Shown here: piece after piece, positions 1 to 64,000 of the stretch
Layout of the letters: each line of letters begins with the position of its first letter
How positions within the stretch are numbered: position 1 is the stretch's first letter
IMG/VR virus record: IMGVR_UViG_3300049218_000295
Location: 62,001 to 126,000 of that record
Strand: one strand, 5' to 3'
Length of the DNA stretch: 64,000 nt
From: a virus
Notes under the pieces: model-generated
Databases searched by the model: none
Seen by the model: only the letters and a program-made list of their open reading frames with translations
Told to the model about the DNA's origin: nothing
Program-made: the position numbers and the translations under genes

Positions 1-1
1 A

Positions 2-448
2 GGCATCATCCACGGCAACTCCTACAAGATTTGTAACTACATTGCAGAGAACATTAAGTCCAAATATGTCCAGCGGCTCATTTATCCGCGAGCCTCTAAG
101 GAACAGAAGGACATGCTAAAAATGCATGCCAATTCCACACAACCGACAGTCCTCCTTTCACCTTCGATGGAAGAAGGTGTAGATTTAAAGGATGATTTGG
201 CGCGTTTCTCTATTCTCTGTAAAGTCCCTTATCCGTACTTGGGCGACCCTATCATGCGACGACGCATGGACGTTTATCCGGGCTACTATGAATGGGAGAC
301 TGCTCTAACTATTGTCCAGGCCTATGGGCGCGGCGTTCGTCACGAGGCGGATTGGTGCCATACCTATGGACTCGATGGTGGTTTTGTGAACTTCATAGGA
401 CGTGCTAAACACATACTACCCTCATGGTTCTTGGAGGCAGTCCAGTAA
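2..448 (+). CDS. Rad3/DinG-type superfamily 2 helicase, C-terminal part (5' end outside window)
   Basis: The reading frame is open from the left edge, so the start lies outside the window; about 148 residues are visible. They resemble the second RecA-like domain of XPD/Rad3/DinG helicases, which unwind DNA using ATP. The segment SPSMEEGVDLKDD matches the helicase motif in which a Glu-Gly-Asp/Val-Asp loop senses nucleotide, and QAYGRGVRHEADW followed by YGLD matches motif VI (Q-x-x-GR-x-x-R) with its trailing Asp. The iron-sulphur and Walker A portions would be upstream and cannot be checked. The gene ends 10 bases before the start of the next gene on the same strand. Family assignment is good; whether it acts in replication, recombination or repair is not shown. 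Confidence 0.8.
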   Translation, partial: GIIHGNSYKICNYIAENIKSKYVQRLIYPRASKEQKDMLKMHANSTQPTVLLSPSMEEGVDLKDDLARFSILCKVPYPYLGDPIMRRRMDVYPGYYEWETALTIVQAYGRGVRHEADWCHTYGLDGGFVNFIGRAKHILPSWFLEAVQ

Positions 449-458
449 AAGGAAGCTT

Positions 459-1010
459 ATGATAGTTTATTTAGGAGCAGCAATCGACACTTCGCTGGGT
501 TCGCCCGCAGACCAGTTCAACATGTTGAGCGAATTAGTGTTGAAGGCAAATAAGGGTTCTGTCATTTTCTTCAATCCGCTCACGGCGTTTATCAACGCTC
601 ACGCGATTACTCGTGAACAGGACATGCAATTCCTTATTGATATCAATAACACCGCGCTGGACCGTGCCGACCTCGCAGTTTTCTCCTGGACCTCGTCGCC
701 CTCCATGGGCGTTCCGCTGGAAATTCAGCGTTGCAAGGAACAGAAGAAACCAATGGTAATTTGGAATCGCACTCCCAAGAAACTGGGGATTTATTTGCGC
801 AGTGGAATGGGACGTAACCAAATCATTGTAGAAAGTGAAGAGGACGTAGTAGCCGCCATTCGGGCTTGGCCTGGCCATCCAGAGAGCCTGATGGAGTTAC
901 CACCAAAGCCAGAACCACATCTAACTCTACCTCTTCCTCCTCCAACACTTAATCAAGAACATAAGAAAACTTTTATGCGGGAGTATCCGCCAAAGATCAA
1001 TGACCAATAA
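459..1010 (+). CDS. Nucleoside 2-deoxyribosyltransferase-like protein
   Basis: A protein of about 183 residues. The N-terminus MIVYLGAAID fits the opening strand and loop of the nucleoside 2-deoxyribosyltransferase/DUF4406 fold, and GVPLEIQRCKEQKKPMVIW fits the conserved segment holding the catalytic Glu of that family. An upstream Asp lies in DRADLAVFSW, as expected. Members exchange or hydrolyse bases on deoxynucleosides or nucleotides and occur in phages as nucleotide-pool enzymes. The ATG at 459 was chosen over an in-frame ATG at 402 because the family motif begins at once and the longer form would overlap the helicase by 47 bases. The C-terminal 35 residues are Pro-rich and probably disordered. 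It overlaps the next gene by 11 bases, suggesting coupled translation. Exact substrate unknown. Confidence 0.7.
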   Translation: MIVYLGAAIDTSLGSPADQFNMLSELVLKANKGSVIFFNPLTAFINAHAITREQDMQFLIDINNTALDRADLAVFSWTSSPSMGVPLEIQRCKEQKKPMVIWNRTPKKLGIYLRSGMGRNQIIVESEEDVVAAIRAWPGHPESLMELPPKPEPHLTLPLPPPTLNQEHKKTFMREYPPKINDQ

Positions 1011-1665
1011 TTGGACCCTTCTTGACCAGAAGGAATCGTTGTACTATTATTGGCTTGGCTGGATGGTCACAGATGGTTGTATCATGCATCGATTCCGAGA
1101 AGGCAGAAATCGAGGCATAATAGTTGCGCTGACCATGCACCGGAACGACGAACACATTTTAGACTTCTTCAGAGATCAGATTCGACCGGACGCTAAATAC
1201 GCAATTAATGGCAATTGCAGCATGCTCAGTCTGGCATTGCCTAGGCGCTACGCGAATGAATTAGCAAAATTTGGGTTAGTACAGCGTAAGACAATAAATC
1301 TGAAAGTCACCAACACTCTCAAATCTATGCCAAAAGAAGCATTCCTTCAGTATTTAGTGGGGATTATTGAAGGCGATGGCTGTGTTGATATAAGGATGCT
1401 GAAGAGCAAGGGCTATGAATATAGTGTGCCGCGCATAAGGGTGACAAACAACAGCAAGCCTTTTCTTGAATGGATTGCTAGGAAATGTGAGTATTATTGC
1501 GGTGTGAAACGAAGAAAGCCTTATAAAAGACAGGGTTGCGAGTGCTGGGAATTGGGCATCGCCGGTAAAGACGCAATAGAGCTGCATAAGCAGCTCAGTT
1601 CTTGCCAATACCGTTTGCTGGAGAGAAAATGGAAGTTAATAGAACCTTTAGACCAACATCAATAG
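1000..1665 (+). CDS. Free-standing LAGLIDADG homing endonuclease
   Basis: A protein of 221 residues with two LAGLIDADG-type motifs: YYWLGWMVTDGCI at about residues 16-28 and QYLVGIIEGDGCVD at about 117-130. The acidic residues D25 and D126 sit where the metal-binding catalytic residues of monomeric LAGLIDADG enzymes lie. The spacing of about 100 residues is typical of single-chain enzymes, which cut long asymmetric DNA sites and spread by homing. No intron or intein surrounds it: it overlaps the upstream transferase gene by 11 bases and the downstream clamp-loader gene by 37 bases, so it appears to be an independent mobile gene sitting in the operon. Both catalytic acids are kept, so it may be active. 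Its target site cannot be seen here. Confidence 0.85.
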   Translation: MTNNWTLLDQKESLYYYWLGWMVTDGCIMHRFREGRNRGIIVALTMHRNDEHILDFFRDQIRPDAKYAINGNCSMLSLALPRRYANELAKFGLVQRKTINLKVTNTLKSMPKEAFLQYLVGIIEGDGCVDIRMLKSKGYEYSVPRIRVTNNSKPFLEWIARKCEYYCGVKRRKPYKRQGCECWELGIAGKDAIELHKQLSSCQYRLLERKWKLIEPLDQHQ

Positions 1666-2546
1666 GACATTTATTTGGGCAGGAGCATGTTTTAAACATG
1701 CTGGTCTCATGGGTCGAGCGCCCAGAAACTATTCCATCAACCATCATGTTCTCTGGCCCCTATGGGACAGGAAAGACATCAATTGCCAGAATTCTATCCG
1801 GTATTCTGACAAACGGATCAACTTGTGATATCGACGAAATCAATGCTGCTGCGTCTCGTGGCATCGATGATGTGCGCGAAATTGCGGACTCGGTCCGCAT
1901 TCGGCCTTTTGGCCCGGCTAAAGTATACATTCTGGACGAGTTTCACCAATTGACAGATGCTGCTCAGAAGGCTCTCCTTAAAGTGGTCGAAGAGCCACCT
2001 CAAGGCGTGTATTTCTTCTTTTGCACAACTGAACCTTCCAAGATTGTTCCAATGCTGAGATCGCGTTGCTTTCCGGTAGAGATGAAACTCCTTACCAGAG
2101 AGTCTACTCAAGAACTATTGTCGTTCTTAACTAAGGGCAGAATTACTGAGGAATTTGCTGAGGCCATTTATTTCCGATCTGGCGGGCACGCCCGTGATGC
2201 TGTGAAGCTTGCGGAGGCATCCTTATCCGCTGGGATCTCCACAGTAGAACAGTTGGAGCAGGCCGTTCAAGGCACCGATTATCAAACGGCTCGGCATCTT
2301 CTGGCCCAGCTTATTGGAGGAGTCAGGCCCGCAACCGCTGACCTACTTAAAGTGGCCCAAATGTCGGATGACCGAGCGTTGGCCGAATTACTTGATAGTA
2401 CAATTGACCAAGCAGCATTCGCGGGCCATGAAAAAGCACTGCGATATTACCCCGAATTCCTAACAATGCGGGCTTACCGCAAAGAGTACAAAATTACCCC
2501 TCGCGAACAGGCCATCCACCTAATTTCCAGGTTTATTCACGAGTAA
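1629..2546 (+). CDS. DnaX-like (gamma/tau) clamp-loader ATPase
   Basis: A protein of about 305 residues of the AAA+ clamp-loader family, which opens and loads the sliding clamp at primer ends. Visible motifs are Walker A GPYGTGKT (43-50), Walker B VYILDE (99-104), a sensor-1 strand with FFFCTTEP, and the SRC motif in LRSRCF. The order and the phrase ALLKVVEEPP are characteristic of DnaX. The four-Cys zinc module that bacterial DnaX carries between Walker A and B is missing; only one Cys is present there, so this is a shortened phage form. The ATG at 1629 follows GGAGAGAAA closely and begins at the usual MEVNRTFRP-like opening; an in-frame ATG at 1602 would give nine extra residues. It overlaps the homing endonuclease by 37 bases. 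Confidence 0.85.
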   Translation: MEVNRTFRPTSIGHLFGQEHVLNMLVSWVERPETIPSTIMFSGPYGTGKTSIARILSGILTNGSTCDIDEINAAASRGIDDVREIADSVRIRPFGPAKVYILDEFHQLTDAAQKALLKVVEEPPQGVYFFFCTTEPSKIVPMLRSRCFPVEMKLLTRESTQELLSFLTKGRITEEFAEAIYFRSGGHARDAVKLAEASLSAGISTVEQLEQAVQGTDYQTARHLLAQLIGGVRPATADLLKVAQMSDDRALAELLDSTIDQAAFAGHEKALRYYPEFLTMRAYRKEYKITPREQAIHLISRFIHE

Positions 2547-2549
2547 AAC

Positions 2550-2762
2550 ATGGGCAAGACCGAAAAGGACAAGATTAACTGGCACCGCTTTCATAACAAG
2601 GTGGACAAATTGCCTACAGAGCAAAAAGAGAAAGTTAAAATTATGGACCAGAATGGCGCTGGTCTTCGCCATGGCAACAAACGTGCATACGAGTCTGTTA
2701 TGAAAGTCAAAAAGCGACGCGTTGAAAAGCGAATCAAAAAGGATGAAGATGCTGAAAGCTGA
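2550..2762 (+). CDS. Small highly basic protein of unknown function
   Basis: A 70-residue protein starting three bases after the clamp-loader stop. It is very rich in Lys and Arg, with clusters such as KVKKRRVEKRIKK near the C-terminus and a short acidic tail. No catalytic motif, signal peptide or membrane segment is visible. The charge suggests nucleic-acid binding, but that is inference. The next gene begins inside its last codons. I do not recognise the family. Confidence 0.55.
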   Translation: MGKTEKDKINWHRFHNKVDKLPTEQKEKVKIMDQNGAGLRHGNKRAYESVMKVKKRRVEKRIKKDEDAES

Positions 2763-2964
2763 GGTCACTACCATCTCAGTCTGCCAGGACGGTTCTATGA
2801 TCCCTGTTGGTTGTGTGTTGTCAACCAATGATGGACAACAGTTCATAGTGACCGAAAGAGCCGCCCTGTCAACGCTTGTACTCCGACCCAATACTCGGTG
2901 GGGTCGTTTTCTATACAACTTCTGGGACCGGCCCAGAATGTGGATCAAACAAAAGTTCGCATGA
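2749..2964 (+). CDS. Small hypothetical protein
   Basis: About 71 residues, starting at MLKAEVTT inside the end of the preceding gene; an ATG two codons upstream (2743) is equally possible. The sequence is beta-like in its first half (TTISVCQDG, QQFIVTERA) and ends in an aromatic and basic stretch with WGRFLYNFW and WIKQKF. Its stop codon overlaps the start of the DUF2786 gene as ATGA, which supports translation of this frame. No family recognised. Confidence 0.5.
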   Translation: MLKAEVTTISVCQDGSMIPVGCVLSTNDGQQFIVTERAALSTLVLRPNTRWGRFLYNFWDRPRMWIKQKFA

Positions 2965-3608
2965 ACAAGACCGAAGAAATTCGCAAAATCAAGAAGCTCC
3001 AGGCTTTGGCCACCAGCTCTTACCCGCACGAGGCCCAGGCCGCTCGCAGCAAGGCCGACATTCTCATGAAGGTACATGGGGTTACCCAGGCCGAAGTTGA
3101 TGCGCATGATTTGCATGAGGGTGATGTGAGTCATCTTGTTCTCCGGGCGAAATTCAAGCTAGCGGTTGAGGACAAATTCCTGGCTCCTCTACTCGAGAAG
3201 TTTTTCCATGTCATCATTCTCACTCGTCGAAAAGGGCACCAAAAAGAAGTCTTCGCAGTAGGGAGACCGCAGCAGTTACCTAAGGCCAAAAAAGCTTATG
3301 ACCACCTCCAACAAGAATTTCGTTCCAAATGGCGGAGCTATCGCAAAATTTCAGGCAAGCCTGAGGTCTCTCGCCAGTCGTTTTATCTGGGCCTATTCGA
3401 GGCGGTTAAGAAAGTTCTCGGAGACATGGATGTGGAAACCCAGGCCCTACAAGTCTGCGTTACTGACATTGTTGAGAAAATGGGTGCAGATGAACCTACG
3501 GGTAAGGGCTTTGATTTTCCGATGGACGACATGGAAGCGATGAAAGAGGGTTACTTCCAGGGATTGAAGTCGGGAATCCTAAAAGTTTATTTGAACCGTG
3601 ATATCTAA
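2961..3608 (+). CDS. DUF2786 domain protein
   Basis: A protein of 215 residues. Its first 45 residues (IRKIKKLQALATSS, then EAQAARSKADILMKVHGVTQAEV) match the pattern of the DUF2786 family, a helical domain common in phages and prophages. A second, alpha-helical region follows and contains the basic segment LTRRKGHQKEV. The function of the family is not established; it is often found in replication and recombination regions, as here. The ATG at 2961 overlaps the preceding stop as ATGA, which decides the start against a longer frame from 2898. It is the last gene before a 214-base non-coding stretch, so it probably ends this transcription unit. Confidence 0.65.
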   Translation: MNKTEEIRKIKKLQALATSSYPHEAQAARSKADILMKVHGVTQAEVDAHDLHEGDVSHLVLRAKFKLAVEDKFLAPLLEKFFHVIILTRRKGHQKEVFAVGRPQQLPKAKKAYDHLQQEFRSKWRSYRKISGKPEVSRQSFYLGLFEAVKKVLGDMDVETQALQVCVTDIVEKMGADEPTGKGFDFPMDDMEAMKEGYFQGLKSGILKVYLNRDI

Positions 3609-3822
3609 CCAATATTACGTCTAAAGTAAATCAGTTGGGTGACCGACTGTAGAGTCTAAGTTTGGGCTTCCAGCCGCACTTTTTCTCTCCGACTCTTTGG
3701 GGGACGTTCCGTCGCCGCAAGAGGTTACTGAGTTGGATTGCAGGCCACCAGGTATTAGGAAACGACTCTCAGCGTTTCGCATATCGGCCAGAAACCAAAA
3801 ATGCTAACTAGGAGATATTACC

Positions 3823-5499
3823 ATGAAACTGTCTACGAAATTTGATTACTCGTCTGTCGCTTACAACGTCGATAACACAGTGCATTTGCTTGTCCAGGCA
3901 ACGGCACCCAAACTCGATCTTGAAAAGAATCGCGTTCCGCTTAACCTTGTTGCCACACTCGACGTTTCACCATCTATGTATGGTGCGAAAATTGAGTATG
4001 CTCGCAAGTCTCTAATGAAACTCATCGACCATTTGTCACCTAACGACACCCTAGGTCTTGTGTCCTTTGACTCCGACGTCCGTACTTTGGCCCCTGTGAC
4101 CAAAATGGACCAGAAAGCCAAAGACAACTTGAAACAAATTGTCCAGAAAACTGGCATCGGTGGTGGCGGAACGAACCTATCAGGAGCAATGCTTGAAAGC
4201 ATTCGGCATGCAAACCAAATTGATGGGGCTTCTCGGGTGATTTTGTTCACTGATGGGCAACCAAATGTTGGTGTTCGGGAACCGGATAAACTGTCGGACC
4301 TTTTGCGCCAAAACATGCGCAAGAACCTGAGCCTCACCAGTTTCGGTTATGGAAATGACCATGATGCCAATTTGTTAACCGCTCTCGCGGAAATTGGCAA
4401 AGGAAACTATGCTTATCTACAAAATCCTGATGATGCTCTTACCGCATTTGCACGGGAACTTGGAGGATTGCTTTCCTGCTACGGACAAAATCTCAAATTT
4501 GCGATTACGCCAAAAGAGAAGACTGAAATCCTCGAAGTCATGAGCGACGTCGACGTGGAAGAGATTCCAGAAGGCGGAGTTCTGGTTTCGGTCGCGGACC
4601 TTTATAGTGAAGAAACCCGAAACATCGTCCTCAAAGTGAAACTTGATCGCCAGCCCAAATCCCACCCACGTGCGACTTCGGTTGCTGAGGTCGTTCTCAA
4701 GTATGATCGCATGCCTGAGGGCAAGCGCCAAACCGAGGATGTGCGGGCCAAAATACAGTTTGTAAAGGTGCAGGACGTACAGAAAAACGCGGACCAAGAG
4801 GTAGTGGACCAAGTTGGTCTTTGCCAACTTATGAAAGCACAGGAAGAAGCAACGGTTTATGCGGCTTCCGGAAATCTTTCTATGGCCAATTCCGTTCTAA
4901 ACAGCACTACTTTGGGTGTTCAAGGCGTCTTTGGAGCTGCGGGACCACAAGGTGCTTCTGGGCTAGTTGGAGCAGCTATGGCTACCACGCAAGGCTATTA
5001 TGCGGACCAGGCCTCCTTTACTAACTCAGTGCACCTGCGAGCAGCAAGTGCACATTCACATTCAACAGGTCGCGGTAGTCACACTTCCAATATGGGGCTC
5101 TACACGACAAATACCGCAATGGCAAGTATGGTGGATGCTTTCAAAGCAGATGATGACCAGCTCAACGACGCGCTGAACAGTCATAACCATTCGCTTGGGT
5201 CGGCAGGAGCGCCAGGTATCAGCAGTCACACCCACAACCCTGGTTTAGCCTCCGGTACAATTACGGGCGGGCAGGGCATGTCGGGTATTGGGGCTATCCA
5301 ACTTGACCAGAGCCGAATTGGCGGTGGTTTCAATAACTCTATTGGAAGCACCACAGGCACGCTGGTTTTGAACAATGGGATTGGTGGCGGTGGTATCGTT
5401 CATTGTGCAGATAGCACTGTGACAGTGCAGCCTGCTGAAACCAAGGTCACCGAAAGCAAAGCCAGCAAGACCAAATCCCGTTCTAAAAAGGAGTGGTAA
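3823..5499 (+). CDS. von Willebrand factor A domain protein with His/Gly-rich C-terminal tail
   Basis: A 558-residue protein. Residues about 38-215 form a vWA domain with a complete metal-ion-dependent adhesion site: D47-x-S49-x-S51 in TLDVSPS, T117 in GGGGTNLS and D144 in FTDGQPN. Such domains bind ligands or partners through Mg2+. A beta-rich region follows to about residue 340. The last ~190 residues are low-complexity, rich in Gly, Ser and His, with HSHS, SHNHS and SSHTHN patterns and a short collagen-like GPQGASG run, and end in a basic tail. The His patterns recall those of the tail-collar proteins later in the window. A good ribosome site AGGAG precedes the ATG after a 214-base leader, suggesting its own promoter, although I found no clear -35/-10 pair. 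No MoxR-type partner is adjacent. Confidence 0.8.
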   Translation: MKLSTKFDYSSVAYNVDNTVHLLVQATAPKLDLEKNRVPLNLVATLDVSPSMYGAKIEYARKSLMKLIDHLSPNDTLGLVSFDSDVRTLAPVTKMDQKAKDNLKQIVQKTGIGGGGTNLSGAMLESIRHANQIDGASRVILFTDGQPNVGVREPDKLSDLLRQNMRKNLSLTSFGYGNDHDANLLTALAEIGKGNYAYLQNPDDALTAFARELGGLLSCYGQNLKFAITPKEKTEILEVMSDVDVEEIPEGGVLVSVADLYSEETRNIVLKVKLDRQPKSHPRATSVAEVVLKYDRMPEGKRQTEDVRAKIQFVKVQDVQKNADQEVVDQVGLCQLMKAQEEATVYAASGNLSMANSVLNSTTLGVQGVFGAAGPQGASGLVGAAMATTQGYYADQASFTNSVHLRAASAHSHSTGRGSHTSNMGLYTTNTAMASMVDAFKADDDQLNDALNSHNHSLGSAGAPGISSHTHNPGLASGTITGGQGMSGIGAIQLDQSRIGGGFNNSIGSTTGTLVLNNGIGGGGIVHCADSTVTVQPAETKVTESKASKTKSRSKKEW

Positions 5500-5500
5500 A

Positions 5501-5806
5501 ATGCACATCCAAAATTGCATTGTTCCGCTCCAAATAGGGTGCGGATGCGGTGGACTTGCATGCAGTTGCCAGAATAAGGTCCGCACCAAATGCGGGGCCT
5601 GTCCCAAGTGCGGTGCCCCAATCTATGAGGTCTCGCAGGTAACGTATCAGTGGTGGGGGTACAACCATTCGAAGCCGCAGATTGAATACAGTTGCGCTTG
5701 CAGGTTTGACTACTGCGCCCCGTGTATTCCAGCAATACCGCTTAAAATCACAGTCGAGTATCAACCACGCAAGCTATCAAAGAAAAGAAGTGGAAAAGAG
5801 TGGTGA
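5501..5806 (+). CDS. Cys-rich, probably zinc-binding small protein
   Basis: A 101-residue protein starting two bases after the vWA stop, so the two are probably co-transcribed. It has eleven Cys residues, including GCGCGG, CSCQ, CGACPKCGAP (a zinc-ribbon-like knuckle) and SCACRFDYCAPC. Two or more structural zinc sites are likely, but no known domain is recognised. Its end, KKRSGKEW, resembles the end of the preceding protein (RSKKEW), and the DNA around both stop codons is similar. A strong terminator follows four bases after the stop. Confidence 0.65.
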   Translation: MHIQNCIVPLQIGCGCGGLACSCQNKVRTKCGACPKCGAPIYEVSQVTYQWWGYNHSKPQIEYSCACRFDYCAPCIPAIPLKITVEYQPRKLSKKRSGKEW

Positions 5807-5809
5807 AAT

Positions 5810-5836
5810 GAGGCCCCGGCGAGCTGCCGGGGCCTC
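5810..5836. terminator. Rho-independent terminator between convergent genes
   Basis: A perfect 11-base-pair stem (GAGGCCCCGGC with GCCGGGGCCTC) around a five-base loop GAGCT. It lies between the rightward Cys-rich gene and the end of the leftward gene at 5842. The downstream side on the + strand reads CATCTTT, a short T-run. The position suits bidirectional termination. Confidence 0.85.
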
Positions 5837-5841
5837 CATCT

Positions 5842-6036
5842 TTAGGCAGATTTGCGGCGTTGAGCATGAAGCTCATTGTCGACTTCTTCGGCAATGTCCT
5901 CACCGTTCTCTTCTGCGGCTGCCTTGCCAAGCTCAATGAGCTTTTTCGTAGTAAGACCGCCGCGTTTGCCGTTCTCGGCCAAATAGCGACGGACTTCATC
6001 TGTAACCATACCATCGTCTGTTTGTTTCTTTGCCAT
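5842..6036 (-). CDS. Small charged protein, paralogue of the next leftward gene
   Basis: A 64-residue leftward protein preceded by the ribosome site AAGGAGAAAGC. It shares with its neighbour the opening MAKK and the core VRRYLAENGKRGG, then TTKKLIELGKAA followed by GED and an acidic stretch. The Gly-Gly and Lys-rich core recalls small KGG-type stress proteins, but the match is too loose to assign. It ends at the shared terminator hairpin and lies 11 bases downstream of its paralogue, so both are likely on one leftward transcript. Confidence 0.65.
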   Translation of the reverse strand: MAKKQTDDGMVTDEVRRYLAENGKRGGLTTKKLIELGKAAAEENGEDIAEEVDNELHAQRRKSA

Positions 6037-6047
6037 TTGCTTTCTCC

Positions 6048-6251
6048 TTATGCCGCACGTCGGCGGTTTCGTTGCGTTTGTTCGACTTCGCTTGCTACGT
6101 CCTCGCCGCTTTCAATCGCGGCTTGTTTTCCGAGTTCGACAAGACGGCGCGTCACAGCGCCACCTTTTTTCGCTCCCAGCTTTCCGTTCTCTGAAAGAAA
6201 ACGGCGGATTTCGGGCGTCAGCTTTTCGCTTTGCATTGCCTTTTTTGCCAT
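6048..6251 (-). CDS. Small charged protein, paralogue of the preceding entry
   Basis: A 67-residue leftward protein starting at MAKKAMQ. A strong ribosome site GGAGGT sits eight bases upstream, which favours this start over one 15 codons upstream. The core EIRRFLSENGKLG, KKGGAVTRRLVELGKQAA and then GED aligns along its length with the 64-residue neighbour, so the pair arose by tandem duplication. The C-terminus is Arg-rich. It faces the rightward lipoprotein gene across a short divergent region holding an inverted repeat. Confidence 0.65.
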   Translation of the reverse strand: MAKKAMQSEKLTPEIRRFLSENGKLGAKKGGAVTRRLVELGKQAAIESGEDVASEVEQTQRNRRRAA

Positions 6252-6292
6252 ATGTGATACCTCCACCTTCAAAAATGCAATACCCGCGCCAA

Positions 6293-6319
6293 ACATCGCG
6301 AACGGTCTCGACGCGATGT
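6293..6319. repeat. 8-base inverted repeat in a divergent promoter region (possible operator)
   Basis: ACATCGCG at 6293-6300 and its exact reverse complement CGCGATGT at 6312-6319 are separated by 11 bases. They lie between the leftward small genes and the rightward lipoprotein/helix-turn-helix genes. The size and symmetry fit an operator for a dimeric repressor such as the small HTH protein at 6475, but this is inference. Confidence 0.4.
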
Positions 6320-6368
6320 ACTACACTCAACGTGGACATTCGTTATGTTAAAAGGGAAAGGAGGGCCT

Positions 6369-6497
6369 ATGAGATTAATACTCCTAATCCTCTTCATTTC
6401 TTGCCTCACAGGATGCGCTACCACTGGCACCTATCAGCACGACAGCATTAATGAAGTGATGGGCCGAGACAACCGTGAGCACCGCCATCACTGCTAA
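6369..6497 (+). CDS. 42-residue lipoprotein with lipobox
   Basis: A short gene encoding 42 residues. The ribosome site AAAGGAGGG lies four bases before the ATG. The N-terminus has one Arg, a hydrophobic run LILLILFIS and then the lipobox L-T-G-C, so lipidation would occur at Cys16, leaving a mature peptide of 27 residues that ends in a His-rich tail (HRHHC). This is the layout of a bacterial type II lipoprotein signal, and no acidic residue follows the Cys directly, which favours outer-membrane sorting. Small outer-membrane lipoproteins in phages include o-spanins, but this one is not Pro-rich and no inner-membrane spanin is adjacent. It overlaps the next gene by 23 bases. Confidence 0.65.
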   Translation: MRLILLILFISCLTGCATTGTYQHDSINEVMGRDNREHRHHC

Positions 6498-6681
6498 GAA
6501 ATTTCGACAGAGCGTCGCTGAAGCAATTAGGGACGGCTTCTTAAAGGATCTTGCAAGGGAATTCGAGGTCTTGGATTCGACAGTTTCAATGTGGGCTGAC
6601 GGAACCGACAGACCACCCTTAGTCCTTCAAGAGGTAATCCTCCTCGTGATTGAGCGAATGCGAAAGGCCAATAAGATTTAA
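6475..6681 (+). CDS. Small helix-turn-helix DNA-binding protein
   Basis: A 68-residue protein with a GTG start inside the end of the lipoprotein gene. The segment LKDLAREFEVLDSTVSMWAD fits a Cro/C1-like helix-turn-helix, with the recognition helix around DSTVSMWADG. It is close to the minimal size of such regulators. An inverted repeat about 160 bases upstream is a possible binding site. There is no sign of a dimerisation or cleavage domain, so it would act as a simple repressor or activator. GTG start chosen because no ATG lies upstream in frame. Confidence 0.6.
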   Translation: MSTAITAKKFRQSVAEAIRDGFLKDLAREFEVLDSTVSMWADGTDRPPLVLQEVILLVIERMRKANKI

Positions 6682-6735
6682 TATTGCGGAGAGGCCTATC
6701 AAAGCACTTCTTTTGCTCCAGTCTATTCTTCCGGC

Positions 6736-7269
6736 ATGACAGATTACATAGACTATTTGACCGCTGACGAAAAACCAAACGCGAAGCTCATGATCCAAAG
6801 GTTAAGTGAAGCCGGAAAGTGCATTATTTCCGGTGAGACCGACGACCTGGTGGAAATGCCAGTCGACATGAACCCAGACAACGTACTGGCCAACAACATG
6901 GCTTGCATCACCAAGGCGCTCGCTAGAGAGTCCCTCTATACATCCTTCTACACCGTCACGGTTAAGGACTTTGAGGTCACTTTTTGTACCGCACCTGTCT
7001 TTCAAAATTACAACATCGAACTCTGTGGTTTGCTTGATAAGGATGTGAGCCCAGAGGCTGCTGAAGCGCTGAAAATGGACGGCTATGATTTTACCAAAAT
7101 CTATGCCTACCTAACAGCCAGACACTGCAAAGGAATCACACGAGTTCTAGTTCCTGACAAAGTCGGCTCCTATATGGAGTGGAATCAATATTTGGGTTTT
7201 GTCATGAGAAGCAGAATCCGAATGAAAGCTTCCGGAATTATCAAACCACCGACATTAGTCTCGGTATAA
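6736..7269 (+). CDS. Hypothetical protein
   Basis: A 177-residue mixed alpha/beta protein with no motif I recognise. It has no signal peptide or membrane segment and four scattered Cys residues. It starts 54 bases after the HTH gene and is followed after 15 bases by the next gene, which suggests they are co-transcribed. A tandem aromatic segment (ESLYTSFYTVTV) and FQNYNIELCG suggest a beta core. Function unknown. Confidence 0.6.
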   Translation: MTDYIDYLTADEKPNAKLMIQRLSEAGKCIISGETDDLVEMPVDMNPDNVLANNMACITKALARESLYTSFYTVTVKDFEVTFCTAPVFQNYNIELCGLLDKDVSPEAAEALKMDGYDFTKIYAYLTARHCKGITRVLVPDKVGSYMEWNQYLGFVMRSRIRMKASGIIKPPTLVSV

Positions 7270-7284
7270 CGAAAGGACCCTAAC

Positions 7285-8157
7285 ATGAAATGGAAAACGA
7301 TGCCTCCAGGCAAATTAGACAGTCTCGTGAACGCAAACAAAGCTGTTTACGTTCTTAATTCCTCAGTTCTCCCATCGGGGGACAAGGGCACCATCGTCAT
7401 CAATTTCTATGATGGCACACGCCGTGAATTTCTCAAAATTCCTCCGACGTTCATTCCTATTGCTGCTTCGGATGTTATTCCTCCTAAGAAGCTCAGCGAA
7501 TCCCGCGATTTCAAACAATCGCTAGTTAAGGGAATGTTGACACTGGTGGACCCAGACCAGGCAGCTGACTACTTGGAAACCAAAGAAGCTCGCGAAGAGT
7601 ATGAGAATCTCATGCTCTCTGAGCACTCTGCTAAATCTCGTAGCATCACCACCGAAGCGGAAATTGCGAAGCGCACACGCGTTTCTCATCAATCCAATGC
7701 TTCGGCTGGTCCTCGCGATGAAACCGGACCTGGTGATACGGTATCGAACCGCGTTCGTGGTTTCATGGAAAGCCTGACCTCCAAAACGATGGACGCCAAG
7801 GAAGTATTGATTAGCCTTAAGCGGCATCAAACTGCTCTTTCAGATGGCGATTTGTCTTATGTCATCGCCAATGCCGAAGACCGCGAATTGAAGCAATGGG
7901 CAACTAAGGCTTTGTCTGAACAAGCCGGTGAAGTCCCTGCAAAAGTAGCTAAAAAGGTAGTGGCCGCCGCCGAAAAAGCTGTTCCTCTTTCCAAAAAGAA
8001 GGATGCAGATGCCGCTTTCGACTTCGACAAGCCGATGTCCGCTGAAGAGCAACGAGCAGAAGCTGAGGCTATGTCCAGAGCTGCTTCCCAGCAAGCTCTC
8101 CACGGCGAATCCAAAGTTGATGAAGAGATCGACCGCCTTCTCGCCGGAAAACGATAA
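7285..8157 (+). CDS. Probable virion-associated protein of unknown function
   Basis: A 290-residue protein behind a good ribosome site (AAAGGACC). The N-terminal ~85 residues look beta-rich and include IVINFYDGTRREFLKIPPTFIPI, a pattern seen in small structural proteins. The rest is charged and predicted to be helical, with Ala/Lys/Glu-rich stretches, a central TTEAEIAKRTRVS, and a C-terminal EEIDRLLAGKR. No catalytic motif is visible. Placement ahead of a long virion-gene block suggests a structural or assembly role, but that is context only. A hairpin follows 11 bases after the stop. Confidence 0.5.
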   Translation: MKWKTMPPGKLDSLVNANKAVYVLNSSVLPSGDKGTIVINFYDGTRREFLKIPPTFIPIAASDVIPPKKLSESRDFKQSLVKGMLTLVDPDQAADYLETKEAREEYENLMLSEHSAKSRSITTEAEIAKRTRVSHQSNASAGPRDETGPGDTVSNRVRGFMESLTSKTMDAKEVLISLKRHQTALSDGDLSYVIANAEDRELKQWATKALSEQAGEVPAKVAKKVVAAAEKAVPLSKKKDADAAFDFDKPMSAEEQRAEAEAMSRAASQQALHGESKVDEEIDRLLAGKR

Positions 8158-8168
8158 AAGAAATGTTG

Positions 8169-8192
8169 GGGCAGGTCATCCTTGACCTGCCC
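8169..8192 (+). terminator. Hairpin after the 290-residue gene (terminator-like, no T-run)
   Basis: A perfect 10-base-pair stem GGGCAGGTCA/TGACCTGCCC with loop TCCT, starting 11 bases after the stop codon. The bases that follow (TAGCCTTCC) do not form a T-run, so it may be a weak terminator, an RNA-processing signal or a 3'-end stabiliser. Confidence 0.5.
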
Positions 8193-8272
8193 TAGCCTTC
8201 CGTGGCCTACTTCCAAAGTAAATAGGAAGCAGACCATTTCGAAATAGCGCGTAGCGCGGAGAGGAGGATACC

Positions 8273-8422
8273 ATGGCAAAGAAACCAGCAAAAGCAAAAT
8301 CATCGAAGAAGCCCGCTGCAAAGGCGGCTAAGAAACCGGCGGCCAAAGCCGCTAAGAAGTCTGTAGCAAAAGCTCCCAAAAAGAGCCTCGCTCAGAAGCA
8401 TACGTCACCCTTTACGGTTTGA
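8273..8422 (+). CDS. Histone H1-like Lys/Ala-rich peptide
   Basis: A 49-residue gene behind the strong ribosome site GAGGAGG. Almost the whole peptide is made of Lys, Ala and Pro in repeats of the type KKPAAKAA and KKSVAKAPKK, ending in HTSPFTV. This is the composition of histone H1 C-terminal tails and of bacterial AlgP/HctB-like proteins, which bind and condense DNA without sequence preference. The complementary strand has a long open frame made of Ala/Phe repeats, which is a shadow of this composition. Hairpins lie on both sides (8169-8192 and 8429-8454), making it look like an independent cistron. Possible roles are packing DNA in the virion or coating it on entry; neither is shown. Confidence 0.7.
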   Translation: MAKKPAKAKSSKKPAAKAAKKPAAKAAKKSVAKAPKKSLAQKHTSPFTV

Positions 8423-8428
8423 TACGGT

Positions 8429-8454
8429 GCGATAGCAGGCATAGCTGCTATCGC
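8429..8454. terminator. Hairpin after the H1-like gene
   Basis: A perfect 10-base-pair stem GCGATAGCAG/CTGCTATCGC with loop GCATAG, starting seven bases after the stop of the Lys/Ala peptide gene. It is followed by CCCTAAAAATT rather than a T-run. Terminator or RNA-processing role not distinguishable. Confidence 0.5.
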
Positions 8455-8468
8455 CCCTAAAAATTCCC

Positions 8469-8822
8469 ATGTACCAGGCAATATTACAAAAAATCGCGAG
8501 TATTCCGCAACCGTCTGCGGTTCCTCCCACCCGTATTGCTCTTGAAGATGGACAGGCCCTATCTATCGAGTTTACAGTCCTCCCCAAAGAAGGCCGTGGC
8601 TTCTTTCTAAGTAGCGAAGTCGGTATGACTTACACCTCGGAAGTAATTGAAGTCTGGAGCCCCACTAAACCCACCGACAAGTTTAAGACCCATGGAATCG
8701 AGGTTGGTCCCTTTCTGGGACCTGATCTCTCCCTTGGAGATGTTGTATTTGTTACCGAAAATACTATCTACGCCCTACGTAGCATTACAGAAAGCAAAAG
8801 GAATGGCCAAGAAACTGAGTGA
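8469..8822 (+). CDS. Small hypothetical protein, beta-rich
   Basis: A 117-residue protein of mostly beta character, with segments FTVLPKEGRGFFLSSE, MTYTSEVIEVW and LGDVVFVTENTIYALRS. It has no signal peptide or catalytic motif. It starts 14 bases after the preceding hairpin and its last 20 bases overlap the next gene, which suggests coupled translation. No family recognised; the setting suggests an accessory structural role. Confidence 0.55.
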   Translation: MYQAILQKIASIPQPSAVPPTRIALEDGQALSIEFTVLPKEGRGFFLSSEVGMTYTSEVIEVWSPTKPTDKFKTHGIEVGPFLGPDLSLGDVVFVTENTIYALRSITESKRNGQETE

Positions 8823-9201
8823 AAAAGGAAAGCTTGCTTTACATAAATTGTATGGAATCGGTGAGGTTATTGCCAAAAATCGCCCCGATGTCCCGCCTAC
8901 TCGGGATGAGCTTGCAAGCCTCGGAGTCACAAAACAGGAACTCAAGGACTTAGAAGCACTCGGACTCATTAAAAGCCGAACTATGATTGTTACCCAGACT
9001 TTCAGAAACCTGAATAAGACAACTACAGGTCGGCCCGTTTACACTATCACCTCCTTGGGCAAAGAAGTTTGCGCCCAGCTAGGGTTTATTCCTCCCAAAG
9101 ACGAATCACCCGCTCCTATTATTCTGCCGCCCGAGGCCTCTTCCGCACCGGTTGCAGAGCAACCGAAGGACATTGTCATTGACAGTACCCCCCAGGCCTG
9201 A
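8803..9201 (+). CDS. Winged-helix-like small protein
   Basis: A 132-residue protein. The start at MAKKLSEKG follows AAAAGGA, which is better than the frame start at 8647 inside the preceding gene. Residues 5-95 show the helix order of a winged-helix fold: EKGKLALHKLYGIGEVI, TRDELASLGVTKQELKDLEALGLIKS (turn and recognition helix), and a basic beta wing ending GRPVYTITSLGKEVCAQLGF. The last 35 residues are Pro-rich and probably disordered. Winged-helix proteins usually bind DNA, but some phage members are structural. The resemblance was judged by eye. Confidence 0.55.
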   Translation: MAKKLSEKGKLALHKLYGIGEVIAKNRPDVPPTRDELASLGVTKQELKDLEALGLIKSRTMIVTQTFRNLNKTTTGRPVYTITSLGKEVCAQLGFIPPKDESPAPIILPPEASSAPVAEQPKDIVIDSTPQA

Positions 9202-9382
9202 GAACGATAGCTTACGTGAGGATACCATCTCCGCCCTAGAAAAGGCGGGTTACGACAATATCAAGGTCGAGGTGGACCCCCGAGATCCTACACAATTCAA
9301 TGTGAGCTTTACCTATCGGCCCATTGAACCCTACCTCTTGATAGATTTGACTCTCGACGAGACTAATAGCAGCAAGGCATAG
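9179..9382 (+). CDS. Small hypothetical protein (TTG start)
   Basis: About 67 residues. No ATG is available at the 5' end; the TTG at 9179 lies eight bases after AAGGA, and earlier TTG codons at 9152 and 9173 are alternatives. The sequence EDTISALEKAGYDNIKVEVDP then FNVSFTYRPIEPYLLIDLTL suggests one helix followed by a beta sheet. It overlaps the preceding gene by 23 bases. Function unknown. Confidence 0.45.
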   Translation: MTVPPRPENDSLREDTISALEKAGYDNIKVEVDPRDPTQFNVSFTYRPIEPYLLIDLTLDETNSSKA

Positions 9383-9405
9383 CGCGACAAGTTTATCTTG
9401 TCCAT

Positions 9406-10203
9406 ATGGCAGGTTTTCCAGGCTCTTTTAATCCAGCAGGTACGTCGAATAGCAATGCTGCGAACGCCCAGTTCCAGAAGATTGTTGATGACCTAACTGC
9501 TTTGCAGAAAACAAGCACCATCTCCAGTAATGCTGGTACGTCCGGACACGACATACCGCTTGCTAACCAGACCTCCTTTTCATCCATTATTGCGGCCCAA
9601 AACGCCGTAAACCGTACGGCCTGGGTGATGAGCACTACGGAGTGGCTTTCTGCTTCGCCACAGAGGGGAATAGTTTGGACGGCCAACCCTTCGGACATCA
9701 CTTGGAATATGGCACAGCGCTCGACTCATTCCAAAAACCTGTTTGGAACAGTGATGCATGTCTGGCCTGATAATGGGCGCGATACCTTTTTCGATGAATT
9801 AAGGCTAACGCTCAACTTACAGTCTTCAAATATCCTACCAGTGCGCAGTAAATCCGCCGCCAGTGGTTGGGTAGCTCCTCCTGGGATGGGAAACTTCTAC
9901 GACTTCATGCAACTAGTAGATGCGCCCAAGCTCACTTCTAATGGCCGAGCTAACTTGGTTTCAATACAATACAACAGCGCGTTATTCCCGCAGCTCACTC
10001 TTCTGGGGATGTTCGATTCATCCGGCATTCGGTTTACAGATTCTAGTGCTACACCTAATCAAGTAAGCTCTTGGACGGCGGACTTTATAGTATATGATAC
10101 AGCTCCCCGTCTCACCAGCCTGTCTTCAGGTACTCAGAGTAACTCATCTTTATTGGACCTTTGGTTCAGGCAGAGAGTCACGAACAACGCTGTGCCTACA
10201 TAA
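9406..10203 (+). CDS. Probable virion structural protein
   Basis: A 265-residue protein, beta-rich, with an N-terminal Asn/Ser/Ala helix (about 1-40) and a globular rest. Segments such as NLVSIQYNSALFPQLTLLG and GIRFTDSS resemble small tail or neck proteins of myoviruses, but I cannot name the family. It is followed within 45 bases by another virion-type protein and lies ahead of the baseplate block. There is no signal peptide. The ATG at 9406 has a weak upstream site (TATCTTGTCC), so expression may depend on the upstream cistron. Confidence 0.55.
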   Translation: MAGFPGSFNPAGTSNSNAANAQFQKIVDDLTALQKTSTISSNAGTSGHDIPLANQTSFSSIIAAQNAVNRTAWVMSTTEWLSASPQRGIVWTANPSDITWNMAQRSTHSKNLFGTVMHVWPDNGRDTFFDELRLTLNLQSSNILPVRSKSAASGWVAPPGMGNFYDFMQLVDAPKLTSNGRANLVSIQYNSALFPQLTLLGMFDSSGIRFTDSSATPNQVSSWTADFIVYDTAPRLTSLSSGTQSNSSLLDLWFRQRVTNNAVPT

Positions 10204-10247
10204 ATAGTAGCAGAGGGTTATCTTTTAATTTTAAGGAGAGTGAAAGC

Positions 10248-10823
10248 ATGGCCACATTGACGTTGCTCAAAGAAAAGGGTATCTACTCGTACTACGACTT
10301 TACGATTCCGAGGGCTGCTCTCCGTTTGGACGAGTTGCAATCCGACAACGTAATGGCGATTGCACGCACTGACAATGGACCCGTGGTGGCCTATTTGATT
10401 AGCGCTGCTTGGTATACTGGACAGCTCGCTCTCATTTCTTCGAACCAGGGGACTGCTCCATCGGTAAGCATCACCACTCGTGCTGATGACTATCTCGGTG
10501 GCAATGTTTCCACTCTTGTGAACCTCGTGAACGGAACGCCTGAAGTGGCTTCCGAACAGCCTTGGTTCAACAACGCAGGTACCACCTATAGTGCTTATAA
10601 GATGTTTGGTTTCGTCCGCACTGCTCAATTCTGGGAAGACCCAGATAAAGCGAAGCTCGAAGCTTTGAACCAAGAAGGTGGCAACTACGACCCTAAAGTG
10701 GCTGTAGATGGCGGACCTAACGTCCCTAACGTTCAAGGTACACCAGACAACATGAGCATCGGTGGAACAATCCTCGGATACTTGATTAGCCCAGCTCTTT
10801 ACGCGATCTTAGCGGCGGCTTAA
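10248..10823 (+). CDS. Probable virion structural protein
   Basis: A 191-residue protein with a very strong ribosome site (TTAAGGAGAG), which fixes the start at MATLTLLKEK. It is mostly beta, with SISTT-like strands and an Ala/Leu/Ile C-terminal helix (GYLISPALYAILAAA) that could bury in an oligomer or lie on a membrane. The strong site suggests high expression, which would suit an abundant virion component, but no family match is recognised. Confidence 0.55.
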   Translation: MATLTLLKEKGIYSYYDFTIPRAALRLDELQSDNVMAIARTDNGPVVAYLISAAWYTGQLALISSNQGTAPSVSITTRADDYLGGNVSTLVNLVNGTPEVASEQPWFNNAGTTYSAYKMFGFVRTAQFWEDPDKAKLEALNQEGGNYDPKVAVDGGPNVPNVQGTPDNMSIGGTILGYLISPALYAILAAA

Positions 10824-10840
10824 TCTCCAAGGAGGCTTCC

Positions 10841-12826
10841 TTGGCGTCCCACTCTCGTGCTCTGATTTTTGATACCAAGGGCAATGTCTTACTCGGCCTC
10901 GAAGCCCACTCACAAGAGTATGGTCTGGTTGGCGGCCATTGCAAAGAAAATGAACACCCTGTCGACGCTTTGCTGCGTGAAATCCACGAAGAGACTAAAC
11001 TCGGACCCAATTTCCGCCATCTCGAATATCTAAGAGACTACCTCGATAATTCAATTTTTCTGGTTATTGTCGACCCACCCCCCGCCATTCCGGACCCATC
11101 GCAGGACCCAGACTGTGAATTTTTGTCTTTCATCTGGGCTGACCCTGCCCATCCTCCCGATAATATTTCGGAGTTCGCTTCCGATGTTCTTTTCCATTAC
11201 TTATGTGGACTAGTGGGCAAAGTTACTGCTTCAGTGCAATGGAGTGATTACGTCAAAGGTGAATGGTGGCTGACCAAAAACGGCTCAGAATTCGCTGATA
11301 TTGACGCAGGAGACGCTGGGCATGAACAAATTGCGCTCCAAAACCTTCTAGGTGAACATTTCGACGAGTTTAAAGAAGCTCTCGACCCTAATGATAAAGA
11401 CAAGAACCTTCAAGAAACTGACGATTTAGTGGCATATTACTGGAACGAAGGGAAAATACCGGACGACGTAGGCTCTAAGATCATGGGTCCGGAGTTATGG
11501 AAAGACCTTAAAAGTGACGTCCGTCTAGCTTACGCCAAACATCGCGGCGCAATTCTAGCTATTGATTTTAATTTTGCGGCCTATAAGGTCACAGCAAATA
11601 CTATCTCAACCATTCAAGACCATATCTATGAACAGGTCTCGGGCTCCGAAATTTCGGAGCTTGAGGGTGATGTTACCGTCGTCGTAGAAGAGTATTCCAC
11701 AGGTAAGTCGTCCAGCCTACCGGTCAATGATTTCTTAAACATCAAGAACCCCGGCCAGCTTTGGCGAGCTGTAGCTGGTGTAATCGAAGTCCTAGTAGAC
11801 GGTGAAAAAATTGGTGAGTTCGCGGACGACCAGGTTTGGGAAACTATTCCTAGACTGGCCCAGGAGCGAGCTAGGGGCAAAAAGGTCTCCTTCAGACAAG
11901 TTCTTGATTCGGGCGAAATTGTTGATATGAACTTGGGTGTCGGATTGCCGGGTCTCTCTGAATCTGCTATCAACGACCTAGAATCTGCGATTGATGAATT
12001 TCGAGACCACCAGGCCGACTATGTAGGATATCTAAAAATGACTGACAGCGTAGCCCAGGACCTACGAAATGATTTGGAAAGAGCAGATCGCATCCCAATC
12101 TACCGCTGTGTATCCTTTGATGATAAAGATTTGTTTCTTAAAGGTCTGCAGTCTCATGGGACGGGAATTTTTTGGTCCTTCAACCCGGACAAAGCGGTTT
12201 GCTATTGGGGCGACAAAGACAACCCCTTTTACGCTATCCTAACGGGCATAGCGGGTGATTCTGTCGATTGGCTCGGAACTGTTGAGCAACACATGCGACC
12301 TTCCACAGCCGGGGAAGATGAAATTCGCCTCTTGCCGCACAAATCTGTCCAAGTAAAAGAAGTCGAAATCTTCGAGCGTTCTACTAGAGAATCTACAGTG
12401 GTCCCTATCAATAAACGCCTGAACACTGGAAGTCGTGAACAAGATAGAAGCGAGCCACCCGCCCAGCTTTCTGCGTCGCTAAGCCTTGAAGGTGTAATCC
12501 TAAAGATCGTGAACTATTACTTCGAGAACTACTTCGGCGTTGATTGCCCGCAAATTCTAGTAACGACAATAACGACCTCTGAGCCTTGGCTAGCAAAGAC
12601 CGAAAACTCGGATAAAGGTATCGAGTTGATTGTTAATAGGGCTATCGCACAAGTCCCGAAGGTCCTGAAGCAGGCAGTAGCACATGAATCAATACACATA
12701 TTTCTGTATTCTCAGGGCAAGTTCGAAGACCCACACGGCTCTGAATTTAGTAAGTGGGCCGAGATTATCAACTCCGACGAAGGACCCAATTACATCTCCA
12801 AAACCGCAAACGAGACGTCCTTCTAA
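10841..12826 (+). CDS. Three-domain protein: Nudix hydrolase, ADP-ribosyltransferase-like domain, SprT-like zinc protease
   Basis: A 661-residue protein with a TTG start five bases after AAGGAGG. Residues 1-125 are a Nudix hydrolase: the box reads G32-x5-E38-x7-REIHEE(46-51), with Lys53 in place of the usual Gly. Residues 400-515 resemble an R-S-E type ADP-ribosyltransferase: IYRC (R422), GIFWSF (S446) and GEDEIRLLPHKSVQV, where E492 and E494 form the ExE pair. Residues 545-650 carry a zinc protease motif HESIH (615-619) followed by PHGSEF (H632), the SprT arrangement. The middle (130-400) is unrecognised. Nudix enzymes of this kind can act on ADP-ribose or NAD-type compounds, so it joins makers and breakers of ADP-ribose links with a protease. 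It lies among virion genes and could be an injected effector; that is inference. Confidence 0.75.
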   Translation: MASHSRALIFDTKGNVLLGLEAHSQEYGLVGGHCKENEHPVDALLREIHEETKLGPNFRHLEYLRDYLDNSIFLVIVDPPPAIPDPSQDPDCEFLSFIWADPAHPPDNISEFASDVLFHYLCGLVGKVTASVQWSDYVKGEWWLTKNGSEFADIDAGDAGHEQIALQNLLGEHFDEFKEALDPNDKDKNLQETDDLVAYYWNEGKIPDDVGSKIMGPELWKDLKSDVRLAYAKHRGAILAIDFNFAAYKVTANTISTIQDHIYEQVSGSEISELEGDVTVVVEEYSTGKSSSLPVNDFLNIKNPGQLWRAVAGVIEVLVDGEKIGEFADDQVWETIPRLAQERARGKKVSFRQVLDSGEIVDMNLGVGLPGLSESAINDLESAIDEFRDHQADYVGYLKMTDSVAQDLRNDLERADRIPIYRCVSFDDKDLFLKGLQSHGTGIFWSFNPDKAVCYWGDKDNPFYAILTGIAGDSVDWLGTVEQHMRPSTAGEDEIRLLPHKSVQVKEVEIFERSTRESTVVPINKRLNTGSREQDRSEPPAQLSASLSLEGVILKIVNYYFENYFGVDCPQILVTTITTSEPWLAKTENSDKGIELIVNRAIAQVPKVLKQAVAHESIHIFLYSQGKFEDPHGSEFSKWAEIINSDEGPNYISKTANETSF

Positions 12827-12880
12827 ACAAATACACAGACCACGTCTCAGGAATTATCTTAAAAAAGTCACGGAGGTCTT

Positions 12881-13201
12881 ATGTTCATTGTTCTTGGAGC
12901 AGTAGCAGTTCTAGCCATCGTAGTAGCGCTCTACAAGCATTTCAAGCCAGCTTGTTTTGGGGATTCTTTCCCTGTCAGCGGGGCGGGAAATGTAGTTGTC
13001 AACCTGGACGATAAGCCTTACAACATCTCGGCGGGTTTTGTTGATGCTGCCGGTCAGATTCCGAGCTGTGCGCAATATGATGATTCAGTGATGATTGAGC
13101 TTGTTTCAGGAGCTAACGGCTACGCTGCGAAGATTTCTTGGAATGTTATCAATCCCCGCATGTTGAAGTATCAAATCTGCGGGTGCGGTCCCAAACTCTA
13201 A
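12881..13201 (+). CDS. Small membrane-anchored protein
   Basis: A 106-residue protein behind CGGAGGTCTT. Residues 2-18 (FIVLGAVAVLAIVVALY) form a single N-terminal transmembrane segment followed by the basic KHFK; there is no cleavage site, so it would be an anchored protein. The remainder, about 80 residues, is beta-rich with four Cys residues including ICGCG at the end. Location between an effector-like gene and glycosyltransferase genes gives no clear clue. Function unknown. Confidence 0.55.
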   Translation: MFIVLGAVAVLAIVVALYKHFKPACFGDSFPVSGAGNVVVNLDDKPYNISAGFVDAAGQIPSCAQYDDSVMIELVSGANGYAAKISWNVINPRMLKYQICGCGPKL

Positions 13202-13226
13202 CTGGCGGTTAATATGAAGGGCCAAT

Positions 13227-14519
13227 ATGTTTGTAGGTTATCGAGGTCGAAATATTCTATGGGCAAGTCCTACTAGATATTCTACGGACGCTCAGCATGA
13301 AGTCTTAGAGACCCCTCCTGACTTTCCTGTCTCTGACCCCGCAGTTATTGTACGTGAATACACCATCCACCGAGGACAACTTTTCAAAATTTCTGACCTT
13401 TACAACTGTGTTCCTGCTGATTGTAAAGTCGCCATGATTTCCCAATATGGCATCAATTGTGGGATAGCTACTTACACTAAGTATCTTTGTGACCAAATGC
13501 GGCCTATGGTTCGTGAGCTAAGAATTTTTGCTGAAGACGCAGACCCTGCCGACTGCCAAAATGATAGCAATGAAAATGTGGTTCGTTGCTGGAAGCGTTC
13601 CGGAGACTACAATCGGATTTTGGCGGAAATTGAAAAATTTGAACCCGATGTGGTCTTTGTGCAGCATGAGTATGGCAGCTTCAGCCACGGGGCGAACTGG
13701 AATACCTTAATCGGGCACCTCAATGCCAAATGGCGCACTGTGGTTGTGTTACACTCTGTCTATGACCACCCCGACAAGTTGATTTTTGAGGCTCCTTGTT
13801 CCGAAATTGTCGTCCATTCAAGCTCCGGTAGAGACCTTCTTAGACAACGTGGGGTTACCCACGCAACTATCAACCATATACCACATGGCTGCATGGAGCC
13901 AATCCTAACCAACGTCAAATTCTCTCGAATTGAGTCTAAACACGTCATCTTTCAGTACGGTTTCGGTTTTGAATACAAGGGCTGGGAAAATGCTTTAGCA
14001 ATTGTTGATAAACTCAAAGACAAATATGAAGACCTAGTTTACATCGGTGTCTTCAATGTATCCAAGTTTTCTGAATCTTTTAACAATATGTATTACGACA
14101 AGCTCATGGAACTGGCTCGGGAGAAGAAACTCGAGAAGCACTTTGTGCTACACAAAGGCTTCCGTTCTGAGCCCATACTACTTAGCTATATGGCGCAATC
14201 CCATATCAATCTTTTCCCTTATTGGAACCACCACGAGTGGAGAGTACATGGAGCCTCGGGCGCGGTGCGCCTAGCTCTAGCTAGCGGGACTCCTACAATT
14301 GTGGGCGATGTCCCATTCTTCTCCGAGTTTAAAGGCCACATCCCCGTTTGTTCTTCTATTGATGAATACGTGAGTACCATTGCTTCCATCTTTGAGGACC
14401 CAGCGGCGAAAGCGGACGTTCTTCAAAAGACACACAAGTTTATTTCGGACCGCACCTGGAACAAAATCGCCCAAGGCTATTTACAGGTGCGACCGGGAAG
14501 AGAATTAACGGCTATATGA
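13227..14519 (+). CDS. GT4-type glycosyltransferase
   Basis: A 430-residue protein with a GT-B fold of the GT4 family, which moves a sugar from a nucleotide donor to an acceptor. The N-terminal half has the acceptor-side pattern AMISQYGINCGIATYTKYL (Gly-rich loop) and FVQHEYGSF. The C-terminal half has HVIFQYGFGFEYKGWENALAIV (the conserved K in the donor domain) and the E-x7-E-like region GAVRLALASGTPTIV. The first ~65 residues are an extra N-terminal extension. The stop overlaps the next gene by four bases. With the pyruvyltransferase-like and nucleotidyltransferase genes that follow, it may build or change a glycan on the host surface or on the virion; the substrate is not known. Confidence 0.8.
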   Translation: MFVGYRGRNILWASPTRYSTDAQHEVLETPPDFPVSDPAVIVREYTIHRGQLFKISDLYNCVPADCKVAMISQYGINCGIATYTKYLCDQMRPMVRELRIFAEDADPADCQNDSNENVVRCWKRSGDYNRILAEIEKFEPDVVFVQHEYGSFSHGANWNTLIGHLNAKWRTVVVLHSVYDHPDKLIFEAPCSEIVVHSSSGRDLLRQRGVTHATINHIPHGCMEPILTNVKFSRIESKHVIFQYGFGFEYKGWENALAIVDKLKDKYEDLVYIGVFNVSKFSESFNNMYYDKLMELAREKKLEKHFVLHKGFRSEPILLSYMAQSHINLFPYWNHHEWRVHGASGAVRLALASGTPTIVGDVPFFSEFKGHIPVCSSIDEYVSTIASIFEDPAAKADVLQKTHKFISDRTWNKIAQGYLQVRPGRELTAI

Positions 14520-15526
14520 AAGTCAACTTCCTGGGCTGGTATGGCCGCGACAATCTCGGGGATGAGGCCTTTAAACTCGCCCATAATGAGCTTTTCCCGT
14601 CAGTAGAGCGAGTCTATACGGTTGACCATTTGGACAAATCCGCAGACCTGGTGGTTCTTGGCGGTGGGGATGTTGTTAAAAGTTTCTATCTTAATAAGAT
14701 ACCAGAAAGGGTTCCTTATTATGCTTTCGGAGTCGGAATGGGCTACGACTCGGAAGTGGAACTCTTTAAAAAGAAACCGCCCGTTCATGCCTACATGCGT
14801 AGCCACCACGACACAAACTTGGCTTCGGACAATGGGATTAAAGCAAACTTCACACCAGACATCACTTTCATTTTGAACCCTCCTGGCAAAGGCTACCCGC
14901 TTCCTAATCGCTCTCAGGATGGTCGCAAAGCCATGGCGGTCATTTTAACCGACAGTATCAACCCAAGTTTTGGTAACAACAAAATCAAAGAGTTATCCTA
15001 TTCTGAATACTTCAAATGGGAAATGGCCCAATCCCTTTCAGAATTGTCCCAGTGGTACCAAATCTACTTCTTGCTCTACTCCTGGGATCAGTATTCCAAC
15101 GACCTCAGAATGGCGCTGGATGTGAAAGCTCGGATGAGTGGGGACTCCGCCCCCATTATCATCGAAAAGCAATTTGACACTCTGGAATCACTTGACGCCA
15201 TGGGAGAGTTTGATCTGGTGGTTTCTATGAAGTTTCACGGGGTCATATTCTCAACGATTGCCGCGACTCCTTTTGTCAACATTGGTCTCACCAAAAAGAC
15301 AGAACTCTTTTGTTTTGAAAACAACCTTTCGAACATTGCCATCCCTCCCCGGTCTTTCACCCATGAACGACTCATGGCTGCCATCAAAGAAGCTGAAGCT
15401 CCGGGGGTGTCGGAAAAGCTCCAAGCTATTACTCAGCGAAACCAGCTTGACCTCATAGCTATTCGAGACCAGATTGCTAAGGACTGGTTATCTTCAAAAG
15501 GTGACCAGACCAAAAGTTCTAAGTAG
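14516..15526 (+). CDS. Polysaccharide pyruvyltransferase-family protein
   Basis: A 336-residue protein of the CsaB/WcaK family, which adds pyruvyl ketals to sugars of surface polysaccharides. The opening FLGWYGRDNLGDEA is the family's hallmark Gly-rich N-terminus, LVVLGGGDVV follows at about 46, and the C-terminal LVVSMKFHGVIFSTIAATPFV matches the conserved His-Gly segment near the active site. Length is close to the family norm. It begins inside the last codon of the GT4 gene and is probably translated together with it. A phage role could be modifying host capsule or O-antigen to block superinfection, or decorating the virion. Confidence 0.8.
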   Translation: MKVNFLGWYGRDNLGDEAFKLAHNELFPSVERVYTVDHLDKSADLVVLGGGDVVKSFYLNKIPERVPYYAFGVGMGYDSEVELFKKKPPVHAYMRSHHDTNLASDNGIKANFTPDITFILNPPGKGYPLPNRSQDGRKAMAVILTDSINPSFGNNKIKELSYSEYFKWEMAQSLSELSQWYQIYFLLYSWDQYSNDLRMALDVKARMSGDSAPIIIEKQFDTLESLDAMGEFDLVVSMKFHGVIFSTIAATPFVNIGLTKKTELFCFENNLSNIAIPPRSFTHERLMAAIKEAEAPGVSEKLQAITQRNQLDLIAIRDQIAKDWLSSKGDQTKSSK

Positions 15527-16370
15527 TATCCTCGACTTCCCACGGAAGACTCTATCCCAGAAGCTCTGGGTTTATGACTCCCCCGAGGACTTGCCCCACC
15601 TGGACCCCCAGTTGCGTGACCTCATACTTTCCAAGGCCAAAGAAAGTCTATCTCACTTCAACGCGGACCTCTTAGGTTGTCTGCTCTATGGCGGTTCGGC
15701 ATCCTATCAGTGGACCGATGGGGCGGATGTCGATTGCTCTCTGTATATAGATTGGTCAAAGGTTAAACACTCCTTTGAGGAAATCGAGCCATACTTTAAA
15801 GAGATTGAAATCCCATTCCGGGGACATCCAGTCCATCTCTTTGTGAAACCACCGGACCAGAAGGACCAGTTCGAAGTTGCAGACGCCTACTATGATGTTC
15901 TCCACGATGAGTGGGTTCTACCCCCTTTAGTTCTACCAAAAGATTTCGACCCCGATGAGTACTTCAAGCCCCTAATCAAGGCCGCGCACAAGAAGGCCGA
16001 GAAAATTGACCTCAAAATAGGTGAGCTGCGGAGATCTTGGAAAGTCTTGGAGAAGGCCCATGACGCGTTGCCAGAAGCAAGGGACATGAAAGCCGTGCAG
16101 GAGCGTATCGAGATCGAGCGTAAAAAGGCCCTTGAAACGGCTAAGTGGCTGGCCGATGAATTCATTAAGGTCCGGGAAAAGCGGTATGCTTTACACGACA
16201 AGATCCGCGAGCAAATCAACCAGGGAAAAGACGTTGGTAGACTGGCTCGTTTCCAAGAACCCGAGGTGATTTGGAAGTATTTGGACCGGGCTGGCTATAA
16301 TGACTTCCTCTATAAGGTCCGCAAGGCTCTTGACTCCGGTGCTCTAGAAGCTATTCTCAAAGCATATTAG
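15501..16370 (+). CDS. Pol beta-type nucleotidyltransferase
   Basis: About 289 residues with a GTG start at 15501; a TTG at 15474 is an alternative, both inside the end of the preceding gene. The signature LLYGGSASYQWTDGADVDCSL gives the GG-S motif (64-66) and the D-x-D pair (76-78) that bind metal and nucleotide in the nucleotidyltransferase superfamily. The place of the third carboxylate, in HPVHLFV, seems to be taken by His. The C-terminal half is a long charged helical region (about 150-250) that could be a coiled coil. Related enzymes move nucleotides to RNA, proteins or antibiotics; the target here is not known. Confidence 0.65.
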   Translation: MTRPKVLSSILDFPRKTLSQKLWVYDSPEDLPHLDPQLRDLILSKAKESLSHFNADLLGCLLYGGSASYQWTDGADVDCSLYIDWSKVKHSFEEIEPYFKEIEIPFRGHPVHLFVKPPDQKDQFEVADAYYDVLHDEWVLPPLVLPKDFDPDEYFKPLIKAAHKKAEKIDLKIGELRRSWKVLEKAHDALPEARDMKAVQERIEIERKKALETAKWLADEFIKVREKRYALHDKIREQINQGKDVGRLARFQEPEVIWKYLDRAGYNDFLYKVRKALDSGALEAILKAY

Positions 16371-16400
16371 TCGGACTTGCCATGTTTAAATTAAAGCCAT

Positions 16401-18566
16401 ATGGCTATCCAACCAGCACAAAATTGTCTCTTCCCTCAGGATTTGGACGCGGCTACTGCCGCGTTGCTCCAAGACCTTGGAGACCGGTTTAACTCCGCAA
16501 ACGCTGATATTCAGGCCATCAAGAATTCCGCTGCTGCACAAGCAATACCTTCCCTGCTTGAGCAAGGCAATCTCATCCTAAACCAGCTTCTACAACAAGG
16601 CGACGGTACGTCGGATCTCAAAACGACCACGGACCTCGAAACGCAATATGGACTTGAAGTAGCAAACGCTACCCCCTGTCAGCGAGAACAATTTCTATAT
16701 TACGCTGGCGTGCTCATGGTCGGTGGAGTCCTATTTGTGGATGGAAGTCTCTCACCAAATTCCGCCGATGCCGACAACATTGAAGTTCTGAGAACGATTT
16801 ACTACGCCTGCGGTAGAGACCTAACCCGGATGCGGAAGTTTCTTGCTTACCAGCGCCCGCTCATTTTCAACAATTCTTTCACCATCGCTCAAATCCCAGC
16901 GGCAGATGTTAATACTCCTTACACGGCAGCACAGATCCAACGCCTCTTGAACCTCTCCTATGTCCCTGACATTGCCTATAACCCCGACAATTCCGCAGTA
17001 GCGCTGGTCTCTCAATTTGTGGCCGAGAATCAGTCCTTATATCAAACTTCTCAGCAGACGGGTTTACCAATCGAGAATTTGGTTGTGGTCTACGTGCACT
17101 ATTTACAGGTGGACAACAGTCAGGCCAACATTAACAAATTGACCTCTTGGGGTTATTCGGGTGATACTTTAAACGCAATCCTTTCGGATACAAACTTAAT
17201 CGACCTTTCGGACGACCCAATCCAAGCGGATATTAAGAGTTCTCAGACCCTTGCAAGTAGTTTGGTAAACGCTATTGACTTTGTTACCCAACGTTTGAGC
17301 GTTCTCACTTACGTAGACTCTCAGAACATTATCAAGAACCTGCAGAATAAGCTTAACGCCATTATTACCGCCCACAATCAAACCATTGCTCAGTCAAAGT
17401 TTAGAGTAACGACTCAACTAGAAACTAATGCGTTCTCCCAACTGGACCAGTACCTGTCTGATGAAGATCTTATTTGCTTATTTGAGGTCCGGACTGAGGT
17501 CAAGGGAATTTGGTTTGGAGCTTCTGACCAGGATAAACTCAATGCTATCAACAGTCCGGCTACTCCCGGCAGCAGCTCCATTTCAAACCTCTATGTAAAT
17601 TCGCAACCAACACCTCCAATTGATCAAACAACGCTTTTGCAAATGGCTTCTTATCTGGTCCAAGCACAAAAGGGCATCAACACTTTCACCTATAACTCCT
17701 TACTCACTGCTCGCCAAGCCCTAGTTAACTTTGGGGCTTCGGACCCTATTCCAGCAACTTCGACCAACTCTACCCCCCTGCAGGGTGGAGTAACGATGTC
17801 CACCCCAGCGGATGGCATCATCCAAAATATGAACTTTAATGACTCCTTCGAAATTGACGCCAAACTGGGCGCAATAGACGCCGCACTTAGTACTCTTGGT
17901 AACTTCCTAGAGAGCACCATCGCCGGACCGCTCGCAAGCGTCATTAACATTTTGGTTGGAATTATCAAGGCCGCCTATGCTGCCTGTGACACTTTGGAGG
18001 CCTCACTTAGGGCTGCGATTCTGCCACTGAAACAACAAGTGGACTCATTCACAAGCAAGTACCTTACTTTGGTAGGCTCCGGAACCTTCAACAGTTCGTT
18101 ACTAAAATGCGCTATCAACTTCAACATCGGAGTCTCGGCTCCGATTTTAGATGATTTATTAGGCATTATTGACCAGCTTTCGCAGGCCATCCAAAATTTA
18201 ATTTCCCAATTTGCGAATTTGATTGACAAAATGCTGGAAAACATTTTGTGTTTGCCCATCAATCTACTCAATTCTTTCCTGGGTTCAGTGAGTGCCAATC
18301 TGCCGTCGGTCTGCCAAGCCCCGAAAGTCAATCTAGGTAATCCTCTTGAAACTGCGCTTACCAACCTCCGGAACGCTTCAATGTATCGCAACCAAGTTTA
18401 TTACAACTATTCCAGAGATTTGCTCACCTATCACGCGCTTGTAACCAATGCACCCGAAATTTTGCAGCAGTTCAACAGTTCTTCGGTTTGTAACACCAAA
18501 GGAACTAATCAATTCTACAACACGGCCATGCTGAACATCGGCGGCGGAATTAAGAGCCCCTTCTAA
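16401..18566 (+). CDS. Large virion structural protein, baseplate region
   Basis: A 721-residue protein, mainly alpha-helical, with many Gln/Asn-rich helices and a helical block (about 520-640) of hydrophobic heptads such as LASVINILVGIIKAAY and LLGIIDQLSQAIQNLI. No signal peptide is visible. It leads a block of genes that overlap tail to head (16401, 18566, 19180, 19622, 21019), of which two are recognisable baseplate components, so it is likely a baseplate or baseplate-assembly protein. A tape-measure role is less likely because of its moderate length and position. The ribosome site is weak. Confidence 0.6.
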   Translation: MAIQPAQNCLFPQDLDAATAALLQDLGDRFNSANADIQAIKNSAAAQAIPSLLEQGNLILNQLLQQGDGTSDLKTTTDLETQYGLEVANATPCQREQFLYYAGVLMVGGVLFVDGSLSPNSADADNIEVLRTIYYACGRDLTRMRKFLAYQRPLIFNNSFTIAQIPAADVNTPYTAAQIQRLLNLSYVPDIAYNPDNSAVALVSQFVAENQSLYQTSQQTGLPIENLVVVYVHYLQVDNSQANINKLTSWGYSGDTLNAILSDTNLIDLSDDPIQADIKSSQTLASSLVNAIDFVTQRLSVLTYVDSQNIIKNLQNKLNAIITAHNQTIAQSKFRVTTQLETNAFSQLDQYLSDEDLICLFEVRTEVKGIWFGASDQDKLNAINSPATPGSSSISNLYVNSQPTPPIDQTTLLQMASYLVQAQKGINTFTYNSLLTARQALVNFGASDPIPATSTNSTPLQGGVTMSTPADGIIQNMNFNDSFEIDAKLGAIDAALSTLGNFLESTIAGPLASVINILVGIIKAAYAACDTLEASLRAAILPLKQQVDSFTSKYLTLVGSGTFNSSLLKCAINFNIGVSAPILDDLLGIIDQLSQAIQNLISQFANLIDKMLENILCLPINLLNSFLGSVSANLPSVCQAPKVNLGNPLETALTNLRNASMYRNQVYYNYSRDLLTYHALVTNAPEILQQFNSSSVCNTKGTNQFYNTAMLNIGGGIKSPF

Positions 18567-19183
18567 TGCCAAATTTTTCTGACGCCCAATTAGCTTTGAT
18601 TCAGGAGCAGATGCTACCAGCAGACGAGCTTCCTTCATACTTCGATGCGCAGACCGGACAAGAAGTGGTCATCAGTAGAGATTTTGAAGCTTACTTGATT
18701 CTGCAGACGCAACAGCAAAAGCAGGCCACACTTACCTGGATCAATCAGGCCCTAAATTTTCAAGAAGACCGCTTAGACCGAGACGCTATTCTGACTAGGT
18801 ACTTAGTTAACAGAAACACTGACGACGTAGCCCGACTAGCAGAAATCAACACGAGACTTATGAACTTTGATGCTTTCCGAGCTGGGTTGCTTCTCGGAAG
18901 CACAGGCGGTTCAAATGTCTCAATCGATTGGTCTGACGTCATCGAAATCGACCTGCTTGCACAATCTCTCCAAGCTCCTCTCGACGAGATTGTTTTGCTA
19001 TATGATTTGACGTTTAATGAGCAGAACATGGTTGCAGTACTACAGCAGAGAATGTCGAACACATCTTACACACAAGCTGAAAAAGAAGAACTTCAATCCT
19101 GGCAGACGGTCATTTCTGACTATCAAGGGCAGAGTTCTGGCAGCCCTGCTCCTTCTACTCAGATTGGGGGTCCTACTACATGA
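18566..19183 (+). CDS. Probable baseplate-associated protein
   Basis: A 205-residue acidic helical protein with a Gln-rich segment (LQTQQQKQATLTW) and an unstructured Ser/Pro/Gly tail. It overlaps the stop of the preceding gene by one base and the start of the gp25-like gene by four, which ties it to the baseplate operon. No family motif recognised. Confidence 0.55.
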   Translation: MPNFSDAQLALIQEQMLPADELPSYFDAQTGQEVVISRDFEAYLILQTQQQKQATLTWINQALNFQEDRLDRDAILTRYLVNRNTDDVARLAEINTRLMNFDAFRAGLLLGSTGGSNVSIDWSDVIEIDLLAQSLQAPLDEIVLLYDLTFNEQNMVAVLQQRMSNTSYTQAEKEELQSWQTVISDYQGQSSGSPAPSTQIGGPTT

Positions 19184-19614
19184 AGACTTTGCAAGTGGCA
19201 AACGGTGACCTTTACGTCGATGAGGCCATTGGAGACTTAGTTTATATCGAAGGTCTTAGCAAGGGCAATCAGGATGTAGCACGTCATTTGCTTTGTGCTT
19301 TGAACACATATTTCAATGAGGGCGATGAACTTTTGAATCTCTTATTTGATGGCGGAGCGGAGTTTTCAGATGCTCTCGCCTCGCAATATATTTACGAGTG
19401 CATCAATAGACTCATTGTCAAGCAACGCAATTCGGGTGCGGACCAAATGGTTCTGAAGGTACAACAAGTTCTGACACGTACAATCGGGCTTTCTACGCTA
19501 GTATTTTTAGTGGAGTGCCTATTCAACGATGGTTCTACCATCGCCGTGGTGGACACAATAACGCAAACCCCTGTAGCGCTAAACCAAATGCTACCGTCGG
19601 GATACGGGCAGTGA
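19180..19614 (+). CDS. gp25/W-like baseplate wedge protein
   Basis: A 144-residue protein of the T4 gp25/GPW family. The N-terminal DLYVDEAIGDLVYIEG followed by GNQDVARHLLCALNTYFNEG matches the family order of a short beta hairpin, a Gln-containing helix and the GE-type turn before the core. Family members join baseplate wedges to the sheath and occur in all contractile injection machines. The protein is slightly longer than usual, with a C-terminal beta strand. It lies directly before the J-like gene, the conserved order in contractile tails. Confidence 0.7.
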   Translation: MKTLQVANGDLYVDEAIGDLVYIEGLSKGNQDVARHLLCALNTYFNEGDELLNLLFDGGAEFSDALASQYIYECINRLIVKQRNSGADQMVLKVQQVLTRTIGLSTLVFLVECLFNDGSTIAVVDTITQTPVALNQMLPSGYGQ

Positions 19615-19621
19615 GGATATA

Positions 19622-21022
19622 ATGGCTAGGACCCCAGATCAAGTAGCGGCAGACCTCGCAAGTAGTATTAATACCACAGACCCAACTCTGGACACTACCC
19701 AGGGTCCTATTCCCGATGTAATGATTCGTCCACAGGCAAATCAAATTTCAATCGTTGAACAAGAAGCCGTTGATGTTCGAACTCTCTTTACTCTTCAGTT
19801 CCCCACGGTTGCCACTACTGATGAAATTCAGCAGGCACTTCTTAACTATGGCTGTGTTCCTGGCGGCGGTTCTTATGCCACAGTCCTCCAATATTTCATG
19901 CGCTATAGCGTCCCAACCACCGACATCACTATTAGCGCCGGTACGTTAGTGTCAAACAACGATGGTACTTTGGTTTACCAGGTTTTGAACCCCGGAACCA
20001 TTTCCGCTGAGAACGTCAACGCTTATTACAACCCAACCCGCAACACCTACGAAATAGCCCTTTTGGTCCAGGCAGTTGGAACGGGCACGGCCTATAACCT
20101 TCCACAATATCGGATCAACACTCTAGCGACCACAGTAGTGGGCATCGATGGGACTGAAAACCGCTCCCAGGCCTCAGGGGGTGAACCGTCAGAATCCACT
20201 GATTCTCAATCGGCCCGTCTGGTTACAGCTCTGCAGGGGACCAACCTAGGTGCTCCGGGAGGGATTTCCAAGCAGATTTTGAACACTTTGGCCAACGAGG
20301 TCACAGACGTCAGCATTATTCAGCCCTCCCAACCGGAATTCGCAAGAATTACTGCCGGTCCGGCTCTTGACGTTTATGTCATAGGACAAACTAATGCAAC
20401 TATCACCGAAACTACCGTTGGCATCGGTGGGCAAACCATTATCACCGTCTCAAACCATCCTGTGGTCCAGGTGGACAGTCTCACAATCAATAATACCAGC
20501 GTTTCGACCTACACATTGGTTCCTGATACAAGCCCGGAAACAGGTTATTCTCTCGATGCCAACGATGTTATTGTGCTCGCATCACCACTTCTGGCAGGAG
20601 ACAATATTGTTATCACATACGAGTACAATAAAGTTCCTTCGGATGTTTACACCCAAGTTCTGAACAGCGGGGAGGGATATTTTTTCAATACGGATATGCT
20701 TGTTCGCTCCCCATTCCCGGTCTATCCAGTAATTACCGGCACCATCCAAATCCTACCATCTTACTCTACCACAACGGTTCAAAACAATGTTATTGCCTAT
20801 CTAACTTCGCTCTTAACTTTCACCACTTTCAGCACCGACCAGGTATTGCCATCCATCGTGGTTCAAAACACTATCAGCAATGTTCCTGGAATCCAAACCT
20901 TCACCCTTTCGGTTTTTCATCGAAACGTTGGTGCGCTTTCGGATGTAGAAGCAATCATTCTCGCAGCAAACGAGACTCTTAGCTATAACCCGACCTATAT
21001 CAATATTACGGTGGTTTCGTGA
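19622..21022 (+). CDS. Baseplate J/gp6-like protein
   Basis: A 466-residue protein that fits the baseplate J family (P2 gpJ, T4 gp6), which forms the baseplate ring. Typical features are an N-terminal helical region, then a beta-rich middle with VQAVGTGTAYNLPQYRINTL and ENRSQASGGEPSESTDSQSARLV, where the GG-x-x-x-x-S/D-x-x-R pattern is the family hallmark, and a C-terminal helical domain. A roughly 100-residue segment (about 255-350) reading as an Ig-like insert interrupts the usual layout. It follows the gp25-like gene by seven bases and overlaps the next gene by four. Confidence 0.7.
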   Translation: MARTPDQVAADLASSINTTDPTLDTTQGPIPDVMIRPQANQISIVEQEAVDVRTLFTLQFPTVATTDEIQQALLNYGCVPGGGSYATVLQYFMRYSVPTTDITISAGTLVSNNDGTLVYQVLNPGTISAENVNAYYNPTRNTYEIALLVQAVGTGTAYNLPQYRINTLATTVVGIDGTENRSQASGGEPSESTDSQSARLVTALQGTNLGAPGGISKQILNTLANEVTDVSIIQPSQPEFARITAGPALDVYVIGQTNATITETTVGIGGQTIITVSNHPVVQVDSLTINNTSVSTYTLVPDTSPETGYSLDANDVIVLASPLLAGDNIVITYEYNKVPSDVYTQVLNSGEGYFFNTDMLVRSPFPVYPVITGTIQILPSYSTTTVQNNVIAYLTSLLTFTTFSTDQVLPSIVVQNTISNVPGIQTFTLSVFHRNVGALSDVEAIILAANETLSYNPTYINITVVS

Positions 21023-22641
21023 TCACACTTTCTCTAAATCCCAGCGTTTATGCTGAGGTCTTAGATAGCATGCAAAATGACTCGGTTTGGGGTGCCCCTC
21101 AGGGGAATTTCTATCTCCTGCAGGGTAATGCCGTTCCTTATTCGCCAAAGCCTACGGTCATTAATATCGTTACCGACCAAATCAACGAGCCTATTGTTGT
21201 CTCGATTTTTCAAGCGGGTCCTGCCGCTGTAGGGGTAGACCCGAGAAACAATTCTACAAATGTTACTATCGTCCCTGCTTCCGCCAATTCTAGTTTTTCT
21301 GTTCAACTTGGTCGCGGTGCTAACCTAATTCAAGCTTCAGCTCTCAACGACCCGAGCGATGTTGGGTATTTGATTGTTAATGCTACCACGATTTGGGGTT
21401 TATGGGAAGCTTATGCCCGCGTTCTCTATAATGGAGCCAATTCCATTATTGACGAGCAGAATCAAGCTATTTCGTCTCCTCTTGCGACCCGATTGATTGA
21501 GCCTTTTATTTCTTTTCAGGACATGCTGCCGGACATTCAGTCTTTGCAAATCATGGCAACACGTTTTGTGGCCCGTGGTTTTGTCAGCAGCCCTGGAACC
21601 GTTGCCGGAGTCAATGACCTTCTCCAAGCTTTGACACTCAGCACTCCCGTCTATCATCCGATGGATAAAGATACCTATGACTTGTATCCTGCTTTAGACC
21701 CTTGGACCAAATGTGCGTCTCAATATGGCGGGCAGGAAGCACATGTCTGGATGCCCAACGTTGGTGTCATGGGTTGGCTAGCCTTTTTGGGGTTCATTAA
21801 TAACCAGCCCGACCTTTACGATGTTCTTAAAGTTAATGAATACCAGGTCGCCTTCGATTATCAAGGCATTCAGCAGAGCCACATGTTCAATTTTGACCTC
21901 TTTGGGACCAATTTTCTCACCACATTGGCTAGGTCTCAATGCTTTAAGTCCATTCAGGTCTCAATGACCATGACTTCGAGACTAGTACTGGCTCTGTGTG
22001 CGGCATCTTACACCTTTGATTTATTTATAACCAACTTGACTCCCATTGGTCGAGATCGCGTAAGCTTCGATTTGGGCATTCCTTTTGACTCGGGGCTGAA
22101 TTTTGACTCGGACCCTGTAGACCCTTTTTCGGATGGCTGGGTCGGACTTTCTCTTTCGGGAAGATTTGAACAAGACGCAAACAAACCCCACACTCTTGAT
22201 ACGTTTGTTATGCCTTCGGCCTCCTATACTGGGGCACCATGCGGCTATCCTTCTTACTATACCCAAATGTTGGCCAACAACAAGTACGATGTTTGGATCA
22301 ACTACGAGGAAGACGTAACCTCAGGTGGCCTAGTCTACACTTGGGTCCTCTTTACTTTGCAAAGTCCTGACCTCACTCTTTGGGATATTAGTGTCGACAC
22401 CTCTGGACAAATTGTCGCAACAGCCGGTTCATCAAGAAATCCTGACAACTTTATGGTAACCGAGCCCAATCTCACACAAGTTGGGTTCGAAATTGATAAC
22501 AATGGGCAAATTCAAACTGTATCCCCGCCGCCTGCCGGAGCTACCCAAAACAACGCCATCGTCCTTATTGACGACGTCGATTACACTTTCTGGCTACTCA
22601 CGGTCGACAACAATGGGGAAATCGTAACAGTCCAACAATGA
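21019..22641 (+). CDS. Baseplate component downstream of J-like protein
   Basis: A 540-residue protein with a GTG start overlapping the J-like stop. Residues about 130-260 are helical with LWEAYARVLYNGANSIIDEQ, and the rest is beta-rich with aromatic strands. Its position directly after the gp25-like and J-like genes is that of gpI/gp7-type wedge proteins, but I see no family motif that proves it. It ends in repeated strands (WLLTVDNNGEIVTVQQ and DISVDTSGQIVAT), a short internal repeat likely to bind a fibre. Confidence 0.6.
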   Translation: MITLSLNPSVYAEVLDSMQNDSVWGAPQGNFYLLQGNAVPYSPKPTVINIVTDQINEPIVVSIFQAGPAAVGVDPRNNSTNVTIVPASANSSFSVQLGRGANLIQASALNDPSDVGYLIVNATTIWGLWEAYARVLYNGANSIIDEQNQAISSPLATRLIEPFISFQDMLPDIQSLQIMATRFVARGFVSSPGTVAGVNDLLQALTLSTPVYHPMDKDTYDLYPALDPWTKCASQYGGQEAHVWMPNVGVMGWLAFLGFINNQPDLYDVLKVNEYQVAFDYQGIQQSHMFNFDLFGTNFLTTLARSQCFKSIQVSMTMTSRLVLALCAASYTFDLFITNLTPIGRDRVSFDLGIPFDSGLNFDSDPVDPFSDGWVGLSLSGRFEQDANKPHTLDTFVMPSASYTGAPCGYPSYYTQMLANNKYDVWINYEEDVTSGGLVYTWVLFTLQSPDLTLWDISVDTSGQIVATAGSSRNPDNFMVTEPNLTQVGFEIDNNGQIQTVSPPPAGATQNNAIVLIDDVDYTFWLLTVDNNGEIVTVQQ

Positions 22642-22651
22642 GGCAATACTT

Positions 22652-23326
22652 ATGACTACACACACGCACCTTACATACCAAGAAGAAGGCGTCCAGGAAT
22701 CCGGAGTACAGCAAGTTGCATCCGACCCTATAAGCCCCACAGGCGGACAACTCTGGATTAATACTACCACAAACGAGCTGAAGACCTACGACGGAAGCGC
22801 TATTGTTCGCATTGGAGCGGGCGTAACCGGATTGCAGGGCGACACTGGCGTTATAGGCCCAACCGGAGCCTACGGGGGACCCCAAGGTGTAACTGGAATT
22901 CAAGGTGTTACCGGCTATGCTGGAACTACAGGACTACAAGGTCCCCAGGGCAATACAGGAGTCATGGGAACAACTGGGTATGAGGGAGTCCAAGGAGTTA
23001 CAGGTATTTCTGGTGTCTCGTCCGAGTATGAAGTTGGGGACGGCGGAGCCACCTACACCATCAACTGGACCAACGGCGCTTCACAGGCAATTATTCTCAA
23101 TGACAACCTGACTTTGACTCTTACTAACCCTTTTGTGGGTGGAGCTTACATTCTACGTTTAGTTCAAACCACTGGTGGACAGACAGTGACCTGGCCTTCA
23201 AGCGTGATTTGGCCAGGAGGTGCTACCCCAGTTTTGTCTACAGGGGCCGGTCTCACTGATATGGTCAGTTTGTACTTTGATGGCACCTATTACTATGGGA
23301 CTTATGCCCTTGGATACCCGACATGA
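22652..23326 (+). CDS. Collagen-like tail-fibre protein
   Basis: A 224-residue protein with three parts. Residues 1-57 hold a short head with the phrase GQLWINTTTNELKTYDG, which phage structural proteins often use. Residues 58-121 form a collagen-like Gly-X-Y region (GVTGLQGDTGVIGPTGAYGG onward), which should trimerise as a triple helix. Residues 122-224 form a beta-rich end with aromatic residues and Trp-Pro pairs. This is a common plan of trimeric fibres. The stop overlaps the start of the Gly-rich gene by four bases, and the two probably act together. Confidence 0.75.
   Translation: MTTHTHLTYQEEGVQESGVQQVASDPISPTGGQLWINTTTNELKTYDGSAIVRIGAGVTGLQGDTGVIGPTGAYGGPQGVTGIQGVTGYAGTTGLQGPQGNTGVMGTTGYEGVQGVTGISGVSSEYEVGDGGATYTINWTNGASQAIILNDNLTLTLTNPFVGGAYILRLVQTTGGQTVTWPSSVIWPGGATPVLSTGAGLTDMVSLYFDGTYYYGTYALGYPT
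22823..23014 (+). repeat. Collagen-like Gly-X-Y coding repeat
   Basis: About 21 tandem triplets with Gly in the first position (for example GPT-GAY, GVT-GIQ, GTT-GLQ), inside the collagen-like fibre gene. Interruptions such as GG pairs are few. Confidence 0.75.
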
Positions 23327-24294
23327 GTTATTACTTCAAGGTCATCAACTCCGACTTTACTTGGCCTTTTGGGAGCCACGGACCCTTGGTGGTGAATAGT
23401 GGAGCACTTGTTACTTTAGAGGCCAATCAGGTCTACGATTTTTCTTCTATCACCATCGAGAATGGTGGCATCCTTCAATTCACTCAGTCACAAGGCGGTT
23501 GGACCATTCTTGGATGCGCGGGTGATGCGATTATTAATGGCACCATCCAAGCCATCAATGGTGGCCACAATTCCGGGAACTTTACTGCTTATGCTCCCGC
23601 TTCCAATGGCAACTCCGCCGGTGAAGAACTGACATATTCAATCGTCCAATCAACCGGTGGTTCCGGTGGTGGTAGTGACGTTACAGGCGGCTACATTGGT
23701 GGAACAGACCCCGGACCCTACGGTAATGGTGGTGGCGGAGGGGGGTTTGGAGCCGGAGTTAATGGGTCAATCGGCAAAGGCGGCGACGGCTCGATTAACA
23801 CCGAACAACAAGCAGGCGGGCTCGGGGCGTTGGTCTTCTTTCAAAATGGTACCAATGGTCCAGCCTCAAGTTATCAAAACACAGGAATGGCTCCTTATGG
23901 TGGGGGCGGTGGTGGGGGTTCTCGCGGTTTGCACGGCACGGGCCTTTATCTGCGAGCACAGGGTAGCATTTTGGGCAGCGGCACCATAACAGTTGCTGGA
24001 CAAAACGGTGGTAAAGGCGGCAATGGTGGCTCGGCTACCGATAGCGCCGGTAGCGGACAAGCTTTCTATAGTGGTGGCGGCGGTGGTGGCGGTGCGGGAG
24101 GTTCGGGTGGTTCAATCGTACTGCGTTATAAAGGAACTTTTTCGAACACTCTTACCCTTGGCGCTGCCGAAGGAATGGGTGGTTCCGGTGGTGCGGCTGG
24201 GTCTGTAACCGGGACTGGCGGAAGTATTGGGGTCCCAGGGTCCACCGGACAAAACGGTTCAACAGGTTCAATCAACTATGAGCAAATCAGCTAA
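23323..24294 (+). CDS. Gly-rich receptor-binding-type protein
   Basis: A 323-residue protein. The first ~90 residues are beta-rich (VNSGALVTLEANQVYDFS, then NGGILQFTQS), like right-handed beta-helix starts. From about residue 115 it is dominated by Gly runs (GGGGGGFGAG, GGGGGGGS, GGGGGGGAGG) separated by strands. This resembles the polyglycine-sandwich adhesins at fibre tips of T-even phages (gp38 type), although order and length differ and homology is not shown. The gene overlaps the collagen-like gene by four bases. Gly runs in adhesins vary easily, so this could be a host-range determinant. Confidence 0.65.
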   Translation: MSYYFKVINSDFTWPFGSHGPLVVNSGALVTLEANQVYDFSSITIENGGILQFTQSQGGWTILGCAGDAIINGTIQAINGGHNSGNFTAYAPASNGNSAGEELTYSIVQSTGGSGGGSDVTGGYIGGTDPGPYGNGGGGGGFGAGVNGSIGKGGDGSINTEQQAGGLGALVFFQNGTNGPASSYQNTGMAPYGGGGGGGSRGLHGTGLYLRAQGSILGSGTITVAGQNGGKGGNGGSATDSAGSGQAFYSGGGGGGGAGGSGGSIVLRYKGTFSNTLTLGAAEGMGGSGGAAGSVTGTGGSIGVPGSTGQNGSTGSINYEQIS

Positions 24295-24320
24295 GCTCCA
24301 CCACCTTATTTTGGTCTAGT

Positions 24321-24533
24321 ATGGAATATTACTACCTTGGTCTAGAAGCTCGTGTGGCGCATAACAAATTTTCCGACCTCAACTTGGCTACCAATGCCGC
24401 TGCACACTGTGCTCGAACAAACCTCATCCCCGTGCGTATCTTTAAGATGCTCCCAAGCAACATCTCGGAGCTAGTAAAGATTGTTGACCCGAGTGATTCG
24501 GCTCCGGAACCAAAACGGGTTAAAGCACTTTAA
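24321..24533 (+). CDS. Small hypothetical protein
   Basis: A 70-residue protein, helical in the middle (LNLATNAAAHCARTNLIPVRIF). No Shine-Dalgarno site is visible before the ATG; the upstream bases read TTTTGGTCTAGT. It lies between fibre genes and might be a chaperone or simple accessory. No family recognised. Confidence 0.45.
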   Translation: MEYYYLGLEARVAHNKFSDLNLATNAAAHCARTNLIPVRIFKMLPSNISELVKIVDPSDSAPEPKRVKAL

Positions 24534-24541
24534 GGGGTACT

Positions 24542-24973
24542 ATGGCTCAGTCAGTAATTGCCACTATCACAGATATCGCCCGAACCAAGTTCGCGGGTAT
24601 GCTCTCGACGGGACAAGCGTTCACTATCACAGATTTCGTCACGGGCTCTGGCGGGCATGACCCCAGCGACCCTGCAGTAGCTTTAACCCCCGACCCTTCG
24701 GACACGACTTTGCCTGACCAAAGCTTTGGGCCAGTTCCGATTACTTCAGCCACACTAATTACGCCTTTTTGCGTGCAGTATCAGGCAGACCAGTCGCCAA
24801 CGGACGCCGTTGGCGAACTATCAAACATTGGGTTAATCGCCACCGTAACTTACAGCCCAATTCCAGATGACCCAACAGTGGGAACGACATTTCTGTTCGC
24901 CGTAGCCAATTTCCCTTTACAAATTAAGACAGATAGCCAGGGCAATACTTTCCTGATCCAAGTATCTTTTTAA
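24542..24973 (+). CDS. Fibre-associated protein, short paralogue of 42952
   Basis: A 143-residue beta-rich protein. Its N-terminus (ATITDIARTKFAGM) and C-terminus (GELSNIGLIATV, then VGTTFLFAVANFPLQIKT) align with both ends of the 288-residue protein encoded at 42952, which has an extra ~140-residue module between them. Both lie next to giant fibre genes, so it is probably a fibre connector or tail-fibre chaperone-type component. The stop overlaps the end of the leftward gene by four bases. Confidence 0.6.
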   Translation: MAQSVIATITDIARTKFAGMLSTGQAFTITDFVTGSGGHDPSDPAVALTPDPSDTTLPDQSFGPVPITSATLITPFCVQYQADQSPTDAVGELSNIGLIATVTYSPIPDDPTVGTTFLFAVANFPLQIKTDSQGNTFLIQVSF

Positions 24974-25176
24974 GTAAATTTAGCCCAACTATCACTTTCC
25001 GCATCCCAGTGCCAACCGAGCGCGTCGAGAAGCTTCCTGTCTTCCTCGGAAATTTTGTTCCAAAGAGTCTTGCTGCTACCTGCGTAAATTATGTCATGTT
25101 GGGCATCAGCTTCGCTCTCCGCATCATATTTCAGTAGTAGAGCCAGACCCGCTATCACTTTAGCTACTTTCGCCAT
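24970..25176 (-). CDS. Small leftward protein of unknown function
   Basis: A 68-residue protein starting at MAKVAKVIAG, with GGGGTG as a possible ribosome site. An upstream in-frame Met 27 codons earlier lacks a better site. The sequence has a hydrophobic N-terminus (VIAGLALLL), an acidic middle (DAESEADAQ) and ends in DALGWHWDAESDSWAKFT. It is one of a few leftward genes set into the rightward fibre block, which suggests a later insertion. Function unknown. Confidence 0.5.
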   Translation of the reverse strand: MAKVAKVIAGLALLLKYDAESEADAQHDIIYAGSSKTLWNKISEEDRKLLDALGWHWDAESDSWAKFT

Positions 25177-25271
25177 GTTGCACCCCGTAATGCCTTTTAG
25201 AGGTTCTCGGCGGCGCTGACCACAGTTACCTTTATGTAGTAGGAAAACCATACACAAAGTCTAGGTGAAGA

Positions 25272-28200
25272 ATGACATTAAGAGCACTCCTTCAGTTCCG
25301 CAATCTCGACAGCACTTCCGACATCAATACGCGATATGTCAATCTTATTGGTCCCGGCGTCTACCATGGTGGACAAGTAACGCCCGTTCCGGCCCAGCTT
25401 GCGGTGAGTCTTGCTCCTTGGCAACTTGTTAACGTAGATGGTATGGTCGCTGAAGAAACCAGTGATACGGTAATCTTACAATGCCCTGCGGGACAAACGA
25501 CTGTTATTGCAGTGTATGCAGTGTACGTCGAAAATGGCGCACCCATTCTACAGACTGTCGCTTACGAGCGCGATGCCTTCTATTTACTCCCTGATCTTGA
25601 GCATTATGTCATTATGGCGATGGTCACCGTTCCTATTGGTGCCACTTCTATTTTGTCTTCCTACATCAGTTACGAATACCGCCAAAGCATCGACCCGCTC
25701 GGAAGGTCGCCTTTCCGTGGGTTCACGAACGCCACTCCGACCGACACTGTGGACAACCAAGTCGGCGATTTCTATATTGTAGTGACCGGCGGTGTTGCAA
25801 ATCTCTGGGCTTGGACTGGTACACAGTGGCAAGTCATGACAGACTTTGTTGCCCTATCGGCGGAACTGGCTAACCACATTGCCAACCTTGATGTCAACGT
25901 CAAGCATATTACTGATAACGAACTCGCAGCAGTTGTTGGTACTTCTGGGGTAGAGGCATCAGCAGTCATACAAGATATTACTTACTCTGCTGCTGCTGTC
26001 GGTGTCGCTGGGAATTTAATCAGTATAGCCTACACCAGTGGTGGTGTTGCCGGTAGTGAACTTGTTACCGTTACAGGCAATGCTATTTCGGTCAAAATTG
26101 CCGATGGCGTATCAACAGCACTTCAGATTAAAACGGCGATTGATAACAGTCCCGCTGCAGATTTGGTAACAGACCAAATCACTGGAATTGGAAGCAATCC
26201 CCAATACACTACGGCTGCAGTTCTACTAACTGATGGGGCAGGAGAACCAGTCAGCGCCGCCAACAAATTGGTGGACAATGCCGACCCTCGGATTCCTCTC
26301 CTCAACGAAGCACAGGCCCTTCCTGGTTCAAATGGCATCCCAGGCCCAGACAACCTTTATATCACTCAAGATTACCCATTAGCGATTCCGGAAGAACAGG
26401 CTTTCGTTCTTCCTCTTGCTCAGTTCCCACCGTTAGCAGTGAGTCCGCAAGCGGTCTATCTAACGGTTTCAGATGGACCGATTTACGTTGGTCTCTCTTC
26501 AATCGGTTCGGCCAACATTTACTTCAGATTCTACGACCCCTCCGACAATCGAGAATTTACAACTGCGTCAGAACTCACGGTCAACTGCACCGGCGTTTAC
26601 AAGGATGCTAACCTTACTATTGAACTTGACCCGAGTACGGACTCCAATGTTGATGAGTACGGTTTCTTTAACAACGCTGGCCTCTACATCAAGTTCAGTA
26701 CCCTACCTGATACCAACTTCAGACTGATTTATGGTCAGGGGTTCACTCTTGGCTCACTACCAAACGGTGCGCTACTTCGTCGCAATATTTATGACGCCCA
26801 AACCACTGGTGAGACAGTTATTGCTATTGAGCAGATTAAGGGCCGACCGTACACTACTGAGCCACCGACCGATGAGCAAAATATCAACCTTCGGTCCAGC
26901 CAAGTCCAATTGCAAGAATACATGGCCACGGTTTTCAACGCTGACCATGTGGTATCTAATTTTGCCAATGCAGCTAGCGTTCCCGATTTTGGAACTGATT
27001 TTGTCGAAAACGTAGGAATACCCACCGGTGCCACGTTTACCAACACCAATTTGGTCGGCTTCACCTATAATAGCACTACTGGGGTCGTCACTTACAACAG
27101 CTCGGTCGATCTTTCCGCCGTCACAGCAGGAAACATCTTTCTTGACGGCGCAGGAAACGCCTTTACAATTCAGTCAGCACCTTCTGGTTTCTCATTAACC
27201 ATTCGAACTCGCGATGGCTATATTCCGCAGTCCTCTACTCAGAACCCCCTAGGTGGAGTTAACACCTCGGTCACAACAGCCTTAAACGGCTCTTGCCAGC
27301 CGGATAACAACCCACGCAATATCAATCTGAGTACACTGCAATACGTTTCCGGACGCGAACGTATTAATATCCGCAACATCTCAGTAGCCCCGAATGAGTA
27401 TCACCCAATTACGAACAACGTGGCCTATCAAATAATCACGCCAGTACGTTCTGAAAACTTCGGTGAGCCACGTGTTCGACTGTACGGCGGACTCGAAGTC
27501 ATTAACACCGGTAGACTTCAAAGGGTCATCGCTGCCGGTTCTTCTCGGATGTTAGTGACGGGTTTTTTCACAGAGCTTTACTTGCTTTGCGACTTTACTT
27601 CGCCTCTACAGACCTCGCTCCCCTCAGTGACAGTCAAAGTGGATGGGTCGCTTACCGGTACAACTGTTGACCTCAGTCGCAGTGGCACCGAAATCAACTT
27701 TATTACAATGCAGAGTCTACCAGGAATTCGGGCGAAATCCGTTGCTATGGTCAACGGTCTCTCCGATGGAGTTCCTCATACAGTCGAGATTGTAGTGGCT
27801 GCAGGTAGCTCCATGGTTTGCTATGGTTTTGACCTTATTCGCTACGCGGTAACCTCAGGGCTTGTAATTCCTGGGCGTGCCTTTGTCCAAGCTGACTTGT
27901 ATAAAAACGACATTGTCCAAACGCTCCTTACCCCGGCGATTGGAGCCCAGCAGCGCGGTGGCGTTTCGGTTCGCTACGTCAATCGCGAGCAAGCCCTATC
28001 TTCAGAAACGTACCTTCTCACCGATTTTGATGGTACACTTCAAGGTCCGGCGGGAACTGCCGTTCCTTCAACACCGAACTTTACCGTCGGCAGCGGACTT
28101 TCTAAATTTTCCTACTACAAGGTCGGCGATGTTGTTAAGTTAGTGACTTCCTCTACCGAAGAAATCAAGCAGATTCTTTCAATTGGACCGGGTGCTGGTC

Positions 28201-30230
28201 AGGTGGTCTTCACTACCAATGTGACTTCATCGGGTTCGGCAGCTCTACTCCACATCGCAAGTACTCAGGGCGATTCAATTGACCCGACGCAAGAATACAA
28301 AAGGTATTCACCGACGGATTTCGGTCTCGGCATAACCAATGGCCCAATCACCGACTTCTCTACACCAACTTCGGCGACTCAAAACCGGATGTTCACGATG
28401 GAAGATGGCTGCACGACCATGGCGGGACAGCAGCTTAGTTTCACCAACGTAAACGTAGAAAGCACCAACTACGCGCTGTATCTTCCGAATTCTTCTTCGA
28501 CTTTGTTCATCCGGGCGCTGTGCAGTCGCATGGACATCCTGGTACCAAACTTATCGCCTTGTACCATGAATGTCTCAGTTGACGGCTGCCCTCCTTTCGC
28601 CGTTTCCATTGCAGGAGTTGGTCTACAACGAGTCACACTCTTAGTGAATGCTCGCTACCAGACCCATGAAATTACCATCACCAATAGTGCTGGCCTCACA
28701 GTTTCTGGTATCATTCTTCACGAACCTGCTATTTCCCCTGCGATTCAGGGCGCGGCTCTTGGAACCCAGAACTTGTTGGCCCGCTACGCCGCCGGTAATA
28801 ACCCCGATGGTACGATTATACCAATCGGAGCTGTGGCGCTTGACCCAACAACTACCGAGGGACGTTTCTACAGTGGGTCTGGTCTAGGTAATACCTGGAC
28901 GGACGTTCAAGACTTTGTAAATGCCCCCGCGACTGGGCGGTACATTTCCTCGAACCAGGCTGGTTCATATTTTGAATACGAATTCTTCGGCGACGGCTTT
29001 GAAATCGAATTTTCTTGCGGACCAGATCGCGGACAGGCCCTCATTGAACTGAATGGCTTAGTGGCAAATAGCACCAACTATTCCGCCACCTTCCGAAATG
29101 TAAACGCCACGACTGGTGTCGTGGACATGTACTCCTCTACTGTAAGCAGACAGCGGTTTGGCATCTCCTCACTAACCTATGGTAAGTTCACATTAAGAGT
29201 TAGCGTACAAAATCCAGCCCAGAAAAATTCTGCAAGCTCTGGCTACAACATCAACATTGCTACCATCTACTTGCTTAATACCAGTGGCTACAACAGCGTC
29301 ACTCCGTTGCAGGACTACTCCCAGGAGTTTGTTATCGGTCAAGAGACGGTTCGCGATTCTCGCCAATTCGAATCCGGCGCTACTGCTCCCATTACTCTTA
29401 CCCAAGTCCAGCAGGTTCTTGCCTATCCACGTGACGGTTCCTACTCGGTCGGCTTTGAGTCAGATGATGATTTCCCCGTTCTCCCCGATGGCTCAAACGG
29501 TGGTGCGCAGATCATAGCGGCCCTTGCTGCCGCAGCCGCAACCCCAGACAGTCTCGACCCTCGAACCATACGCAAAATTTGGATTAAGCCAGGAACCTAT
29601 CAAATCACGTCGTTAATCCAGGTACCTACAAGTATTGAAATTGAAGGGATAGGGTTCCCTGTATTGAACAACAATGGGGCGGGAAGCACATGCTTCCAGG
29701 CTACTGGCACGCAGATTAGAATCCGTTCTCTTGACTTCAGTGGCTTCACGATTGCGGTCGATGTAAACAACAACACTGGCATCTCCATGTTCTTCAACCG
29801 GAACATGACTCATGCTAACATGCTGTTGGCTGACACGATTGTAACTCCAACTGATGCGCAAGCAGTGGTTGGTACCACGGCTTCACTCCAAGCAGGATTT
29901 GCCACTCATACGGACTTGCAGGCTGCTCACGATGCCGTCCCTGCTGGAAGCAAAATCATTTTGCTCGCTGGTACCAACATCACCAACCCCGTCACCATCA
30001 GCAAGAACAATATCTTGATTGAAGGTATGGGCAATGCGGCAGTGGTGAACACCACAATCACAATCACATCCAATAACTGTATGGTGAAGTATTTGCGTTG
30101 TGCGGGAACCGCGCCGTCACTTGTTGTGAGTGGAAACTACAACATCCTGAAAGAGATTTGGATTCCGAGCACAGGTGGTATTTCGGATTCCGGAGTGGAC
30201 AACGTCTACGAGGTAATTCAGGAGTTATAA
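25272..30230 (+). CDS. Giant tail-fibre protein 1
   Basis: A 1,652-residue, mostly beta protein. Its first ~320 residues align with the giant protein at 34763 (LLQFRNLDSTSDINTRY against the equivalent AIFQWDNSDSTADLNQRF; FRGF, then FYIVVTGGVANLWAWTG), so the N-terminus probably attaches both to the same tail site. A ~100-residue domain is inserted at about 225-325. The final ~120 residues (LQAAHDAVPAGSKIILLAGTN, then ITISKNNILIEG-like rungs) look like a parallel beta-helix, as in fibre tips that bind or cut glycans. Three tail-collar genes follow directly. A GGTGAAGA site precedes the ATG. Confidence 0.75.
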   Translation: MTLRALLQFRNLDSTSDINTRYVNLIGPGVYHGGQVTPVPAQLAVSLAPWQLVNVDGMVAEETSDTVILQCPAGQTTVIAVYAVYVENGAPILQTVAYERDAFYLLPDLEHYVIMAMVTVPIGATSILSSYISYEYRQSIDPLGRSPFRGFTNATPTDTVDNQVGDFYIVVTGGVANLWAWTGTQWQVMTDFVALSAELANHIANLDVNVKHITDNELAAVVGTSGVEASAVIQDITYSAAAVGVAGNLISIAYTSGGVAGSELVTVTGNAISVKIADGVSTALQIKTAIDNSPAADLVTDQITGIGSNPQYTTAAVLLTDGAGEPVSAANKLVDNADPRIPLLNEAQALPGSNGIPGPDNLYITQDYPLAIPEEQAFVLPLAQFPPLAVSPQAVYLTVSDGPIYVGLSSIGSANIYFRFYDPSDNREFTTASELTVNCTGVYKDANLTIELDPSTDSNVDEYGFFNNAGLYIKFSTLPDTNFRLIYGQGFTLGSLPNGALLRRNIYDAQTTGETVIAIEQIKGRPYTTEPPTDEQNINLRSSQVQLQEYMATVFNADHVVSNFANAASVPDFGTDFVENVGIPTGATFTNTNLVGFTYNSTTGVVTYNSSVDLSAVTAGNIFLDGAGNAFTIQSAPSGFSLTIRTRDGYIPQSSTQNPLGGVNTSVTTALNGSCQPDNNPRNINLSTLQYVSGRERINIRNISVAPNEYHPITNNVAYQIITPVRSENFGEPRVRLYGGLEVINTGRLQRVIAAGSSRMLVTGFFTELYLLCDFTSPLQTSLPSVTVKVDGSLTGTTVDLSRSGTEINFITMQSLPGIRAKSVAMVNGLSDGVPHTVEIVVAAGSSMVCYGFDLIRYAVTSGLVIPGRAFVQADLYKNDIVQTLLTPAIGAQQRGGVSVRYVNREQALSSETYLLTDFDGTLQGPAGTAVPSTPNFTVGSGLSKFSYYKVGDVVKLVTSSTEEIKQILSIGPGAGQVVFTTNVTSSGSAALLHIASTQGDSIDPTQEYKRYSPTDFGLGITNGPITDFSTPTSATQNRMFTMEDGCTTMAGQQLSFTNVNVESTNYALYLPNSSSTLFIRALCSRMDILVPNLSPCTMNVSVDGCPPFAVSIAGVGLQRVTLLVNARYQTHEITITNSAGLTVSGIILHEPAISPAIQGAALGTQNLLARYAAGNNPDGTIIPIGAVALDPTTTEGRFYSGSGLGNTWTDVQDFVNAPATGRYISSNQAGSYFEYEFFGDGFEIEFSCGPDRGQALIELNGLVANSTNYSATFRNVNATTGVVDMYSSTVSRQRFGISSLTYGKFTLRVSVQNPAQKNSASSGYNINIATIYLLNTSGYNSVTPLQDYSQEFVIGQETVRDSRQFESGATAPITLTQVQQVLAYPRDGSYSVGFESDDDFPVLPDGSNGGAQIIAALAAAAATPDSLDPRTIRKIWIKPGTYQITSLIQVPTSIEIEGIGFPVLNNNGAGSTCFQATGTQIRIRSLDFSGFTIAVDVNNNTGISMFFNRNMTHANMLLADTIVTPTDAQAVVGTTASLQAGFATHTDLQAAHDAVPAGSKIILLAGTNITNPVTISKNNILIEGMGNAAVVNTTITITSNNCMVKYLRCAGTAPSLVVSGNYNILKEIWIPSTGGISDSGVDNVYEVIQEL
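25945..26250 (+). repeat. Domain inserted in giant fibre 1
   Basis: Codes for about 100 residues (VIQDITYSAAAVGVAGN onward to LLTDGAG) that are missing at the equivalent point of the paralogue at 34763. The pattern (ITYSAAAVG-AGN-ISIAYTSGG, then GNAISVKIADGVSTALQIKTAI) is one I know from repeated domains in large phage structural proteins. Confidence 0.5.
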
Positions 30231-30878
30231 ATGCCTTTTATTGGTACCAGCGAAAATACCGGTATGATTAAGGAATGGACAAGTGCCACCTTACCGGCTG
30301 GTTATTTGTTTTGTGATGGAACTTTGTATCCGACCGCCACATATCCAAGTCTATTTTCAATCATAGGCACTAATTACAACATAGTTGGCGATGCTGCTGG
30401 ATATTTCCGGGTGCCTGACCTACGTGGTAAGACGCCGTTAGGTACAGGACAAGATGTGTACCAAGGACTCACCAACCGCTCTTTGGCTGAGTATGTTGGC
30501 GAGGAGCTGCATGTGCTGGGGACCAGTGAACTCGGTCTACACACTCACTCGCAGGGCACGATGCAAACCGAGACCCAAGCTCACGGTCATACGGCGACCA
30601 CGAACCAATACGATTTGAATCACACACACTCATACACGGAGTACCCAAATTCGGGTAGTGATAATGGACCTTCTGGCGGCGGAACTAGTGCCGGGCAAAA
30701 TAATGCAGGCACCGGAGCGGCACAAGAAAGCTTGTATCATAACCACAATAGCACAATGGGTGACAATATTGGCGACCACACACATACATTAACTACAGGG
30801 ACAGGAGATGGAGTTACGGACACTGGGCACAACAATATGCAGCCCTTTCTGGTCCTCAACTTCATAATTAAATACTGA
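30231..30878 (+). CDS. Tail-collar (gp12-like) fibre protein 1
   Basis: A 215-residue protein starting one base after the giant fibre stop. Residues ~10-75 are a phage tail-collar domain: MIKEWTSATLPAGYLFCDG, then YPSLFSIIGTNYN and YFRVPDLRGKTPLGTGQD. This domain occurs in T4 gp12 and MdpB-like proteins. The rest is His-rich (HTHSQ, HGHT, HTHSY, YHNHN, DHTHT), as in T4 gp12 and gp37, where such histidines coordinate metal along a trimeric axis. It ends HNNMQPFLVLNFIIKY, a motif shared by all five collar proteins here. Confidence 0.8.
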   Translation: MPFIGTSENTGMIKEWTSATLPAGYLFCDGTLYPTATYPSLFSIIGTNYNIVGDAAGYFRVPDLRGKTPLGTGQDVYQGLTNRSLAEYVGEELHVLGTSELGLHTHSQGTMQTETQAHGHTATTNQYDLNHTHSYTEYPNSGSDNGPSGGGTSAGQNNAGTGAAQESLYHNHNSTMGDNIGDHTHTLTTGTGDGVTDTGHNNMQPFLVLNFIIKY

Positions 30879-30879
30879 T

Positions 30880-31560
30880 ATGCCGATTTTGAGGAACTCA
30901 GCCGATGTTACCGGAACGATCAAGTATTTATCGAATACTTTGATTGTGAACGGTTACATACCTTGCGACGGTTCCGTCTATCCAATCGCTACTTATCCTT
31001 CGCTTGCTAGCGTCATTGGGACGACTTACAACATCGGTGGTGAGGGTTCTTCCAACTTCCGTGTTCCGGATCTTCGGAGCAAAACGCCGGTCGGTGCTGG
31101 TCAGGACAGCGCCCATAACCTGAGTAACCGCGTGCTTGGTTATTACGGCGTGGGTTTCGACGTTGGGGAAGAAACCCACGTTCTGGTGGTTGATGAGTTG
31201 GCCGAACACGTGCACACTGCTACCACCGGGATTGAATCTCCTCTTCATGCCCACCCCAATAGCATTAACTACACTACGACTAACATTAGTGGTCAGGATC
31301 TCAATTCACATGCTCACTACTATACCCACACCAATACTGCTTTTGATGGCGACAGCGGTGGTGGTAGCACCATGCCTAATGGAGACCGAGGGGCGACTAC
31401 TGGTGGGTCGGGTAGCTTAAATCATGGTCACACTTATACAACTAGCAACGCAAGTTACAGTCACAACCATCAATATCAAACTGACGAAGGGACTGGTTTG
31501 GGAGACAGTCACAACAATATGCAGCCAAGTTTAGTCTGCTGCTTTTATATAAAGTATTAA
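30880..31560 (+). CDS. Tail-collar (gp12-like) fibre protein 2
   Basis: A 226-residue paralogue of the preceding protein, one base downstream. The collar domain reads GTIKYLSNTLIVNGYIPCDG and FRVPDLRSKTPVGAGQD. The His-rich region (HVHTA, HAHPN, HAHYYTH, HGHTYT, HNHQY) and the ending HNNMQPSLVCCFYIKY are present. The sequence between shared motifs differs strongly, as expected for receptor-specific tips. Confidence 0.8.
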   Translation: MPILRNSADVTGTIKYLSNTLIVNGYIPCDGSVYPIATYPSLASVIGTTYNIGGEGSSNFRVPDLRSKTPVGAGQDSAHNLSNRVLGYYGVGFDVGEETHVLVVDELAEHVHTATTGIESPLHAHPNSINYTTTNISGQDLNSHAHYYTHTNTAFDGDSGGGSTMPNGDRGATTGGSGSLNHGHTYTTSNASYSHNHQYQTDEGTGLGDSHNNMQPSLVCCFYIKY

Positions 31561-31563
31561 CTT

Positions 31564-32214
31564 ATGCCACTACTTACAGTTGACGCCACAGGAAATATTA
31601 AGACTTTTGCACCAGGGGTGACTACTGTTGGCTATCTTCCATGCGATGGCAGTCAATACCCCCAAACCCAATACCCTAGTCTCTTTGCGGTTATTGGAAC
31701 CACCTTCAATCTGGGTACTGAAACTGCTGGCAATTTTAGGGTCCCGAACATGCAGGGCAAGGTGAAGCTCGGGGCAGGACAAGATGCAACTCGAGGATTG
31801 AGTGCCCGCACATTAGGGGAATTTCTGGGTGAAGAAAACCATTCTCTAGCTACTGCTGAAATGCCACCCCATACTCATAGTGGTTATACCGACTACAACA
31901 GCACCGATAATCATTATCACAATGGTAATTCAGTTAGCGACAACTTGAACCTCAACCATACACATTCCTACACTGCCATTAACACACACGGTGCGGGTAG
32001 CGGTGGTGGTAACGCGGGAGCTAACGCTTCGGGGCAAAACACCACTGGTGCATATAATATTTCGCTGGTGCATGACCATGGTGTTTCAATCACTTCCTTG
32101 GCCAATACCCATACCAACAATTCATACACCACCGACACTGGAACTGGAGTCGCCGGTGATCCCCACAACAACATGCAACCTTCATTAGGAATTCCGTACT
32201 ATATTAAATACTAA
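31564..32214 (+). CDS. Tail-collar (gp12-like) fibre protein 3
   Basis: A 216-residue paralogue. The collar domain is GNIKTFAPGVTTVGYLPCDG and FRVPNMQGKVKLGAGQD; LSARTLGEFLGEENHSL matches the same region in collar protein 5 (LSARTLGEIVGEETHTL). The His-rich part (HTHSG, HYHNG, HTHSY, HDHG) ends HNNMQPSLGIPYYIKY. It is separated from collar 2 by three bases. Confidence 0.8.
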   Translation: MPLLTVDATGNIKTFAPGVTTVGYLPCDGSQYPQTQYPSLFAVIGTTFNLGTETAGNFRVPNMQGKVKLGAGQDATRGLSARTLGEFLGEENHSLATAEMPPHTHSGYTDYNSTDNHYHNGNSVSDNLNLNHTHSYTAINTHGAGSGGGNAGANASGQNTTGAYNISLVHDHGVSITSLANTHTNNSYTTDTGTGVAGDPHNNMQPSLGIPYYIKY

Positions 32215-32216
32215 CT

Positions 32217-33062
32217 ATGTCAAATCCATTTACCTACGAACCTACCGACTACACTTTTGAATCCACGGAGCCCGCTGACCTACAGCAACATCCTGAGTAC
32301 CTCCGCAATTTGGAGGTCATCAAAAAGCAGCCACATGAGTTAGTCTGTGACGACTTAATTAATTGGGGCCAAGTGGAGAGCAACCGCAGGGAGTATGTAA
32401 GGAAATTAGAACGAGGACCGCATGCCACAATTTGGGACTATATCGAGCCCCCAGTGGGAACGTACCTATGGTATCAACAATACGTCAATGAAGATACTGG
32501 ACTCGCGAGGCTTGAGCATGTCCATGTGAACAACTTGTTGTATTACTCTGGCGGTATTTCTCAGTGGGACCTTAATGAGAGCTACAAGATTGAGCGCTAT
32601 CGGTCGATGTACCGTAACGGGAGTACGATTTCAACCGGAAACTTGACCAAGATCAAAAGCACTTACATCAACCCAATTCGGGTTTTCCGGGACAAGCAAA
32701 AGAGGCTGTTCATCCTAGATGGTTACAAACGTCACCGTGCAGCCGAACTAGAAAAAGTTAAAGTTTTATCCGCCTGGGTTTTTGAAGTAAATGGAGATTT
32801 CTTGGCCAACCGGACTCACTATATTGAACAAGCAATCAAAGAGGGTAAAGAAGTTCCGAAGCATGAGCTGAGCCTAGTTGGGGAGTCGTATCCCTTGTAT
32901 GTACCCCCGGTGGGATATCAAGATTTGCGTAAACGTTACTACCCACCAGTAGGAAAACAAATTGACGCAATGTTGAAAGCGGTGATGGAAGGAGACAAAT
33001 CTGACTTGAAAGCACTGTATGAAACTATCAAACAGGTTAAAGCCAGATTTCCTAAAGAATGA
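32217..33062 (+). CDS. ParB/Srx-like domain protein A
   Basis: A 281-residue protein. Residues about 150-190 fit the ParB N-terminal/sulfiredoxin-like fold: INPIRVFRDKQKRLFILDG followed by YKRHRAAELEKVKVLSAWV. The pattern D-G-x-x-R-x-x-A is the ParB-type box, in which Arg and neighbouring residues bind nucleotide. Proteins with this domain include CTPases and nucleases, and phage examples are not well understood. The first ~140 residues are unrecognised. It has a degenerate paralogue next to it and sits in the middle of the fibre cluster, which is an odd place for a DNA-partition or nuclease function. The stop overlaps the next start by four bases. Confidence 0.6.
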   Translation: MSNPFTYEPTDYTFESTEPADLQQHPEYLRNLEVIKKQPHELVCDDLINWGQVESNRREYVRKLERGPHATIWDYIEPPVGTYLWYQQYVNEDTGLARLEHVHVNNLLYYSGGISQWDLNESYKIERYRSMYRNGSTISTGNLTKIKSTYINPIRVFRDKQKRLFILDGYKRHRAAELEKVKVLSAWVFEVNGDFLANRTHYIEQAIKEGKEVPKHELSLVGESYPLYVPPVGYQDLRKRYYPPVGKQIDAMLKAVMEGDKSDLKALYETIKQVKARFPKE

Positions 33063-33730
33063 AGAAACCGCATGAACTAGTTACTTCAGAGTTTGTTCCC
33101 TTTCGAGAGTATTCTATTCTCAAAAGGGACCTCAGTTCCATACCCGTCGGTTCCTACGCCTGGAACCGCCAGGGCCTAGCTCGTGACTCTGCAGTTCTCG
33201 AACTAGTAGAACTTGACCCCAAAGCATTGCTCTACCACGCAGTAGACGCTATGGAGAACGAGTGGGCACTAGAATGTCGATATCGTAATATTGGAAGAGT
33301 GAACCACCAGCTCCAAAAAACAGGGCAACTCCCGCCCATCACCGCCTACCTGGATAAGAACAAAAATATTAGGTGCGTTTATTTGTCGAGCTATATTGCC
33401 AAAGTAGCCCAGTCTCATCAACTTCCAAAAGTGAAAGTTTGGCTGATGGACGCGACCAAAGGCTACGCCCTTAACAGGACTTTATATTTGCAGCAAGCCG
33501 CCAAGGATGGTTTATCAATCCCCGCTGAAGTATTGGAGGAATATGACTCCGGTGCTTTCGGTCTTTCGTTGCCTCTTCACTGTCCAACCTTGACTGAAAC
33601 CGATAGCGCGTTTGTTGGGAAACCCAACGTCGGAGATCATTTAGAGAGGCTTTACGAGGCTCTATTGAAAGAAGACAAGGCTAACAATCTAACAGAAATC
33701 CAAAAAAGACTGAGAGCGCTCGATGAATAA
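33059..33730 (+). CDS. Degenerate paralogue of the ParB-like protein A
   Basis: A 223-residue protein that shares several landmarks with the preceding one: KPHELV, PVGSYAW for PVGTYLW, LLYHA for LLYY, and LNRTLYLQQAAKDGLSIP for ANRTHYIEQAIKEGKEVP. The ParB box is lost: where protein A has DGYKRHRAA it has YLSSYIAKVA. It is therefore a tandem duplicate that has probably lost the nucleotide-binding function but is kept as an open frame. Its last eight bases overlap the GT8-like gene. Confidence 0.55.
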   Translation: MKKPHELVTSEFVPFREYSILKRDLSSIPVGSYAWNRQGLARDSAVLELVELDPKALLYHAVDAMENEWALECRYRNIGRVNHQLQKTGQLPPITAYLDKNKNIRCVYLSSYIAKVAQSHQLPKVKVWLMDATKGYALNRTLYLQQAAKDGLSIPAEVLEEYDSGAFGLSLPLHCPTLTETDSAFVGKPNVGDHLERLYEALLKEDKANNLTEIQKRLRALDE

Positions 33731-34403
33731 GATCTTCATTGGGTACGAGGAAAAGCAGAAGATTGCGGCTGACGTCCTAAAATTCAGTCTTCTGAAGCAT
33801 AGTACAATTCCTCTAGACATTCAATACCTCAAGTTGTCAGAACTCGACTTCCCTCGACCCATAGACCCGCTGCAGTCTACTGAGTTCACTTATTCACGTT
33901 TCTTAGTGCCCAGCATTTGCAACTACCAGGGCACGGCGCTGTTCTTGGACTGCGACATCTTATGCCTAAGCGATGTCAAAGAAATTTTTGAGCTTCCGAT
34001 GGAAGAGTACGCTATCAGGGTCGTAAAGCAGGTTCATGTCGTACAGGGAGCAACCACCAAAATGGGCGGTAAGTCCCAGGTCTATTATCCCCGCAAAAAC
34101 TGGTCGAGCGTCATGTTTATGAATTGTGAGAAGCTCCGGTACTGGAGCAAAGACTACGTCTGTGAGTCAGTGGGACTGGACCTCCACCAATTCAAGGGCC
34201 TAGAAAAGTCCGATATTGGCGTTTTGCCCCTGGAATGGAACCATCTTGATCATCGGAATGCTAAAACCAAAATGCTGCATTACACTTCGGGCGGACCTTG
34301 GTTGCCGGGGTGTGAAAACCACCCCCAAGAGGCACTTTGGCATTCCTATGAGCAAGAATTTCGCCAGGGGGAAGCCACGCCTCCCCCCGCAGAAAAGCTT
34401 TAA
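33723..34403 (+). CDS. GT8-like glycosyltransferase
   Basis: A 226-residue protein with a GT-A fold pattern. GTALFLDCDILCLSDVKEIF contains the D-C-D motif (76-78) that binds the metal and nucleotide sugar, as in GT8 enzymes (LgtC, glycogenin). NWSSVMFMNC and LHYTSGGPWLPG at the C-terminal side match the acceptor-side features of that family. It is shorter than usual (about 280), but all motifs are present. It may glycosylate a virion fibre or the host surface. It ends four bases past the end of the leftward gene. Confidence 0.7.
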   Translation: MNKIFIGYEEKQKIAADVLKFSLLKHSTIPLDIQYLKLSELDFPRPIDPLQSTEFTYSRFLVPSICNYQGTALFLDCDILCLSDVKEIFELPMEEYAIRVVKQVHVVQGATTKMGGKSQVYYPRKNWSSVMFMNCEKLRYWSKDYVCESVGLDLHQFKGLEKSDIGVLPLEWNHLDHRNAKTKMLHYTSGGPWLPGCENHPQEALWHSYEQEFRQGEATPPPAEKL

Positions 34404-34621
34404 GCGGCTTTACGATGAACCTTTGCTTTGCGCAGCTTGGCTGCGGCGGCCCGTCTTTCTCGCTGGGCGTCGCGCCGCCGCGCACGCTCCGCTACCTTCT
34501 GATGTTCTTTGCAGCGTTTGGCGTGATGCTCGTCTTGCGGCATGACCCAACGTCCCTTTCCGCAATCCACGCATTTGATTAAGACACTGTATTCTGGACC
34601 TGGTTTTTTTGGCCTTGCCAT
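34400..34621 (-). CDS. Small basic protein with a CxxC...CxxH zinc motif
   Basis: A 73-residue leftward protein with the ribosome site AAGGAG upstream. Residues ~16-39 carry CVDCGKGRW and HHAKRCKEH, a likely zinc knuckle with ligands C-x2-C and C-x2-H. The C-terminal half is a strongly basic helix (ERARRRDAQRERRAAAAKLRKAK). It is likely to bind nucleic acid. It is preceded by the clearest leftward promoter in the window, so it is an independent gene set into the fibre cluster. Confidence 0.65.
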   Translation of the reverse strand: MARPKKPGPEYSVLIKCVDCGKGRWVMPQDEHHAKRCKEHQKVAERARRRDAQRERRAAAAKLRKAKVHRKAA

Positions 34622-34642
34622 AGACTGTTACTCCTTAGAACC

Positions 34643-34671
34643 AGTATAACATAATTGTGCAAACGCGTCAA
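34643..34671 (-). promoter_or_regulatory. Sigma70-type promoter for the leftward zinc-motif gene
   Basis: Read on the - strand: -35 TTGACG (34671-34666), a 17-base spacer and -10 TATACT (34648-34643), with an extended -10 TG one base upstream (TGTTATACT). It lies 22 bases upstream of the start codon of the leftward gene, close to consensus. Confidence 0.8.
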
Positions 34672-34762
34672 GTACTATTATAGAACGGGACCGGGTTTCC
34701 GTTCCTTGGTTCACAGGCTTATCTTCGAAGGTGATGCAACTATATTCATCACCGGTGACCAA

Positions 34763-37700
34763 ATGAGCTTAACCGCGATATTCCAGTGGGACAATTCAGA
34801 CTCGACGGCTGACCTAAACCAGCGGTTCTCCTCAATATATGCCAAAGGCATCATCAGCAATACTGGTGGACTGCTTTCGCCTGTTTCGGGACAACTGCAA
34901 GTAACACTTTCTCCTTACATCGCTGTTGGCTTCGACGGAATGATGGTGCAAGAAAGTGCCGCCCAGACCTTCAATCTCGTCATCAATCAAACTAACGTCA
35001 TTGCACTTCGAGCTGTACACAATATTGGTGCGGCCCCTACTTTAACCTATGGCGTCTTCGAGATTACTGCTTTCAACAATCTCGTCAATCGGGACCAGTA
35101 TATTGCTTTCGGAGCGGTAACCGTTAGCAGTCCAGCCACCCAAGCTACTACGAATGATATCAGTTATAGCGGTCGAGATCAAAATGATCAAATTCAGCGC
35201 AATCCCTTTCGCGGACGGGTTTCTTCCCAAACCATTACATGTACCGAAGTGGAAGGCAGCCCGGTCCTGGCCACCACCCAGCTTTCAGATTTGAGTGTTG
35301 GTTTAGCAGTCTCGGGCATTGGTATCGCTTCGGCTTCCTACATTACAGCTATTAATAGCCCGGTTTCCACTACTGCCTCCTTTACAACTAGCTCAACGGC
35401 GATTACGGTAAATAGTGTAACCGGAATTTACCCTGGAATGTTGGTTACCGACACGACCAACAGCAACTATATCCCAGCGGGAACTACTGTAACCTCAATC
35501 GTTTCTACTACAGTTTTCATTAGTCAGGCAACTATTGGTACCGCAGCGAATGATACTGTATCCTTCCAGGGAAGCTTTGTTATCAATAACAACGCCATTT
35601 CTCCTGGTGGCTCACAAAGTCTCACTTTTGTCAACCTTCCCGTTCTTACCCCGAACCAAAATTTGCCTGGCGATTTCTACATGGTCAACCAAGGGACCGG
35701 CGATTTGGCGTCCATTTGGGCCTGGAATGGCGAAGTTTGGATTAACATCACGGATTCCCAAAGTATTGAATCTGAACTTACACAACATGAAGAAAATTTC
35801 TTCCAAAACCAAATCCATTTAACTAGTACCCCTGGCGTCAGCGACCAGGCAAGTGCTGCTCTCGGTTCCTATGGTATCCCCGGTTTACTGAACCGATACG
35901 TAACTCAGACTGACCCACAGTTCCCCTCGACTGATGAGGCGGAGGCACTAGTTGGTTTTCCGACATCCCCCGCTCCAAGCGCATCCAACGCCTATATTAC
36001 ACAACAGTATCCAGTAGCCGCCACTACGCAGGTTCTTTTCGCGCTGCCGCCCGGCGGACCAATCCAAATTCAGGCTTCTGAAGGTCCAATCTATGTCGGA
36101 ACCGGACCGGTCAACTCGGCCAATGTTTTCTTTATGCTTATGGACTTTAGCCTCAAAAGGGGCTATGTCAATAATGAGGGCGTGGCCCCTCAAATTGTTG
36201 GGGTCTTCACAGATGGCCTTCTTACTCAGCCATTAGTACCATCGTCCAACGCTAACGTGGACGCCAACGGTTTCTTCACTGGTGACCTCTTCCTTCAAAC
36301 CAGCACGGTTGTGGATACTGGTTTCCGCTTGGTTTATGGCTGCCGTCAAATTCTTTCCTCGGTAGTTAAAGACTTTACAGTAAACACCACCCCCGGAGAC
36401 GACACCATTCCTTCCTTGGTGGTCCAACAGGTGGCCAACATTAAAGGCCGCTCCTTCGATACCTCGACTCCCACCGATGAACAAAATATCAATCTCCGTA
36501 TTGACCTCAACGGTGTTCATTCTTACCTCGGTTCGGTTCTTGATACCAACACCGTGGCTGACGCCGCCGACTTTAAACGTCTAGCCGACGAGCCAACCAT
36601 CGGAAGCTACTTTGACTATAACGTTGGCATCGAGCCAATCTACACCTATTTGAACTCGTCCTTGACGGGTTACACCTACGCATTGGTATCCGGAACGGGG
36701 ACGATCACCTACACCAGTGGTGTCATTCCAGTAGGGGTCCAGGCGGGCAACCTTTTTATTGATGGTGACAATAATCAATATGTCATCCAATCTGTAATCT
36801 CGACCACCCAATTGACTATTGTTTTGCCTAGTACTGGTCTTGCTCCAAGCGCAAGCACTGTTATTACTGCTCCATCAGGAGCTGGAACCGCCCAGAGTGG
36901 CGCGTGCCAAGTAAATAACAACCCACGAAACGTCTTGATTTCTGAAATGAAGATCGATGGCCTTTCTGAAGTCATCGCAGTTCCCTCAATCCAGGCGAAC
37001 AACGCAGAGTTTTCACAACCATTGGGCCAAGTGGCTTATGCACCGGTCCGTCCAGACCAGCGCCTCGAACCGCGCCTCGTTTTCTATGGTGACGCCTGGG
37101 AGAATTTTCAGGACCCAGTAACTGGTGAACAATACGTTAGGAATGCTGGCACAGGCAGCTTTATGATTACCAGCATCTTCACTGATGTTGCGGTAATTGT
37201 CCGTCGCCGTGCTGGGTCTCCACCGCTAAGTGTTTCTATCAACGGCACCACTCCTTTCAACGTCAGTATCTCGGGTGGCGGACTAATCGCGGACGCCGTG
37301 ACCACAGCTTTCGGACCAAAATACGAAGCAGTTCCTATTGCTAAGAACTTGCAAAGTAGAGCAGATTGGAGTGCCACAACACCATCCACTATCACTGCTA
37401 CTATCGCTGCCGCTTCTTCTGAATCCTTTGATATTTATGGCATCTTGTTGATGAAGACCAATGATACCACAGCGGGTACTGTGGTATTGGAGTCTGGGGT
37501 CGCTTTCGCCCAAGCACAAATCATCCAGAATGATGTTGTCAATTCCACCGTCCCCATTCCGCCTCTGACCCCCTATCAACGCGGTGGACGAGTAAGTTAT
37601 GCCGCCAACAACGGCAGCTTTAACACCGCGATCTCGCAGCTTGCGACTCTGGATGGTGCTCCCAATACGAGCGCATCACCTAATGGTACTCTCACAAATT

Positions 37701-40700
37701 CTGGTTCGACGTCGCAGTTGGTTCTGTCGAATTCCAACTATGCCAGTTTGCTTGTTGGCTATCAAGTCAACGATATTGTCCAACTGATAAACACCACTTC
37801 GTTACTTTCTGACATCCACCGTATCACTGCTATCAACAACAATACGGTGACCTTCGAGAGCACTTCAAACACCAATGGCTCTACCTGCAATATGAGGCAT
37901 ATTTGCAGTACGAATAGCCCGGTAGTCAACCCAATTGACGCAGAAGTTGCACGTTATAACCTTGTCACGGACTTTACCAACGGAACTCCAACAGACTTCT
38001 CCGGTCCTGCGACTGCAAATCGCTACGCTTTAGGAAAAGACAAATACACCTTGGTCGCAGGGACCAACCTCAGTGTTCAATTCGAACCCGTCGTTACTGG
38101 CAGCTCAGCCGCAGTCCGTATTGAATCCGGCGGAACCCTAAGAATTAAAGTTTTAGCTACAAGACTTGACATTTTGGTAAACAGCCCATCGGCTGTTTCT
38201 TTTAATGTCTCCATCGACGGTTCGCCTGCCTACACCTGGGGTCCGACGATTGGTGGTGGACAACTTGTTAATTTGTTCTACAATGCTCGTTATCAAGACC
38301 ATGAAGTGGTCATCACAAATGCCACCGGTCTTGCTATTAGTGAAATCATCATTTTTGCGCCAGCAGCAGCTTCGCTTCCGGTTGATACTGTTGCGGTAGC
38401 GGACCTTTACCAGCCCGCATTCTATTTGCCTTCGCTATCCTATTTGTCGTCCGCCCCAAATACCTATCTGGTCGGTGGTTGGTTCCACGAGGCGCTTCAC
38501 TACATAGCAACATTGCTGGGTACAGGTGTAAATCCTGACTGGACACTCACGCAGAGCTGGTCGGACGCCGGTGGCAAATCACCATACGGCCAATACATGA
38601 GTACTGCGAACAACGGTTCCGCCGCCGAATTTTGGGTTCTCGGCACTGGGTTCGAATTGCAGTACATCATGGGTCCGAATCACGGGTATTTCAATGTTTC
38701 GGTTGATGGAACTGACCTCGCTTCCGTTTCCGGAACCCTTGTCGGTTCTAATCCAACAGGTGGGGCCTATTCCGGTGGCGTAGTCGATGCTTACAGTGCA
38801 GGCTACACTCGTAGGAACATTGGCGTTTATGGCTTGGCTTTTGGTCTCCATCATGTGGTTGCCAAAATTCCATCGACTTTGGCCAAAAACTCGGCGTCGA
38901 CCGGTTATTACATGGCATTCACCGGCTACTATGCTATCAACATGTCGAGCGGAACCACTGCTACACTTTCTATCGGCATCGACCAATATGGCAACTACAA
39001 TGGAGTAGTTGATACTCGCACTTTTGCACCTCTGCCTGTTATTGCGGGTGTTACGCCCCAAACTTACGAGCTTCTTGGAAGTAATGTCACCGCTCTCACG
39101 TCAAACCCGAACTACGCAGGTCGTGGCGCTCCACTTCGCACGGTTGGAAACAGTCAGGGTTTTGCCGATGCAATTGCTAGCATGGACAACCAGATTAGTC
39201 TGTTCTTTGACCAGCTCCGAATGTTACCAAGTCCACAAGCAGGTGGCACAATTTATTCTAACCGAGTAGCAATGCTTGGCTCAGACGTAACGATGCTCGA
39301 TGGAACAACCCGCAGCCAGATCATCAAGACGTTCTTGATGAACTTTAGTGGGGCACAGTTCTCGTTTGGAACCAGCGATGCTGGGACAATTTACGACCAG
39401 ACTGGATTAACGAGCATTGGTTCTTTTGCTGCAGTTAATCCTGGACCCGGAAACTTCCTTTGGTACTCGATCACAGCGCAGTCCAACACCCTCGGCTCCG
39501 ATAATCGGATGTCGATTGAGTTTACTGTCACAGCGGCGACTTCAACAGGGACAACTCAGGCTACAGCACCACGAGCTACTTTTGTCAGCGGCTTCCCAAT
39601 TGGCGAAGTATGCGTAGCAGGGACTACAGGTTCAGCGACCGTCAACGTCCTGCCTATTACTGCGGGCCAAATTGTCCAGTTGGGGATTGGGGCCGGAGCA
39701 GGCTCCTCAGGTTCGGGGGGCGGAGCGCCTACACAACCTGCTGATGGATTCTCACTAGTAGTTTCGGACACTTTCCAAGAATCACCCTCTGCTGTTGGCT
39801 CTTTCGTTAACCCGACGTACACCACGGGCTCATACAATCCGGCAAGCAACATCTACTCCTTGCTTTGTGACAAGACACCAACGATCACAACGCTGGGCGT
39901 AGATTTCACATTGAGTCAAGCCCCATCGGGTTTCTCACTCGCAGTCGGTAACGTTATCTGGGTGAACTCACTTGGTACTTTCTCCAAAGTCGCTACAGTC
40001 ACTTCCACAACCACAGGGACTCTGGACGTTGCTTTCTCTGCTGATCAGACTGCTGCGGCTGGGATGGTTGCTCAGGCTCTTTGGACTCTGGATTTGGCCA
40101 ACGTTGGGGACCCTGCCCACCAAACACGCCCTTGCGACTTCTACCCGAATTTCAACAGTCCGCAAATCAACATTGACTACGAAGACAGTTTGGCTTCGGG
40201 AGATGCAGTAGCCGACCTTGTGGCTCAAGCCCGCGTGGTAGTTGCGGCTTCGAACTACGGCTTCTACAATGATACCTCTTCAATCGCTCTATCGAGCCAG
40301 TATGCCCCAATCTTCACGCGGCCATCAGCTCCAAACCAAATCAACAACTACGTGCTTGATACTATTACTGGTATCGTGAGTGCCACTACCTCGAACACAA
40401 TCACGCTTTCACCGATTAACACCAACTTCTTAGCTGCGGCGGGTGAGCTTACCTACAGTACTTCTCTCACAACCACTGGAACTTTTTCATCAGGTTCTTT
40501 AACTATAACGGTAGCAAGTGCGGCGGGAATTGTAGTAGGAATGTACATCTCGGACACGAGCAATACGAGCTACATTCAGCCCAACACGATTGTAACATCA
40601 ATCGTTGGAACTACAATCGGAATAAACCAGCCAACAATGGGCGCAGCTTCTGGTGACGGACTTTCTATTCAAGGCAATACTCCTTTCACCTATACGAGCT

Positions 40701-41614
40701 ATGACAGCACCTCCGGGGTTTTCTCTGGAGTTAGCCCAAGCCCAGTTGGCACTGTAGTCAACGGCTATTCTATTATTCAAGCTCAACAACGTTGTTTCTT
40801 GGTGTTCTTCCCGAACCCGAACAATTCAACAGTGACTTCGCTTGCTAACATCATTACTTATGATTGCAGCGTTTACCCCACGCAAGTACTCTCCAACGGT
40901 GGCTATCTCAATGCAAGTTACTGCCAGTCCGACGGTAGTGGCACTCCTATCAACTGCTCGAACCCGACAGTGGTCGGTGGCCTCTCGCAGCTTGTTCTAG
41001 GCTTCACTTATGTACCAGGATTGAACCAGTTGCCCCTATCTCCGGATGGCGACCTAGAAGTCATTGTGGAAGGGGAAGTGATTCCTCGCTACTTCCCCGG
41101 AGTGGTCGGAGCTTACTACACCGAAATCAACTTTAACACTATCGGTTTCTGGTCGAACCTTTCTGGAAGTTCACTCAGCATCCACGTTCGCCAGCGCCAG
41201 GGTTCAATTGATTCAAACAGCAATAACGCTCTAAAGCTTACGGCCTTAGTGGACATAGTGGTTGGTAGCACTGCACAGGTAGCTGCTGGTATAGCCAGCT
41301 ACAGTTCGCTCCAAGCTGCGGTCAGTGTGGCTTCTCCCGGTCAAAAGATTGTGTTCTTGGCCGGTGCTACAGTGACTGAAAGCGTGACAATCAGTGTTCC
41401 TGTCATTATAACGGGACACGGGACCTCATCTATAATTAACGGAAACCTTACGTTGGCCGCAGGCTCCGATGGTACTTCTATTGAGTTAATGTACATCAGT
41501 GGTTCCATCACACTCAACTCCAACTATAACTTCCTGTGGAAAAACTGGCAACTAACGGGTCAAAGTTTCACCGATGCGGGCACTGAGAACCATTACTTAA
41601 TTATCCCAGACTAA
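34763..41614 (+). CDS. Giant tail-fibre protein 2
   Basis: A 2,283-residue protein, the largest in the window, mainly beta. The start MSLTAIFQW was chosen because it aligns with the start of giant fibre 1; a frame start at 34655 lacks any such match. The N-terminal ~290 residues match fibre 1 except for an inserted module at about 155-292. A related module occurs at about 1902-1974. The C-terminal ~115 residues (SLQAAVSVASPGQKIVFLAG, then LTLAAGSDGTSIELMYI) match the beta-helix end of fibre 1. Two tail-collar genes follow. The middle has no recognised enzyme motif, so it is most likely a receptor-binding fibre. A weak ribosome site (GGTG) precedes the ATG. Confidence 0.75.
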   Translation: MSLTAIFQWDNSDSTADLNQRFSSIYAKGIISNTGGLLSPVSGQLQVTLSPYIAVGFDGMMVQESAAQTFNLVINQTNVIALRAVHNIGAAPTLTYGVFEITAFNNLVNRDQYIAFGAVTVSSPATQATTNDISYSGRDQNDQIQRNPFRGRVSSQTITCTEVEGSPVLATTQLSDLSVGLAVSGIGIASASYITAINSPVSTTASFTTSSTAITVNSVTGIYPGMLVTDTTNSNYIPAGTTVTSIVSTTVFISQATIGTAANDTVSFQGSFVINNNAISPGGSQSLTFVNLPVLTPNQNLPGDFYMVNQGTGDLASIWAWNGEVWINITDSQSIESELTQHEENFFQNQIHLTSTPGVSDQASAALGSYGIPGLLNRYVTQTDPQFPSTDEAEALVGFPTSPAPSASNAYITQQYPVAATTQVLFALPPGGPIQIQASEGPIYVGTGPVNSANVFFMLMDFSLKRGYVNNEGVAPQIVGVFTDGLLTQPLVPSSNANVDANGFFTGDLFLQTSTVVDTGFRLVYGCRQILSSVVKDFTVNTTPGDDTIPSLVVQQVANIKGRSFDTSTPTDEQNINLRIDLNGVHSYLGSVLDTNTVADAADFKRLADEPTIGSYFDYNVGIEPIYTYLNSSLTGYTYALVSGTGTITYTSGVIPVGVQAGNLFIDGDNNQYVIQSVISTTQLTIVLPSTGLAPSASTVITAPSGAGTAQSGACQVNNNPRNVLISEMKIDGLSEVIAVPSIQANNAEFSQPLGQVAYAPVRPDQRLEPRLVFYGDAWENFQDPVTGEQYVRNAGTGSFMITSIFTDVAVIVRRRAGSPPLSVSINGTTPFNVSISGGGLIADAVTTAFGPKYEAVPIAKNLQSRADWSATTPSTITATIAAASSESFDIYGILLMKTNDTTAGTVVLESGVAFAQAQIIQNDVVNSTVPIPPLTPYQRGGRVSYAANNGSFNTAISQLATLDGAPNTSASPNGTLTNSGSTSQLVLSNSNYASLLVGYQVNDIVQLINTTSLLSDIHRITAINNNTVTFESTSNTNGSTCNMRHICSTNSPVVNPIDAEVARYNLVTDFTNGTPTDFSGPATANRYALGKDKYTLVAGTNLSVQFEPVVTGSSAAVRIESGGTLRIKVLATRLDILVNSPSAVSFNVSIDGSPAYTWGPTIGGGQLVNLFYNARYQDHEVVITNATGLAISEIIIFAPAAASLPVDTVAVADLYQPAFYLPSLSYLSSAPNTYLVGGWFHEALHYIATLLGTGVNPDWTLTQSWSDAGGKSPYGQYMSTANNGSAAEFWVLGTGFELQYIMGPNHGYFNVSVDGTDLASVSGTLVGSNPTGGAYSGGVVDAYSAGYTRRNIGVYGLAFGLHHVVAKIPSTLAKNSASTGYYMAFTGYYAINMSSGTTATLSIGIDQYGNYNGVVDTRTFAPLPVIAGVTPQTYELLGSNVTALTSNPNYAGRGAPLRTVGNSQGFADAIASMDNQISLFFDQLRMLPSPQAGGTIYSNRVAMLGSDVTMLDGTTRSQIIKTFLMNFSGAQFSFGTSDAGTIYDQTGLTSIGSFAAVNPGPGNFLWYSITAQSNTLGSDNRMSIEFTVTAATSTGTTQATAPRATFVSGFPIGEVCVAGTTGSATVNVLPITAGQIVQLGIGAGAGSSGSGGGAPTQPADGFSLVVSDTFQESPSAVGSFVNPTYTTGSYNPASNIYSLLCDKTPTITTLGVDFTLSQAPSGFSLAVGNVIWVNSLGTFSKVATVTSTTTGTLDVAFSADQTAAAGMVAQALWTLDLANVGDPAHQTRPCDFYPNFNSPQINIDYEDSLASGDAVADLVAQARVVVAASNYGFYNDTSSIALSSQYAPIFTRPSAPNQINNYVLDTITGIVSATTSNTITLSPINTNFLAAAGELTYSTSLTTTGTFSSGSLTITVASAAGIVVGMYISDTSNTSYIQPNTIVTSIVGTTIGINQPTMGAASGDGLSIQGNTPFTYTSYDSTSGVFSGVSPSPVGTVVNGYSIIQAQQRCFLVFFPNPNNSTVTSLANIITYDCSVYPTQVLSNGGYLNASYCQSDGSGTPINCSNPTVVGGLSQLVLGFTYVPGLNQLPLSPDGDLEVIVEGEVIPRYFPGVVGAYYTEINFNTIGFWSNLSGSSLSIHVRQRQGSIDSNSNNALKLTALVDIVVGSTAQVAAGIASYSSLQAAVSVASPGQKIVFLAGATVTESVTISVPVIITGHGTSSIINGNLTLAAGSDGTSIELMYISGSITLNSNYNFLWKNWQLTGQSFTDAGTENHYLIIPD
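35225..35640 (+). repeat. Module inserted in giant fibre 2, copy 1
   Basis: Codes for about 138 residues with ITVNSVTGIYPGMLVTDTTN, then YIPAGTTVTSIV and GTAANDTVSFQG, and ends in GGSQSLTFVNL. It interrupts the FRG...GDFY alignment with giant fibre 1. Related copies are at 40470-40690 and within the gene at 42952. Confidence 0.6.
40470..40690 (+). repeat. Module inserted in giant fibre 2, copy 2
   Basis: Codes for about 73 residues with SLTITVASAAGIVVGMYISD, then YIQPNTIVTSIVGTTIGI and ASGDGLSIQG, which parallel copy 1 phrase by phrase. Confidence 0.6.
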
Positions 41615-41622
41615 GGAGCAAC

Positions 41623-42183
41623 ATGGCAATATGCAGCTTGGTTCCTGCGGGAACAATCAGAAGTTTCGGTGGCGCTCTTCCTACAGGGCATTTGCTTTGT
41701 GATGGTAGCTCCTATTTGACTACGGCTTATCCTGTCCTATTTGCAGCCATCGGCTACACTTGGGGTGGCAGTGGTAGCAATTTCAATGTCCCAGACTTTA
41801 GAGGAAAAGTCCCGATGGGATCAGGACAAGATTCGGCCAATGGTCTTTCAAATAGGACACTGGCGGAATTCACTGGAAATGAAACCCATGCTCTTTCGGT
41901 GGGAGAGTTAGCTTCACACTCACACATCGATGCGGGGCATAGTCACACCGATGCGGGGCATAGTCACAACATGTCCCCTTACGATTACAATACTTATGTG
42001 ACCTCAGGTAGCGGCGGTGGCATTGTCCATTTCAACGTTCGGACCAATTATGGGAATCTCCTTACGGAGAACTCCTCGGCTTCAATTGAGACCTCTTATG
42101 CAAGCCTAGAAAACACCGGTTCCGGTGTTGGTCATAACAATGTTCAGCCATCACTGGTAGTCACGTGTTGTATTAAGTACTAA
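41623..42183 (+). CDS. Tail-collar (gp12-like) fibre protein 4
   Basis: A 186-residue paralogue with the collar domain GTIRSFGGALPTGHLLCDGS and FNVPDFRGKVPMGSGQD, a His-rich stretch (HSHID, then two copies of DAGHSH) and the ending HNNVQPSLVVTCCIKY. It is the shortest of the five. An exact 21-base repeat encodes the doubled DAGHSH, indicating recent slippage. AAGGAGC precedes the ATG. Confidence 0.8.
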   Translation: MAICSLVPAGTIRSFGGALPTGHLLCDGSSYLTTAYPVLFAAIGYTWGGSGSNFNVPDFRGKVPMGSGQDSANGLSNRTLAEFTGNETHALSVGELASHSHIDAGHSHTDAGHSHNMSPYDYNTYVTSGSGGGIVHFNVRTNYGNLLTENSSASIETSYASLENTGSGVGHNNVQPSLVVTCCIKY

Positions 42184-42191
42184 GGACAAAT

Positions 42192-42944
42192 ATGAAGCAG
42201 ACGCAAGTAGCAACCGGAATTGTAATGCAACAAAAACAGCAAGGTCCAAATGTGGTCTTGCCACAGCAGAGCATCGACATTTCCATGTTGCAATCCGGAG
42301 TTCTGCAGTATTTTCTTCCCCCAGGAGCACTGGTGCATTACTGCGGAATCACGATACCAAATGGCTATTTGGCTTGTGACGGCTCGCTTTATGAAGAGAC
42401 TGCTTTTCCAGCTCTTTATGCCGCTATTGGCACTACTTTTAACCTGATCGGGGATGCTGCTGGCTACTTTCGAGTGCCAGACGCTCGCGGTAAGGCTATG
42501 ATTGGGGCTGGTCAGGACACAGCCCGAGGCCTAAGTGCAAGAACACTTGGAGAAATTGTTGGCGAAGAAACTCACACACTTCTGGATACAGAATCGGGGG
42601 TTGCAGCGCACACCCATACTGCTACTGATTCTGGTCACGTCCACGGGGTCACCGACCCTTCGCACAACCATTCCCAAAACAGCCACGGCCACGACTATGG
42701 ACTTGCCCCTTACACTGGGAGCGCAGGCGGGAACCAAGCTTATTATACCCCAACTAGCTCGGGATATAGTCAGGGCATTCCCACAACTTCGGCCACGGCT
42801 TCCAACAACGCAAATGTTACTGGGGTTTCTGTTAACGCTGGTGAGGCCAATGTAACCGTGGCTAATGCTGTCGCGGCACCTGCCGCAAATGCTCATAACA
42901 ACATGCAGCCATCACTTGTAATTCAGCTCATAATTAAATATTAA
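42192..42944 (+). CDS. Tail-collar (gp12-like) fibre protein 5
   Basis: A 250-residue paralogue with an extra N-terminal ~45 residues rich in Gln (MQQKQQGPNVVLPQQS). The collar domain reads LVHYCGITIPNGYLACDG and YFRVPDARGKAMIGAGQD, with LSARTLGEIVGEETHTL. The His-rich region (HTHTA, HVHG, HNHSQ, HGHDYG) ends HNNMQPSLVIQLIIKY. It follows collar 4 by eight bases. Confidence 0.8.
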   Translation: MKQTQVATGIVMQQKQQGPNVVLPQQSIDISMLQSGVLQYFLPPGALVHYCGITIPNGYLACDGSLYEETAFPALYAAIGTTFNLIGDAAGYFRVPDARGKAMIGAGQDTARGLSARTLGEIVGEETHTLLDTESGVAAHTHTATDSGHVHGVTDPSHNHSQNSHGHDYGLAPYTGSAGGNQAYYTPTSSGYSQGIPTTSATASNNANVTGVSVNAGEANVTVANAVAAPAANAHNNMQPSLVIQLIIKY

Positions 42945-42951
42945 GGAACAA

Positions 42952-43818
42952 ATGCCATTCACGGATACGCCAGACCCAATTACTGCGACACTCACCGACC
43001 TCGGTAGGATGAACTTTGCACGCGTCGCGCATGGGGAAATTTCTTTCGAAGCCACTGGCTTTGCGGTTGGGCAAGGTGGCTACAATATGTCAAACCCTGT
43101 CCAGATCACCGCTATCGACTCCACCCAAACAGGTCTCATTGCTCAATTCTTTCCCGCGCCCCCACCAGTGCAGACTCTTTCTTGTACTCTGACTGTTGGG
43201 AGCAATGCGGTCGTCACAACCAGCACCGCAAACCTCAGCCCTGGATTTATTATTGGCGGGATTGGTATTCCACCAAATACTACAGTGACGGCAGTGACAT
43301 CGATAACTACCTTCTCGATGAGCAAAACAGTAATACCCCAATACAGCTTCACGGTCGTTGCGGCCAATGCTACTGCGGGGGCCATTTACACCAGCAACTC
43401 CAACTCCTTTACAGTAGTGTCCTCCATTATCGGTGCCACAACACTTGTTTGTAATGGTACCGGAGCACCTACACCACCAACCGGTACACTCACTAAGGTC
43501 TCCGGTCTGGGAGACGCTACCATCACCTATTCTGCTGTCAATGCAGCTAGTGGGTCGCAAACTCTAACTTTTTCCAACTTACAGCCCCTCGCCGACATCG
43601 AATACCCAACACCGAAGACTGCGGTGATGAATTGCCGTCTATCAAGTAGCCAAGCAGTGACGGCTCTTGGCGAACTAGGAATTTGGGCCACGATAGTTAG
43701 CTCCAACACTACGCCAGCGGAAATCGGAACAACATTCTTAATGGCAGTGGCGCATTTTCCGATTATGACCAAAACTTTAAAGCAGGTAATCGTCTATCGA
43801 GTGGTCATACAATTCTAA
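42952..43818 (+). CDS. Fibre-associated protein, long paralogue of 24542
   Basis: A 288-residue protein whose two ends align with the 143-residue protein at 24542 (ITATLTDLGRMNFARV, GELGIWATIV, IGTTFLMAVAHFPIMTKT). Between them lies a ~140-residue beta-rich module (about 71-211) that ends in SGSQTLTFSNL, the same ending as the module in giant fibre 2. It follows a collar gene, as the short paralogue precedes a giant fibre gene. Probably a fibre connector or tip. Confidence 0.6.
   Translation: MPFTDTPDPITATLTDLGRMNFARVAHGEISFEATGFAVGQGGYNMSNPVQITAIDSTQTGLIAQFFPAPPPVQTLSCTLTVGSNAVVTTSTANLSPGFIIGGIGIPPNTTVTAVTSITTFSMSKTVIPQYSFTVVAANATAGAIYTSNSNSFTVVSSIIGATTLVCNGTGAPTPPTGTLTKVSGLGDATITYSAVNAASGSQTLTFSNLQPLADIEYPTPKTAVMNCRLSSSQAVTALGELGIWATIVSSNTTPAEIGTTFLMAVAHFPIMTKTLKQVIVYRVVIQF
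43165..43585 (+). repeat. Module inserted in the 42952 protein
   Basis: Codes for about 140 residues with LSPGFIIGGIGIPPNTTVTA followed by ASGSQTLTFSNL. It has no counterpart in the short paralogue at 24542 and shares phrases with the modules in giant fibre 2. Confidence 0.55.
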
Positions 43819-43828
43819 GGAATAGTCT

Positions 43829-45238
43829 ATGGGTCTTTTGCGCGACATCGAAAATATCGTCAACAACAGCATTAACACCTATTCGCATGTCAAGGTTTTC
43901 CCCAGAGGCTTGCCTTTCTTCCAGGACTCTCTACTCCGAGGAACCGTCCGCTTCGGAAAGCGAACTGGCAACAGCATCGCTACTATCAACCCTGACAACA
44001 CTCAATATTTTGGAGCGGCAGCAAGCGTCAATGATACCCAAATTACGCTTTTATATCCCTCCCAATGGTTTGATGTGGCTTGCATTTTGTCGCTTGGTCC
44101 AGGTGAAGAACTGGCTCAGATTGTGGATGTCAGCGATGAGCAGATTCTCACACTTCAAGATCCGATTGGAAATTCCTACACCACGGACCTAGACAATCAA
44201 ATTCTGCTCTGGGCTTTCCCACTCGTCATGCACACCGACGCCGCCGAGGGTGCAACAAGTATCACGGTAAGATCGCACTATCCTCTTGGCAACGGTGAAG
44301 TATTTACATACATGCAGACTCCCGGACTACTGGAATCACTGTTTGAAATTGACGTTCTCACCGCCACTTACAATGGGACTTCTGCGGATCTCTACTATAC
44401 TTCAATTTATACTTTGACACTGGCCAAACCTCTACCTAGTGCTCTCATTCAAGAGAGTCAAGTTTATCACCGTGCTTATCCAGCTTACTTCTCCCAGCCC
44501 GTCCCAGTTCCTTTATCGATTAACTCTGCGGAACCAGTTGGACCGTTTCTTCTCGACTTGCTTAGCGGTAAGATTATTGAGGGTTCCAGCGTTAAAGAGA
44601 CTTTTGCAGTTTGCACCTTGAATGCTTCTGGTGATTACGTCCTAGGAAACTCCGACGGCTTCGTCACTGTCCCCAAGAATACAGTGATCCTAGAGAGGCA
44701 AGTCTCTTCCGATTTCCCAATGTTCTGGGAGCTAGCGGAAGGGACGATGCGGCTCACTCCAAACAGCAGCGTCTTTATTGTAAACCAGGATGTTAACCGA
44801 CTCTTTTTCTGTTGTGGGACTCGTTGTATTCCAAATTGGCAGGCCAATGGCAATAGCTGGCGGCTAACTCTACAGGCAACCGATAGCTGCACGGTAAATT
44901 TCTTTTTCCATCCTTACCCCGTTCAATCTTTTTCGTGTCCGGCGGGTGCAACAGTGAACGCGATTGTCACAATACCGGTTGGTACTGATCCTGTTACCGA
45001 AATAGAAATCAATGTTCTTGGTCAATCCGAAATTTGCCAAGTTGAAATGTCTGATTGGACGCCTGTAGGTAATACGGTTACCCAAATTCAGTACAGCCTA
45101 GTCGCCCAGGCCACCGGAATTGCGACGTATCAATCGACTGGTTTGGTAGTTAAACCCTTTTTCCTAAGCGTCGACTTCTTGCAGGCAACTTACGACCAGG
45201 AAAATACCACCTATGACGGTGGCAAAGTCTACTTCTAA
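43829..45238 (+). CDS. Virion structural protein
   Basis: A 469-residue beta-rich protein with a short N-terminal helix (LLRDIENIVNNSINTY). It has no catalytic motif. Seven Cys residues occur in the C-terminal half (LFFCCGTRC). It follows a fibre-associated gene and carries typical jelly-roll-like strands, so it is probably a tail or fibre component. Not assigned to a family. Confidence 0.55.
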   Translation: MGLLRDIENIVNNSINTYSHVKVFPRGLPFFQDSLLRGTVRFGKRTGNSIATINPDNTQYFGAAASVNDTQITLLYPSQWFDVACILSLGPGEELAQIVDVSDEQILTLQDPIGNSYTTDLDNQILLWAFPLVMHTDAAEGATSITVRSHYPLGNGEVFTYMQTPGLLESLFEIDVLTATYNGTSADLYYTSIYTLTLAKPLPSALIQESQVYHRAYPAYFSQPVPVPLSINSAEPVGPFLLDLLSGKIIEGSSVKETFAVCTLNASGDYVLGNSDGFVTVPKNTVILERQVSSDFPMFWELAEGTMRLTPNSSVFIVNQDVNRLFFCCGTRCIPNWQANGNSWRLTLQATDSCTVNFFFHPYPVQSFSCPAGATVNAIVTIPVGTDPVTEIEINVLGQSEICQVEMSDWTPVGNTVTQIQYSLVAQATGIATYQSTGLVVKPFFLSVDFLQATYDQENTTYDGGKVYF

Positions 45239-45250
45239 AGGAGAGAGTCT

Positions 45251-45538
45251 ATGAAGATTTATCAAATTGGTGATGAAATTCCGGATGAGGAAGTTAAAGC
45301 CCCTGATGCAGATAAGGTCCTTACTGTGGACTCGCTGCGAGCCAAGCTTCACGAAATGAGCATTATGGCAGATATTGAGACTCGGTCCAATGACGTTTTG
45401 GTGCGGGTCCTCGATAACATCGGTACCGGACAATTTTTGGCCAACGCCGTGGATGACCACTTCTGGCTCAAAAGCAAAGCTTACAAAACAGAGCGCCGTG
45501 GAACTTCGGTGGTTTATTTCCTGAAAATGGATAAGTGA
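45251..45538 (+). CDS. Small hypothetical protein
   Basis: A 95-residue acidic protein behind AAAGGAGAGAG. It has a helix-rich first half (LRAKLHEMSIMADIETR) and a beta end. The stop overlaps the GTG start of the next gene. No family recognised. Confidence 0.55.
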   Translation: MKIYQIGDEIPDEEVKAPDADKVLTVDSLRAKLHEMSIMADIETRSNDVLVRVLDNIGTGQFLANAVDDHFWLKSKAYKTERRGTSVVYFLKMDK

Positions 45539-45846
45539 ACAGCAAATTCATTCCGACCATTATCATCGTGCAGGAGCTTCACACCGAGTATCGCGGCTAT
45601 ACTCTGCAGGGCCGAGAATTTGTTCTGAAGCACCCTCAGCCTCGTAAAGATGAGGGCATCTTTATGGATGGGGCCAAGGTGGTTGATGAATACTGGGTTG
45701 TCAGCAAAGAAGAGTACATGCGGGTGGTTCCTGAAGCTAGGAACCAGGATTTCGATTCGGAAGAAATTTATATACCAACTTTCGTAGCAAGGCTTTCATT
45801 CCGCCCGTGCTACGTAAAGTCTTCGGCTCAAACACTCCTGGAGTAG
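45535..45846 (+). CDS. Small hypothetical protein (GTG start)
   Basis: A 103-residue protein with a GTG start in the end of the preceding gene. The core is beta-like (TIIIVQELHTEYRGYTLQGREFVL). Its last 110 bases overlap the end of the leftward gene at 45737. No family recognised. Confidence 0.5.
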   Translation: MNSKFIPTIIIVQELHTEYRGYTLQGREFVLKHPQPRKDEGIFMDGAKVVDEYWVVSKEEYMRVVPEARNQDFDSEEIYIPTFVARLSFRPCYVKSSAQTLLE

Positions 45847-46030
45847 AGCGGACCACCTGCCATACTCCTGGTTCGCGTGTTTCATGAGCTTCTAGACTGA
45901 AACCGCACTTGGAACAATTCACATGCTCTCGGAGCAGGACAGAACAATTCTTGCGTTTCAAGGGTTCTCCGCAAACGCAAACACTAGGATTAAATTTGTA
46001 AGCTTCGCCGTTGTGAATTATCGTGTCCAT
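45737..46030 (-). CDS. Small zinc-binding-type protein (leftward)
   Basis: About 97 residues. Met codons at 46036 and 46030 are both possible starts; the second gives better spacing from AAAGAACGG. It carries CVCGEPLKRKNC and NCSKCGF, a C-x-C...C-x2-C set typical of a zinc ribbon, followed by a basic C-terminal tail (LLRKLVYKFLPNRN). It overlaps the rightward gene by 110 bases at the 3' end, which is unusual in this window and suggests one of the two frames may be shorter or the genes are expressed at different times. Confidence 0.5.
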   Translation of the reverse strand: MDTIIHNGEAYKFNPSVCVCGEPLKRKNCSVLLREHVNCSKCGFSLEAHETREPGVWQVVRSTPGVFEPKTLRSTGGMKALLRKLVYKFLPNRNPGS

Positions 46031-46173
46031 GTCCATCCGTTCTTTTATGGTGTTATGCGTCTGCTGCAAAATAGCATGATGGGAGCACGGTGTCAATAAA
46101 TGTAGTCTACAGCGAAACTCATATTTATCTTTAAGCTTGAGTTACACAGAGTAATATTCTAAGGAGTCTATAC

Positions 46174-47412
46174 ATGAGCTTTGATATTGATGTGCCGGAG
46201 AACACTTCTCAACCACAACAGGCAGCGCCAGTCACTCCTGCCGCAACCCTTCCAGCCCAAGGGACGTCAGTGGACCTACCAGACTTAGAAATGGCGGGAC
46301 CCCGCACCAAAGCGGCCTATGTGGTTGAACCCGACCAGAAAGAACTAGCTGTCAAATTTGGAATCATTGGTTCTGGTCAAGGTGGTTCTCGCTTAGCTGA
46401 TACTTTCTACCAACTTGGCTATCGTCGGGTGTGTGCAATCAATACAACTCACCAAGATTTTTTGGGGCTTGAAATTCCAGTTAAGAACCAAAAAGTTCTT
46501 GAAGAATCTGAAGGCGGAGCGGGTAAGGACATTAAGAAGGGCGAAGAAGCACTTTCTCATGCTACCGAGGAAGTGATGAACCTTATGCGCCACTCTTTCG
46601 GTGAAGATATTGAACACATTATGGTCTGCGTCGGCGCAGGCGGCGGCACAGGAACTGGCACGGCTCTTGGCCTTGTCAAACTCGCACGCTACTACATGAG
46701 ACAGCTTAACAAACCCGAAAAGGTTGGGATGATAGTTTCCCTCCCCAAATTTATTGAAGGCGGTAAAGTCCAGGCTAATGCTCATGAACTGCTTACTGCT
46801 TTGGCTCCGGAAGCCGCTTTGGCCAAATTGGGTCCAGATGCCTCAGGCAGTCGCCTCTCCCCTTTTGTCTTGGTAGACAACGAAAGCATTCACCAAATGT
46901 TTCCCGATGTCTCGGCCAAAAAATTCTGGCAGACCGCCAATCGCAATGCCATTGGACTCTTTGACATTTTCAACGTTCTTGCGGCCCAGAAGTCGGCATA
47001 CCACACTTTTGACCGAGCAGACTACCGTAACATGTTGGACTCTGGGGTCCTCATTTTCGGGGCAACAAAGCTCGACTCTTACAAAAGTGACACCGACATT
47101 TCGGATGGCCTGCGCACCAACTTAAAGAGGACTCTCCTCGCGGATGTTGACATCACCACGGCAACCCACGTTGCTGGGATTTTGGCAGCCCCAGATGCAA
47201 TTCTTGAAATTTTGCCACAATCACACATTGACCTTGCTTTTGCTACCTTAGAGCGCATCTTAAGTGGCGAGGGTAGAAATCTAACTGTTCATCAAGGTGT
47301 CTACGAAGCCTCCCCCAACAAGATGGGACTTTTTCTCTACACCATGGTGGGCGGATTGACAATACCACAAAAACGGCTTGCCATTATGAAGGCCCGATCC
47401 GGTACAGTGTAA
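46174..47412 (+). CDS. Tubulin/FtsZ-family GTPase (PhuZ-like role possible)
   Basis: A 412-residue protein with the tubulin-family signature GAGGGTGTGT at 154-163, an N-terminal nucleotide loop FGIIGSGQGGSRLADTF (62-78), and a T7-type loop FDRADYRNML in which D280 and D283 stand for the catalytic acids of FtsZ (NxDxxD pattern). These are the parts needed to bind GTP and hydrolyse it on polymerisation. The first ~57 residues are a Pro/Gln-rich extension not seen in FtsZ. Phage members such as PhuZ make a spindle that centres the phage genome in the cell; no nuclear-shell gene is seen in this window. A strong ribosome site (AAGGAGTCTATAC) precedes the ATG, with an intergenic region of its own, but no clear promoter. 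Confidence 0.85.
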   Translation: MSFDIDVPENTSQPQQAAPVTPAATLPAQGTSVDLPDLEMAGPRTKAAYVVEPDQKELAVKFGIIGSGQGGSRLADTFYQLGYRRVCAINTTHQDFLGLEIPVKNQKVLEESEGGAGKDIKKGEEALSHATEEVMNLMRHSFGEDIEHIMVCVGAGGGTGTGTALGLVKLARYYMRQLNKPEKVGMIVSLPKFIEGGKVQANAHELLTALAPEAALAKLGPDASGSRLSPFVLVDNESIHQMFPDVSAKKFWQTANRNAIGLFDIFNVLAAQKSAYHTFDRADYRNMLDSGVLIFGATKLDSYKSDTDISDGLRTNLKRTLLADVDITTATHVAGILAAPDAILEILPQSHIDLAFATLERILSGEGRNLTVHQGVYEASPNKMGLFLYTMVGGLTIPQKRLAIMKARSGTV

Positions 47413-47435
47413 GCTTACTCTCTTAGGTGGATTAA

Positions 47436-49973
47436 ATGAACCTTGAAGGCCTAAATTACGATAGCAAGTTGAGCATTGATGACCTAACCTTCAATGCAAG
47501 TGTTCAGGAGCAAGCTATTCTTGACCGAACCACCATCATTTTTGGTGGTGGAACACAAGAAGGCGCTCCGATTCTCCCGACTCCGCAGTACGGGATCAAC
47601 CCCGCCAAAATCATCGCGAGTGATACAACCAGGCCACTACTAGTAACGGCTGATACCAACACTGCCCTTACAATTGATGTCAATCCAGGAACAACTGTCT
47701 CACCTAACGGGTGCATTTGTACGGTCCCCACGGCGATCCAGGCTTTACAGCTCGCAAGGACCCTGGTGGGTGATATCATAGTTGTCTACACTCAAAACCA
47801 AATTGTAGATAGCGCCCCAGTTCGAATTACTCGGTATGGCGTAGCCGAGCCTGTGCGCAGAACGCAGAATACACAAATCGTGAACTCAGCCCTGCTTTCA
47901 GACTTCACCAACCCCGTTTTATTTCCGCCTTCGGTCATGCAGAACATCGTGAGTTTGGCGGTGGTTACGGTGGTGCAGACTCAGACTGGCTTAGAACTGC
48001 AAATCGACCTTTCGGCTTCAACCTATGTTTTCAACCGCCCCTGGTATTCACCGGTGGATGTCCAACATCGTTCTTATCTCGGTACTGGTGTTGCCACAGA
48101 GAACAACCCTCACGCCACTTCATTTAATGACTTGTCTTCCGGGAACTTGACCTTATATCAAGAAGTCCTGCCCTATGGAATGGTACAATCTCGGGATGAT
48201 GCTTTCAAGGGAATGCCGGGCTATTCCTGTACAGAAACTGTAACTCCTTCCCGCATTCTGACCGACACTGGCGGCACGATCACCGCACAATCTCGCTTTG
48301 GTGGGGTGGGAGCACAATATGTTGTGCTTTCGGCTTACCCATGGGCCATGGGCTCCATGTATTCGATCTCTTCGCTATCGAGAGAAATTGCTTTTGATTG
48401 GATCAAAGGCACCAGAATTTTGGTGCTACCAGCAAGTGAAGTTCTTACTGAAGATGCCATTATTGCATACACACGTGTCACTGCACTCGAACCACCGGCC
48501 TCTCTTCTATCAAACACCATTACGCTCGGACAGCCTAATATTTCCGAAGAGCTTATTTACACAGGTGGACTAGCCGTTTCCACCCTCACCAACCCAAGTA
48601 TTGCTTATGACGGCTCTGGTCCTGTTCCTAGGAACTTCACTATTTATGCGAATAGTGACGGCTCTTTACTCAGTTCCCCTGGAATCCTTCAGCCAACGGT
48701 GACGTTAGATGCCATTGGAACTAATATTAATGCACTCACAATTGCACAGTTTGGACCTGCACACCTTTCTGTTGGTCTTGCCAATGCTGTTTCTGGCCCC
48801 AACCTATCTGTAGTTATCACTCTGTACGGTGTGGATAACGACAACAACAATATCCAAGAAACTGTGACTTTCGGTTCTTCCTGGGTGCCAGCCTCTTTGC
48901 CAGGCACCGAAAATCTTAACCAGTACATCGTGACCAACAATGTTTTTGCAAGCTTAACGGGCTACCAGGTCGTTTCCCGCGCTAACGACGGACCAAACTC
49001 CCAAATCATCATTTACGCTGAGTACCAATCCGAGATTACTCCGGCTCTAAACAATTTGGCACAAGCTGTTGGTGTTGCTTGGAGTGGCCTTTCTATTTCT
49101 TCGGTTGTCGATCTCCGCCATGTGGTTAGGGCAATTCCCGAAATTCCCAACCGTTATCAAGCCATTGGGGAAGCTTATGGAATCGGTGGAACCAGCCCCA
49201 CTTTCTTATTAAGCGAAGATTTTGCTGCTCCTCAACACCAAGAGACAACTACGGGAAGCCAAGCCGCTACATCCGCCACTTTCAATATTGACATCAACGA
49301 TTTCAGTCTGATTCAGACTAGCGACACCATCACCTTACCAAATGGTTCAACACTATCTCCCGTCTTAGCTCCGTCCATCCCAAATCGGACGCTTGGTCAG
49401 TTTCTTGCTTCGGTCTCAAATCAATCAACTCGGGACGACATGATTGCGACTCTGAATTACTCTGGTTTTAGCAGCGGGGTTACTGCCGTCGCTGACATAA
49501 ACTCCAACGTGGCCCAGGTCGACTGCACTTCCACGACAAAGGGCTCTGCTGGTAATGGTACAGTTACAACTTCCTTGGCAAACCCCAATTGTATTACGAC
49601 CTCCGGGGCGGCAGTTGGTGGTTACGACACTTTCGGCCAAATTCACCTGGTGCGCCACTGGGATTACATCAATAGCACTATTCCTTCTTCATCCGTTTAC
49701 GAAGTGTCTTACTTGCAGTCTCGTTACCAATCACGAGCTATTGCTACTGACGGAATGAATAATTTGATGCTCGTGGCCTACGGTGTTCCACAACCCTACG
49801 CCAGCAAACTTCAAGTAAGAATGCGGGTCGCACAGGGAACCTTCGACTGGAACCCTTGGCAAGTGGTTACAGGCAATGGAAACAGCTATACTTTGAGCGC
49901 TCCTGGGGTAACAAAGGTCCAAATAGAACTATTTGGTCGCTGCTCCGGGTTCTCTTTATATGAGTGGAACTAA
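47436..49973 (+). CDS. Large virion structural protein
   Basis: An 845-residue beta-rich protein with few charged residues and no catalytic motif. A region at about 620-720 includes Thr/Ser-rich repeats, and a C-terminal end (VQIELFGRCSGFSLYEWN) resembles a capping strand. Probably a tail-side structural component because of its setting after the fibre region and its co-directional neighbour. Start behind AGGTGG. Confidence 0.55.
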   Translation: MNLEGLNYDSKLSIDDLTFNASVQEQAILDRTTIIFGGGTQEGAPILPTPQYGINPAKIIASDTTRPLLVTADTNTALTIDVNPGTTVSPNGCICTVPTAIQALQLARTLVGDIIVVYTQNQIVDSAPVRITRYGVAEPVRRTQNTQIVNSALLSDFTNPVLFPPSVMQNIVSLAVVTVVQTQTGLELQIDLSASTYVFNRPWYSPVDVQHRSYLGTGVATENNPHATSFNDLSSGNLTLYQEVLPYGMVQSRDDAFKGMPGYSCTETVTPSRILTDTGGTITAQSRFGGVGAQYVVLSAYPWAMGSMYSISSLSREIAFDWIKGTRILVLPASEVLTEDAIIAYTRVTALEPPASLLSNTITLGQPNISEELIYTGGLAVSTLTNPSIAYDGSGPVPRNFTIYANSDGSLLSSPGILQPTVTLDAIGTNINALTIAQFGPAHLSVGLANAVSGPNLSVVITLYGVDNDNNNIQETVTFGSSWVPASLPGTENLNQYIVTNNVFASLTGYQVVSRANDGPNSQIIIYAEYQSEITPALNNLAQAVGVAWSGLSISSVVDLRHVVRAIPEIPNRYQAIGEAYGIGGTSPTFLLSEDFAAPQHQETTTGSQAATSATFNIDINDFSLIQTSDTITLPNGSTLSPVLAPSIPNRTLGQFLASVSNQSTRDDMIATLNYSGFSSGVTAVADINSNVAQVDCTSTTKGSAGNGTVTTSLANPNCITTSGAAVGGYDTFGQIHLVRHWDYINSTIPSSSVYEVSYLQSRYQSRAIATDGMNNLMLVAYGVPQPYASKLQVRMRVAQGTFDWNPWQVVTGNGNSYTLSAPGVTKVQIELFGRCSGFSLYEWN

Positions 49974-49976
49974 TCG

Positions 49977-50876
49977 ATGACACAAAGTAGAATTCAGGAT
50001 TATGGCTCGCCGGTAGTAGCCCAAACTTTGAAAACGATGAACAAGTCGTTCGTCACTTCTGCCATTCTTTCTGGCAATCAATTCCTCGTTAATGGGGTCA
50101 ACCGCCTTCAAATCAACCCTGGAACTGCGGTCACCGACCAAGGTGTGCTCATCATTGAGAGTGAGATTAAGTATCTATCAATTCCAACTTCGGCAAACCC
50201 CGTCAGTTACACGGTTTACTACTACCATGTTGACCAACAGGTTACCGGTGGCGTGGCAGCGGTTTTGACCCTCGATTCCGGGATTTTGACCCCCGCTGTG
50301 GTCCAGGGTGTAATCCTCGGCTACATCATTTACCCTGGTGGCGGTGTGAACCTTGATGCCACAATGTTTATTCAGCCTCCGGCGCTGCAAATTGGGTCTT
50401 CGGCACCAACCGAAAACAGCGCTAACTGGATTATTCCCATTAAAAACCAGGGCTATCTCATTACTGCCCAAACGGGCGGCTCCATCACTTTCACAGACGT
50501 TTTTGATACATCGGCAACAATTCCGCAAGTATATTCGCGCATCATTAACAACACAACCACAGTTGGCACGATTACTATTGTTTATCCTTTCAAAGTTTAC
50601 GACATTCCCTACTACAAACTCCAAATAAACATGGGAGTGGATGTAAACGCAACCGTTAACCCATCGTTCATTGACTCTGGCGGCACATCAACAGTTTTGA
50701 CTCTGACCCCAATTACCGGAACCACAAACCTGACCTTCCAGGAGTACACGCTTCCCGCAGGTTCGGTCCAAACACCAAATTCGTTAGTTTATATCATGTT
50801 TGAAATTCAGGAATCACCAGGAAGGCAAGTTATTCTACAGTCTCTAGGACTGTCGCAGTATAACATACCATCCTAA
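49977..50876 (+). CDS. Virion structural protein
   Basis: A 299-residue beta protein starting four bases after the preceding stop. The N-terminal ~70 residues (VVAQTLKTMNKSF, then NGVNRLQINPGTAVTDQGVLI) recall fibre or connector N-termini that display a repeated beta sandwich. No further motif. Probably part of the same structure as the preceding protein. Confidence 0.55.
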   Translation: MTQSRIQDYGSPVVAQTLKTMNKSFVTSAILSGNQFLVNGVNRLQINPGTAVTDQGVLIIESEIKYLSIPTSANPVSYTVYYYHVDQQVTGGVAAVLTLDSGILTPAVVQGVILGYIIYPGGGVNLDATMFIQPPALQIGSSAPTENSANWIIPIKNQGYLITAQTGGSITFTDVFDTSATIPQVYSRIINNTTTVGTITIVYPFKVYDIPYYKLQINMGVDVNATVNPSFIDSGGTSTVLTLTPITGTTNLTFQEYTLPAGSVQTPNSLVYIMFEIQESPGRQVILQSLGLSQYNIPS

Positions 50877-50896
50877 CAGTCTAGTGAGGAAAGTCT

Positions 50897-51388
50897 ATGT
50901 CTGATCGTTCTCCTTTTGAAGGGCTCTACGTTATCGCCAAGTTCTACATGTCAAAGGCTCCGGATGGGACTATCCATTGCATCTCCCGAAGTCTCGGGAA
51001 GCTGAGTATTGTTGAACCGGCCCAGGAAAGCAAAGTCAAACATAAAGAGGTTTGGCTCTGTCGAATCCAAAAAGAAATCAAGCCCGGACTGAATCGCGGA
51101 GCTTTTATCTTGGATGCGATTAAAAAAGTCGAGGACCCAGAGGCCCAAATTAAGAAGATCATTCCAGGTTTCTATGACCTTCAAGCGGTAGGCAAGGCAG
51201 CAATGGTTCGGCCAAACTCCGACCCCGATGCTTATTGGATGCTCTCCAAAGTGACCCGCCAGATTTTCTCGAGCAAATACTACGCCGTGGTGGTCCCTAT
51301 CCAGTACCAACCTGATGGAACAGTTTTTGATATTGAAAATGAGGAAGAAACAGAAAATGCCCTGCATAAGGTTCCGGAGCAATTATGA
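50897..51388 (+). CDS. Hypothetical protein
   Basis: A 163-residue protein behind GAGGAAAG. It has an N-terminal aromatic and basic part (GLYVIAKFYMSK), a central charged helix and an acidic C-terminus. The stop overlaps the next gene by four bases. No family recognised. Confidence 0.55.
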   Translation: MSDRSPFEGLYVIAKFYMSKAPDGTIHCISRSLGKLSIVEPAQESKVKHKEVWLCRIQKEIKPGLNRGAFILDAIKKVEDPEAQIKKIIPGFYDLQAVGKAAMVRPNSDPDAYWMLSKVTRQIFSSKYYAVVVPIQYQPDGTVFDIENEEETENALHKVPEQL

Positions 51389-51672
51389 GGGTACGTGAGA
51401 AGAAAACTGGCGGCATCTACGAAGTTTACCCCCAGGGGCGACCTGAGGGCATTCGTTTCGTTTGTGCAACCAATTCTAAACTAGTGTTCAAATGGGAAGA
51501 ACTAGAAGCCTACATTGAAATTAAAAAACCTGCCAAGTCCGTCCAAAAGCACATCGGAGTGAAAATACCTATTGGTGCTTCGGCCTCCGTGAATTCAAGT
51601 TCTGAAGTTGCGACCCCGCGACGCGCAGTACAGCAAAATAGGTCAGCAAGGCTGGGCGGTAAGAAGATTTAG
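51385..51672 (+). CDS. Small basic hypothetical protein
   Basis: A 95-residue protein. Residues 1-52 look like a small beta barrel (TGGIYEVYPQGRPEGIRFVC); the C-terminal half is basic and Ser/Ala-rich, ending RLGGKK. It ends one base before the 3' end of the leftward tRNA at 51674. Function unknown. Confidence 0.5.
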   Translation: MRVREKKTGGIYEVYPQGRPEGIRFVCATNSKLVFKWEELEAYIEIKKPAKSVQKHIGVKIPIGASASVNSSSEVATPRRAVQQNRSARLGGKKI

Positions 51673-51673
51673 T

Positions 51674-51750
51674 TGGTTGCGAGTGAAGGAATTGCGCCTT
51701 CCGTGATCTTGGTTATGAGCCAAGCAAGCCTCTTTTGCTCCATTCTCGCG
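51674..51750 (-). tRNA. tRNA-Met (CAT), possibly initiator-like
   Basis: On the - strand 77 bases fold as a cloverleaf with the anticodon arm CTTGG-CTCATAA-CCAAG (anticodon CAT), a T arm GAAGG-CGCAATT-CCTTC, an acceptor stem CGCGAGA/ACTCGCA and an encoded ...A-CCA end. The 5' C opposite A72 makes the C1-A72 mismatch that marks bacterial initiator tRNA, and the ends closely resemble E. coli initiator tRNA. Odd points are a mismatch at 7-66, one extra base before the D arm, no GG in the D loop, and CG in place of TT at the start of the T loop. It could be a divergent functional tRNA or a decaying one. Confidence 0.6.
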
Positions 51751-51802
51751 TTAAATAAAGTAACATGGTGCTTACTTTTAGAAGAGATAAACGGGGGCAT
51801 TC

Positions 51803-52510
51803 ATGCGCAAAGTCAAAGTTACTCAGGAACAGATCAGGGAATTGGTAACAGCTTCTGAGGGCAACCCGGCTCTTGAAGAATTAGCTGGTGAATTACCTGG
51901 TTTGTCTCTTCGCATCACTAAGGATAAAGGCCAATTCAGCAAGAAGGGCGACATTCTAGAAGTTCAGCACTGCGAAGACAACAAAATTGACTTCCATTCT
52001 CCCTTTCGTTGCACTACCACCAACCCGGAAGTTGACAAGGATGATATCTGGCAACTTGACTGGATTATGGAAGGTCTCGGCAGCCAGAAGTATCTTGAAA
52101 TTGTGGATGAACCGCACAAAGCCGAGGAGCTTCTTGCTCTTTGGGAAGAAGCAGAGCAGCTCGAAGACGATGACAACGACGACTATGAAGAAGAAACTGC
52201 ATCTGTAATCGCTGCGTCTGGACCTTCTGAAGAGCAAAAAGAAGTTATGGAAGAAGTAGGTATGGATACCTCCGACCTCAAAATCATTGAAGGTAAGAAC
52301 TACAACCATCACGGGCAAGCCTATACCGATGGAAACTATTTAGCTTTTGTCGGAATGTCCTCGAAGGCGTGTGACAAGTTTCTTTACTACATGGGTGCTG
52401 AAAATGAAGCGGAGATAGTAGCCCTCTGGAAAGAGGTTGCTATTTATGAGGGCATCAGTGAAAGTCGATTGGAAGTGGACAGCGATGAAGAGGAAGATTC
52501 GGAAGACTAA
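51803..52510 (+). CDS. Acidic hypothetical protein
   Basis: A 235-residue, strongly acidic protein. It has a charged helix start (VTQEQIRELVTASEG), a central Asp/Glu-rich linker (EDDDNDDYEEE) and an acidic end (DSDEEEDSED). A tract such as this may mimic DNA charge or bind a basic partner; that is speculative. The ribosome site is weak (GATAAACGGGGGC). It begins a run of genes that differ in style from the virion block. Confidence 0.55.
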   Translation: MRKVKVTQEQIRELVTASEGNPALEELAGELPGLSLRITKDKGQFSKKGDILEVQHCEDNKIDFHSPFRCTTTNPEVDKDDIWQLDWIMEGLGSQKYLEIVDEPHKAEELLALWEEAEQLEDDDNDDYEEETASVIAASGPSEEQKEVMEEVGMDTSDLKIIEGKNYNHHGQAYTDGNYLAFVGMSSKACDKFLYYMGAENEAEIVALWKEVAIYEGISESRLEVDSDEEEDSED

Positions 52511-52515
52511 TCCTC

Positions 52516-54069
52516 ATGAAAACCACGGCCAATGAACAGCATTTTCAATCCGTCTATCTCGACCTTGGTGCCAAGGATTGGAAAAAGCGTATCGTTTTTC
52601 ATGACCCAGTTTATGAGCAGGAGACCCCCGGAGTTGTCGCCCTGAAATCGCTCCGTCTTGAAGAAACCTTTGGTTTTGTGGTCAGTGCACCAAAAGAGAC
52701 ACTAAAGCAGTACCGCGACAGAGTTAAAGCAATGGACAAGGACCTGGAACTGGGCAAACAGGACCCGGAAAAAATCCTTTCCAAGCTCCTTGAAACCGCC
52801 AAAAGCATGGGCATGACCCTTAACTACGTGCAAAGTGGTAAAGAAGGCGCTCCTGCGAAAGAAACGGCTCTCGATGATAAAGCTATTGCACACATCAATC
52901 GACTCTACGTTTCGAAAAAAGCACTTGCGATACCGGACCTTTCGGATACTGCCTGGACCCCAAGCAAAGTCCAAGACAAGCTCGTGCGAGTTCTGGAGCT
53001 TATCAATAAAGTCTTTCCAGCCGACAAATTTCTACATCAAACCGCTGAGAAAGAAGATGATGTTCCCATCGTCCGCGTGCTTACCGGCCCTCGCGATCCT
53101 TATACTGCGGAACGCATCGGTTCTTTAGCTTTCTTTTCTACGCAGCGTGGTATGGAGTGGTACACCAAACAATTTGGCTCGACCGACTTCAGGCCACACG
53201 AAGGTTGGGTATTTGTCACCTATTTCGATGACGCCAAAATGCTTGAAGAGCCTGTTGGCAAGCTCAATTTAAATGACTCCGATGAACACTGGTCCGATTA
53301 TCTCTGTGGCCTCTTTAATTTGACTGAGAAACTGCCTTGTGGATGTTTAAAGACTTGCCCTTGCGGCTGTGCCACTCTCGCAAACTGCCCCTGCAGTCCG
53401 TTAGCTAAAGCAAGCGTTGTTACTGCGGGCGTCGCGATGACTGCAAAAAGGCCCGACCCCCAAGTCACTCGTCAAATTCTGAACCATAACTGTGTTTGGA
53501 TTGGTCACGACTCTGGTCGCACACTTGCCATGCAGCCAATAGCCCAAACCAAGAAATTTCTGATTTATCGGGCCGGTGCAACAGCCACCGCTACGGCGTC
53601 CACAGACATTGACAAAAGACTCCGGAGATTGAAAGCAAGACAGGAAGGCCGACCGTACAATTACGCCGACCTTTTCGAGCGTGAACTTGCGGATCTCGAT
53701 GACCCAGATTTTCTACCAGCGGTCCGGGAGGCACGAGCCCGGCTCCGGTCCCTCGGCTTATCTTCTCGTCTAGTGCTCGACAAGATTGTTGCTGGACAAA
53801 ATGGTTATTCGGTAAGTCTGGTACTGGATGGCAAACTGCCCGAGCAGGTAATTACCACAGCCGGGTTCACGTCTATCCGTCCCGATTTCCATGAAACCGA
53901 GCTGAACGACCGAGCCAAACTATCTATTGCCTCACTGGATGGCTCGACCAGGGTATTCCTTAGTTATGAAACTGGGTTATCCCCATCCAAAGTTAGTGAA
54001 GCAGCGGTGGTCCGCCACTATTTCCGGAGCCTCAAAGGAGCCCTCCGGAAACCACGAGCACCGCATTAA
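52516..54069 (+). CDS. Large hypothetical protein with a Cys-rich cluster
   Basis: A 517-residue protein six bases downstream of the acidic gene. The N-terminal ~110 residues are charged and helical (APKETLKQYRDRVKAMDKDL). Residues ~275-300 hold a dense Cys cluster (CGCLKTCPCGCATLANCPCS, eight Cys) that could be a metal site. The C-terminal part includes a basic helical region (RLRRLKARQEGRPYNYADLF) and a beta end. No family recognised. It lies just before the MoxR promoter. Confidence 0.5.
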   Translation: MKTTANEQHFQSVYLDLGAKDWKKRIVFHDPVYEQETPGVVALKSLRLEETFGFVVSAPKETLKQYRDRVKAMDKDLELGKQDPEKILSKLLETAKSMGMTLNYVQSGKEGAPAKETALDDKAIAHINRLYVSKKALAIPDLSDTAWTPSKVQDKLVRVLELINKVFPADKFLHQTAEKEDDVPIVRVLTGPRDPYTAERIGSLAFFSTQRGMEWYTKQFGSTDFRPHEGWVFVTYFDDAKMLEEPVGKLNLNDSDEHWSDYLCGLFNLTEKLPCGCLKTCPCGCATLANCPCSPLAKASVVTAGVAMTAKRPDPQVTRQILNHNCVWIGHDSGRTLAMQPIAQTKKFLIYRAGATATATASTDIDKRLRRLKARQEGRPYNYADLFERELADLDDPDFLPAVREARARLRSLGLSSRLVLDKIVAGQNGYSVSLVLDGKLPEQVITTAGFTSIRPDFHETELNDRAKLSIASLDGSTRVFLSYETGLSPSKVSEAAVVRHYFRSLKGALRKPRAPH

Positions 54070-54163
54070 GACACCCACCCGCTACTTCAAGCCATTATAA
54101 AGGAAGAGCGGCTTCCCGTGTCTCCCGTTACCTATCTATCTCGGCTCACAGAGAAGCCTCTAC

Positions 54164-54192
54164 TTGACAAGTATCGTACACTGTGCTATAAT
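54164..54192 (+). promoter_or_regulatory. Consensus sigma70 promoter for the MoxR gene
   Basis: -35 TTGACA (54164-54169), a 17-base spacer and -10 TATAAT (54187-54192), extended by TGC directly before the -10. Both hexamers match consensus exactly. The start codon of the MoxR-type gene is 23 bases beyond the -10, with CAAGGAAAC as ribosome site. Confidence 0.9.
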
Positions 54193-54215
54193 AGAATTAC
54201 GAGGTACAAGGAAAC

Positions 54216-55316
54216 ATGAAAAAGCTGCAAGACCTGAAAAAAGCCCTGAACGAAGCCTGCCTGGAACGGTCCGACGTTATCGATGGCGCACTGACGGCGT
54301 TGGCCGCTCGTGAACATATGCTCATCATCGGCACCCCTGGTAGCGGAAAAAGCATGCTCTCCCGGTTGATTGCCAAGGCCACTCATGGCGAATATTTCGA
54401 GACGCTTTTTCACCCACTTATGAAGCCCGAGGAAATCTTTGGACCATTCTCTGCCAAGGGTATGCTCGAAGACAAGTTCGTTCGCAAAGTCGACGGCTAC
54501 CTCCCGACCGCTGATATCGCTTTCGGCGATGAAGTCTTCAAAGCATCAGTAAGTCTTCGCCAGACCGTGCTTGGTATCCTCAATGAGCGCCACTATAACA
54601 ACGGCGGCAAAACCTTGGCTTGCCCTCTCCGCACCTTTTTTGCAGCTTCGAACGAACTGCCGACTAGCCCCAACGACGCCGCTTTCTTTGACCGTTTAGC
54701 TCTGCGCTTTGAAGTCTCTCAAATCCAGGACGACGACAATGCTATCCTCCTTTTCACGGGTTTGCCCGAAGTCAAAATCCCAGACCTCAGCAAGGCTGAC
54801 CTCGCTCAGATTGACCAGGAAGTTCCACAAATCAAGATCACTAAAGACGTTGCCGACCTTCTAGTTGAAATCCGCCGCGAAGTCGCGAATGCTAATATCT
54901 TCGTTTCTGACCGCAAATGGCGGCAAGCAGCACGGTTGCTCCAAGCTGCAGCTTACCTCAATGGCAAGACCGAAGTGGAGCAGGACCACTTTGATATCCT
55001 GAACGCGGTTATCTGGAACACTCCGGACGAACGACCTCGCGCTCGCAAAATCATTGGTAAGCATGGCAACCCACTCGGTGAGAAGATTTTTGCCCTACAA
55101 GATGCCTTTGCCGAAATAGTCAGAAACATGAAACTTCCTAAAGGCGATGAAAACCACATCGAAATGGCAGAAGGTGTGACTAAGATGCGTGGCACGATGG
55201 AAAAGTTCTCTGAAATGAAGAAGGAACACCCAAAGAACGAAAAAGTGGCGCGGGCTTTCGAAATCTGCAAATCAGACTACAACAAGTATCTCACCAAACA
55301 TCTTGGCGTGAAATAA
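54216..55316 (+). CDS. MoxR/RavA-type AAA+ ATPase
   Basis: A 366-residue AAA+ ATPase. Walker A is GTPGSGKS (39-46), Walker B is IAFGDEVFKA (DE at 105-106) followed by LGILNERHYNNGG, and the sensor-1 strand reads FFAASNELPT. The DEVFKA...NERHYNNG series is typical of the MoxR class, especially RavA. Such ATPases work as hexamers, often with a vWA-domain partner, to remodel or activate protein targets. A ViaA-like vWA protein is encoded 1.6 kb downstream. It is the first gene after a consensus promoter. It lacks the long C-terminal domain of RavA. Confidence 0.85.
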   Translation: MKKLQDLKKALNEACLERSDVIDGALTALAAREHMLIIGTPGSGKSMLSRLIAKATHGEYFETLFHPLMKPEEIFGPFSAKGMLEDKFVRKVDGYLPTADIAFGDEVFKASVSLRQTVLGILNERHYNNGGKTLACPLRTFFAASNELPTSPNDAAFFDRLALRFEVSQIQDDDNAILLFTGLPEVKIPDLSKADLAQIDQEVPQIKITKDVADLLVEIRREVANANIFVSDRKWRQAARLLQAAAYLNGKTEVEQDHFDILNAVIWNTPDERPRARKIIGKHGNPLGEKIFALQDAFAEIVRNMKLPKGDENHIEMAEGVTKMRGTMEKFSEMKKEHPKNEKVARAFEICKSDYNKYLTKHLGVK

Positions 55317-55325
55317 GGAGTGACT

Positions 55326-56162
55326 ATGACTAAGAGCGACCTTCCCATTATCGGCTGGCTAGTGAACTACAATACGACCACGAAATTCAGCATTAAGCGC
55401 GATGACTTACTCAAGCTCATGGCAAAACACGACATTCCTGGCAACATCGCCAAGAAGGTACTCGACCGCAATGCTGTCATTCGCTCGGTGCGCAATACTG
55501 CTAAAGGCATTCTCGGTAAGAAGCTACGTTTCATCGTCACTGATGAAAAAGACGTGATGGTCATGGCGATTGCGATGGTGGACTCGACAGCCAATAACGA
55601 TGCCAAAGTCAAGCAAGTTACCAAGGTGGTTTACGACAAGAAGACTACGGAATTGACAGTCGAGGGTGAACACCAAGATGCTATCAAGCAAGGCTATGAA
55701 AATGCCAAAGACAGCTACGAGTCGGACCAGTTTCGTTCCATCGTGCTCCGCTACCTCAAAAAGGAGTGCATGGCAGTCAACTACCTTGAAACCGGTAACA
55801 TCTACGTGGTGGCTACCGCGAAAGAGGACAAGCTCCAAAATATCGCCGCCCTATTCGAAGACCTTGGCAAAGACAACTGTGTTCTTCGCCGCAAAGAGGA
55901 GTACGACACCACTGCCAATCGCACCGTGATGTTGGACGTGGCAGTAGGGGAACTCCAGAAGGAAATCGAACACCACCGCAAGGATTTCGAAAACCAGGAA
56001 GACCTCACTGAGCGTGGTCTCGCCGCACGAGTTCGCAAGTATAAGGAAACCGAGCTTAAAGCCCACATGTGGGGTTCGGTTCTGCAGGAGAAGGTAGACA
56101 ACCTCGCCAAAGAACTGGATGGCCTGACTAAAGCGGTTCGCAAAAAGCTGATAGTGGAATAA
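55326..56162 (+). CDS. Hypothetical protein linked to the MoxR gene
   Basis: A 278-residue protein; AAGGAG before the ATG at 55326 decides this start against a GTG six bases earlier. It has a mixed alpha/beta N-terminal half (WLVNYNTTTKFSIKRDDLLKLM) and a charged helical C-terminal half likely to form a coiled coil (GELQKEIEHHRKDFENQEDL). It is probably co-transcribed with the ATPase (nine bases apart) and may be a substrate adaptor for it. No named family assigned. Confidence 0.6.
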   Translation: MTKSDLPIIGWLVNYNTTTKFSIKRDDLLKLMAKHDIPGNIAKKVLDRNAVIRSVRNTAKGILGKKLRFIVTDEKDVMVMAIAMVDSTANNDAKVKQVTKVVYDKKTTELTVEGEHQDAIKQGYENAKDSYESDQFRSIVLRYLKKECMAVNYLETGNIYVVATAKEDKLQNIAALFEDLGKDNCVLRRKEEYDTTANRTVMLDVAVGELQKEIEHHRKDFENQEDLTERGLAARVRKYKETELKAHMWGSVLQEKVDNLAKELDGLTKAVRKKLIVE

Positions 56163-56171
56163 GGAGACAAT

Positions 56172-56375
56172 ATGCAAATCTCGATAATGCTCGATCTACT
56201 TGACTCTTGTGACCAAGAAAACGAACTCAAGGTTGCACATAAACTCGTCAGCGCGGAGTGCGAATTGGTGGCGAAACGAGACCCCGCAGCAATGAAGCCG
56301 CTCGAATACATCGCGTGCAGTTGGGCTTTCCGATATCTTTGCCATTCGGCTCTAAATTCTGGTATCAATCATTAG
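56172..56375 (+). CDS. Small hypothetical protein in the MoxR operon
   Basis: A 67-residue helical protein behind AAGGAGAC. It contains four Cys residues and a pattern of alternating charged and hydrophobic helices (ENELKVAHKLVSAECELVAK). It lies in a row of genes with 7-10 base gaps. Function unknown. Confidence 0.55.
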   Translation: MQISIMLDLLDSCDQENELKVAHKLVSAECELVAKRDPAAMKPLEYIACSWAFRYLCHSALNSGINH

Positions 56376-56382
56376 GAACAAT

Positions 56383-56571
56383 ATGAAAAAGTGGACCGCC
56401 CCGATAACTATCCAAGAACTAACAGACGAAGAGAAGCTGGAAGTCATCGACCAGTTGCTGAAGCACTCCGGGTTCTTTCTTGTGTCCGAAGAGGACCGAT
56501 CTTTACCCCGCGCCCGCAAAATCCTTTTGCTGCCGGAACCGCCCTTCTCCGGGGTTCCGGAGCGTGGTTGA
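56383..56571 (+). CDS. Small hypothetical protein, last gene of the MoxR transcription unit
   Basis: A 62-residue protein; the helix ELTDEEKLEVIDQLLKH is followed by a basic part. The ribosome site is AGGAAC. The 3' end of the gene lies in a perfect hairpin (56533-56560), so termination may occur at or inside its end. A new promoter begins 22 bases after the stop. Function unknown. Confidence 0.5.
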   Translation: MKKWTAPITIQELTDEEKLEVIDQLLKHSGFFLVSEEDRSLPRARKILLLPEPPFSGVPERG

Positions 56572-56583
56572 GCCGGGTCAACC
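56533..56583 (+). terminator. Two adjacent hairpins between the MoxR and vWA transcription units
   Basis: First hairpin: CCGGAACC (56533-56540) with GGTTCCGG (56553-56560). Second: GGTTGA (56566-56571) with TCAACC (56578-56583), loop GCCGGG. Neither has a T-run, but they sit just upstream of a new promoter, as expected for terminators or insulators. Confidence 0.45.
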
Positions 56584-56592
56584 GGGACACAC

Positions 56593-56621
56593 TTGTGCAC
56601 CATAGCACAGTGTGCTATAAT
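56593..56621 (+). promoter_or_regulatory. Sigma70-type promoter; predicted leaderless transcript
   Basis: -35 TTGTGC (56593-56598), a 17-base spacer and -10 TATAAT (56616-56621) with TGC directly before it. The 14 bases GTGCTATAATAGAA are identical to those at the MoxR promoter. The start codon at 56628 lies at the expected transcription start, so the message would carry no leader. Confidence 0.8.
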
Positions 56622-56627
56622 AGAAGT

Positions 56628-56894
56628 ATGAGTAAGCCAACAATAAGTTACCCACTCTATCTCTTCAAGAAGTCGGGCTCCGTGGTCGAACTGGTCGCGG
56701 ATTGGGCACCGAGGTTCGCAGGTAAGCCCGGTGCGGTTGTCAAGCGTTATGACACCGGCAAAGAAATGTTCGTCCTAAAGGAGGCGCTCGTGCCTCTCGT
56801 CCAGCTTTCGGCCTGCCATGGCGAGCTGGTCTGGGTCACCGACGACGCCGACCAAACCGAAATCACCGTTCCAAGTAGGAAGGTGTCCAAATGA
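56628..56894 (+). CDS. Small hypothetical protein with a likely leaderless start
   Basis: An 88-residue protein. The ATG at 56628 lies seven bases after the -10 hexamer, so there is no room for a ribosome site, and translation would begin at the 5' end of the message. A longer frame from 56391 overlaps the preceding gene in another frame and is rejected. The sequence is beta-rich (SYPLYLFKKSGSVVELVADW, GKEMFVLKEALVPLVQL), like a small SH3-type barrel. The stop overlaps the vWA gene as ATGA, so the two are coupled. Function unknown. Confidence 0.6.
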   Translation: MSKPTISYPLYLFKKSGSVVELVADWAPRFAGKPGAVVKRYDTGKEMFVLKEALVPLVQLSACHGELVWVTDDADQTEITVPSRKVSK

Positions 56895-58291
56895 GCAAAT
56901 CTAAAGCCCCAAAGCCCCAGCCAACTATTGAACCCGCTATCGTTAAGGATGCTTATGACCAGATTTTGTATGACGGCGTCCGGGAGAACGCGGGCAACCT
57001 GCAGGACCTAGTCAAGAATGACCCCGACCGCGACATTTTGACATCCGACATTTTCAGCGCTTTATATAAGAGCAAACCCACGCTGCGCTCGGAGTCCCGT
57101 GGACTTTCGCGCAAACTCATGGAGACGATGATGGGCCTGCCGGAGTACCAGACACTCCGCGCACATACCAAGTTCGATGATATTACGTCCGCACTCGGAA
57201 CCATTAAGCTCGCCCCTCGGGTGCTAGAGTCCTATGAAGAAGCCCGCAAGAAAATGGAGCAAAAGCAGCAGGAACAAAAGGGACAAAACCCAGGCCCAGA
57301 TGGTAATGACCCTGAAAACCAAATTGATGACGACATCATGGACGGTCTGCGCCAGGGTATCCGTTCCGGCCTGAAAGCTGCACAGGAAAGTTCCGAAGAG
57401 TGGGGCGACGTCGCTAAAGGCTGGGGAGTCGGCAGAGACGAACTCGGCTCAGTTCCTACCGAAGCCAAGTTCGTGCTAGCAGAGAAACTCCTTAAATCGT
57501 CCAAGCTCCGGAAAATCGCCGATATGGCTGGGCGTCTGATCCAAGTAGCCAACGCTGCGGCAGCACAGACTCCGGTGCGCGGCATGGACGAAGTCACGGA
57601 TGTTATCACCGGTAGCGACCTGTCCGACATTTTGCCTTCCGAATGGCTTAAACTTAAAATGACTCCAGCGCTCTTTATGAAGGACCTCATGGAGGACAAC
57701 CTCATGATGTACAATTTGCGCGGCGTGGAAAATCAAGGCTACGGTCCAATCATCATGTGCCTGGACATTTCACCATCGATGCAAGGCGAACGCGAAGTAT
57801 TCGCTAAAGCCTTGGCCATAGCCCTCATGTTTATGGCGGAAAAGCAAAAGCGAGCATTCGGATTGGTGACTTTTGGTACTCAAGTGCACGAGACGATGTA
57901 CGTGCCAGCAGGCCAGAAGTCTTCTATCGAGAACAAGATGCAGATTGCGGAGATTGTCTGCAATGGTGGTGGCACTGATTTCTATGTCCCGCTTAAAGCA
58001 GCCTTTGTAATCCGCCAGCAAGAGAAAGCCCAACTCAATCCTGCTGATATTGTGTTCCTGACTGATGGCGAATGCGAGATGGACGAGGAACAGCACGAAG
58101 AGATCGCCGAACTCAAAAAGGAAACCTCGGTTCGCATCCAAGGGATTGCGATTTGCGATGGCAGTAGTGACGAAGTCTGTGAAGGCTCCACGCTTGAGCG
58201 GTTCTCGGATAACCTCGCCACCGTGGACAAGCTTGGTGAAGTTCACATGGTAAAGGGCATCCTGGCAAATGCGGCAGCAGGAAAGCGATAA
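56891..58291 (+). CDS. ViaA/CoxE-like vWA-domain protein
   Basis: A 466-residue protein with an N-terminal helical region of ~280 residues, a Gln/Lys-rich linker (about 118-135), and a C-terminal vWA domain. The metal-ion-dependent adhesion site is complete: D292-x-S294-x-S296 in CLDISPSMQG, T362 in GGGTDF and D392 in LTDGECEM. The order of a large helical N-terminus and a C-terminal vWA domain is that of ViaA and related partners of MoxR ATPases. The ATPase gene is 1.6 kb upstream. The pair may act as a protein-remodelling machine; its target in infection is not known. Confidence 0.8.
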   Translation: MSKSKAPKPQPTIEPAIVKDAYDQILYDGVRENAGNLQDLVKNDPDRDILTSDIFSALYKSKPTLRSESRGLSRKLMETMMGLPEYQTLRAHTKFDDITSALGTIKLAPRVLESYEEARKKMEQKQQEQKGQNPGPDGNDPENQIDDDIMDGLRQGIRSGLKAAQESSEEWGDVAKGWGVGRDELGSVPTEAKFVLAEKLLKSSKLRKIADMAGRLIQVANAAAAQTPVRGMDEVTDVITGSDLSDILPSEWLKLKMTPALFMKDLMEDNLMMYNLRGVENQGYGPIIMCLDISPSMQGEREVFAKALAIALMFMAEKQKRAFGLVTFGTQVHETMYVPAGQKSSIENKMQIAEIVCNGGGTDFYVPLKAAFVIRQQEKAQLNPADIVFLTDGECEMDEEQHEEIAELKKETSVRIQGIAICDGSSDEVCEGSTLERFSDNLATVDKLGEVHMVKGILANAAAGKR

Positions 58292-58323
58292 TGTTCGATT
58301 TCATCAAAAAGAACTCGTTTTGA
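58291..58323 (+). CDS. Possible 10-residue mini-gene
   Basis: An ATG overlapping the vWA stop (TAATG) opens a frame of ten residues (MFDFIKKNSF) and stops before the ribosome site of the next gene. It may be translated by re-initiation or may only serve coupling. No further support. Confidence 0.2.
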   Translation: MFDFIKKNSF

Positions 58324-58332
58324 GGAGAGGTT

Positions 58333-58524
58333 ATGCCCAAAACCAAAGAACCCGAAATCCCAATCCACAAACTATCGCCTCAACCCTTTCAAGACCAGGC
58401 CCTTGCTGACTGGAAACCAGGCAATGTCTGTGGTCAGAAGGGTCATGGTTCTTCGAGTTGGGACCATGTGAATTGCAAGGAGTGCAAAAGGCTCCGGCGT
58501 CGGGACCCCGCAGCGAAGACTTGA
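58333..58524 (+). CDS. Small protein with possible zinc knuckle
   Basis: A 63-residue protein with the ribosome site GAGGAGAGG. Cys and His in VCGQKGH and NCKECKR could bind zinc. It is basic at the C-terminus. Its stop codon is part of the -35 hexamer of the next promoter. Function unknown. Confidence 0.5.
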   Translation: MPKTKEPEIPIHKLSPQPFQDQALADWKPGNVCGQKGHGSSSWDHVNCKECKRLRRRDPAAKT

Positions 58525-58550
58525 CAAATTGTACCATATTGTGCTACATT
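58521..58550 (+). promoter_or_regulatory. Sigma70-type promoter for the 58582 gene
   Basis: -35 TTGACA (58521-58526), an 18-base spacer and -10 TACATT (58545-58550) preceded by TTGTGC, matching the TGTGC context of the two upstream promoters. The start codon at 58582 follows a 5' leader with TAGGAGGA. Confidence 0.75.
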
Positions 58551-58581
58551 CGGCATTCAACAGTCTTTAGGAGGACTACAC

Positions 58582-58965
58582 ATGTCGAATGAAAAACCGA
58601 CCGCCGTAGAGCGGAAGCAGCAGTCACGTGATTACGTAAACGCAATCGAAACGCTCCGCAAAGCCGAGAAGCTCACCATCGAAGCCGCTGCCAAAAAGGC
58701 AGGTAAAACGGTTACGGGCTATTACTACCATAAACGTGTAGCCGCTGGACAAAAGACCAAAACAGGCAAAACCATTAAAGTGAAAGCGACTCGCAAATAT
58801 CGCAGGACCAATACGTTGCCAGTCACTACCGGATTCACCGAACTCCCAGCAAATCTGCGCACGTCGACTACTGGAAATGGTAAAATGCTGCTTGCGGTCG
58901 CAGTGGGTGATGGTGCCGAAATCACCAAAGCACTTGAGACCACGCTTAATCGTTTCTTCAACTAA
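58582..58965 (+). CDS. Small basic HTH-like protein
   Basis: A 127-residue protein behind TTAGGAGG and its own promoter. Residues ~22-52 (LRKAEKLTIEAAAKKAGKTVTGYYYHKR) read like a helix-turn-helix of the phage-regulator type, followed by a basic linker (TKTGKTIKVKATRKYRRT) and a beta/helix end. It is probably a DNA-binding protein. The gene is followed nine bases later by the next in the same direction. Confidence 0.55.
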   Translation: MSNEKPTAVERKQQSRDYVNAIETLRKAEKLTIEAAAKKAGKTVTGYYYHKRVAAGQKTKTGKTIKVKATRKYRRTNTLPVTTGFTELPANLRTSTTGNGKMLLAVAVGDGAEITKALETTLNRFFN

Positions 58966-58975
58966 GGGGCACTAA

Positions 58976-59467
58976 ATGCAAAACGAACTGTTGAACTTTA
59001 AGGGCAAGGCTCGCAATGAGCGCGAGCAAGCTTATTACGATTCACTCCAAACTACCTACGCACAACCTCGCCGTGCCGATAACAGCTTGGTAGGCTATCA
59101 TGGTGAGTTCGACTTCCGACTTGGTATTGACGGCATCCGCGAGTTCTTTAAGAAGAAACGCATTTACATCGACAACGGCAAAAGGAAATTGGAGTTGGAT
59201 AACTTGGAACCAGGCGAATTTATTGCTCTGGTCAATCGCGACCAAACAGGTGTTAAGCTAGTTGGACGATCCAACATCGTCGTTTATCAGAAAACACCCA
59301 AGGGACAGAAATTGCACCCCGGAGCGATTGTGTTGATTCCGCGTTACTTCAATGGCAAGGAAATTGACCTGACTCGGGCACAGGAACAGGCAATCCGCGA
59401 GGACTTTGCCAAGTATCTATCGCGCCAATCGAAAAAAGTCAAGGAAATCGACCCAGAACTTCATTAA
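58976..59467 (+). CDS. Hypothetical protein
   Basis: A 163-residue basic alpha/beta protein. It starts with a charged helix (KGKARNEREQAYYDSL) and ends with a longer one (QEQAIREDFAKYLSRQSKKV). No catalytic motif was recognised. It forms a two-gene unit with the HTH-like gene; a hairpin follows after seven bases. Confidence 0.55.
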   Translation: MQNELLNFKGKARNEREQAYYDSLQTTYAQPRRADNSLVGYHGEFDFRLGIDGIREFFKKKRIYIDNGKRKLELDNLEPGEFIALVNRDQTGVKLVGRSNIVVYQKTPKGQKLHPGAIVLIPRYFNGKEIDLTRAQEQAIREDFAKYLSRQSKKVKEIDPELH

Positions 59468-59474
59468 TACACGC

Positions 59475-59505
59475 GGCAGCATCAGCTAAAAAACTGAATG
59501 CTGCC
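59475..59505 (+). terminator. Hairpin spanning the start codon of the RmlC-like gene
   Basis: GGCAGCAT (59475-59482) pairs with ATGCTGCC (59498-59505); CAG/CTG just inside can extend the stem across a bulged A. The loop is A-rich. The right arm contains the ATG at 59498. It could end the preceding transcript or mask the start codon. No T-run follows. Confidence 0.45.
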
Positions 59506-60043
59506 TTATGTACTATCGAAGACTGGATGCCGGATTTATACACCCAAGAAGTACACGGACCATCGAGGATGGTTCATGGAAGTCTTGAAGGAAAGCACAA
59601 TTGATCTGCGATTTCAGCAGGTCAATCTTTCCTATTCAGACCCTGGTGTCGTGAGAGGTTTGCATTTCCAGACCAAGAACCCACAAGGCAAACTGATTGG
59701 GGTAATTGCTGGGCATGTAATCGACGTGGTAGTCGATTTACGAATCGGTTCTCCCACATACGGTATTCTGGAGTCTTTTGAACTGCGGGAAATGAACCAA
59801 ATGGTTTTCGTTCCTGAAGGGTTCGCGCATGGATTTTGGGCCGTAGACAAGAGCTATTTCTATTATCAATGCACCACGGAATACAACGCCGGGAGCGATG
59901 GTGGCATCAACCCGATGGATAACGATTTAGATTTGCCTTGGTCGGCCCATATAGGTAAGGGAGATCTTCTCGTTACTCCTAAAGACATTGCTCTCCCTTA
60001 CCTAAAGGATTTTGTTTCGCCGTTTATATACAACGGGTCATAG
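59498..60043 (+). CDS. RmlC-like sugar 3,5-epimerase
   Basis: A 181-residue protein of the dTDP-4-dehydrorhamnose 3,5-epimerase (RmlC) family, which epimerises a keto-sugar nucleotide on the way to dTDP-rhamnose. Motifs in order: DHRGWFMEV (about 21-29), RGLHFQ with the catalytic-type His56, GKLI with Lys65, DVVVDLR with Asp80, VPEGFAHGFW (106-114) and Y129 in TTEYNAG. The length is typical. No ribosome site is seen before the ATG, which lies in a hairpin. With the glycosyltransferases elsewhere in the window it may feed glycan modification of host or virion; no other rhamnose gene is visible here. Confidence 0.8.
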   Translation: MLPYVLSKTGCRIYTPKKYTDHRGWFMEVLKESTIDLRFQQVNLSYSDPGVVRGLHFQTKNPQGKLIGVIAGHVIDVVVDLRIGSPTYGILESFELREMNQMVFVPEGFAHGFWAVDKSYFYYQCTTEYNAGSDGGINPMDNDLDLPWSAHIGKGDLLVTPKDIALPYLKDFVSPFIYNGS

Positions 60044-60088
60044 CATATACTATCTTGACGCGTAAGGTATACTTATTTTCCTATCCGG

Positions 60089-60367
60089 ATGCTAGGATAT
60101 TTACGGCGGATTGCATCTAAAGTCTTCGCCCGCCCACCACTTGTTCCAGAAGTCGTGGCCTGGTATGGTATCCAGGCTTCGGCGGGTAAAAATCCGATTG
60201 GTTGGGTAGACCCCAGCCCCTATATTGACCGCGAACAGCTTTACTTGGAGGGACTTATTCCGTTGGAAGGACAGCAGTTATCAGAATTGAAACAGTACCC
60301 GGAGTTGGTGGCTCTACTACAGAGCCATGGAGAAAGCCAACTTCCCGACCGTCGCATTCTTATCTGA
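60089..60367 (+). CDS. Small hypothetical protein
   Basis: A 92-residue protein with a basic N-terminus (LGYLRRIASKVFARPP) and a Tyr/Pro-rich middle. No ribosome site is clear; the upstream 45 bases are AT-rich with TATACT and TTGACG elements at poor spacing. The stop is followed after one base by the transglycosylase start. Function unknown. Confidence 0.45.
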   Translation: MLGYLRRIASKVFARPPLVPEVVAWYGIQASAGKNPIGWVDPSPYIDREQLYLEGLIPLEGQQLSELKQYPELVALLQSHGESQLPDRRILI

Positions 60368-60368
60368 A

Positions 60369-60902
60369 ATGCGAATCACTGTCATTCTGATAGTACTCAT
60401 GCTGTTGTCCACGCCCGCTCGCGCTGCGACCCAATGGGATGGTTTCATCAAACAAACCGAGAAAATCCTCAATCTCCCGCAACGACTCCTTGCTGCCATA
60501 ATCAAGTTTGAATCGAGCTTTAACTTCAATGCTGTTAACACCCAGAAGCCCGGAGTTGCAGTGACGAGTCACGGGCTTGGGCAACTCACCCTAGCCACCG
60601 CTCAATCTCTTTGCAACATGAGCCTGTCTGATCTCTATAACCCCATTAAAAACATTCGATGCTCGGCTAAGGTACTCCGTTACCAACTCGATCGATATGA
60701 CAATCTGGACTATGCCATTGCAGCTTATAACGCTGGCACCCCTTGTGTATGCGACGGCCATTTCTACCGTTACGAGGGTTGGCACGACGGCGAGGTTTGC
60801 AAAAAACCCCAAAGCAAGCAAGCTTTTACCTGTAATGGACGCGATAAGGGTCGGTTCCTCAATCAGTCGTACGTCGATGGCGTTAAGGACCTCATGCTGT
60901 AA
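60369..60902 (+). CDS. Exported SLT-type lytic transglycosylase
   Basis: A 177-residue protein. Residues 1-19 are a signal peptide (MRITVILIVLMLLSTPARA, cleavage after Ala19). The mature part is an SLT domain: catalytic Glu48 in AIIKFESSFN, SHGLGQLT (67-74) and AIAAYNAGTP (116-125), the three standard family motifs. The enzyme cuts the glycan strand of peptidoglycan with formation of a 1,6-anhydro end. The C-terminal ~50 residues have five Cys residues, suiting disulphides in the periplasm. A frame start at 60327 is rejected because the signal sequence begins at 60369. It may serve in lysis or wall opening on release; no holin was recognised next to it. Confidence 0.85.
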   Translation: MRITVILIVLMLLSTPARAATQWDGFIKQTEKILNLPQRLLAAIIKFESSFNFNAVNTQKPGVAVTSHGLGQLTLATAQSLCNMSLSDLYNPIKNIRCSAKVLRYQLDRYDNLDYAIAAYNAGTPCVCDGHFYRYEGWHDGEVCKKPQSKQAFTCNGRDKGRFLNQSYVDGVKDLML

Positions 60903-60925
60903 CGTGGTTACGCCTAAAAGAGGTT

Positions 60926-61243
60926 GTGCAAGAAAAGCCAACTAAAGACCTAGAGTCTACAATTCGCTGGAAAAAAGCACGCTGCGGTGAAGTCTACAAT
61001 GTACTCAAAACAATCCTAAGTGCAACTATCAAAAATCAGACCTCTGAGTTTACTGAAGTAATTGAGGGCCTCGACCACTCCTATAAGTGCTTCGAGGCCC
61101 TCCTCATTTCTGAGGAGGTCCTGAACTTCGAAGAGGAGTGGCATAAAGGTGAATCTAAGATACCATTGCATGAGTTCCTAGGCTGGAACCGTGAACAGTA
61201 TGCCAGGTACGTAGAAAGCGGAAAGACGCCCTATGAACCTTGA
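60926..61243 (+). CDS. Small hypothetical protein (GTG start)
   Basis: A 105-residue protein with a GTG start behind AAAAGAGG. It is helical and charged, ending FLGWNREQYARYVESGKTPYEP, a pattern often seen at the end of small phage proteins. It overlaps the MazG-like gene by 11 bases. Function unknown. Confidence 0.55.
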   Translation: MQEKPTKDLESTIRWKKARCGEVYNVLKTILSATIKNQTSEFTEVIEGLDHSYKCFEALLISEEVLNFEEEWHKGESKIPLHEFLGWNREQYARYVESGKTPYEP

Positions 61244-61541
61244 TTTGAAACAAGCGGTGTTGGCCGAAGTTTTGGAAGAACGAATCCGCCAAGATGAAAA
61301 ATGGGGAGAGCAAAACCCTCCCGATGGCACTGGCGGTCCAGGTCGTGCCGACGACGCTGATCAGGCCCGTCGCTTTTGCGACGAATCATTTAAGAATGGT
61401 ACTGGTACTTGGGCCGCAATCCTAGGGGAGGAAGTTGCTGAAGCTCTAGCAGAATCCGACCCCAACAAACTTCGCGCTGAACTAATACAATGCGCAGCAG
61501 TCTGCACTTCTTGGGTGGAAGCCATAGACCGCAGGTCATAA
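61233..61541 (+). CDS. MazG-like all-alpha NTP pyrophosphohydrolase
   Basis: A 102-residue protein. EVLEERIRQDEKWGEQN at the start and GEEVAEALAESDPNKLRAELIQCAAVC later match the MazG-like/dUTPase-alpha type domain, in which paired acidic residues (EE, E and D) hold Mg2+ around the triphosphate. Members remove damaged or excess nucleotides, or lower (p)ppGpp. It starts inside the preceding gene. The exact substrate cannot be told from the sequence. Confidence 0.7.
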   Translation: MNLDLKQAVLAEVLEERIRQDEKWGEQNPPDGTGGPGRADDADQARRFCDESFKNGTGTWAAILGEEVAEALAESDPNKLRAELIQCAAVCTSWVEAIDRRS

Positions 61542-61553
61542 AAACTACGCATC

Positions 61554-62372
61554 ATGGAATTCGAACATTTTGCAAGCATTGCCATTCTAGAGTCCCATTG
61601 TGTAATTTCCGAAAAGATTCATGGGACCAACGCACAAATTGCCATTCCGGATGACCTCAGTACCATCTTCGCGGGCTCCCGCGAGCGCTGGGTTACGCCT
61701 GAGGATGATAACGCGGGTTTTGCTCGCAAGGTTTACGCAGAGAAGGAAGCCCTCTTTAAAGCTCTCGGCCCTGGTCGCCACTTTGGTGAATGGTACGGCT
61801 CTGGGATTGGGTCGGGTTATGGGTTGAAGGAAAAGCGGTTTGCGCTCTTCAACACGCATCGCTGGACTCAGCCCAAGAAAGATGGCCTGTTGCCAGCATG
61901 GGTCGACGTAGTTCCGATTTTGTATGAGGGCAATTTCACCCCAACAATTGTTGATGAGACAATGGCCAAGCTCAAGGAGAGCGGTTCTGCCGCTGTTCCC
62001 GGCTTCAAAAAACCGGAAGGTATTGTGGTCTACTTCTCACGCTCCAACACCATGTATAAGAAGGTATTCGAAAGCGAAGACACGCGTTGGGACCAAAAGG
62101 ATAAGAAAGAAAAGGCCCCACCTGACCCTGTATTTGAAGCCAAAGTGGATTCTTATCTGCACCCTATCCGTCTAGAGAAACTACTAATGCGGGATGAGCG
62201 CTATTTGCGCGAGTATCCCAAGTCGATGCCTGAGATTTGTAAGGCCTATATCGATGACCTCGTGAAAGAGGCCAATCCACCCATTGAGAACTTAGTTTTG
62301 GACGCTGTCAAGAAAAAAGCCTTTAAGATGGTTAAGACCATCGCAGATTCTTGGAAAAATGGTAGCCCTTGA
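61554..62372 (+). CDS. RNA ligase (Rnl2-like nucleotidyltransferase)
   Basis: A 272-residue protein of the ATP-dependent RNA ligase family. Motif I is EKIHGTN with the adenylated Lys21 (KxxG), motif III is FGEWYG (77-82), motif IV is PEGIVVY (154-160), and motif V is MYKKVF (167-172). This order is that of T4 Rnl2 and related RNA-repair ligases. Such enzymes seal nicks in RNA, for example tRNA cut by host defence nucleases. A tRNA gene lies about 400 bases downstream. The stop overlaps the next gene by 14 bases. Confidence 0.85.
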   Translation: MEFEHFASIAILESHCVISEKIHGTNAQIAIPDDLSTIFAGSRERWVTPEDDNAGFARKVYAEKEALFKALGPGRHFGEWYGSGIGSGYGLKEKRFALFNTHRWTQPKKDGLLPAWVDVVPILYEGNFTPTIVDETMAKLKESGSAAVPGFKKPEGIVVYFSRSNTMYKKVFESEDTRWDQKDKKEKAPPDPVFEAKVDSYLHPIRLEKLLMRDERYLREYPKSMPEICKAYIDDLVKEANPPIENLVLDAVKKKAFKMVKTIADSWKNGSP

Positions 62373-62796
62373 GGCAACAGCAAGACAGAAGCAGTGGCTG
62401 AGTGAGAACAGAGTTGTTGCCCTTTACACGCTGGACCCACTAGCTTTTCTGAGGCTGACCTGTAATTCATACTTTACCCTTGGTTTCACCGAGGTCGATT
62501 GGTTTCTTTGGTCTACTCGGCCTTTGAGCTTCTATCAGTCAACCAAGGTTCAGGACTCTATGGTTGAACATCCTTTCCTAGAGTTGGACAGAGAGGGTAG
62601 AGTGGTTAGACATGAGGGACGTCATCGAGCGGCAGCCATTAAGAAGGCCGGTGGAGATACTTATGAGATTGCTATTCTTTCTGAGTACGGGGTTCCAGAC
62701 CGGATTGTGGCCCAGTCCGATACGAGCATAGTTCACGAAGTAAACCATGAGGCCCTTAGGTATGAATTTGACGGTGGAGCCAGGAGCGAGAATTGA
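62359..62796 (+). CDS. Small ParB-like protein
   Basis: A 145-residue protein starting inside the end of the RNA ligase gene. HPFLELDREGRVVRHEGRHRAAAIKKAG has the ParB/Srx-like box (EGRHRA in place of DGxHR). It differs from the larger ParB-like pair at 32217-33730, with an N-terminal helical part (EATARQKQWLSENRVV). The last 22 bases run into the tRNA-Thr gene on the other strand. Function not known; the domain occurs in nucleases and CTPases. Confidence 0.6.
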   Translation: MVALEATARQKQWLSENRVVALYTLDPLAFLRLTCNSYFTLGFTEVDWFLWSTRPLSFYQSTKVQDSMVEHPFLELDREGRVVRHEGRHRAAAIKKAGGDTYEIAILSEYGVPDRIVAQSDTSIVHEVNHEALRYEFDGGARSEN

Positions 62797-62848
62797 ACTC
62801 GCGTTTAGAGCTTACCATGCTCTCGTTCTGCCACTGAACTATCCCGGC
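62775..62848 (-). tRNA. tRNA-Thr (GGT)
   Basis: A full cloverleaf on the - strand: acceptor GCCGGGA/TCCTGGC (one G-T pair), D arm GTTC-AGTGGCA-GAAC, anticodon arm AGAGC-ATGGTAA-GCTCT with anticodon GGT (reads ACC), T arm GCGAG-TTCAATT-CTCGC, discriminator T and an encoded CCA. All stems are complete. It lies on the opposite strand to the neighbours, and its 3' end overlaps the end of the ParB-like gene. Confidence 0.93.
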
Positions 62849-62861
62849 ATAAAAGGAAACT

Positions 62862-63356
62862 ATGAACTTGCAAGACACGATTAAAACTTATAATTGGGTT
62901 ACTGCTGATGGGGGCCGTCTTAAACTAAGTGAGATGACAACCCTGCATTTGGGTAACGTCCTCAAAATGATTTGGAACCACGTTTGTCACCGCTATAATG
63001 GCACAAAAGTAGATTTCAGCAACACCTATGGCCGGTTTACCCAGATGGCGGAAGAAGAGCCTGACAAGATGCTGGACCTCTGCATTATACTCCGTCATGC
63101 TATTGATAAGCGTCCCGATGTTTACACTCTCGACCCGTGGTACCCACAAATTGCCGCGCAACTTGCTAGTGGTCGACCAAGAGTCCGCCATGGTCAACTA
63201 CTCAATGGTGCGCACACGCGGTTCAAGCCCGTGTGTGAATTCTACCGAAGTACTCGACGTGCTTTTCACGCGCATCTGGACGCAACCATAGGTGGTACCA
63301 ACGGTCTCGACCTTGACAGCGAAGAATATGAAGATGAGTTCGACGGCCCTTATTGA
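62862..63356 (+). CDS. Hypothetical protein
   Basis: A 164-residue protein with the ribosome site AAAAGGAAAC, mainly helical (LHLGNVLKMIWNHVCHRYNG), with an acidic C-terminus (DSEEYEDEFDGPY). No motif was recognised. Its end overlaps the end of the leftward structural gene by seven bases. Confidence 0.55.
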   Translation: MNLQDTIKTYNWVTADGGRLKLSEMTTLHLGNVLKMIWNHVCHRYNGTKVDFSNTYGRFTQMAEEEPDKMLDLCIILRHAIDKRPDVYTLDPWYPQIAAQLASGRPRVRHGQLLNGAHTRFKPVCEFYRSTRRAFHAHLDATIGGTNGLDLDSEEYEDEFDGPY

Positions 63357-64000
63357 AGCTGCATGATGAACAAAGTCTGGACACTGCTTGGGGTGACTTC
63401 TTGTCCGTGGACAAAAATGGTGTCCCCATACGAAGTCATTTGACTCGTTGCATAGTAAACCGTATCGCCACTGATGTAGCCCGGTGGCAAGATCGGGTAA
63501 ATGGTGCCGCTAGTACCGAAGCTGGTAACGACCTGAACAACATGACTAGCATTATTTAGCACTTGCACTTTGGTCATGTAATATTTCAAATCCGAGAAAT
63601 CAAAGTTCGAATATACTACAATAAAAGTGTCCAACGAAAGCGGAACAAACTTGGGGAAAACATTTGATGGAAGTACTGTTGATTCGTAATTAACCGACAA
63701 CGTCGGGTCATAAACATAAAAATTGCCAGTATTGCTGACAAGGGTCATGTAGCCAGTGCTGGTAACATAGTAATCAGTTACCATCAGTCCACTTGCTCCC
63801 ACTTCGAGCGAGTAAATTTGACCACCGATAGTCGGGCTATTCAGCACATACTGTAGGTTGGCACCGGTATTGTTTTGCACTACCGCCGCCGAACCGTACC
63901 AACCCTGAGAACCAACATAAAAACGCGGTGACCAATAGATTGAGAACGGGCTACTAACTTGGCCCGCTTGCATTGAGAAAGGAGCTTGCAAAGTGTTGGC
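63350..64000 (-). CDS. Virion-type structural protein, 3' part (5' end outside window)
   Basis: A leftward frame open to the right edge, with about 216 residues visible. It is beta-rich and aromatic with few charged residues (FYVGSQGWYGSAAVVQN, TVYYATSQMTS), like the structural proteins of the fibre block. An internal TTG at 63991 is a possible start, but no ribosome site was found near it and the frame continues to the edge. It marks the change to leftward transcription at the right end. Confidence 0.5.
   Translation of the reverse strand, partial: ANTLQAPFSMQAGQVSSPFSIYWSPRFYVGSQGWYGSAAVVQNNTGANLQYVLNSPTIGGQIYSLEVGASGLMVTDYYVTSTGYMTLVSNTGNFYVYDPTLSVNYESTVLPSNVFPKFVPLSLDTFIVVYSNFDFSDLKYYMTKVQVLNNASHVVQVVTSFGTSGTIYPILPPGYISGDTVYYATSQMTSYGDTIFVHGQEVTPSSVQTLFIMQLQ

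Follow-up and report, generated by a model that had tools for sequence, protein, structure and literature searches.

A phage protein with Nudix, ADP-ribosyltransferase-like and SprT-like parts, and a candidate family of R-S-E ADP-ribosyltransferases

The window analysed here is a stretch of 64,000 nucleotides, bases 62001-126000 of a 168,948-base virus record. It contains an ORF whose product is laid out, from the N- to the C-terminus, as a Nudix domain, a middle region, an ADP-ribosyltransferase (ART)-like domain, a linker and a SprT-like domain (Table 1). In each of the six segments examined, codon bias supported the frame of this ORF over the two other frames and over the reverse strand. 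A frameshift join is therefore improbable, and we read the ORF as a single protein, not as neighbouring genes fused by mistake. The exact coordinates of the ORF and the residues R422, S446, E492, E494, H615, E616 and H619, all named in the initial annotation or implied by its motifs, agree with our translation. The start-site scan also returned a weak internal ATG start at Met400 with AGGA upstream; one may speculate that initiation there would yield a short form consisting of the ART and SprT parts.

Table 1. Features of the 661-aa ORF, its surroundings and its relatives (window positions unless a locus handle is given).
Feature	Position	Strand	Evidence or remark
Clamp-loader-like AAA gene	1602-2546		8 kb upstream of the ORF
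VWA gene	3823-5499
Shine-Dalgarno-like AAGGAGG	10829..10835	+	sequence and start-site scan; five bases before the TTG start
ORF, 661 aa	10841..12826	+	uninterrupted, no stops; TTG start
Nudix domain, residues 1-125	10841..11215	+	PF00293
Nudix box G-x5-E-x7-REUxEE, G32 to E51	10934-10993	+	sequence
Middle region, residues 126-400	11216..12040	+	no family found
ART-like domain, residues 401-520	12041..12400	+	paralogue, family alignment, two-sequence profile
R422	12104-12106	+	family alignment
W445-S446	12173-12178	+	family alignment
T480		+	family alignment
E492	12314-12316	+	family alignment
E494	12320-12322	+	family alignment
Polar linker, residues 513-548	12377..12484	+	sequence; between ART-like and SprT-like parts
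SprT-like metallopeptidase domain, residues 549-661	12485..12823	+	PF10263
HESIH, residues 615-619	12683-12697	+	sequence
Third His, H632, then G633	12734-12736 (H632)	+	sequence
Glycosyltransferase-like and polysaccharide pyruvyl transferase genes, preceded by a 106-aa ORF	13227-15526		downstream of the ORF
Baseplate_J gene	19622	+	~7 kb downstream
Tail-fibre and collar matches	22652, 30231, 41623	+	from ~10 kb downstream; strand given for the tail-fibre genes
Standalone ART-like paralogue, 155 aa	G000:57976-58443 = L005:976-1443	-	phmmer; ~3.6-4.0 kb before window start
Terminase	G000:12489-14468	-	58-63 kb from the ORF
Portal	G000:9726-12122	-	58-63 kb from the ORF
Vibrio megaplasmid pair: Macro-domain-like gene, then ART-like homologue	L063:720-1827, L064:750-1857, L071:909-1863

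The two ends of the protein were assigned by family profiles. Pfam NUDIX (PF00293) covers residues 7-105 with an E-value of 1.7e-9 and 38.2 bits against a curated cut-off of 21.1, and no other NUDIX match appeared anywhere in the 168,948-base record, even with E-values up to 1 allowed. The consensus of the Nudix box is GX5EX7REUXEEXGU; in our protein its catalytic acids are kept, and Lys53 replaces the late glycine that follows 'EEx'. Other libraries gave weak matches to this part: the best PDB Nudix entry stood at 0.022, and a PHROG family named portal protein at 1.4e-4, with no portal or MuF domain reported for the protein in the profile scans. At the C-terminus, SprT-like (PF10263) covers residues 598-646 (5.8e-7, 29.8 bits against a curated cut-off of 25.6; 33.6 bits when the domain alone was the query), and the HExxH...HG stretch aligns weakly with Spartan (E 0.23). 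The protein carries a Nudix and a SprT-like domain, each with its catalytic residues intact, as the initial annotation had proposed from the Nudix box (32-51) and the HExxH...H-G motif (615-633). The middle region yielded no significant Pfam or NCBIfam family, its sole Pfam row being at 0.11 and its best PHROG match at 0.035. The phage record as a whole holds one SprT-like match above the cut-off and two below it, the latter near 163 kb. A 102-aa protein with HExxH at L088:1384-1692 (minus strand) matched SprT-like and Peptidase_M78 below the cut-off.

The gene is located between replication genes and a baseplate/tail block, and no head gene adjoins it. The initial annotation had described it as lying among virion genes, which is half true: baseplate-J-like and tail-fibre genes begin some 7 and 10 kb farther downstream, but the genes next to it are unassigned or glycosyltransferase/pyruvyltransferase-like, and terminase and portal are far off. 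The two genes directly upstream gave no family in the profile scans. All Pfam rows of the glycosyltransferase-like gene downstream are below the cut-off, as is a base-V-like match in the tail block; a search of the phage record for the gp25 and phage sheath families gave no match. L004:8180-12533 holds two further genes of glycosyltransferase type. The terminase shares 28-34% identity with its counterparts in phage NCTB and in Dickeya, Erwinia and Pseudomonas phages of about 200-270 kb. The position of the gene at the edge of the tail block fits late expression without showing packaging.

The ART-like part requires more caution. The initial annotation had recognised it by R422, S446 and E492/E494; these residues are present, but shuffling shows such a pattern to be common. 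Its generic form, R...[ST]...ExE[VILFY], turned up in 7240 of 20000 shuffled versions of the protein (36%), and thus R...S...ExE alone is not evidence for an ART. A stricter pattern including G-x(1,2)-W-[ST], drawn up after the family described below had been seen, was found in 9 of 20000 shuffles and in two of the 1106 ORFs of the phage genome, namely our protein and a paralogue. Residues 397-525 had no significant match in Pfam, PHROG, NCBIfam or the PDB (the best stray rows, at 0.071 in Pfam and 0.1 in the PDB, bear unrelated names), profiles of that family found nothing in the PDB, and two AlphaFold predictions, from a single sequence and from three, reached a mean pLDDT of 38.7 and 37.0, too low for a fold. 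The case for an ART therefore rests on sequence homology, and it is this homology that makes the assignment probable.

One relative is encoded in the same phage. When residues 397-525 were compared by phmmer with the 1106 phage ORFs (stop-to-stop, at least 60 aa, from overlapping stretches, so that some are counted twice), the first match after the query itself was the standalone paralogue (E 6.1e-5; next 0.34), in which R, WS and ExE align with those of the target. A plasmid search with the ART-like part returned four matches. Three are from Vibrio and cover 83-84% of the query at E-values of 8-10, which by themselves are at chance level; the fourth, from Rhodococcus, covers 46% and was left out of the family. 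Searches from the Vibrio protein, however weakly it had been found, led to phage proteins in KpGz_1 (2e-4) and KpHz_2 (4e-4), and a search from KpGz_1 led to Eowyn, phi92 gp246 and CB7. A contig scan based on the ART alignment added two members (L072 and L073) out of 42 stretches; two earlier scans of this kind in viral and genome contigs confirmed nothing. L081, the second member from Vibrio, came up in a search whose profile already contained the target. In the alignment of ten members the columns of R422, G442, W445, T480, E492 and E494 are invariant, with S or T throughout the S446 column; ExE is the pattern of transferases. An ORF that matched homologues of KpGz_1, which we call acylphosphatase-like from the look of its sequence, covers another region and was taken as a chance match.

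Several profile tests bear on the membership of our protein in this family. A profile of nine members, without the target, ranked the target first among the 1106 phage ORFs (E 4.7e-5; next 0.042) and gave it 19.0 bits, while 200 shuffles and the target read in reverse reached 3.8 bits at best. This result leans on the Vibrio proteins, since they had originally been picked by the target and since a profile of the seven phage members, without the two Vibrio rows, placed the target second (E 0.13). As single queries, three of the nine members (two Vibrio, one contig) had the target as their best match. In the opposite direction, a two-sequence profile of the target and its paralogue was run against 1348 ORFs from the other loci retrieved: rows 1 to 13 (best E 2.9e-4) all belong to this one family and represent eight different proteins, some retrieved twice, row 14 is T4 ModB, and L072 comes afterwards at 1.5. 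Neither phi92 nor CB7 is among the 22 matches listed for this profile (to E 2.9).

The appearance of ModB was followed further, the ModB and ModA rows being identified by their coordinates. With the family removed, the two-sequence profile ranked ModB first of 2117 ORFs (E 0.85), and among the 368 non-family ORFs of at least 150 aa it ranked ModB first (E 0.15) and ModA fourth; against their own shuffles ModB won 1000 times out of 1000 and ModA 994 times. A 12-sequence profile placed ModB second of the 2117 (E 0.13) and first of the 368 (E 0.022, above 997 of 1000 shuffles), with ModA at rank 106. A comparison of an 11-sequence profile with ModA/ModB by hhalign was not significant (probability 0.6%). 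ModB is therefore the best match of the two-sequence profile outside the family, a weak one that derives mainly from the part from before R to S. Taking the homologues, the conserved residues and the ModB ranking together, we judge residues 401-520 to be very probably an ART of the R-S-E type.

The relatives of this domain have a setting of their own. In the Vibrio megaplasmids the homologue is preceded by a gene annotated as a Macro domain in one record and as a hypothetical protein or phosphatase in two others; Pfam Macro scored 8.9e-4 and 0.043 on the two that were scanned, both under the cut-off. The annotation of L071 makes the second gene shorter, and the match to it is broken into two parts. 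A Macro-like gene beside an ART-like one is what would be expected of an ADP-ribosylation pair, and the two Vibrio genes may form a toxin-antitoxin pair of this kind. A search for a Macro domain in the phage record itself gave no match. PHROG 35613, a family of unknown function, was matched by the three phage members tried (phi92, KpGz_1 and L073) and not by the ART part of our protein, its paralogue or L081. These proteins, which include phi92 gp246, share the R, G, W, S/T, T and ExE of the target; they differ from its fused domain in being standalone, 171-223 aa long, with another N-terminal part, and the same holds for the Vibrio homologues. The PHROG 35613/phi92 gp246 family thus appears to be a previously unrecognised candidate family of R-S-E ARTs, judging from its sequences, and the open-licence literature searched had no mention of phi92 gp246. 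If so, a small set of phage and Vibrio-plasmid proteins to which no function had been given, with a Macro-domain partner in Vibrio, becomes a candidate ART family, and this may matter more widely.

No relative of the full protein came to light in our searches. The phage collection had none at E 1e-3. At E 10 it gave 49 records, and among the best 40 of these 49 matches 39 touch the Nudix end and none clearly shares two of the target's domains. One of the 40, a protein of Pseudomonas phage HRDY3, aligns over target residues 455-649 and was considered as a relative of the ART and SprT parts together; in the pairwise alignment the target's ExE is unmatched, so the SprT part alone was taken as related. 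Pattern scans with the whole protein and its three parts in viral contigs, and in genome contigs, found no full-protein relative, nor did a search, run without a positive control, of 48 of the 54 records holding the terminase loci L009-L062 (all but L018, L032, L036, L045, L049 and L054). When an ART profile was run over 48 records that included known carriers as positives, it matched eight, each of them a known carrier, and none of the 40 terminase relatives. A Nudix domain, an R-S-E ART and a SprT domain in one protein were likewise met nowhere in the open-licence literature, where the listed titles and abstract openings were covered and most subscription papers fell outside. The view of the initial annotation that no described protein joins the three is in agreement with these searches, among the matches listed.

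Comparison with known systems places the protein more closely. The T4 enzymes ModB, ModA and Alt resemble it in the R-S-E type of active-site pattern (our T4 comparison covered ModA and ModB and left out the C-terminal end of Alt). To our knowledge, these T4 proteins have no Nudix or SprT parts, and KptA, an ART-superfamily domain to which we return below, is not of the R-S-E clade. The nearest architectural precedent is given by the polyvalent proteins of phages and conjugative elements, in which, as in our ORF with at least two unrelated predicted activities (Nudix and SprT-like), several unrelated enzyme domains share one polypeptide of a mobile element; a zincin metallopeptidase is their commonest domain and an ART their commonest protein-modifying one, and the peptidases were proposed to free the other domains or to attack host proteins (PMC5512222). 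A multi-enzyme phage effector with an ART and a peptidase is thus a known kind of protein, in the part of that survey consulted. In the same part, however, the polyvalent ARTs are H-Y-D, the peptidases fall into 12 clades without a specific relationship to earlier ones, and Nudix is named once, fused or neighbouring to an InPase domain (PMC5512222); our protein has the R-S-E pattern and matches the SprT-like profile. Nudix domains joined to virion or ART-superfamily domains are on record as well: phage Nudix fused to MuF, portal or prohead peptidase, a KptA-Nudix fusion in Bodo saltans mimivirus, and, as separate cases, virion-linked ARTs (PMC9503650). The SprT-like metallopeptidases of jumbo phages have, like Spartan, the HExxH...H and the SprT-like profile of our protein, and the part of the source consulted mentions no protein in which SprT is fused to Nudix or to an ART (PMC7824862). 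What appears new is therefore the combination of Nudix, ART and SprT, the R-S-E and SprT types within it, and the link between PHROG 35613 and ARTs.

We propose that the protein is a polyvalent-type phage effector of host takeover, centred on NAD/ADP-ribose chemistry, with a new combination of domains, and we give this reading a probability of about one half. The R-S-E ART domain would transfer ADP-ribose from NAD+ to a host macromolecule, like T4 ModB and Alt. The Nudix domain would hydrolyse ADP-ribose or a related NDP-X and so remove either the product or a signal of host defence. The SprT-like metallopeptidase may cut the protein's own polar linker, a possible self-cleavage region, and so free the parts, or may cleave a host protein. 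The substrates, self-cleavage, timing, delivery and host target are all inferred. The union of ART and peptidase in this reading has its precedent in single phage proteins for which self-release was proposed (PMC5512222); Nudix domains fused to phage head proteins, and ARTs of virions, are further precedents (PMC9503650). In its fullest form, which we hold only tentatively, one polypeptide writes ADP-ribose marks, clears the products and releases or arms itself through a Spartan-like protease, in a phage that has a standalone copy of the ART and with an ART of an unrecognised R-S-E family that in Vibrio stands beside a Macro gene. If the domains are active, the phage would have brought together, at a fixed ratio, a writer of ADP-ribose, an enzyme that degrades it and a protease, and self-processed multi-enzyme phage effectors would be directly testable with one small protein.

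One might argue that the protein serves in counter-defence, where the Nudix and ART domains would act not on a host macromolecule but on small molecules derived from NAD, by destroying or using up an ADP-ribose signal or NAD+, and the SprT domain would remove a host defence protein. The ExE kept throughout the family is a transferase pattern, and the Macro gene beside the Vibrio member suggests the reversal of a macromolecular mark; both speak against this explanation, neither decisively. The Nudix domain of the target is intact, as counter-defence would have it, phage Macro, NADAR, SLOG and Nudix proteins have been argued mainly to counter ADP-ribose signals, and the R-S-E clade includes, besides modifiers of macromolecules, NADases or NAD+-phosphorylases, according to the part of the source consulted (PMC9503650). 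On balance we regard a role in counter-defence as unlikely.

Another alternative is a role in virion assembly, with the SprT-like protease acting in the maturation of proteins of the tail or baseplate and the other domains accessory or inactive. The Baseplate-J, base-V-like (below the cut-off) and tail-fibre genes 7-10 kb downstream lie on the same strand, and the HRDY3 protein that the SprT part weakly resembles has portal, Vgr, tail-fibre and amidase genes in the vicinity of its own gene. However, the tail genes do not adjoin our gene, a PHROG 'protease' match points to a separate protease-like gene elsewhere, and inactive accessories would have no need to keep every catalytic residue, as the Nudix and ART-like parts do. 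An assembly protease is quite improbable. That residues 401-520 are some other small domain with an accidental R...S...ExE arrangement, as the frequency of the generic motif in shuffles, the want of a significant family match and models without a usable fold would allow, is very improbable in view of the R, W-S/T, T and ExE kept across ten diverged proteins, the Macro-gene neighbour in Vibrio and the ModB ranking.

Some other genes of the phage deserve mention. The ART paralogue adjoins a collagen-like gene (Pfam Collagen 6.7e-5, below the cut-off), and about 2 kb from it lies a cytidylyltransferase-like gene (L005:3170-3790, plus strand, equal to G000:60170-60790; PF01467 1.7e-11) with a cysteine-rich start, whose product is perhaps an adenylyltransferase of NAD or CoA precursors. 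Two giant ORFs at 25272-30230 (1652 aa) and 34655-41614 (2319 aa) of the window, between the tail-fibre and collar genes, have no PHROG match at E 0.1. Further along, an ATPase gene at 54216-55316 and a gene at 56891-58291 that resembles both ViaA and a protein of a Moorella phage perhaps make up a RavA/ViaA-like pair in a phage.
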